IMG/VR virus record: IMGVR_UViG_3300024259_000165
Coordinates: 1 to 21,988 of that record
DNA: 21,988 nucleotides
Origin: a virus
Strand: one strand, 5' to 3'
Shown: positions 1 to 21,988 of the stretch, one piece after another
Layout of the letters: the number at the start of each line of letters is the position of its first letter
How positions within the stretch are numbered: position 1 is the first letter of the stretch
Translations under genes and position numbers: made by a program
Notes under the pieces: generated by a model
What the model saw: the letters and a program-made list of their open reading frames with translations, nothing else
Database searches by the model: none
What the model was told of the DNA's origin: nothing

Positions 1-27
1 CCCTGTCTGTATGTGTCCTTTCTCCAT
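1..27 (-). CDS. 5' end of a gene leaving the left edge
   Basis: Only the first nine codons are inside the window (ATG at 27-25, reading MEKGHIQTG). The start is supported by an AAGGAGG ribosome binding site with 6 nt spacing, located over the end of the upstream gene, whose TGA stop lies only one base before this ATG. This continues the tightly packed leftward operon. Nothing can be said about function. Confidence 0.6.
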
Positions 28-28
28 G

Positions 29-583
29 TCAGTCCTCCTTGCGGCGGTAGGCCCAATGCTTCCAGCCCACCATCAGGCTGAGGAAGGCCCTTGTCGCCTC
101 TTCTTCGGTGGGTGCTGTCGGCCCTGCGATCTCGCAGTCTCCATCGCAAACGACCCAGTATGACTTTCCGCAGTCGCACTCGTGGATGTTCATCTCGCCC
201 CTACAATGCGGGCAGGGGTCGAGGTCGTAGGTGATGACGGGCGGGGCCTTGGGTGCGGGCGGGGTGAAGATTCTGATATTGTGGCTCCACGGTGCGGCAG
301 TTATCTCGGCAAAGACGTACAAAGCCACCGACCTGCTTCCTTCCCACGTTCCGCCTGTTGGACACGATGGACACTGCGTCCGCCACCGCTCAGCGCCTGA
401 GATGCACTGTACCAATTCCATCTGCTTCCCGCAGCAGGGGCACGGGTCGCACCAGTACTCGCAATCTTCTGTCCTGGTCCACGTCTTGTCGTTCATGGTG
501 TCTCTCCTTGTTGCCGTGTTGTTCAACGGGTCCGTCGCAGTAATCGTGCACCGGTCGTCGTACAACCGCTGGTCATACTCCAT
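29..583 (-). CDS. Twin zinc-ribbon protein, Lar-like restriction alleviation type
   Basis: About 184 residues with two similar Cys-rich modules. The first carries CDPCPCCGKQM followed by a tryptophan and a C-x2-C pair. The second carries DPCPHCRGEMN, then a W-x-V-x-C pattern and AGPTAPTEEEATRAF. A CPxC ribbon, a second Cys group and a closing acidic helix with TEEEA are typical of Lar-type restriction-alleviation proteins, which in Rac-like elements modulate type I restriction. That function here is inferred from resemblance only. The ATG at 583 overlaps the upstream stop (TAATG) behind a GGAGGAGG site. A second in-frame ATG at 496 has a perfect AAGGAG site 7 nt upstream, so a 155-residue form starting MNDKTW is a real alternative. 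A still longer frame reaching 757 lies inside the upstream gene and is unlikely. The tandem arrangement is unusual, since Lar-like proteins are normally single-module. Confidence 0.6.
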   Translation of the reverse strand: MEYDQRLYDDRCTITATDPLNNTATRRDTMNDKTWTRTEDCEYWCDPCPCCGKQMELVQCISGAERWRTQCPSCPTGGTWEGSRSVALYVFAEITAAPWSHNIRIFTPPAPKAPPVITYDLDPCPHCRGEMNIHECDCGKSYWVVCDGDCEIAGPTAPTEEEATRAFLSLMVGWKHWAYRRKED

Positions 584-909
584 TACTCCTCCTCCTCCCC
601 GAAGTTCAGCGCGTCCTCGATAGCGTCGAGGTCCAGGATCACGGTGTCGTGGAGCCCCGTCCATCGCAGGACACTCTTGGCGAAGTCGTTTCCGACGTGT
701 ACGAGTGTGCCGATGAAGATGTTCTTCGGTCCGACCTGGAAGATGACTCTGTTCCATATGCCGAGCGGCATGAGGATCTCCTTGGAGATCTGGAAGAGTC
801 TGTTCCTGAGTTCATCGAGTGTGAGCTTCCCGTCCTCGAAGTCGTCCTTGAGTCCCTGGTAGATGGCGTGGAAGCCCTTGAGGGCGGTGGCTGCTTTGAT
901 GTCGGTCAT
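583..909 (-). CDS. Small protein of unknown function, 108 aa
   Basis: I do not recognise a family. The N-terminal half looks helical (KGFHAIYQGLKDDFEDG, then LTLDELRNRLFQISKEIL). The C-terminal half is more beta-like, and the protein ends with an acidic EEEE tail encoded by the GGAGGAGGAG that doubles as the next gene's ribosome binding site. The ATG overlaps the upstream stop as ATGA, so translation is probably coupled to the 98-residue gene before it. No Cys, signal peptide or membrane segment is visible, so a cytoplasmic protein is likely. It belongs to the short transcription unit started by the promoter near 1.26 kb. Confidence 0.65.
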   Translation of the reverse strand: MTDIKAATALKGFHAIYQGLKDDFEDGKLTLDELRNRLFQISKEILMPLGIWNRVIFQVGPKNIFIGTLVHVGNDFAKSVLRWTGLHDTVILDLDAIEDALNFGEEEE

Positions 910-1202
910 TCGGTGCCCTCCTCTTCCTTGGTGACGGGAGCCGCAGTCTCAGACGGCCCGTAGTAGACCTTGGCGTTCAGGGCGAAGATGGAGACCGTGT
1001 CCTGTAGGTTGTTCTTCTTTGCCGCTGCCCTGGAAGCCCTGGCGCTTGACGAGGCTACGGACGGGTTCAGGTACTCCACGGTGAAGTATAGTCCTGCTTT
1101 CGCTCTGTGGATACGGCGCAGGTACCTGGACCTGGCGGGTGGCACAGCCTCTTTCGCTTTGTCGAAGTCTTCCTTTGCGATAACGAGTGTTCGGTCCTTC
1201 AT
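906..1202 (-). CDS. Small protein of unknown function, 98 aa, first gene after the 1.26 kb promoter
   Basis: The start is well supported: AAGGAGG lies 9 nt before the ATG, and a TTGACA promoter lies just upstream. The protein has a charged N-terminal region rich in Arg and Lys, a Ser/Ala/Arg/Lys-rich middle (SSSARASRAAAKKNN) and an acidic C-terminus (KEEEGTE). This is a polar distribution without recognisable domains. As the first gene of a separately promoted unit that continues through the unknown 108-residue gene and the Lar-like gene, it may be expressed at a different time from the replication genes. No function can be assigned. Confidence 0.7.
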   Translation of the reverse strand: MKDRTLVIAKEDFDKAKEAVPPARSRYLRRIHRAKAGLYFTVEYLNPSVASSSARASRAAAKKNNLQDTVSIFALNAKVYYGPSETAAPVTKEEEGTE

Positions 1203-1230
1203 TTCTGATGGCCTCCTTGGGTTGATGTTG

Positions 1231-1247
1231 GGTGGGATGTTACCACC
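1231..1247. promoter_or_regulatory. Candidate operator over the -10 box (GGTGG-N7-CCACC)
   Basis: An inverted repeat GGTGG/CCACC with 7 bp between the arms covers the -10 hexamer of the 1.26 kb promoter. The 15 bp at 1232-1246 match the perfect palindrome at 11373-11387 at 11 of 15 positions, and the -10 hexamer sits at the same offset in both. This suggests one regulator acting on both leftward promoters. The alternative is a shared promoter context not bound by a repressor. Confidence 0.45.
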
Positions 1248-1266
1248 ATGGGGGGCGGTCTGTCAA
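1237..1266 (-). promoter_or_regulatory. Leftward sigma70-type promoter upstream of the 98-aa gene
   Basis: Read leftward, a perfect TTGACA (-35, 1266-1261) is followed after 18 bp by TAACAT (-10, 1242-1237). Transcription would start near 1230, about 30 nt before the 1202 start codon and its AAGGAGG site. It lies in the 87-bp gap downstream of the virion-like gene. The -10 is embedded in a partial palindrome listed separately. Confidence 0.65.
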
Positions 1267-1289
1267 GGACTAATTGGCGGGGCAGTATA

Positions 1290-2129
1290 CTATTCGATCC
1301 AGCCATGCACCGCAGTGGATACGATGCCGTTGGTAGACGTGGCACCGATGTAGATGTCGGTCTTCTCCGGGATAGCATGGGGCAACTCGAAGGGCCAATA
1401 GACGCCGTTGAAGAACAGGTTCATCGGGTGGACGGGCTTGAACGTCTTCCCTTCGAGGCGTTGATAGAATGTGACCGATGTCGAGGCGTTGATAGAAGTC
1501 GATGCGAACCATGATGTAATATAGGCGGTCTTGCCGAGCGGGACCGTGTAATAACCGTTCTGCGTGGCGTTCTTCCCTGCTGGGATCTTGGAGTAGACCT
1601 TCGTCGCAGTGTCCGGCACTCCTAGCGTGACCGTATCGTCCTCGTAGATGTAGACGTCGCCCACGTTATCCGCAGCCCCGTCGTTCTCGGCCCGCTGCAC
1701 CCGGAGCATGGTGACAGTAGGTATCAGGGTCTTGGTCTGCCCCGCAGCCGTGATGGTCACTGTGCGGCTTGTGTAGGCCGCATCCAGGTAGGTGACCACG
1801 TAATCGCCCGTGTCCGATGCCGAGCTGGACGAGATATACATGGCAGTGGCAGCAGCAGGCCAGTTCACGGCCCCGCCCTGGTCCCACACTCCCTCTTCGA
1901 CTGCATCCACGTCTGGGTTGCGGCCCGAGAAGTCTATGTCGTCGTGACCAGGGACGTCGCCCTCTGCGATGCCGTACAGATAGGGCGTCGCCAGTGCGCG
2001 GATCTTTCCAGCCACCAGGTCCAGTGAGTCCACGGGCTGGCCGCTACTGTCCAGGAGGGCTACCGCCCCCCATGCGATGAGTGGTGCCAGCATGAAACAG
2101 ATGATGTACCAGAGCTTTAGATTCTTCAT
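1290..2129 (-). CDS. Exported virion-like structural protein with N-terminal signal segment, 279 aa
   Basis: Residues 1-26 form a classical signal or anchor: Lys-bearing n-region, hydrophobic core (LWYIICFMLAPLIAWGAV) and a possible AVA cleavage site before LLDSSG. The rest follows a pattern I know from a widespread phage virion-protein family: a GRNPDVDAVEEGVWDQGG segment, then SSSSASDTG, a run of beta strands, SKIPAGKNATQNGYYTVP with GKTAYI, and a C-terminal PFELPHAIPEKTDIYI. Such proteins are usually annotated as tail or capsid-associated and normally lack a signal peptide. Here the gene lies on the replication strand, far from the head genes. It may be displayed on the host envelope, for example as a receptor decoy, but that is inference. 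AAGGAGG precedes the ATG. It is preceded by a 46-bp gap and followed by a promoter-bearing 87-bp gap. Confidence 0.6.
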   Translation of the reverse strand: MKNLKLWYIICFMLAPLIAWGAVALLDSSGQPVDSLDLVAGKIRALATPYLYGIAEGDVPGHDDIDFSGRNPDVDAVEEGVWDQGGAVNWPAAATAMYISSSSASDTGDYVVTYLDAAYTSRTVTITAAGQTKTLIPTVTMLRVQRAENDGAADNVGDVYIYEDDTVTLGVPDTATKVYSKIPAGKNATQNGYYTVPLGKTAYITSWFASTSINASTSVTFYQRLEGKTFKPVHPMNLFFNGVYWPFELPHAIPEKTDIYIGATSTNGIVSTAVHGWIE

Positions 2130-2175
2130 TCTTCCCGCCCTCCTTGGTGGCAGTTTGATTTATGCCCGTATAGGG

Positions 2176-2367
2176 TTACATGAGCTTCAGGACGTCGTCA
2201 AGGTTGCGGACCACGAAAGGCCCGTCCTCCAGCTCTGCGTCTGTCATGTCCGATATGTAGGAATACAGTGGGTCAACGTCCGATGCTACTACCATGCAGG
2301 CGCAGCCGTCAATGAACGGCCCCTGGTAGCTCTCGGACCACAGCAGGTAGAGGTCGTCAATCTTCAT
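2176..2367 (-). CDS. Small acidic protein of unknown function, 63 aa
   Basis: The protein starts MKIDDLYLLWSESYQG and is rich in Asp and Glu, with two Cys (CAC) near residue 23. The C-terminal part (DMTDAELEDGPFVVRNLDDVLKLM) looks alpha/beta. The start is preceded by GGAGGAGG and overlaps the upstream stop as ATGA, indicating translational coupling. No family is recognised. Small size and strong negative charge are common in phage host-takeover proteins, including DNA mimics, but nothing here proves such a role. Confidence 0.6.
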   Translation of the reverse strand: MKIDDLYLLWSESYQGPFIDGCACMVVASDVDPLYSYISDMTDAELEDGPFVVRNLDDVLKLM

Positions 2368-2612
2368 AGGAGTGCCTCCTCCAGTGTGCGGGTCCCCAGT
2401 ACATGTAGCTCATGCAGGAGCCTGTTCCTCTCCCGGGCCACGTCGTCGTACTGCCGCTCCATGAACTCTATGGTCTTGTGGGCGTCTGACAGGGCGTCCC
2501 GTAGGGCCATGATCTGCCCGTCCTGGAAAGCAGTAGACTCCCGCATGGTAGAGACAGCCTTCTCTAGGCGGTCTACCAGGTCCGCCAGGTCGTAGGTTTC
2601 TTGGTTGCTCAT
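2364..2612 (-). CDS. Coiled-coil small protein, 82 aa
   Basis: The predicted start MSNQETYDLADL overlaps the upstream stop (ATGA at 2609-2612) and is served by GGAGGAGGGAG. A longer in-frame extension to 2699 lies inside the ASCH gene and has a Gly/Gln-rich, non-natural look, so it is rejected. Residues 7 to 75 show heptad-like spacing of Leu, Val, Met and Ile with many charged residues (LVDRLEKAVSTM, RDALSDAHKTIEFM, ARERNRLLHELHVLG), typical of a long coiled coil. Oligomeric and cytoplasmic are reasonable guesses. No family is recognised. Confidence 0.65.
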   Translation of the reverse strand: MSNQETYDLADLVDRLEKAVSTMRESTAFQDGQIMALRDALSDAHKTIEFMERQYDDVARERNRLLHELHVLGTRTLEEALL

Positions 2613-3145
2613 GCTCCCTCCTCCACGCTGAACGCCACAACACTGACGTCCGGGTTGTCCGACGACCGCTGCCCCGGCTTCCTGTTGAGGCTGTCCCACA
2701 GGTCAGTAAAGTTAGGGACAGGGCAGAGCCCACGAACGCCCTCGGCAAACACTCCTGTCGGCGTGATATCCTGTAGCGGCTCTCTCCTGGCGTCCTCGGT
2801 CGCCACCAGCGTGATCCGGCTGGCCCACCGGGGCATATGGATAGAAGGGTTCCAAGGCCCTAAACTGTCGCTCGTGGCTCTGTACTCGACCTTGTCCGGC
2901 CCTCCATACTGATCCCGATATTCGTTGTACGAATACGGCCCCCTGTTGCACTTATCCCACGGCCACCATTCATCATATTCCGGCGATACATGGGTCCATG
3001 CCTGCCAAGTCTCCCGGACCCACAGCCGGTCACCCTTCTTGACCTTCGTCCACTGGTCAGAGAGTCGGCGGGTCTGTGTCTTGTGGCCGCTCAGTATCGC
3101 CTGAACCATCGCACCTGAAAACAGTATTGGATATTCCTTACTCAT
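2609..3145 (-). CDS. ASCH-domain protein, phage type
   Basis: The N-terminus PILFSGAMVQAILSGHKTQTRR and the motif KKGDRLWVRETW (about residues 36-47) are the signature of the phage branch of ASCH-domain proteins, a PUA-like fold thought to bind RNA or nucleotides. Members are common in phage genomes, often under vague names such as morphogenetic protein; the biochemical role is usually unknown. The length of 178 residues is normal. AGGAGG stands before the ATG. Upstream, a 27-nt gap to the XF1762-type gene contains a short in-frame ORF that may couple the two. The stop overlaps the coiled-coil gene as ATGA. Confidence 0.8.
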   Translation of the reverse strand: MSKEYPILFSGAMVQAILSGHKTQTRRLSDQWTKVKKGDRLWVRETWQAWTHVSPEYDEWWPWDKCNRGPYSYNEYRDQYGGPDKVEYRATSDSLGPWNPSIHMPRWASRITLVATEDARREPLQDITPTGVFAEGVRGLCPVPNFTDLWDSLNRKPGQRSSDNPDVSVVAFSVEEGA

Positions 3146-3156
3146 GCTCCCTCCTG

Positions 3157-3173
3157 GTCCGATAACCCCTATT
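3157..3173. repeat. Copy 1 of a 17-bp junction repeat
   Basis: GTCCGATAACCCCTATT on the plus strand, identical to 3638-3654. In both places it lies immediately upstream of a leftward gene and, within overlapping mini-ORFs, encodes NRGYRT in the same frame. Confidence 0.7.
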
Positions 3174-3637
3174 CATCCCGCTGCCAATATCTTCTTGGCC
3201 TCCACGCCCCACGGCGCAAGCCATCTGTGCTTTGAAAATGGAAGCAAGTTCTTTCTTCCGGTCCTGTAGTCTCTGCCGGGGTTTGTGATGCCTGCAAATA
3301 CGAAATTGGCAGCTCGCATTGACGCCCCCCCCTCTTCTGGCAGTGTATAGGTCACAAGATCCGTTGCCCCCATTGCCCGTGCAGCCCTTGAGCACGCACC
3401 ATACAACAACGAGCACGCATTCATGGCCCCGTCGGTGCATACCCTTAGAATCCCGAGCGCACCTTTCTTCATCCAGTCCACGGGCGGATTTCCGACAATG
3501 GCCACACCGCAAAGCCCGTCATCGTTATAGACGCCCACTGCCCACATTCCGCCTTGCACGTCTGGCAAGTGTCGATGGTGCTGTTTCACCCACTTCCTAG
3601 CAGCGGTGATCGTGGTCGGCCTATGGTACAATTTCAT
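3173..3637 (-). CDS. XF1762-family phage protein (GNAT-like), 154 aa
   Basis: The sequence follows the XF1762 family pattern closely: ARKWVKQHHRHLP near residue 13, VGVYNDDGLCGVAIVGNPP (about 34-52), then LRVCTDGAMNACSLLYGAC with ARAMGATDLVTYTLPEEGGASMRAANF. These proteins are frequent in phages and prophages and look like a minimal acetyltransferase-type fold, but I know of no proven substrate. The ATG has only a weak site (AGGGG, 9 nt spacing). It overlaps the stop of an 18-codon mini-ORF as ATGA, so coupled initiation is plausible. Its own stop overlaps another mini-ORF (3176-3138) leading into the ASCH gene. Confidence 0.85.
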   Translation of the reverse strand: MKLYHRPTTITAARKWVKQHHRHLPDVQGGMWAVGVYNDDGLCGVAIVGNPPVDWMKKGALGILRVCTDGAMNACSLLYGACSRAARAMGATDLVTYTLPEEGGASMRAANFVFAGITNPGRDYRTGRKNLLPFSKHRWLAPWGVEAKKILAAG

Positions 3638-3690
3638 GTCCGATAACCCCTATTATGTAAACTCGCCTCCCCTAGTCCCGTCTCCGTCAT
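3634..3690 (-). CDS. 18-residue mini-ORF bridging two genes
   Basis: Its ATG overlaps the stop of the 41-residue membrane protein gene and its TGA overlaps the ATG of the XF1762-type gene, an ATGA at both ends. The peptide ends HNRGYRT, encoded by a 17-nt sequence that recurs at 3157-3173 in the next junction. It is too short to judge by composition. It may act as a translational-coupling element rather than encode a functional peptide. Confidence 0.3.
   Translation of the reverse strand: MTETGLGEASLHNRGYRT
3638..3654. repeat. Copy 2 of a 17-bp junction repeat
   Basis: Identical to 3157-3173. Here it abuts the ATG of the XF1762-type gene and provides its only Shine-Dalgarno-like sequence (AGGGG read leftward). 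Confidence 0.7.
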
Positions 3691-3812
3691 GCCAGCACCC
3701 ATACGAGTATCCAAGTGCAGACCGCTATGATCACAGCGCAGGCGATAACGACGACCCGCAGGATACGGGCAGCGCGCCGGACACCTGATAGCGCAGCGTG
3801 TGTGTGGTTCAT
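3687..3812 (-). CDS. 41-residue single-pass membrane protein
   Basis: This small gene fills what otherwise looks like a 170-bp gap. The ATG at 3812 overlaps the upstream stop (ATGA) and is preceded by AGGAGG with good spacing. The peptide has a polar, positively charged N-terminus with three Arg (SGVRRAARILR) followed by an uninterrupted hydrophobic stretch from about residue 17 to the C-terminus (VVVIACAVIIAV, then CTWILVWVLA). This is a single transmembrane helix with the positive side probably cytoplasmic. Phage miniproteins of this kind can be holin-like, spanin-like or superinfection-exclusion proteins. It lies with unknown small genes, not with the two lysins, so the function remains open. 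Confidence 0.6.
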   Translation of the reverse strand: MNHTHAALSGVRRAARILRVVVIACAVIIAVCTWILVWVLA

Positions 3813-4021
3813 GCTCGCCTCCTAGCCCGCACGCAGCGGACCATAATGCTTGTCAGTCTGCGGTTTTCCCCCGTGCCGTCCCAGCACGCCCGCCACTGCG
3901 AACACCAGCCGCTATCGTCCTTCCAGTCTCCGAGCATATGCCGCTCATGGGGGCCACTGTGTTCGCAGTACTTGCAGGTCTCAAAGGCACCCGCCCGGTT
4001 GCAGACGTAGAGTCTACTCAT
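3809..4021 (-). CDS. Cys-rich small protein, 70 aa
   Basis: The protein contains CKYCEHSGPHERH (about 16-28), CSQWRAC (about 40-46) and a strongly basic end (RCVRARRRA). The C-x2-C pair with following His and Cys suggests metal binding; no family is recognised. ATG at 4021 is chosen because GGAGG lies 8 nt upstream; a GTG three codons earlier is possible. The start overlaps the upstream gene by 8 nt in the recurring junction sequence described in the findings, and the stop overlaps the 41-residue membrane gene as ATGA. The basic tail would suit nucleic acid contact, but that is only inference. Confidence 0.6.
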   Translation of the reverse strand: MSRLYVCNRAGAFETCKYCEHSGPHERHMLGDWKDDSGWCSQWRACWDGTGENRRLTSIMVRCVRARRRA

Positions 4022-4036
4022 CGCCGCCACCTCCCT
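4014..4036. repeat. Junction repeat, copy 1
   Basis: 23 bp identical to 4866-4888. A 17-bp core (ACTCATCGCCGCCACCT on the plus strand) also occurs at 4305-4321. It holds the ribosome binding site, the start codon and the upstream gene's final GGGDE and stop. Confidence 0.75.
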
Positions 4037-4310
4037 CTAACTCGCTCTCTAGCCAGTCCCTGACGCATTGAGTGCATACGTTGCCGTCATCGCAGTGCTC
4101 TACATGCCATTTATGCGGCAACACGCACCGGGAGCCATGGTCGATACAAGACCCAAAATGCATGACCAGCTTTTCCACCGCCGCCCGCAGGCGGGTGATC
4201 TCGGACAATGCCGCCCACATCAGCCTGGCAGAATCCATATCACCAACGATCTCACGTTCATGCGCGAATTCTTGCAATCTATTCGCCTTCACTTTCGTCC
4301 ACTCACTCAT
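4014..4310 (-). CDS. Small protein with C-terminal Cys/His cluster, 98 aa
   Basis: The N-terminal two thirds are helical and charged (WTKVKANRLQEFAHERE, then SARLMWAALSEITRLRAAVEKL). The last third carries CIDHGSRC, HKWHVEHC and CTQC, which could build one or two zinc sites. The final residues GGGGDE are encoded by the ribosome binding region of the next gene. The start at 4310 overlaps the upstream stop by 8 nt. The helix-plus-zinc-cluster plan resembles that of the next gene upstream (112 aa), which may be a diverged paralogue. No known family is recognised. Confidence 0.6.
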   Translation of the reverse strand: MSEWTKVKANRLQEFAHEREIVGDMDSARLMWAALSEITRLRAAVEKLVMHFGSCIDHGSRCVLPHKWHVEHCDDGNVCTQCVRDWLESELEGGGGDE

Positions 4311-4641
4311 CGCCGCCACCTTCCAAGTAGTTGCTCCAGCACTGTTCACAGTCAGGCATGTGTTTAGGGCACGATGCCGACCGGTACTCAAGGGACGGGC
4401 ACGCATTCTCAGCTAGAAAACCGAGCACTTTCCCTTCTTCCAGACTTTCGAGCGCCTCCAGTATCCGCTCATTCCTATTCATCCCTTCCCGCAGGCGCTC
4501 GATCTCCAGGAACAGGTCATGCAGCGTGAGATACCACCACTGAGTCTGCTCCTGTATCCTCTTGCGGTGGACCTTCTCAGCCCGCCAATCACGGAGGATG
4601 GCCATGGCCTGTAGATACTCTGTGCTGTGCCTATCGCTCAT
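4303..4641 (-). CDS. Helical protein with C-terminal Cys cluster, 112 aa
   Basis: Residues 10 to 85 look largely helical (LQAMAILRDWRAEKVHRKRIQEQ, with LTLHDLFLEIERLREGMNRNERILEALESLEEGKV interrupted for length). The C-terminal part carries five Cys in ENACPSLEYR, SASCPKHMPDC and EQCW. The end, LEGGGDE, matches the end of its neighbours because it overlaps the next ribosome binding site. ATG at 4641 overlaps the upstream gene by 11 nt. An ORF extension to 4716 lies inside the neighbour and is not used. Layout and ending suggest relation to the 98-residue gene downstream. Function unknown. Confidence 0.6.
   Translation of the reverse strand: MSDRHSTEYLQAMAILRDWRAEKVHRKRIQEQTQWWYLTLHDLFLEIERLREGMNRNERILEALESLEEGKVLGFLAENACPSLEYRSASCPKHMPDCEQCWSNYLEGGGDE
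4305..4321. repeat. Junction repeat, copy 2 (17-bp core)
   Basis: Same core and the same 8-nt gene overlap as copies 1 and 3, but with TGA instead of TAG as the upstream stop. Confidence 0.75.
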
Positions 4642-4873
4642 CGTCGCCTCGTCCCGCCATGACCGTACACTGCAAGTGGTTCCCGTGCAGGACCATCTTG
4701 AGCCTGCACTTATCACAGGCAGTAGTGCCCCCGTGAGACAGGGGCCGGTTTTCGTGCTCGCAACGGGGACACCGGAAGCCGACAGTCACAGTATGGACAT
4801 GCCCCTTCCTGATCTTGGAGTCGACACGTTCCTCTATCTCAAACTCACTGTACGGAAATATTTCACTACTCAT
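4631..4873 (-). CDS. Zinc-ribbon small protein, 80 aa
   Basis: Two clean C-x2-C pairs, FRCPRCEHEN (about 33-42) and ACDKCRLKM (about 52-60), flank a short loop, with a further Cys and His after them (HGNHLQC). This is the layout of a zinc ribbon, common in small phage regulators and nucleic acid binding proteins. The N-terminus is acidic (SEFEIEERVDSKIRKG). ATG at 4873 is chosen because GGAGG stands 8 nt upstream; a GTG three codons earlier is less likely. It overlaps the upstream gene by 8 nt with the same junction sequence found at 4014 and 4303. Confidence 0.65.
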   Translation of the reverse strand: MSSEIFPYSEFEIEERVDSKIRKGHVHTVTVGFRCPRCEHENRPLSHGGTTACDKCRLKMVLHGNHLQCTVMAGRGDDER

Positions 4874-4888
4874 CGCCGCCACCTCCCT
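4866..4888. repeat. Junction repeat, copy 3
   Basis: Identical to 4014-4036. The related junction at 4631-4650 has a diverged version with an 11-nt overlap. Confidence 0.75.
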
Positions 4889-5117
4889 TCCAGTCTGAAG
4901 CAGCCGCAGAGATCAAAGCGCACAGGCCCTCCGCATCGTCTGCCCACATGCTTATCTCACCCACGATACCGTCATTATAAATCTTCCGCAGATTGAGCAG
5001 CCCGCCTCCCTTGGAGTGTGTGCTGATAATGACTTCAAAGCCGCTCTTCCAGTCCTTGGGCCGCCACCTGGTCGTCGTCTTGACTCTCGTGTCGGTGCTC
5101 TTGTCAAACTTCATCAT
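4866..5117 (-). CDS. Small protein of unknown function, 83 aa
   Basis: A basic N-terminal half (KSTDTRVKTTTRWRPKDW) is followed by an apparent alpha/beta domain (GFEVIISTHSKGGG, RKIYNDGIVGEISMWADDAEGLCALISAAASDW). The length and the small basic sheet could fit a single-strand nucleic acid binder, but I do not recognise a family. Two ATGs (5117 and 5114) and a GTG (5120) are possible starts. AGGGGG lies 5 nt and 8 nt before the two ATGs respectively. It overlaps the downstream end of the loader-like gene and ends GGGGDE like other members of this cassette. Confidence 0.55.
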   Translation of the reverse strand: MMKFDKSTDTRVKTTTRWRPKDWKSGFEVIISTHSKGGGLLNLRKIYNDGIVGEISMWADDAEGLCALISAAASDWKGGGGDE

Positions 5118-5577
5118 CACTGCCCCCTATCATCTTGACGCCACCGCCCGCAGCGATCTGGCGCTCATTCGTCTTGGTCTTCTTCGCCCTCCGCCTGTAG
5201 GTGTCCATGAAGTCCCTGCGCCTAAACGGTGCATCGTTGGACTTGAGGTTTTCCAGGTCGTACACCCACCCTACCCCGAAGAGTTCCCTGGCGACCTTCT
5301 TGGACAGGTCTGAGGGCTTGCCGTCAGGAGCGGTGCATTGCATCCACTGAGCGGACGCTTCGTCCTCCAGGTCTTTCGGGGAGTCGATCAGCCTGGCGAA
5401 GTCTGCCACGGTTGGGAATTGACGACACACGAACGCCACCTCCTGGATAGCCTTCACGATCTCCTGCTCTGAGTATCGGGACAGCAGCATAACAGTCATC
5501 CCGCCGATAAGTTCATCAGGCACAGCCTCGCGATATACTGACCGCAGGCCCCTCATCTTACTAATCACGGCTTCCAT
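5104..5577 (-). CDS. Putative helicase-loader-type replication protein (G39P-like)
   Basis: The N-terminal region YSEQEIVKAIQEVAFVCRQF followed by PTVADFARLID resembles the helical fold and the FPPTIAEI-like motif of phage loader proteins such as SPP1 G39P, which bring the replicative helicase to the initiator. The C-terminal half is basic (RRRDFMDTYRRRAKKTK). The similarity is weak and partly from memory. The position directly after a replisome-organiser-type gene matches the SPP1 order initiator-loader-helicase, although no helicase follows here. ATG at 5577 shares a base with the upstream stop (TGATG) and has GGAGGT 6 nt upstream; an earlier TTG is not needed. Confidence 0.4.
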   Translation of the reverse strand: MEAVISKMRGLRSVYREAVPDELIGGMTVMLLSRYSEQEIVKAIQEVAFVCRQFPTVADFARLIDSPKDLEDEASAQWMQCTAPDGKPSDLSKKVARELFGVGWVYDLENLKSNDAPFRRRDFMDTYRRRAKKTKTNERQIAAGGGVKMIGGSDDEV

Positions 5578-6524
5578 CAATGCACCTCCTCTGGCATGTT
5601 CAGTCCCATCATCTCTGCAAAGTGCTTGAAGTCTTCACTGGACTTGGGCTTATCTGCCCCTGCCCCCTTGGGTAGGTATCGAAGACCTAGCACCTTGTCG
5701 ATATTCTCGCGGCCGGTCAACCACATCAGGTCGGCCCGGAAATTTGTACCAGTAGTACCGCACAGGAACGGGCACTTCACCACAAGCTGGAAGTATCGGA
5801 GCCAGAACTCCAGATCGTCTGACCGGTAGTTCCCTGCCTTGATCTTCTGATTCCACCTAGCCTTGATCTGCCGCTTCATAGTATCGGACAGTCCGCGGTG
5901 TATGGTAAGTCCCGCCTGGCCACAGGTGTCCTGGTAAGCCTGGTATATCTCCTGGTATGGAATCCTGATAACAGTAACCCCTGGAGCCTCGCTCTTGGGG
6001 TGAGTCTCCGAAGGAGACGATATGGTGTTAGTGTCTTCTGCTTCTAACTCTACTCTACTCTGCTCTACTCTACTCTGCTCTGCATTGCTTGTAGCATCCT
6101 TGGAGCATTGCTTGGGGGAATGCTTGGAGCATGCTTGTGGCATCCACCGGGCCTTAGCAGCCTTTGACGCCTTGGCAGCACTCTTTCGTCGCTGGTCCGA
6201 TGCCCTGGTGCCCTCCTCTACTGCCCGTGGGTTGTGTATGCCTACTTCGTCCTCACAGATGCCGCCGTACTTGGCCAGCCGGTTCAGGGCGTCCATTACC
6301 ACATCGGTGCCCGCATGCCCATCGGCCAGGTCCAGGGCCAGTTCGTTCATGGTCAGAAACCGGAGGTCGTCACCACAGGTTTCGCAGGCGTATCCTGGCA
6401 TCGGTGAAGTGTATAGCAGGCACAGGAGGTCGAAGTAGACACCACGGTCAAAGTGGTTCAACCTCCTCCTGATATTGCTAAGCAGCCAGTCTTGGGGAAA
6501 GAATCTGATCCAGATCGTTTTCAT
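5577..6524 (-). CDS. Replisome organiser / phage replication initiator
   Basis: The N-terminus IRFFPQDWLLSNIRRRLNH with FDRGVYFDLLCLLY is typical of DUF1376 or Lin1244-like initiator domains, a winged-helix DNA-binding module. CETCGDD near residue 47 may hold a metal. A low-complexity linker (about 105-165), rich in Ala, Ser, Lys, Gln and Arg, includes AEQSRVEQSRVELE. The C-terminal part ends in FLCGTTGTNFRADLMWLTGRENIDKVL split around residue 260, the usual finish of phage O-like initiators. Such proteins bind repeats often located in their own gene, melt the origin and recruit helicase. The DNA encoding the linker carries direct repeats here. GGAGGG stands 6 nt before the ATG. A candidate promoter lies in the 133-bp gap upstream. 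Confidence 0.75.
   Translation of the reverse strand: MKTIWIRFFPQDWLLSNIRRRLNHFDRGVYFDLLCLLYTSPMPGYACETCGDDLRFLTMNELALDLADGHAGTDVVMDALNRLAKYGGICEDEVGIHNPRAVEEGTRASDQRRKSAAKASKAAKARWMPQACSKHSPKQCSKDATSNAEQSRVEQSRVELEAEDTNTISSPSETHPKSEAPGVTVIRIPYQEIYQAYQDTCGQAGLTIHRGLSDTMKRQIKARWNQKIKAGNYRSDDLEFWLRYFQLVVKCPFLCGTTGTNFRADLMWLTGRENIDKVLGLRYLPKGAGADKPKSSEDFKHFAEMMGLNMPEEVH
6052..6081. repeat. Two tandem copies of a 15-bp repeat inside the initiator gene
   Basis: ACTCTACTCTGCTCT occurs at 6052-6066 and 6067-6081 with an internal 5-bp period, encoding the repeated EQSRV of the initiator linker. Together with the next repeat cluster it is a candidate replication origin. Confidence 0.7.
6082..6137. 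repeat. Iteron-like copies of GCATTGCTTG spaced 23-24 bp
   Basis: GCATTGCTTG is at 6082-6091 and 6105-6114, and a one-base-shorter GCATGCTTG is at 6129-6137. Start-to-start spacing is 23 and 24 bp. The second and third are both preceded by CTTGGA. Even phasing near two helical turns resembles iterons bound by O-type initiators. Confidence 0.5.
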
Positions 6525-6657
6525 ATCATACCCTCCATCTTACGGGCAGCCCCCTCAATGGCCAAGATGGTAGCCAGAGAGGGAGACCGCCCAGGTCTGC
6601 GCGAGCCGTCACCCGCACAGCCATTCTAGCATAACTCGTCATCGGCCTTCAAGGGCC
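6525..6657 (-). promoter_or_regulatory. 133-bp intergenic leader with leftward promoter (-35 6652-6647, -10 6628-6623)
   Basis: Read leftward, TTGAAG is followed after 18 bp by TAGAAT, with TGC directly before the -10 (an extended -10, TGCTAGAAT). This would start a transcript for the initiator and the genes after it, with a leader of about 90 nt. Within the leader, AGACC-GCCCA-GGTCT (6584-6598) can form a small hairpin. I see no convincing gene in this gap; a 32-codon frame starts inside the -10 and would not be transcribed from this promoter. Confidence 0.5.
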
Positions 6658-7110
6658 TCATTCTTCTTTCTCGCAGAACCAAGCCCGGTACTGCTCGTCC
6701 ACACCGGGCAGACCACGCAGCAGGTCTATCCGCTCAGTCAGGATATCGAGCTGGCTGGCGAGGTCGTCTAGCCCCGCCCGGTCTTCCTGGCGATGCGGGT
6801 GCGCCTCGCACTCAGCGTCATGCTTGAGCGCCAAGGCCCGTATTTCGGACATATCTACCGGGATCGGGTGCCGCCACCTCTGCTCGCAGAACACGCACAT
6901 CGTCTCCAACTCCTGCGGAGCCTTCGCCCTCTCCTGGCTCTCGTCTATCTGCTCACGCCATACCGCCTGCCTCTCCTTGTAGCCGAAGCGGTCAAGGGCT
7001 TTGGCCCACCAGTCCTTTTCTCCGTAGGCCATGCCACGCCTGTGTCCGTGCTTCTGGAACCACTGCTTCAGCAGCCTTTCTATCTCGCCCTTGCGGGTGT
7101 ACTTGGTCAT
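6658..7110 (-). CDS. Protein of unknown function with C2-H-C motif, 150 aa
   Basis: The chosen start MTKYTRKGEIERLL overlaps the upstream stop as ATGA and has GGGGAG upstream; the longer frame to 7185 is rejected because it lies inside the transglycosylase gene. The N-terminal half is basic and aromatic (KQWFQKHGHRRGMAYGEKDWWAKAL). The middle has METMCVFCEQRWRH and later KHDAEC, a possible zinc finger with C-x2-C and H-x3-C. The C-terminal 40 residues are a Leu-rich helix (LDDLASQLDILTERIDLLRGL) that could dimerise. No family is recognised. It is the last gene before the promoter-bearing gap. Confidence 0.65.
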   Translation of the reverse strand: MTKYTRKGEIERLLKQWFQKHGHRRGMAYGEKDWWAKALDRFGYKERQAVWREQIDESQERAKAPQELETMCVFCEQRWRHPIPVDMSEIRALALKHDAECEAHPHRQEDRAGLDDLASQLDILTERIDLLRGLPGVDEQYRAWFCEKEE

Positions 7111-7688
7111 CGGTCTCCCCTCTGGCGCATCACGCGCCGTACATGGCGGCGGTAGCTCCCGCACCCGTTCCAGCTCATCATCCAATCAAACTCAGCAGGG
7201 CCAGCCCGCTTACACCTACGCTTCTTCGTCGCCGCCGTGCTCCGCTGCATGTAGTAGATCACCTCCACGACTACATCCCGGACACAGAAACGCTCCAACC
7301 CGCAGTCCTCTCGGATCATCTCCCCCGTGTGGCGCTCGTACCATCGGTACCAACTCCAGGTTGGGGAATGCTGTAGCTGAAAAAGCCCTATGCTTAGTCG
7401 GTTAGGCCACACCTCTTGATCCTGGTAGCATCCCCGTTCGCAACGCATCTGCCAGGAACAGCCCTTGGCCCTGTCTCTGGAGTCTTTCCAGTCCGCACAG
7501 TACCTTACTGCCCCTCTCTTCCCCATGCTCTCAGAAGCGACCAGGGACGCTACCGCCAGCGGGTCAACATCGACCTGCTCAGCGATCCACAGGATGTCGG
7601 ACACCACGGTCCGGTCGAAGTCGTAGTGACGCAGTATCTCCACCTCTGCCGGAGTTACTATGCTCAACCACAGGACGAGGGCCATCAT
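7107..7688 (-). CDS. Lysozyme-like (SLT-type) transglycosylase, likely lysin
   Basis: A hydrophobic N-terminus (MMALVLWLSIV) suggests export or a signal anchor. After it, DVDPLAVASLVASES places the probable catalytic Glu at residue 53, followed by RLSIGLFQLQ (about 98-106), the SxGLFQ motif of SLT and goose-type lysozyme folds, and MSWNGCGSYRRHVRRV near the C-terminus, matching the family's closing NGGxxYV-like segment. Such enzymes cleave the peptidoglycan glycan strand. At least eight Cys suggest disulfides outside the cytoplasm. The start overlaps the upstream stop as ATGA. It could be an endolysin released through a holin or a virion-associated wall hydrolase; its place in the DNA-metabolism strand leaves both open. 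Confidence 0.75.
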   Translation of the reverse strand: MMALVLWLSIVTPAEVEILRHYDFDRTVVSDILWIAEQVDVDPLAVASLVASESMGKRGAVRYCADWKDSRDRAKGCSWQMRCERGCYQDQEVWPNRLSIGLFQLQHSPTWSWYRWYERHTGEMIREDCGLERFCVRDVVVEVIYYMQRSTAATKKRRCKRAGPAEFDWMMSWNGCGSYRRHVRRVMRQRGDR

Positions 7689-7864
7689 TGGTCCTGCTCC
7701 TGCGCCAGTCGCTTGCGGAAGTGTTCATCCCAGTGTTTGGTACATGCTTCTATTCTTACTTCAGCCGCTCCATGTGGGCAATCTCCATCGACAGGGCAGA
7801 AGTTCCTCACTTGCACAAGCGCCAGTTCATACAGTGCCTTATACTCGTCTTTCACCTCTGACAT
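7685..7864 (-). CDS. Small Cys-containing protein, 59 aa
   Basis: The start MSEVKDEYKAL shares a base with the upstream stop (TAATG) and has GGAGGAAA upstream; the longer frame to 8092 is a shadow of the RuvC-like gene. The peptide has an N-terminal helix (YKALYELALVQVRNF) and then CPVDGDCPHG and EACTKHWDEHF, with three Cys and several His that might bind a metal. It lies between the resolvase and the transglycosylase. No family is recognised. Confidence 0.6.
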   Translation of the reverse strand: MSEVKDEYKALYELALVQVRNFCPVDGDCPHGAAEVRIEACTKHWDEHFRKRLAQEQDQ

Positions 7865-8364
7865 TACGGTTTCCTCCATTCCAGGAACGAACCATATCGG
7901 GCTATCCCTAGGGCCTCTGACTCGTCCTCGCCTTTCAGTTTCTGATAGATCGCCTGCACCATGTCGATACACGCCTCTTTCATCTGCTTCGCCCGCATCC
8001 CTTTCATGCTCCCTATCACGGCCTTTCTCCATACCTGCGGCGGAGCGTAGAGCACGTTGCGGGGCATATGCCTCTGCCACTCCTGCGCCCACATCCCGGC
8101 TCGCTTGGCAGTGATAAGCGCAGACCTGGCCCGACCAGCCCGCTCAGTCGAAGAGAACTGGTCCCGCCACTCGACCCACTGGTCCTCGATAACGCAGTGG
8201 GTGGCACCGAGGGAAGTAGCTATCTCTACGGCCTGGACGATCTGCATCGCCAGTTTGTTGGCGGTCAGCTTCTTGGACCAGGACCCGCTATCGACATAGC
8301 GATCACCCACGACGACACCCCACGCGTTCGGCGGGTCTATCCCTAAGACGCATTTAGGAGCCAT
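7864..8364 (-). CDS. RuvC-like Holliday junction resolvase
   Basis: The RNase H-like acidic motifs of RuvC are present in order: CVLGIDPPNAWGVVVGD with Asp10, HCVIEDQWV with Glu60, and a C-terminal EDESEALGIARYG with Asp147 and Glu150. The length of 166 residues fits the bacterial and phage RuvC family. The enzyme would resolve four-way junctions and branched DNA made during recombination and replication, clearing DNA for packaging. AAGGAGG lies before the ATG, which overlaps the end of the CHAP gene by 22 nt. It forms a functional set with the nuclease and annealing genes at 9684-11352. Confidence 0.85.
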   Translation of the reverse strand: MAPKCVLGIDPPNAWGVVVGDRYVDSGSWSKKLTANKLAMQIVQAVEIATSLGATHCVIEDQWVEWRDQFSSTERAGRARSALITAKRAGMWAQEWQRHMPRNVLYAPPQVWRKAVIGSMKGMRAKQMKEACIDMVQAIYQKLKGEDESEALGIARYGSFLEWRKP

Positions 8365-9137
8365 TGCTCGGCCTCCTTTCTCGTCTTGAAGTAACGAAGC
8401 CCGGGCTTGAAGTCCATGCTACTCGGCCTGATGATATGGTCTATGTAGTCCGATGGGATGTCGAGTATCCTCACCCCTACGCCGTCACGCTTGGTGCAGT
8501 CGGGGCCGATGGTCTTGGAGTGGTTCCCCTCTATGACGGTGATCTGGCCGTTGATTCTCGGTAAAATAGCCATCATGACATGGCCGTGCTTCTGGCCGTC
8601 AGGTGGGCAGTGGACTACTATATCCCCGGGCTGGACCATCACGTACTTGCTGGCAGTACGGCAAGCACGAAGATCGGACAGGCGTTTATGGACGTCACGG
8701 ATCAACTCTACCTTCCCCTGCCACACCACGTACTGAGGAGCGCCTAGGTCTGACCCGTAGGTGCCATACACCCTAGCCCTGTACCAACTCCCGCAGTCGA
8801 GGGCGGTGTTCCATCCGGCATGGCGCAGCACCGCCTGGACGAAGTAGCCGCACCAGGCAGTAGAGCCGTTGGTGTACTTGGGGTCGCTGGCTCTACCCGC
8901 CATAGGGAATATCATCATGCCGATGGCGGCGTCGCCCCGGGAGTCCCCGTCTATGATGTCCAGACTGAAGAGTTTATGGCCCATGTCGCAGGCCACTACC
9001 CGCCAGCGCTCATAGCCATCCCACTGCGCCACGTTCGTTGGAGTAGAATTGTCGATATAGCTCATCGCTGCAAGTACCTCCTGTACCTTGATAGCCCCTG
9101 CCCTCAGTGATGTAGATAGGTCCCTCATGAACGGCAT
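8343..9137 (-). CDS. CHAP-type cysteine peptidase/amidase, second lysin candidate
   Basis: GSTAWCGYFVQAVLRHAGW places the likely nucleophile at Cys96. QPGDIVVHCP and HGHVMMAILP place the His at about 186. VIEGNHSKTI (about 201-210) supplies the usual third polar residue. This is the CHAP/NlpC-P60 layout of enzymes that cut peptidoglycan peptides. The final 25 residues (LRYFKTRKEAEQWLLNAS) resemble a small helical add-on. ATG at 9137 has GAGGTGAT just upstream and overlaps the preceding gene by 13 nt. An internal ATG at 9065 has AGGAGGT 10 nt upstream and could yield a shorter product. No signal peptide is evident. Confidence 0.75.
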   Translation of the reverse strand: MPFMRDLSTSLRAGAIKVQEVLAAMSYIDNSTPTNVAQWDGYERWRVVACDMGHKLFSLDIIDGDSRGDAAIGMMIFPMAGRASDPKYTNGSTAWCGYFVQAVLRHAGWNTALDCGSWYRARVYGTYGSDLGAPQYVVWQGKVELIRDVHKRLSDLRACRTASKYVMVQPGDIVVHCPPDGQKHGHVMMAILPRINGQITVIEGNHSKTIGPDCTKRDGVGVRILDIPSDYIDHIIRPSSMDFKPGLRYFKTRKEAEQWLLNAS

Positions 9138-9382
9138 TTTATCACCTCGTCCGGCAGAGTGATCGCCAATCGTTTCTTCTGTGAGAGCCGTCCGTAGAAG
9201 GTCACAAGCAACTGCTTCGCTGCTATCGTGGGCTCTATCTCCTGCGACTTCCAGCGTAGGAAGGTGCGGTAGTCGGCCTTGACGTTAGGGAAGACCCGCT
9301 TGGTGAACTTCACCCATGTCAGACCGGACGTCTCCTTCAGCGCTATGGCGAAGTCGCCCCAACTCTCAGACCCCGGGTTCAT
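9125..9382 (-). CDS. Small basic, possibly helix-turn-helix protein, 85 aa
   Basis: ATG at 9382 overlaps the upstream stop as ATGA and has AAGGGGG upstream; the frame to 9523 is a shadow. The protein looks all-helical with a basic character (WVKFTKRVFPNVKADYRTFLRW, then KQLLVTFYGRLSQKKRLAI). The spacing SGLTWVKFTKRVFP and ADYRTFLRW could form a helix-turn-helix, so DNA binding or transcriptional control is possible, but I cannot match a defined family. It is the only candidate small regulator I see on this strand. Confidence 0.5.
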   Translation of the reverse strand: MNPGSESWGDFAIALKETSGLTWVKFTKRVFPNVKADYRTFLRWKSQEIEPTIAAKQLLVTFYGRLSQKKRLAITLPDEVIKCRS

Positions 9383-9687
9383 TGTTCGCCCCCTTCCGTG
9401 GTCTTCTTGGCGATCCGCTCCCGGGATCTCTGGTCTGCCGCACGGAGCAGTTCGTGGAGCGGTTGTCCAAAAAAACCGAGGCACCATTCCTGCGCCTCGA
9501 CAAACGATGGAGATTCGGGACAACGTAGTTCGGTACAGATCCCGCTAGACCCGTGCCGCAAAATAAAGATCGCCTCCCTCATATCGGAGTCGCCGTCCTG
9601 GTCCTCTACCGTGACAGCGTCGCATCGTTGAAGATAGTCCTCTACGAGATCGAGAAACAGAATCGGCCAATGCTCATTCGCTTTCAT
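9379..9687 (-). CDS. Small protein of unknown function, 102 aa
   Basis: It is acidic in its first half (LFLDLVEDYLQRCDAV, EDQDGDSDMREAIFIL) and ends in a charged helical tail (LLRAADQRSRERIAKK). Three further Cys are spread through the middle without a clear metal-site pattern. The start overlaps the annealing gene's stop as ATGA and the end overlaps the next gene in the same way, so it is expressed in one operon with the recombination genes. No family is recognised. Confidence 0.6.
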   Translation of the reverse strand: MKANEHWPILFLDLVEDYLQRCDAVTVEDQDGDSDMREAIFILRHGSSGICTELRCPESPSFVEAQEWCLGFFGQPLHELLRAADQRSRERIAKKTTEGGEQ

Positions 9688-10337
9688 CCTCTGCCGCCTT
9701 TCTTGTAGGTGACCTGCTGGCAGTCGGATCGCGAGATGCCGGTGATGGATTCAAGCTCCTCCCACTCCAGGCCACGCAGGTCCAAGAGCCGCTGGATGCC
9801 GGTTCGCCGGGCGTCCGTCCAGGCCTTCTTCGAGATGTTCGGCTCGTTCACCTCGTAGAGTTTCTTCTTCTGGTTCTCCTTGGTGCCAGTCCCGAGGAAC
9901 TGGTCACGACTGGTAGCCATCCCGATAGCTTCGCAGGAGTCACCACCAGCAGGAAGGATGCTCTCCACGATGAAGGTGTAGATGTAGTACTTCCCAAGTT
10001 CGTCCTCGACCACTTCCTTGTCGCGGCTCTTGATGGTGCTCTTGATGCCGAATGCTCTCTCGACGTGGTCCGTGCCTCGTGAGTTCAGGAACGGGTGCCC
10101 GCCCTGGTCCGTCCAGTGTCGAGGCTTCGTGCATTTCAGGGCAGCGTCCCTGATCTTCTCAAGGAGGGTGGCCCGCTCCTTCGCCACCTGGAAAGCGGCT
10201 AGGCCATCAGTGATAGCAGCGGTATGGACCGACACACTGCTCTGGTTTACGGACGGGACCATCTCCTGTCCCGGCGCAGTCTCTCCTGGCAGTTTCTGGC
10301 TCTGCGGTTTAGGGTCTTCGCTAAACATCTCAGTCAT
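9684..10337 (-). CDS. Putative single-strand DNA annealing protein
   Basis: The sequence follows a pattern seen in phage proteins encoded next to RecB/Cas4-like nucleases: a disordered Pro/Gln/Ser-rich N-terminus (1-45), a helix, then KPRHWTDQGGHPFLNSRG, AFGIKSTI, YYIYTFIVES, EAIGMATS, and NEPNISKKAWTDARRTGI with QRLLDLRGLEWEELESI. The order of a W-x-D-x-G-G segment, the EAIG segment and the closing RLLxLRGLxWEEL matches candidates for Rad52/Erf/RecT-like annealing proteins, which pair complementary strands after exonuclease resection. The assignment rests on this pattern and the neighbour gene. AGGAGG precedes the ATG, and it overlaps the nuclease gene by 8 nt. Confidence 0.5.
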   Translation of the reverse strand: MTEMFSEDPKPQSQKLPGETAPGQEMVPSVNQSSVSVHTAAITDGLAAFQVAKERATLLEKIRDAALKCTKPRHWTDQGGHPFLNSRGTDHVERAFGIKSTIKSRDKEVVEDELGKYYIYTFIVESILPAGGDSCEAIGMATSRDQFLGTGTKENQKKKLYEVNEPNISKKAWTDARRTGIQRLLDLRGLEWEELESITGISRSDCQQVTYKKGGRG

Positions 10338-11352
10338 CGTCTTCCTCCTGGTTCTGGCGAGTGATTGTGACCCGCTTCGAGTTTATGACCCGGTACCATT
10401 CATCCGGTATATCTGCATCCTTCGGGGGTTTCAGTCTCCGCTGCTCTACTGAAGAGACACGGATAGTGAAGTCGCCCAGGATAAGGTACTCCTTCTCCTT
10501 CTTCTTCGCCGTGGCCTTGATGCTCTTGTCGAGGCGGCGATAAGCGTCGAAGTTATCCTGAAGGTCGGCGTGATCGCTCAAGGCCTTCTCAAGGCCTGCG
10601 TCGTCCAGGATCTCCACTTCTGCATCGTCTACGATATCAGGGAAGCACGCCCACCCACGGAACGGACACTTCACACACAGGAACCCGTGCTCGGCCTCCG
10701 GGATGAAGTCCTCCAGGTTATCGTTGGTGATGGCCTTGTTGTTCATGTAGCAAGTGATGCGCTCTGCCCGCTCGATGGCGTCTTCCAGGATCTCCTGATA
10801 GAGGTCGCCCCTCGGGAAGTCTATGCACTTGATCTCGCCGGTGGTCTTGTTCTTCAGTATCCAGACCCCAGCGTCGGCCTCAGTGAAGTACATGCCCATG
10901 GCCAACTGTGCGGGGTAGGTGCGATGGTATGGAGCGTTGGACCGGATGAAGTCGTCGATGGAGTGGATACGGTCGAAGATGTTCCCGCTCATCGACTTCA
11001 ACTCAGCCACGGTGATAGTCTCTCCCCGGTGTGGCCCCTCCTTGAAGGCCCCGTCTATCCGGCAGGTTATCTCCCGGATTTCGTCCCGGAACTCCCGTTC
11101 GGCCTCCAGTACCTCGAACCCGAGATCGCTCAACTCGCGCTTCACGGCCTTCTCGTGCAGGTACCCCTCGTCGAACACCGATTGTAGGATGACGTCGTGG
11201 GCCGGGATCTCCTGGCCCCGCTTCCGGCGCAGGTATAGGTACCTGTCGCACTTCCATCCCAACTGAGAAGCAGCGTTAGACCTGGCCCCCCAGGACTTGA
11301 TGCGAGACTCCTTCTTCTCTCTCCACGCCTTGTTGATTCTCTCTGCCAGCAT
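10330..11352 (-). CDS. Cas4/RecB-like PD-(D/E)XK exonuclease with iron-sulfur-type cysteines
   Basis: The PD-(D/E)XK core is visible: a His in EGYLHEKAVKREL, Asp100 in CRIDGAF, and VAELKSM with Glu117 and Lys119, followed by AQLAMGMYF. Four Cys fit a Cas4/AddB-type iron-sulfur cluster: Cys35 (GWKCDRYL) and the C-terminal group Cys226, Cys229 and Cys236 in FLCVKCPFRGWAC. The length of 340 residues fits phage Cas4-like nucleases. The enzyme would resect double-strand ends and hand strands to the annealing protein encoded next. AAGGAGG stands before the ATG. It is the first gene of the leftward block, transcribed from the promoter at about 11.4 kb. No cas genes or CRISPR array are nearby. Confidence 0.8.
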   Translation of the reverse strand: MLAERINKAWREKKESRIKSWGARSNAASQLGWKCDRYLYLRRKRGQEIPAHDVILQSVFDEGYLHEKAVKRELSDLGFEVLEAEREFRDEIREITCRIDGAFKEGPHRGETITVAELKSMSGNIFDRIHSIDDFIRSNAPYHRTYPAQLAMGMYFTEADAGVWILKNKTTGEIKCIDFPRGDLYQEILEDAIERAERITCYMNNKAITNDNLEDFIPEAEHGFLCVKCPFRGWACFPDIVDDAEVEILDDAGLEKALSDHADLQDNFDAYRRLDKSIKATAKKKEKEYLILGDFTIRVSSVEQRRLKPPKDADIPDEWYRVINSKRVTITRQNQEEDDD

Positions 11353-11372
11353 GTCGCCTCCTTGGTTGATTG

Positions 11373-11387
11373 GTGGTACAGTACCAC
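11373..11387. promoter_or_regulatory. Perfect 15-bp palindrome over the leftward -10 box (candidate operator)
   Basis: GTGGTAC-A-GTACCAC is a perfect 7-bp inverted repeat around one central base. It covers the -10 hexamer of the leftward promoter at the same offset as the related sequence at 1232-1246. A repressor or activator bound here would control the whole leftward block. A weaker relative, GTAGAGTACTATCAC, lies at 11418-11432 between the divergent promoters. Confidence 0.55.
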
Positions 11388-11407
11388 ACAGCCGGAACCC
11401 TTGTCAA
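11378..11407 (-). promoter_or_regulatory. Main leftward promoter
   Basis: Read leftward, TTGACA (11407-11402) is followed after 18 bp by TACTGT (11383-11378). The transcript would begin close to the AAGGAGG ribosome binding site of the nuclease gene at 11352. The -35 is perfect, the -10 is weak (three consensus positions), consistent with a promoter needing help or under control of the overlapping palindrome. Confidence 0.6.
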
Positions 11408-11451
11408 ACCCTTTTCAGTAGAGTACTATCACTTCACCGAGGCCGATTCCT

Positions 11452-11481
11452 TTGACAGTTCTCCTTCTATCGGTCTACCAT
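11452..11481 (+). promoter_or_regulatory. Main rightward promoter candidate
   Basis: TTGACA (11452-11457), an 18-bp spacer and TACCAT (11476-11481) point rightward, giving a leader of about 110 nt before the first right-arm gene. The -35 is perfect and the -10 weak, as for the leftward promoter. Together with it, this makes the 244-bp interval 11353-11596 the control region; I see no gene in it. Confidence 0.5.
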
Positions 11482-11501
11482 ATCCTCGCCTCCACAGGCA
11501 G

Positions 11502-11532
11502 CCTGGACGGAAGATGGCCTCAACCGTCCAGG
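11502..11532 (+). promoter_or_regulatory. Leader hairpin / palindrome upstream of the packaging genes
   Basis: CCTGGACGG (11502-11510) and CCGTCCAGG (11524-11532) are perfect inverted repeats around a 13-nt loop; a G-T and an A-T pair can lengthen the stem to 11 bp. No T-run follows, so it is not a classical terminator. It could be an RNA leader structure or a protein-binding palindrome. Confidence 0.6.
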
Positions 11533-11596
11533 TTCGTCCCAAAAACAATGTGACCAAAATGCCCCCCTAATACCAATGGGAAACAAGGGGGTTGCA

Positions 11597-11950
11597 ATGG
11601 CGCATGAACTAATCGTATCCTTGCTGCGTGAACTGATAACCGAACTAGAAGCAGGGAGAGGCGAAATGGAAGTAGCAAGCGGGGGCGCTCTACTGGCAGC
11701 GGCCATCTTCGTAATCAGAGACTTGACGAAGGTGATACGAAAACAGGTAGCAGCAAGGAACGGCAACGCCCCCCCGCCCACTGTACCTCCCCCCGACATG
11801 GTCTCCAGCGAACTCTGCCAAGCCCACCGCACCCATCTTGAAGATACATGCAACCGCATCGAGGCCAGTACTAGCAAGATATCCGACAAACTGAACCAGA
11901 CGAACACCAAACTCGATACCCTAATCGGCCAGATGGAGGCCCAGAAGTGA
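11597..11950 (+). CDS. Small membrane/coiled-coil protein before terminase, 117 aa
   Basis: ATG at 11597 is preferred over 11576 because AAGGGGG precedes it, while the earlier ATG has no ribosome binding site. The protein has an N-terminal helix (ELIVSLLRELITELEAG), one hydrophobic stretch (GGALLAAAIFVI, about 36-47) flanked by basic residues (RDLTKVIRKQVAAR), a Pro-rich hinge (NAPPPTVPPP) and a C-terminal coiled coil (NRIEASTSKISDKLNQ). One membrane segment plus a coiled coil resembles small holin-like proteins of the XhlA kind, but the position just before the large terminase would also suit a small terminase subunit. Neither is proven. Its stop overlaps the GTG of the terminase gene. Confidence 0.5.
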   Translation: MAHELIVSLLRELITELEAGRGEMEVASGGALLAAAIFVIRDLTKVIRKQVAARNGNAPPPTVPPPDMVSSELCQAHRTHLEDTCNRIEASTSKISDKLNQTNTKLDTLIGQMEAQK

Positions 11951-13926
11951 AGAACTACGAGTCTGTCTGCCAGGTCCGGCGTCCTGCACTGATAACGCAC
12001 GCTGACCCCAAGATAGACACCTCTGGCGAAGAGTACCACCAGTGGATCGCCAGGGATAAACGCCGACAGAAAGACCTGTTCGCCCTGTACCGGGAAGAAC
12101 CCGCATACTTCTTCTACGACTGCCTCAGTATCCGCATGAAGACCGGCTTCATCGGTCCTCTGGATATCGGTCACCCGCTGTATCACCGGGCACAGAAGAG
12201 GTTCTATGGCGCAGTGATGAAGCAGTGGCGCAACAACGGCCAGATACGAGTCTCCATGCTCAAGGCTCGGCAATGGGGCGGGTCAACCGATTCGCAGGGG
12301 TGGCTCCACTGGTTGGCCTATGTATGGCATATGCACGGGACCTGCATGGTAATCTGTGACGATACAGACGGGTCCGAGGCCATGTTCCGCATGGGGAAGT
12401 ATATGTACGAATCCCTCCCCGACTGGATCAGGCCCGACACCAAGTACGATTCAGCCGGGATGCTGAAGTTCACAGGGAAGCACCCTGTACTGAACGAGAA
12501 GATCAACTCAGAGATAGTCACGGAGACAGCGCAGAAAGCCCGGGCCGGTCGTAAGTACACCCTGCACGGGGTCCACTGCTCAGAGGTCGCCTTCTGGGGT
12601 GCGAAGGCCCCTGAAGTACTCGGCGGCATGTCGCAGGCCATACCAGAGAACCCCGGCACCATCTACATCAAGGAGTCTACGGCCTTCGGTCACGGGGGGG
12701 CGTTCCATGAGACGTTCACCAATGCGGGCGATGGAGTAGGCGGGGACCTGGCATTTTTTGTTCCGTGGTGCGAGATCGACGAGTACTCCCTGGACTCCAC
12801 AGATATGTCGAAGTGGGAGCACCCGGCAGTGAAGATCGACAGGGACGAGTGGCTGACCCACCAGCACGACGAGGAGTGGAGACGCCTGAACCTCACTCAG
12901 AACGAACTGGAGATACTCGAACTCGTCAAGAACGTCACACCGGCACAGCTCGCCTGGCGTCGCCGTAAACTCGTCGAAGGGTGCAGGGGCGACCCGGACC
13001 TCTTCAGGCAGGAATATCCCATCACCCCCGACGAGGCGTTCATCCAGCACGGCCAGTCGGTCTTCTCCCTCGTGGAGCTTCAGGAGCAGAGGGACAAGCA
13101 CATCAAGGAGCCAGAGTGCGGGATGCTCATAGAAGTTGGGAAGTCTATACCCGACGAGCCGCCCACCGAGATGAAGTGGCTTCCCAATCTCGACGGTCGC
13201 ATGATGATATGGGAGAAGCCCGACCCGACCCTCAACTACGTGATGGCCATCGACCCGGCAGAGGGGACAGAGGCGAAGTACCTGGACGGAGGTACCCTGT
13301 TCAGGGACTCTGATCGCTCCTGCGTCACAGTCGTGAACGCCAACACCAGAGAACTCGCAGCGGCGGTCCACGGACTCTATACCCCCCGTGACGTAGGTCA
13401 TATGGCCCTACTACTCGCCTGCCACTACAGCGAGTGCATCGTAGGGATAGAAATGAACGGCGGCTTCGGAGCGCCAGTGCTCGAAGTCTTCAGAAACCGC
13501 GGCTACGACAACCTCTATACCGAGAAGGTCTACAACAACGTCCTGCGGGACTACACCTACAGATACGGCTGGACCACGGGGAAGAATAACCGGATGCTGG
13601 CGTTCGAGAACGCACGAGGGCTCGTGAAGTCCAACAAGATGCCCCTGCGGTGGACGACCCTCCTCGATGAGATGATGTCCATGGTCTACACCCCCCTGGC
13701 CAGCGGCGGGGTAAAGCCCGAAGCGAAGACCGGGTGCCACGATGATGCGGTTATGTCCTGGGTCATATGTCAGCAGATACTCACCGAGCTATACGAGGCC
13801 CTGTTCGTGGACGAGATAATAGAGAAGGCCCAAATGGACCAACGCCGCAAACAGGTATGGGACCAGGTCTACGACTCCATGGATAACCCCGAAACGTCAG
13901 AGCCAGGGACCAACATGGGCGGGTAG
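11947..13926 (+). CDS. terL: Terminase large subunit
   Basis: This is the ATP-driven DNA packaging motor and headful or site-specific nuclease. The ATPase domain shows a variant Walker A, KARQWGGST (106-114), and a Walker B-type SEVAFW (212-217) with Glu213. The RNase H-like nuclease domain shows VMAIDPAEG with Asp436, GIEMNG with Glu502, and CHDDAV with Asp599 and Asp600. The length of 659 residues is at the upper end of the family. Translation starts at GTG (11947), overlapping the previous stop as GTGA, with GGAGG upstream. No clear small terminase subunit is seen; the preceding 117-residue protein is the only positional candidate. Confidence 0.92.
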   Translation: MKNYESVCQVRRPALITHADPKIDTSGEEYHQWIARDKRRQKDLFALYREEPAYFFYDCLSIRMKTGFIGPLDIGHPLYHRAQKRFYGAVMKQWRNNGQIRVSMLKARQWGGSTDSQGWLHWLAYVWHMHGTCMVICDDTDGSEAMFRMGKYMYESLPDWIRPDTKYDSAGMLKFTGKHPVLNEKINSEIVTETAQKARAGRKYTLHGVHCSEVAFWGAKAPEVLGGMSQAIPENPGTIYIKESTAFGHGGAFHETFTNAGDGVGGDLAFFVPWCEIDEYSLDSTDMSKWEHPAVKIDRDEWLTHQHDEEWRRLNLTQNELEILELVKNVTPAQLAWRRRKLVEGCRGDPDLFRQEYPITPDEAFIQHGQSVFSLVELQEQRDKHIKEPECGMLIEVGKSIPDEPPTEMKWLPNLDGRMMIWEKPDPTLNYVMAIDPAEGTEAKYLDGGTLFRDSDRSCVTVVNANTRELAAAVHGLYTPRDVGHMALLLACHYSECIVGIEMNGGFGAPVLEVFRNRGYDNLYTEKVYNNVLRDYTYRYGWTTGKNNRMLAFENARGLVKSNKMPLRWTTLLDEMMSMVYTPLASGGVKPEAKTGCHDDAVMSWVICQQILTELYEALFVDEIIEKAQMDQRRKQVWDQVYDSMDNPETSEPGTNMGG

Positions 13927-13941
13927 CCGCAGAAATAGTTC

Positions 13942-13969
13942 TTGACACAACATATATGCACATGAAAAT
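13942..13969 (+). promoter_or_regulatory. Possible promoter for the head genes
   Basis: In the 61-bp gap after terminase, TTGACA (13942-13947) is followed after 16 bp by GAAAAT (13964-13969), ending about 18 nt before the next ATG. This short AT-rich stretch stands out from its GC-rich surroundings. The spacing is one base below the usual optimum and the start of transcription would fall close to the ribosome binding site, so confidence is limited. Confidence 0.35.
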
Positions 13970-13987
13970 GAGGGAAGGAGGGACAAT

Positions 13988-14224
13988 ATGAGCACAGAAG
14001 CAGCCCTAGTCTTAGTGGCGGTGGCCTTTTTCGGCTTCAAGTCTCTCGAAATGTGGCTCAACTACCTCATGCATAAATTGCAGTACGAGACACAGAACGT
14101 GATGGACCCCAAGGACTACCAGCCAGGGATCGGTGACGGTCTCGGTGAGCATATCCAGGACGATTTCTATCGAGACCTTGAGGGAGGTATGGACGATGGC
14201 AGACCGAAAAAAGGGGAGCAATAG
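13988..14224 (+). CDS. Small N-terminal membrane protein, 78 aa
   Basis: AAGGAGG precedes the ATG. The N-terminus holds one transmembrane segment (AALVLVAVAFFGFKSLEMWL, about 5-24), followed by a polar, acidic tail (GDGLGEHIQDDFYRDLEGGMDDG) and a short basic end (RPKKGEQ). It is the first gene after the candidate promoter and lies among head genes, but it is not a recognised structural protein. A membrane protein here could be a holin or an anchor. The next gene begins inside its 3' end (29-nt overlap). Confidence 0.65.
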   Translation: MSTEAALVLVAVAFFGFKSLEMWLNYLMHKLQYETQNVMDPKDYQPGIGDGLGEHIQDDFYRDLEGGMDDGRPKKGEQ

Positions 14225-14918
14225 TTTTTCCGATGACATGTTCCGGTTCTTCTCTGAGTGGAACAAGACCGGGAACATGGGCAGCGCCCTAATCAACACC
14301 ATCCTCGTTCCGTACATCAAGAAGCCCAAGAGCACGTCGCCTTACAACCGCACCGACAATGTGACGCAGATGCCGAAGGGACCAGGCACGAATTTTCGTA
14401 TTGGCACTGTGAGCCCTATAGACTTCGCTCCCCCCGGAGCGAACGCAGCCCTCGTGAACCTGGCGGCTCGCGGTGCCCTACAGCGCCAGCCAGCCGCTTC
14501 CCCTACGCAGCAACTCGGGGGCCAGATGTGGGACGACTATCTCGGTACCAAGTGGGAGAACTCACCCTCCGATATCGCCATGCGGAACTCCACTCTCCCG
14601 GGGTATCAGTCGCAGGTAGCCTTCGGCAACGTATCGCAGCCGGTAGCGCAGCAGCCGGGACAGGGGGCATTTCAAGATCCCGACATCACAAGAGTCAATC
14701 AGAACTTCGGAACTCATACGGCTCCGCCCCCCATGGGTGTCATGGAGCGGATCAGGGCAGAGGCAGCTAGGAACGCTATGTCGGGGCAGCCAGTTATGGA
14801 CACCCCTCCCGGCATAGGCTCTCTCGGTAGGTTGCGCCAGAGCAATATGCCGATGCAGTCGCCATCCCAACTACAACAGATGTGGCGTCCAGACCCCTTC
14901 ATGAACAGGAGGCGATAA
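14196..14918 (+). CDS. Pro/Gln-rich structural-region protein, 240 aa
   Basis: The start MADRKKGSNSFSDD is chosen at 14196, where GGAGG lies upstream; the frame back to 14133 would overlap the membrane gene more deeply and has no better site. After a short N-terminal ordered part (FRFFSEWNKTGNMGSALINT), the rest is low-complexity, rich in Pro, Gln, Asn, Gly and Ala, with little hydrophobic core, suggesting disorder. Proteins of this type between terminase and portal are often internal virion or assembly-linked proteins. No family is recognised. It ends RRR and its stop overlaps the next ATG (TAATG). Confidence 0.6.
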   Translation: MADRKKGSNSFSDDMFRFFSEWNKTGNMGSALINTILVPYIKKPKSTSPYNRTDNVTQMPKGPGTNFRIGTVSPIDFAPPGANAALVNLAARGALQRQPAASPTQQLGGQMWDDYLGTKWENSPSDIAMRNSTLPGYQSQVAFGNVSQPVAQQPGQGAFQDPDITRVNQNFGTHTAPPPMGVMERIRAEAARNAMSGQPVMDTPPGIGSLGRLRQSNMPMQSPSQLQQMWRPDPFMNRRR

Positions 14919-15148
14919 TGCCGTACCAGATGCCACAGAGACCGCAGACTCAGACCGTGAAGAAACCCTCGTTCTGGGGGTCCGTGCTCGGGGGCCTCGT
15001 CAACCAGATCCCGGTTGTCGGCGGATACCTTGGGAACCAGATCGCCACCGGCCTCGCTGACGAGGAAGAGATTCGTATCCAGCAGCAGGCAGCGCAGGGA
15101 CTGATGGGCGGCGGCGGGTACCAACCATACATGGTACAAAGACGGTAA
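14918..15148 (+). CDS. Small Gly-rich protein, 76 aa
   Basis: The start at 14918 overlaps the preceding stop (TAATG) and has AGGAGG upstream; the frame back to 14882 is rejected. Residues 19-46 (SFWGSVLGGLVNQIPVVGG, then YLGNQIATGLA) have spaced glycines in a mildly hydrophobic segment, like a glycine-zipper helix that could insert in or associate with membranes. A Gln/Gly-rich tail with GLMGGGGYQPY follows. It could be a minor virion or ejection-related protein, but there is no direct evidence. Confidence 0.6.
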   Translation: MPYQMPQRPQTQTVKKPSFWGSVLGGLVNQIPVVGGYLGNQIATGLADEEEIRIQQQAAQGLMGGGGYQPYMVQRR

Positions 15149-15151
15149 CTG

Positions 15152-17113
15152 ATGAAGAAGATGAAGCATATAGACCTGATGCACCGTGTCCGGGATGCGG
15201 AGACGGCGAAGACCTCCCGCATGTTGGAGTGGCAGAGGAATATCGCCTTCAGGAAAGGGCGTCAGTGGATCATACCCGCCAGCAATCGGCGTGGGTGGCA
15301 GACAGCTCCCCTCCCCCGGTGGAAGGTATCTCTCACCATCAACTACATGCTTCCTATCTCTCAGATCATATCAGCCAAGCTGGTGCAGAACCGCCCGTCT
15401 TGGGAAGTACGGCCCTGGACCAACGACGAACGCGACAGGATGGCGGCCCGTGGTTCGGAGATGCTGCTTGAGCATATGTGGGAATACCTCAACATGCACC
15501 GGCACGCCATCAGGTTCATAGACTGGGCCTATCACTGCGGGACAGTCGGGGTAGGCGTCTACTGGAACCATACCGAGGGCTTCTCGGATACAGTCCTCGA
15601 CCCTGACGGGAACCCCATCATAGACGAGAAGACCGGCCTCCCCCTGGAGACCATGTACGGTCGGCCAGAGATCGACGTGGTATCCCCGTTCGACCTGGGG
15701 ATAGACCCATACGCAGAAGAGATCGAGAACATCGGATGGATGTACCGTACTCGGTGGGTCCACAAGTCCTGGATCAAGGACTACCTCGACAAGAGAGCGC
15801 AGGATGGAGAGACAGGCGACGGCGGCACAGTAGAGCACCGCACGGCCACCCTGGCATCCACTGAGACCGGCAACGACCCCTCAGACTGGATGACCGTATG
15901 GGAGATGTACTCCAAACTCGATAAGCGATACTGGATCTTCTCGAAGGAGCGCATCCTCGACACCGGCAAGTACGAGGGCGACTATCCCATCATCCTCTTC
16001 AGGATGGTCGATAACCCCGGCGATATCACGGGTAACACCGTGGCCGGCAACGCCATATGGGGCCAGCCCATGGCGAGTAGCCTCGTCCCCATCCAGATGG
16101 AACTGAACAAGGCAGCTTCGCAGATTATAGAGTACAAGAACCAGACGATATCCCCCAGGTTCCTCGCCTCCAAGATGGCACGCATGGACGTTTCCAGCAT
16201 CAGTGAGCGCCCTAACTCCCTCGTGATGTGGTCGGGCCAGGGGCAGGAACCCAAGCCTCTGTATCCCAGGGGACTGCCAGGCTTCATCGCTAACATGCCC
16301 GATACTCTCAAGCAGCAGATGCTCGACGTAGCGGGGGTACACGAGATCAGCCACGGCCAGGCCCCGGGTAGCGTACAGTCGGGTCGTGGACTCGCCATCC
16401 TCGCAGAGATGGACCAGACCAAGTGGGGACCAGCTACAGTAGAGCTAGACCGTGTCTTCGCTCAGATAGGCACGTTCATCATGAAGCTCTGGCGCGACCA
16501 TGCTCCTCCGCAACTCACCGTACGGGTGGTAGGGAAGAACAACGAGATCGACGTCCGGGAGATATACCGGTCCGACGTGATGGCCGAGAACATCCGAGTA
16601 GCGCAGGGCTCCACCTTCGCCAAGTCCAAGGCTCTCCGGCACGACCAGATCACTCAAGCCTGGCAGTTGGGCCTGATAGAGGATAGAGGCAAGGTGCTGA
16701 AGGCCCTCGACTTCGGAGACGTAGAATCCATATACGGCGACAACACCAAACAGCGACTGCGAGCCAGGAGAGAGAACGGCCAGTTGCTTGAGGGTATTCT
16801 CCCGCAGATACAGGAGTGGGACGACGACCTCATCCACATGGACGAGATAGAAGAGATCGCCACCTCCGAGATGTGGGACTCGTTCCCGGAAGAGGTGCAG
16901 CAGGTCATCACGCAGCACTACTCAGCACACAAGCAGCGATATCAGGCCCTCATGCAGATGCAGATGCAGGCGGCAGCCCAAAGGGGCGTAGCGTCAGCGG
17001 GCGGCGGAGGCGGGGGTCCTGTAGGCATGGAAGGGGCCAGCCCTGAAGCGAACGGGGAGACCCCAGGACTGAACGGCAATATGCCAGATACTACGACGGA
17101 GGCCATGAGATGA
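15152..17113 (+). CDS. Portal protein
   Basis: This is the dodecameric DNA gate at one head vertex. The N-terminal pattern WQRNIAFRKGRQWI, LTINYMLPISQIISAKL and NRPSWEVRPW, followed by SEMLLEHMWEYLNMH and WAYHCGTVGVGVYW, matches the portal family of the P22-like or long Gram-positive phage type. It continues through a beta-rich wing and a helical crown, and ends in a Gln/Met/Gly-rich tail with QMQMQAAAQRG and SAGGGGGGPVG. The length of 653 residues fits. The ATG three bases after the previous stop has no good Shine-Dalgarno sequence, so initiation probably relies on coupling. Position between terminase and scaffold supports the call. Confidence 0.85.
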   Translation: MKKMKHIDLMHRVRDAETAKTSRMLEWQRNIAFRKGRQWIIPASNRRGWQTAPLPRWKVSLTINYMLPISQIISAKLVQNRPSWEVRPWTNDERDRMAARGSEMLLEHMWEYLNMHRHAIRFIDWAYHCGTVGVGVYWNHTEGFSDTVLDPDGNPIIDEKTGLPLETMYGRPEIDVVSPFDLGIDPYAEEIENIGWMYRTRWVHKSWIKDYLDKRAQDGETGDGGTVEHRTATLASTETGNDPSDWMTVWEMYSKLDKRYWIFSKERILDTGKYEGDYPIILFRMVDNPGDITGNTVAGNAIWGQPMASSLVPIQMELNKAASQIIEYKNQTISPRFLASKMARMDVSSISERPNSLVMWSGQGQEPKPLYPRGLPGFIANMPDTLKQQMLDVAGVHEISHGQAPGSVQSGRGLAILAEMDQTKWGPATVELDRVFAQIGTFIMKLWRDHAPPQLTVRVVGKNNEIDVREIYRSDVMAENIRVAQGSTFAKSKALRHDQITQAWQLGLIEDRGKVLKALDFGDVESIYGDNTKQRLRARRENGQLLEGILPQIQEWDDDLIHMDEIEEIATSEMWDSFPEEVQQVITQHYSAHKQRYQALMQMQMQAAAQRGVASAGGGGGGPVGMEGASPEANGETPGLNGNMPDTTTEAMR

Positions 17114-17865
17114 GTGAAGAATTCGGTGAAGGAATAAGCACGGGTGAGCCTACGGGCGAGATTGGTGGGGACAGTACCGGAGAACTCGGAGAGGTCGGTG
17201 CAGGCGGAGACGCCGCACAACTTCCCGAAGGTGGTGCCATCGCCGCAGAGACGGTGTCCGCTACGGATTTCAACGCCCTCAAGGAACAGATCGCCCAACA
17301 GGCGGAGACGATGAATCGTCTTCAGGCGCAGAACATGATGCTCAACGAGAACTACCAGCAGGCGACAGCCCGGGTAGACGGGCTCCTATCGCAGGGCTTC
17401 AGCGGTGAGCCGGACATAGATCCCGAAGAGATCGACGTCCAGCCCACGGCAGCAGTGCCCCAGGAGTATCAGCAGAAACTGGAGGATCTGGAGAACTTCA
17501 AGCGAAGCTACGAGATCAAGCAGGCGCAGGACCGCATCGTGAGCGAAACGACTGCGGCCATCAATGCTCTGCCCGAGAACGAGCGACTCCTGGTGGACAG
17601 CAACGAGGTCTATGCGAGACTCGGCCAGGCGGGTGGCGGCAATCGGAAGATCGCTGACATCGTCAAGGAGGTCCACACTCGCAGGATAGCGATGATGAAG
17701 AAGCAGGGGTACGAGATGAAGAAGCAGACCACACCTCCGCACTTGAGAGGGGGGGGCTCCCCCGAACCCAAACGCCCGGCATATACGGGCTCAAAATCAG
17801 AACAGCGGGAACAGGCGGCCCAGTGGCTTGCCACCCGCATGGCGAAGCGCGCTGACATGGTTTAG
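17110..17865 (+). CDS. Scaffolding protein
   Basis: The position directly between portal and major capsid and the composition are typical of a scaffold. There is an acidic, Gly-rich, disordered N-terminus (about 1-45), a long coiled-coil region (ALKEQIAQQAETMNRLQAQN and further helices to about residue 190), and a basic C-terminal part (HTRRIAMMKKQ, GYEMKKQT, ending ATRMAKRADMV). Scaffold C-termini of this kind contact the capsid protein. The start overlaps the portal stop as ATGA and has GGAGG upstream. It could include a protease, but no catalytic motif is visible. Confidence 0.75.
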   Translation: MSEEFGEGISTGEPTGEIGGDSTGELGEVGAGGDAAQLPEGGAIAAETVSATDFNALKEQIAQQAETMNRLQAQNMMLNENYQQATARVDGLLSQGFSGEPDIDPEEIDVQPTAAVPQEYQQKLEDLENFKRSYEIKQAQDRIVSETTAAINALPENERLLVDSNEVYARLGQAGGGNRKIADIVKEVHTRRIAMMKKQGYEMKKQTTPPHLRGGGSPEPKRPAYTGSKSEQREQAAQWLATRMAKRADMV

Positions 17866-17891
17866 CGTCGGCTTCCAAGGAGACTTGAAAA

Positions 17892-19313
17892 ATGGCATAC
17901 GTAGACGATTATGGACAGAGTTACGGTGGGGCTCCCACCTACGGTACGGTAACAGCCTCCGGTCTCGAAGCAGCGATGAAGGATATGGCCCTGGCCCTGT
18001 CCGACCTGCTCGACACTCAGACCGAAGTATGGGACATCTTCAAGAAGAAGGTGGAACCCGGCAAGTGGGTCGGTCGCCGGATGACCTTCCCTGTGAAGAA
18101 GTCACGGACGGCTGCGTGGGGCGCAGTGGGCGAGAGCGCTCCGATGCCTCCAGTCGGGAAGACCGACTTCGACGAGTCCGTCATCCTCCCGAAGTACCTA
18201 TATGGCACAGTGGGACTGACCGGCCAGGCGTACTTCCTGACCCAGGGTGAAGGCACGGTCGAGGGCGCTTCGGATGCTCTCTCCATGGAGATGGACACCT
18301 TCCTGGACGCTTTCCACCTCTACCTCCAGTCGCAGTTGTGGGGCACAGGCTCCGGGATCGTCGGCTCGGTAAAGGCGTTCGCTGCTGGACCCCCGAAGGT
18401 GGTCACGCTCCAGGGCCGCAACAATGAAGTCGGCGGCTCGTGGGATTCTACCAACACCTACGCCACGGTCCTCGGCCAGGGTTCAACGCGCAACCTACAG
18501 AAGGGTCAGAAGGTCGTATGGGGTTCCTATGCGACGCCCACCTTCACCTACGCTGGACGCGGATACATCAGCAAAATCACTGCCGAGCAGACGTTCGAGG
18601 TAACGGTGGATGCTGACGCAGATCCTACAGCGGCAGACATCATCGTAACCGGGTACTACGACTCCACAGACGCAGTGAACTATACCTCCATCGGTGCTGG
18701 AGCGGCCACGATCACCTACACGGTGGCAACCCCCGGTACCGAGATGATGGGCCTCCTCGGCCTCGCCGCTCCGTACAGCACTGCGGAGAACTACGTCCTC
18801 CAGCAGCTTGACCCTGCGTCCATTCCCGAGTGGGCTCCTGTCATCATCGACGCTGAATGGAACTTCCTCGACCGCACCCTCCTGGAGCAGTTGATCGAGG
18901 GTCCGCATGAGGCTGCTGGTGTGAATATCACCGACATCTTCATGAACACGCAGATGCGGAAGCACTTCATCGACATGATCGAGGATGATCGGCGGTACTC
19001 CGCCCTGGAAACCAAAGTCGGCTGGCGTGCCCTGGAGTTCGCAGCCGGTGACCGCAACGTCAAGATCACCTTCCACAAGTCCGTGCCCATGTATATGGTG
19101 TACGGGTGCGACGCCAACGCCATCAAGTACTCCCTGGCCAAGCAGCCTGGGTGGATCACCTGGAACAACGGCGGGGACATCCTCCGACCGGTGGGCAGGC
19201 GTGACGCAGCAGAGGCGTTCTACGGCATGTACGGCAACTTCTATACGAAGAAGCGCCAGGCCATCGCCGTGATGAAGAACGTGAACATGACGATCAAGCA
19301 CTACGGCGCATAA
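17892..19313 (+). CDS. Major capsid protein, probable HK97 fold
   Basis: The 473-residue product of the gene after the scaffold. It has an N-terminal helix region (SGLEAAMKDMALALSDLLD), an E-loop-like beta segment (WVGRRMTFPVKKSRTAAW), a long spine-like helix with DALSMEMDTFLDAFHLYL, a beta-rich insertion rich in Thr, Gly and Ala (about 170-280), and a C-terminal domain ending KRQAIAVMKNVNM. The order of these elements is that of HK97-fold capsid proteins. AAGGAG precedes the ATG, consistent with strong expression. There is no sign of a fused protease. A GC-rich folded junction follows the stop. Confidence 0.8.
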   Translation: MAYVDDYGQSYGGAPTYGTVTASGLEAAMKDMALALSDLLDTQTEVWDIFKKKVEPGKWVGRRMTFPVKKSRTAAWGAVGESAPMPPVGKTDFDESVILPKYLYGTVGLTGQAYFLTQGEGTVEGASDALSMEMDTFLDAFHLYLQSQLWGTGSGIVGSVKAFAAGPPKVVTLQGRNNEVGGSWDSTNTYATVLGQGSTRNLQKGQKVVWGSYATPTFTYAGRGYISKITAEQTFEVTVDADADPTAADIIVTGYYDSTDAVNYTSIGAGAATITYTVATPGTEMMGLLGLAAPYSTAENYVLQQLDPASIPEWAPVIIDAEWNFLDRTLLEQLIEGPHEAAGVNITDIFMNTQMRKHFIDMIEDDRRYSALETKVGWRALEFAAGDRNVKITFHKSVPMYMVYGCDANAIKYSLAKQPGWITWNNGGDILRPVGRRDAAEAFYGMYGNFYTKKRQAIAVMKNVNMTIKHYGA

Positions 19314-19373
19314 ACCGGACCGTCTTGGAGTGGGGGGGTCCGGTGTGGCCCCCTCGCTACGGTCCAAAAGGAG
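19314..19373 (+). promoter_or_regulatory. Two mutually exclusive RNA hairpins between capsid and repeat-protein genes
   Basis: ACCGGACC (19314-19321) can pair with GGTCCGGT (19337-19344). Alternatively GGACCGT (19317-19323) can pair with ACGGTCC (19359-19365), enclosing a second stem in which GAG and GGGG (19328-19335) pair with CCCCCTC (19349-19355). The second form ends immediately before the AAGGAG site (19368-19373) of the next gene. Without a T-run, this is not a standard terminator. It may set the ratio of capsid to repeat protein or be a processing site. Confidence 0.5.
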
Positions 19374-19382
19374 AAATACACC

Positions 19383-21988
19383 ATGAGTATCAAGCTTCCC
19401 AACATCAAAGAGTCTGGATTTGCGAAGGGCGGCAACGCTCTTCTTCGTCGTTTGATCGGGTTCGACTTCTCGGATCTGCCGTCTACCGTCTCCTCGGACT
19501 TCGTGGAGATCAAGGGTCGCCACGACCACACTATCAAGGACACTGCTGGCGGGTGGGTGATCAGTGCGGGCGGGATGGACACGAACATCATCACCGCCAC
19601 CACCGACATCTCCGACCTGGACGCTGGTGATCTCCAGATCATCACCCATACCGCTGCTATCGACATCGACCTGGACTCAGCAGTGGTCGGTATTTGGCGG
19701 TTCATGTTTGCGGCATCTACCGCTACACACGCAGTCACCGTGGACGTGGGGGCACTCGACTATGCGACGGCGGGCGTAGACCGGGTCTTCGGCGGTTCGG
19801 CCTCGCAGGAGTACCTGGGTGCGTACTTCGTGATCGCAGGCGACGGTACCGGATACGTCATCTCGCAGCCTCGGTTCGTGGCTGACGGTGACATCCTGAA
19901 CTTCCAGAGTAACGACTTCATCGACAACGCCACAGCCGACACGATCAAGACCCGGTGCGACTCCGGTGTCCTGGTCCGCAACAACGCTGACAGTGCGGAC
20001 GCAGACCTGACCGCTGGCACCATCGCAGCCACCAACGGTTGCGACGTGACTACTGCGGCTCTTACGTCCGCTGCTGGCCTGACCGTGTCGGGCGGGGCGG
20101 TGGACATCGATCCGACTGCTAACAGTGATTTCGACGTACTCTGTACCGGCACTGGCGCTATTAGTCTGGCCGCTGCTGATGCCTCGAACTTCACCACTAC
20201 CGGTGCCAACGTCACGGTCCGAACAGCCACTACCGGCAACGTGATCCTGAACGCAGCCGACAACATCGACATCGACGGGACCTCGGTCGCCATCGACGGA
20301 ACAGCGGCCTCGCACTTCACTGTAGCTGGAGCCGCTCTCGGGCTCGGTACCACTACGTCGGGCGACGTGACGATCTCTACCACGGTCGCAGGCGATATCG
20401 TCCTGAACTCTGTAGCGGATATCGACGTGGATTCTGCTACACTCACCGCCGACTTCTCGGGAGTTTTCAGTATCGACGGAGTCGGTGCTTCCAACGTCAC
20501 AACCGATACCGGCAACCTGACACTGAATACGTCCACTTCCGGCGACGTGAATATCTCGTCCATCGACAACATCTTGCTCGACGCACGGAGCGCCACCGGG
20601 ACTCTGAACTGTCAGCTCGGTACCGACACCAACGCTACTTCCTTCGGTGTTCTGAACGACACTGGTGCGAACATCGTGACGGTTGACGGATCGGGACAGG
20701 CAGACTTCGCCGGGAACCTTGACGCGAATCTCGGTCTCGACGTGATCGGTGCGGACTTCTCGTTCACCGGTACTGCCGGTTCATGGACGATGGTACTCGC
20801 TGACTCCGCCTTGACGCAGACGGGCACGGGGCAGGTAACCTTCACCGGCAACGTGAACGCCGACAACGGCCTCGACGTGACGACCGCTGCCCTCACTACG
20901 GCTGCTGGTCTGACCGTATCCGGTGGAGCAGTAGACATCGACCCGACTGCTGGCAGTGACTTTACTGTAGACTGCACCACCACTGGCACTATCAGTCTTC
21001 AGGCCGCTGCTGCCTCTGACTTCACCACATCTGCTGGCGCTCTGTCCCTTTCGGGCGGTGGCGGTATCACCAGTACGTCTACAGGTGGAACCTATCAGAT
21101 CGTCGCTACCGGGCAGGACATCGACATCGATAGCACCAGCCTCACTGCGGACTTCACCGGTGTCTTCTCCATTGACGGCGTGGGCGCGTCCAACGTCACT
21201 ACCAGCACTGGCAATCTGACGCTACAGACGTCCGCTTCCGGCGACGTGAAGATAGATTCAGCGGCGGGCGTCTCCATAGATGCTCAGGGCGCTACGTCGT
21301 CTATCACCAACAGCCTCGGCACTGATACCAATGCCACTTCGTTCATAGTCGAGAACAACACTGGTACCGACATCCTTACCGTCGACGGTGCGGGCGCTAT
21401 GACCTTTGCGGGAACTGCTGCCTCGTCCATCGCGGTTACTGGAGCGGCTCTGGCTATCCAGGGCGTCGGCGCTGGCGGCAACGTGGAGGTATCCTCTGCC
21501 GCTGGCACAGTGACTGTTGCCACGACAGCGGGCCAGCTCAACCTCAACTCCGGCGCGGCGATAGCGGCCACCGCTGCTGCTGCTTCATCTATCCAGGTGG
21601 TGGACGCCTCACTGACCCTGTCCACCGTGGGCGCTACTGGTGCAGCAGTGAACATCACTGCCACCAAGAACACCATCACCATGGAGGCGGGCGACAACCT
21701 CGCCAATATGTTCACCCTGGAAGACGCAGACGGAAACGACTATGTCCATGTCGTGTCTACCACTGCATCTGAGGCGATCAACCTCGGAAACGCTGCGGAC
21801 AACCCGACGATCACCACACTCGGTACTGGTCAGATCACTCTGGCCGGTAACGTGGACTGCTCTACGGGCCTGGACGTGGCGGGTGGCAATATCACCCTGG
21901 ACACCAACGACATCATCGTGAACACGAACAAGTTCACGGTGGACGGTGCGACGGGTGACACGCTGATCGCTGGCGACCTGTCGCTGAC
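19383..21988 (+). CDS. Giant repetitive acidic beta-rich virion protein (fibre or decoration), 3' end missing
   Basis: The frame is open from ATG at 19383 (AAGGAG, 9 nt spacing) to the right edge, at least 868 residues. Residues 1-220 form a unique N-terminal domain (SIKLPNIKESGFAKGGNALL, with FDFSDLPS). After that the sequence is rich in Thr, Asp, Ala, Gly, Ser and Val and contains in-frame repeats: DVTTAALTSAAGLTVSGGAV at residues 221 and 498, LTADFSGVFSIDGVGASNVT at 354 and 587, and GTDTNATSF at 413 and 646. Short strands with Gly, Asn and Asp turns suggest a beta-helix or stacked-strand fibre. Phrases such as ENNTGTDILTVDGAGAMTFAG are common in fibre proteins of environmental phages. Its place right after the capsid gene also suits a head fibre or decoration protein. 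Confidence 0.7.
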   Translation, partial: MSIKLPNIKESGFAKGGNALLRRLIGFDFSDLPSTVSSDFVEIKGRHDHTIKDTAGGWVISAGGMDTNIITATTDISDLDAGDLQIITHTAAIDIDLDSAVVGIWRFMFAASTATHAVTVDVGALDYATAGVDRVFGGSASQEYLGAYFVIAGDGTGYVISQPRFVADGDILNFQSNDFIDNATADTIKTRCDSGVLVRNNADSADADLTAGTIAATNGCDVTTAALTSAAGLTVSGGAVDIDPTANSDFDVLCTGTGAISLAAADASNFTTTGANVTVRTATTGNVILNAADNIDIDGTSVAIDGTAASHFTVAGAALGLGTTTSGDVTISTTVAGDIVLNSVADIDVDSATLTADFSGVFSIDGVGASNVTTDTGNLTLNTSTSGDVNISSIDNILLDARSATGTLNCQLGTDTNATSFGVLNDTGANIVTVDGSGQADFAGNLDANLGLDVIGADFSFTGTAGSWTMVLADSALTQTGTGQVTFTGNVNADNGLDVTTAALTTAAGLTVSGGAVDIDPTAGSDFTVDCTTTGTISLQAAAASDFTTSAGALSLSGGGGITSTSTGGTYQIVATGQDIDIDSTSLTADFTGVFSIDGVGASNVTTSTGNLTLQTSASGDVKIDSAAGVSIDAQGATSSITNSLGTDTNATSFIVENNTGTDILTVDGAGAMTFAGTAASSIAVTGAALAIQGVGAGGNVEVSSAAGTVTVATTAGQLNLNSGAAIAATAAAASSIQVVDASLTLSTVGATGAAVNITATKNTITMEAGDNLANMFTLEDADGNDYVHVVSTTASEAINLGNAADNPTITTLGTGQITLAGNVDCSTGLDVAGGNITLDTNDIIVNTNKFTVDGATGDTLIAGDLSL
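20043..20120 (+). repeat. Repeat A, first copy (26 codons compared)
   Basis: Encodes residues 221-246 of the repeat protein. Its partner at 20874 has 25 of 26 identical residues, although 14 codons differ by synonymous changes. Confidence 0.8.
20442..20555 (+). repeat. Repeat B, first copy (38 codons compared)
   Basis: Starts with LTADFSGVFSIDGVG. Identical to the second copy at 33 of 38 residues. It is followed in both copies by the GTDTNATSF segment. Confidence 0.75.
20874..20951 (+). repeat. Repeat A, second copy
   Basis: Encodes residues 498-523; in frame 831 bp (277 codons) after the first copy, with one Ser-to-Thr change in the 26 residues compared. Confidence 0.8.
21141..21254 (+). 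repeat. Repeat B, second copy
   Basis: In frame 699 bp (233 codons) after the first copy. The spacing differs from repeat A's 277 codons, so the modules are not a simple tandem duplication of one block. Confidence 0.75.

Follow-up and report, generated by a model that had tools for sequence, protein, structure and literature searches.

A gene junction reused within the accessory operon of a phage, and its possible part in the gain and loss of single genes

The SAS repeats of cluster K mycobacteriophages (PMC3203893) and of cluster EF Microbacterium phages (PMC7302621) are multi-copy motifs that occupy the ribosome-binding site (RBS) position of non-structural genes. Short conserved boundary sequences have also been invoked to explain phage mosaicism (Susskind and Botstein 1978; Clark et al. 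2001, for HK620; both as cited in PMC3029335), and among cluster I mycobacteriophages a comparison of the close phages Island3 and Brujita demonstrated the presence and absence of one gene, Island3 gene 68, that is bracketed by a repeat of ~60 bp (PMC3029335). Termination-reinitiation is described at overlapping genes of the ATGA and TGATG kind (PMC6728339), and the annealing recombinases of phages can work on diverged sequences (PMC2327257). For the precise swapping of single small genes at their boundaries, two explanations compete: targeted exchange at conserved boundaries, and random exchange followed by selection.

Anatomy of the operon and its junctions

The window, by which we mean the whole stretch of DNA analysed, is an entire virus record of 21,988 bp. 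Its structural genes (terminase, SU10-type portal and major head protein) run rightward from ~11.6 kb, and its left half is taken up by a leftward operon whose genes serve replication and recombination or are small accessory genes, the last including the cassette considered here (Table 1). The phage encodes a Cas4-type exonuclease and a RuvC-like resolvase. The exonuclease gene (10330-11352) is adjoined by that of an uncharacterised protein of 217 aa (9684-10337), and in MW202801 a protein 30% identical to this product also stands beside a Cas4-like gene, which suggests, on sequence and gene order, that the two may form a recombination pair; this product is the presumed annealing protein, but no annealing recombinase was identified in the phage, and a single-sequence structure prediction of the 217-aa protein was too low in confidence to use (pLDDT 44). 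At the right end of the window, long imperfect direct repeats (20028-21253; 170 nt at 75%, 138 nt at 74%) probably belong to a repetitive structural gene.

Table 1. Cassette genes, neighbouring genes and repeated gene-start sequences of the leftward operon
Feature	Position	Strand	Description
g4	4866..5117	-	83 aa; C-terminus GGGGDE; no family
g3	4631..4873	-	80 aa; probable zinc ribbon, weak matches under curated cut-offs
g2	4303..4641	-	112 aa; C-terminus GGGDE; weak phrog_2994 match
g1	4014..4310	-	98 aa; C-terminus GGGGDE; no family
gA	3809..4021	-	70 aa; Cys-rich; no family
Mom-like DNA modification / XF1762 family gene	3173..3637	-	154 aa
phrog_874-matching gene	2609..3145	-	178 aa; function unknown
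Junction g4/g3	4866..4888	-	AGGGAGGTGGCGGCGATGAGTAG; SD, g3 ATG and g4 stop; overlap 8 nt
Junction g3/g2	4631..4652	-	diverged form ACGAGGCGACGATGAGCGATAG; overlap 11 nt
Junction g2/g1	4305..4321	-	17-bp core AGGTGGCGGCGATGAGT, then GA of stop; overlap 8 nt
Junction g1/gA	4014..4036	-	23 bp, identical to 4866-4888; overlap 8 nt
AATAGGGGTTATCGGAC, first copy	3638..3654	-	17 bp; directly before ATG of Mom-like gene
AATAGGGGTTATCGGAC, second copy	3157..3173	-	begins at final base of stop of Mom-like gene
AGGAGGGAGCATGAG, first copy	3141..3155	-	15 bp; start of 2609-3145 gene
AGGAGGGAGCATGAG, second copy	2608..2622	-	end of 2609-3145 gene and start of 2364-2612 gene; overlap 4 nt

The original prediction described a 23-bp sequence, AGGGAGGTGGCGGCGATGAGTAG, identical at two gene junctions, with its 17-bp core at another junction and a diverged form at one more, each copy containing a Shine-Dalgarno (SD) sequence, a start codon and the upstream stop. 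All of this was borne out, on the minus strand, as were the gene overlaps. In the three close copies a 7-nt spacer separates the SD (GGAGGT, or GAAGGT at 4305) from the downstream ATG, and each copy also holds the upstream gene's stop; the identity of the 23-bp pair extends from SD to stop, as functional constraint would predict. Stop and start overlap with the SD inside the upstream gene, which is the arrangement expected of termination-reinitiation. Predicted RNA folding at the junction showed no excess over shuffles. The encoded ends follow the prediction in most respects: an MS start is found in g3, g2, g1 and gA, and a GGGDE tail in g4, g2 and g1, but g3 ends in GRGDDER; 'Cys-rich' applies to the four products with an MS start, g4 being the exception.

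Two more exact gene-start repeats, absent from the original prediction, bring to three the distinct junction sequences that are repeated within this one operon, and each of these two brackets exactly one gene. The second copy of AATAGGGGTTATCGGAC lies outside the RBS position because an added SD (AGGAGGGAGC) intervenes between it and the next ATG, and to judge from its placement this displaced copy looks like a relic and not a functional RBS. The other repeat, GGAGGGAGCATGAG, is exact over 14 bp at 2608-2621 and 3141-3154. By eye only, the leader CTAGGAGGCGAG (3814-3825) of the small gene at 3687-3812 has a gapped echo, CTAGGGGAGGCGAG (3662-3675), downstream of that gene. The Mom-like gene, with its 17-bp direct repeat on either side, is a possible DNA modification gene within an accessory operon.

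Occurrence of the junction within and beyond the window

The likeness of the junctions is greater than chance and greater than the demands of translation initiation. A 19-bp query with at most three mismatches had 3 matches against 0.03 expected from dinucleotide shuffles. Under a stricter null, each column of all 35 gene-start regions was shuffled in 200 trials, which preserves the preferences for SD, spacing and ATG. The longest run shared identically by a pair of gene starts then averaged 10.2, with a maximum of 16, against 23 in the window; the likeness therefore exceeds RBS constraint.

How often gene starts are repeated in this way was gauged from an unselected survey of 61 phage loci, chosen solely by a distant terminase match and with genes called by a simple, uncurated script. 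A gene-start repeat of at least 14 bp was present in 3 of the 61, the longest run in the remainder being 13 bp or less. All three repeats are shared by adjacent genes, adjacent genes accounting for 12.5% of same-strand pairs, and two of the three pairs are non-paralogous (the third, in L133, is a paralogous pair). Two extra cases have the same neighbour geometry (L036, 25 bp; L039, 24 bp), and of the five outside cases so assembled, four bracket genes that are not alike. When insertion or excision takes place at the start region of a gene, what remains is that gene flanked by copies of the region.

As a single element, the junction recurs elsewhere. The exact 17-mer was found in 23 viral stretches, and ~9 of the ~16 independent ones are GGGDE-stop/MS-start junctions, carried by phages without detectable relation to the window. 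Among 24 bacterial and archaeal stretches, ~12 have junctions of the GGGDE/MS type, always in single copy. Species of Halorubrum (L150, L152, L153, L157) offer a convergent cellular case, a GGGGDE-stop/MS junction with 8-nt overlap before an ABC-transporter-like gene. A single junction of this type is therefore ordinary, and arises repeatedly by convergence in unrelated phages, bacteria and haloarchaea. Since unrelated phages and bacteria reach it by convergence, the sequence has a translational role first; and since 17-19 bp of it arise singly in unrelated genomes, part of the likeness is due to nothing more than selection on the junction. Reiteration of the junction, unlike its single occurrence, is not ordinary, and elsewhere it goes with exchange.

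Two contigs of a single metagenome sample carry arrays of junctions that follow the pattern GGTGGCGACGATGAGTGA and are confined to one strand, 12 in G001 (113 kb) and 13 in G002 (45 kb); a reversed-pattern control gave zero junctions in both contigs, and named phages yielded no megablast match to the array of G001. These small-gene arrays (L032, which is G001:12001-32000, at 9035-18501; L034/L035 in G002) are joined by 12-13 near-identical GGDDE-stop/MSD junctions, and also contain a second junction type, ..ATT-stop/ATGAGT, with a 4-nt overlap. Many of their products carry an EIERLRA-like coiled-coil motif, and one gene (L032, 13751-14398) is an apparent fusion of an MPS-type N-terminal domain (compare L034, 1046-1366) with a C-terminal domain that stands alone at L032 16403-16780.

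Between the two contigs, a 70-bp block is 100% identical and centred on the junction ALEAIAGGGDDA-stop/MPSAVVPEQPMV. The genes upstream of it are unrelated and those downstream only ~41% identical; the block itself has two different neighbours on each side, subject to the reservation that assembly could mispair flanks in contigs from one shared sample. Further blocks, with identities of 82% (123 bp), 74% (164 bp) and 65% (209 bp), cross the 3' part of a gene and end 2-9 bp from the next start, after which a different gene follows. Among 11 homology blocks, 5 have an end no more than 10 bp from a start codon, where chance would give 0.7 (P = 0.0006); the test was restricted to blocks of at least 70 bp, short junction-only matches being left out. 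Breakpoints at gene boundaries could, by themselves, be attributed to random exchange and selection; the 70-bp identity around a junction is not so explained. Arrays in which a reusable translation signal forms the boundary are a testable case of how small genes are swapped, and in these contigs one such boundary lies within a tract of 70 identical bp.

The close kin found for the window are cassette-free fragments. Searches with the terminase, portal and capsid proteins, together with a terminase alignment, returned the near-identical fragments L004 and L005, neither of which covers the cassette, and distant phages; one relative with a terminase of 41% identity (L054) is a short contig around that gene. 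Because the kin that were found do not cover the cassette, shuffling in this phage is something that we infer.

Possible origin and use of the repeated junction

In explaining how near-identical junctions came to be reiterated in one operon, the account we consider somewhat more probable than its competitors taken together is that a junction serving translational coupling has been copied within the operon, and acts also as a homology tract for the gain and loss of single genes. The final codons of the upstream gene contain a strong SD (GGAGGT), and 7 nt beyond it comes an ATG lying in an 8-nt overlap with the upstream stop. A ribosome finishing one small gene would thereby be placed to start the next, which makes the junction a putative site of translational coupling. 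The copies would have arisen when single genes were inserted or lost beside the junction, which was copied in the process, and they would continue to offer short stretches of homology, between which a bracketed gene could be lost or gained with the neighbouring reading frames intact. We infer, in other words, that the junction copies descend from copying of the junction itself and continue in use as homology tracts.

The original prediction had proposed such shuffling without disruption of translation, and its two parts fare differently. The idea of a homology tract gains from the 70-bp block with its unrelated upstream genes and from the five block ends near start codons, as well as from the Cas4-type exonuclease and RuvC-like resolvase of the phage; it loses from the fact that a single junction is also convergent and from the failure to identify the presumed annealing protein. 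A homologous tract common to the copies does stand at the gene junctions, as expected of a recombination boundary; different genes at such a tract are seen in G001 and G002, outside the window's own lineage. The preservation of reading frame is correct as far as it goes, in that simulated deletions between copies left all tested flanking proteins intact, but it is nothing special: joining any two cassette genes ATG-to-ATG kept the length of the upstream protein in 26 of 36 combinations. Frame safety is weak evidence because these plain joins mostly keep length as well, and we rejected frame-safe recombination as a special argument.

If no copying had taken place, every junction would have to have been selected independently as an optimal overlapping signal of SD, start and stop. 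The coincidence of repeat ends with functional landmarks is consistent with such pure convergence, as is the recurrence of the exact 17- to 19-mer at single junctions in unrelated phages and in cells; yet it would leave the run of 23 bp well above what SD and spacing preferences yield, no cellular stretch had two copies, and neither the displaced AATAGGGGTTATCGGAC copy nor the 70-bp identity of the two contigs is accounted for. The relic copy already weakens this explanation, which we regard as unlikely. Copying of another kind, in which whole genes were duplicated in tandem and then diverged until the junctions alone were recognisable, had been set against shuffling in the original prediction itself, and it is not supported: the gene bodies are without significant similarity in DNA or protein, and with the shared ends excluded, neither the cassette proteins nor the gene bodies include a pair that is convincingly above shuffles. 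The body similarity that defines a tandem paralog array is thus missing from the cassette. A 20-residue C-terminal match between g1 and g2, consisting of a similar Cys motif ahead of the tail (E = 0.004 in a single comparison), and the one paralogous survey pair speak for duplication, but given that four of the five outside cases bracket dissimilar genes we consider it very improbable.

A further alternative is that the junction is a binding or translation-control signal of start-associated type, whose likeness is maintained by a factor of phage or host that recognises it, and that recombination is a mere side effect. Precedent comes from the SAS motifs, which the 12-13 copies of the two contig arrays resemble, and the SAS of TM4 was recovered by the same method as used here. 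Against this, the window has only three near-identical copies and one diverged, its junctions have no large intergenic gaps, the RNA fold is unremarkable, and the 13-bp SAS consensus sequences GGGATAGGAGCCC and GGGAAAGGACCCC gave 2 and 0 matches (at most two mismatches), which is chance level, with none at the junctions; we consider a signal of this kind distinctly improbable.

Beyond this operon, copying and reuse of a coupling junction might be one instance of a modular cassette architecture of phage accessory operons, in which single genes enter and leave through standardised overlapping junctions, each of which encodes the end of one protein together with the beginning of its neighbour, also in unrelated phages with near-identical junctions. 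We put this forward tentatively, as a doubtful but possible generalisation; if true, it would be a natural counterpart of standard assembly parts. For annotation there is a warning, in that C-terminal GGGDE or GGDDE tails and MS or MSD heads in genes of such arrays may belong to the junction and not to the protein fold.

Comparison with described systems

The features of the window junction have analogues in each of the systems described above. Like SAS and ESAS, it is a short, highly conserved, multi-copy repeat in RBS position, confined to non-structural genes, mostly in one orientation and with unrelated genes behind it, and its conservation goes beyond SD pairing. However, SAS stop short of the start codon, whereas the window repeat runs across the stop and start codons and contributes residues to the upstream as well as the downstream protein; SAS mostly follow gaps of >50 bp, while the window junctions overlap by 8, 8, 8 and 11 nt; and the consensus sequences differ, so that membership of the SAS fails on consensus and on intergenic gap. 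With the stop/start overlaps of termination-reinitiation the junction shares the capacity to couple translation of both genes, though here an 8-nt overlap, near-identical inclusive of its SD, is reused at several junctions of one operon.

The proposed boundary sequences, in so far as they are represented in the citing paper, resemble the junction in being repeats at gene junctions and a possible target of homologous recombination, and differ in that the boundary in the window doubles as a translation start signal and is reiterated within one operon of one genome. The repeat of Island3 likewise lies at gene 3' ends and brackets one gene; it is ~60 bp long, with presence and absence shown, whereas the window repeats are of 14-23 bp. 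The repeated junction is, in sum, a stronger and overlapping version of things already described, and not a new kind of element.
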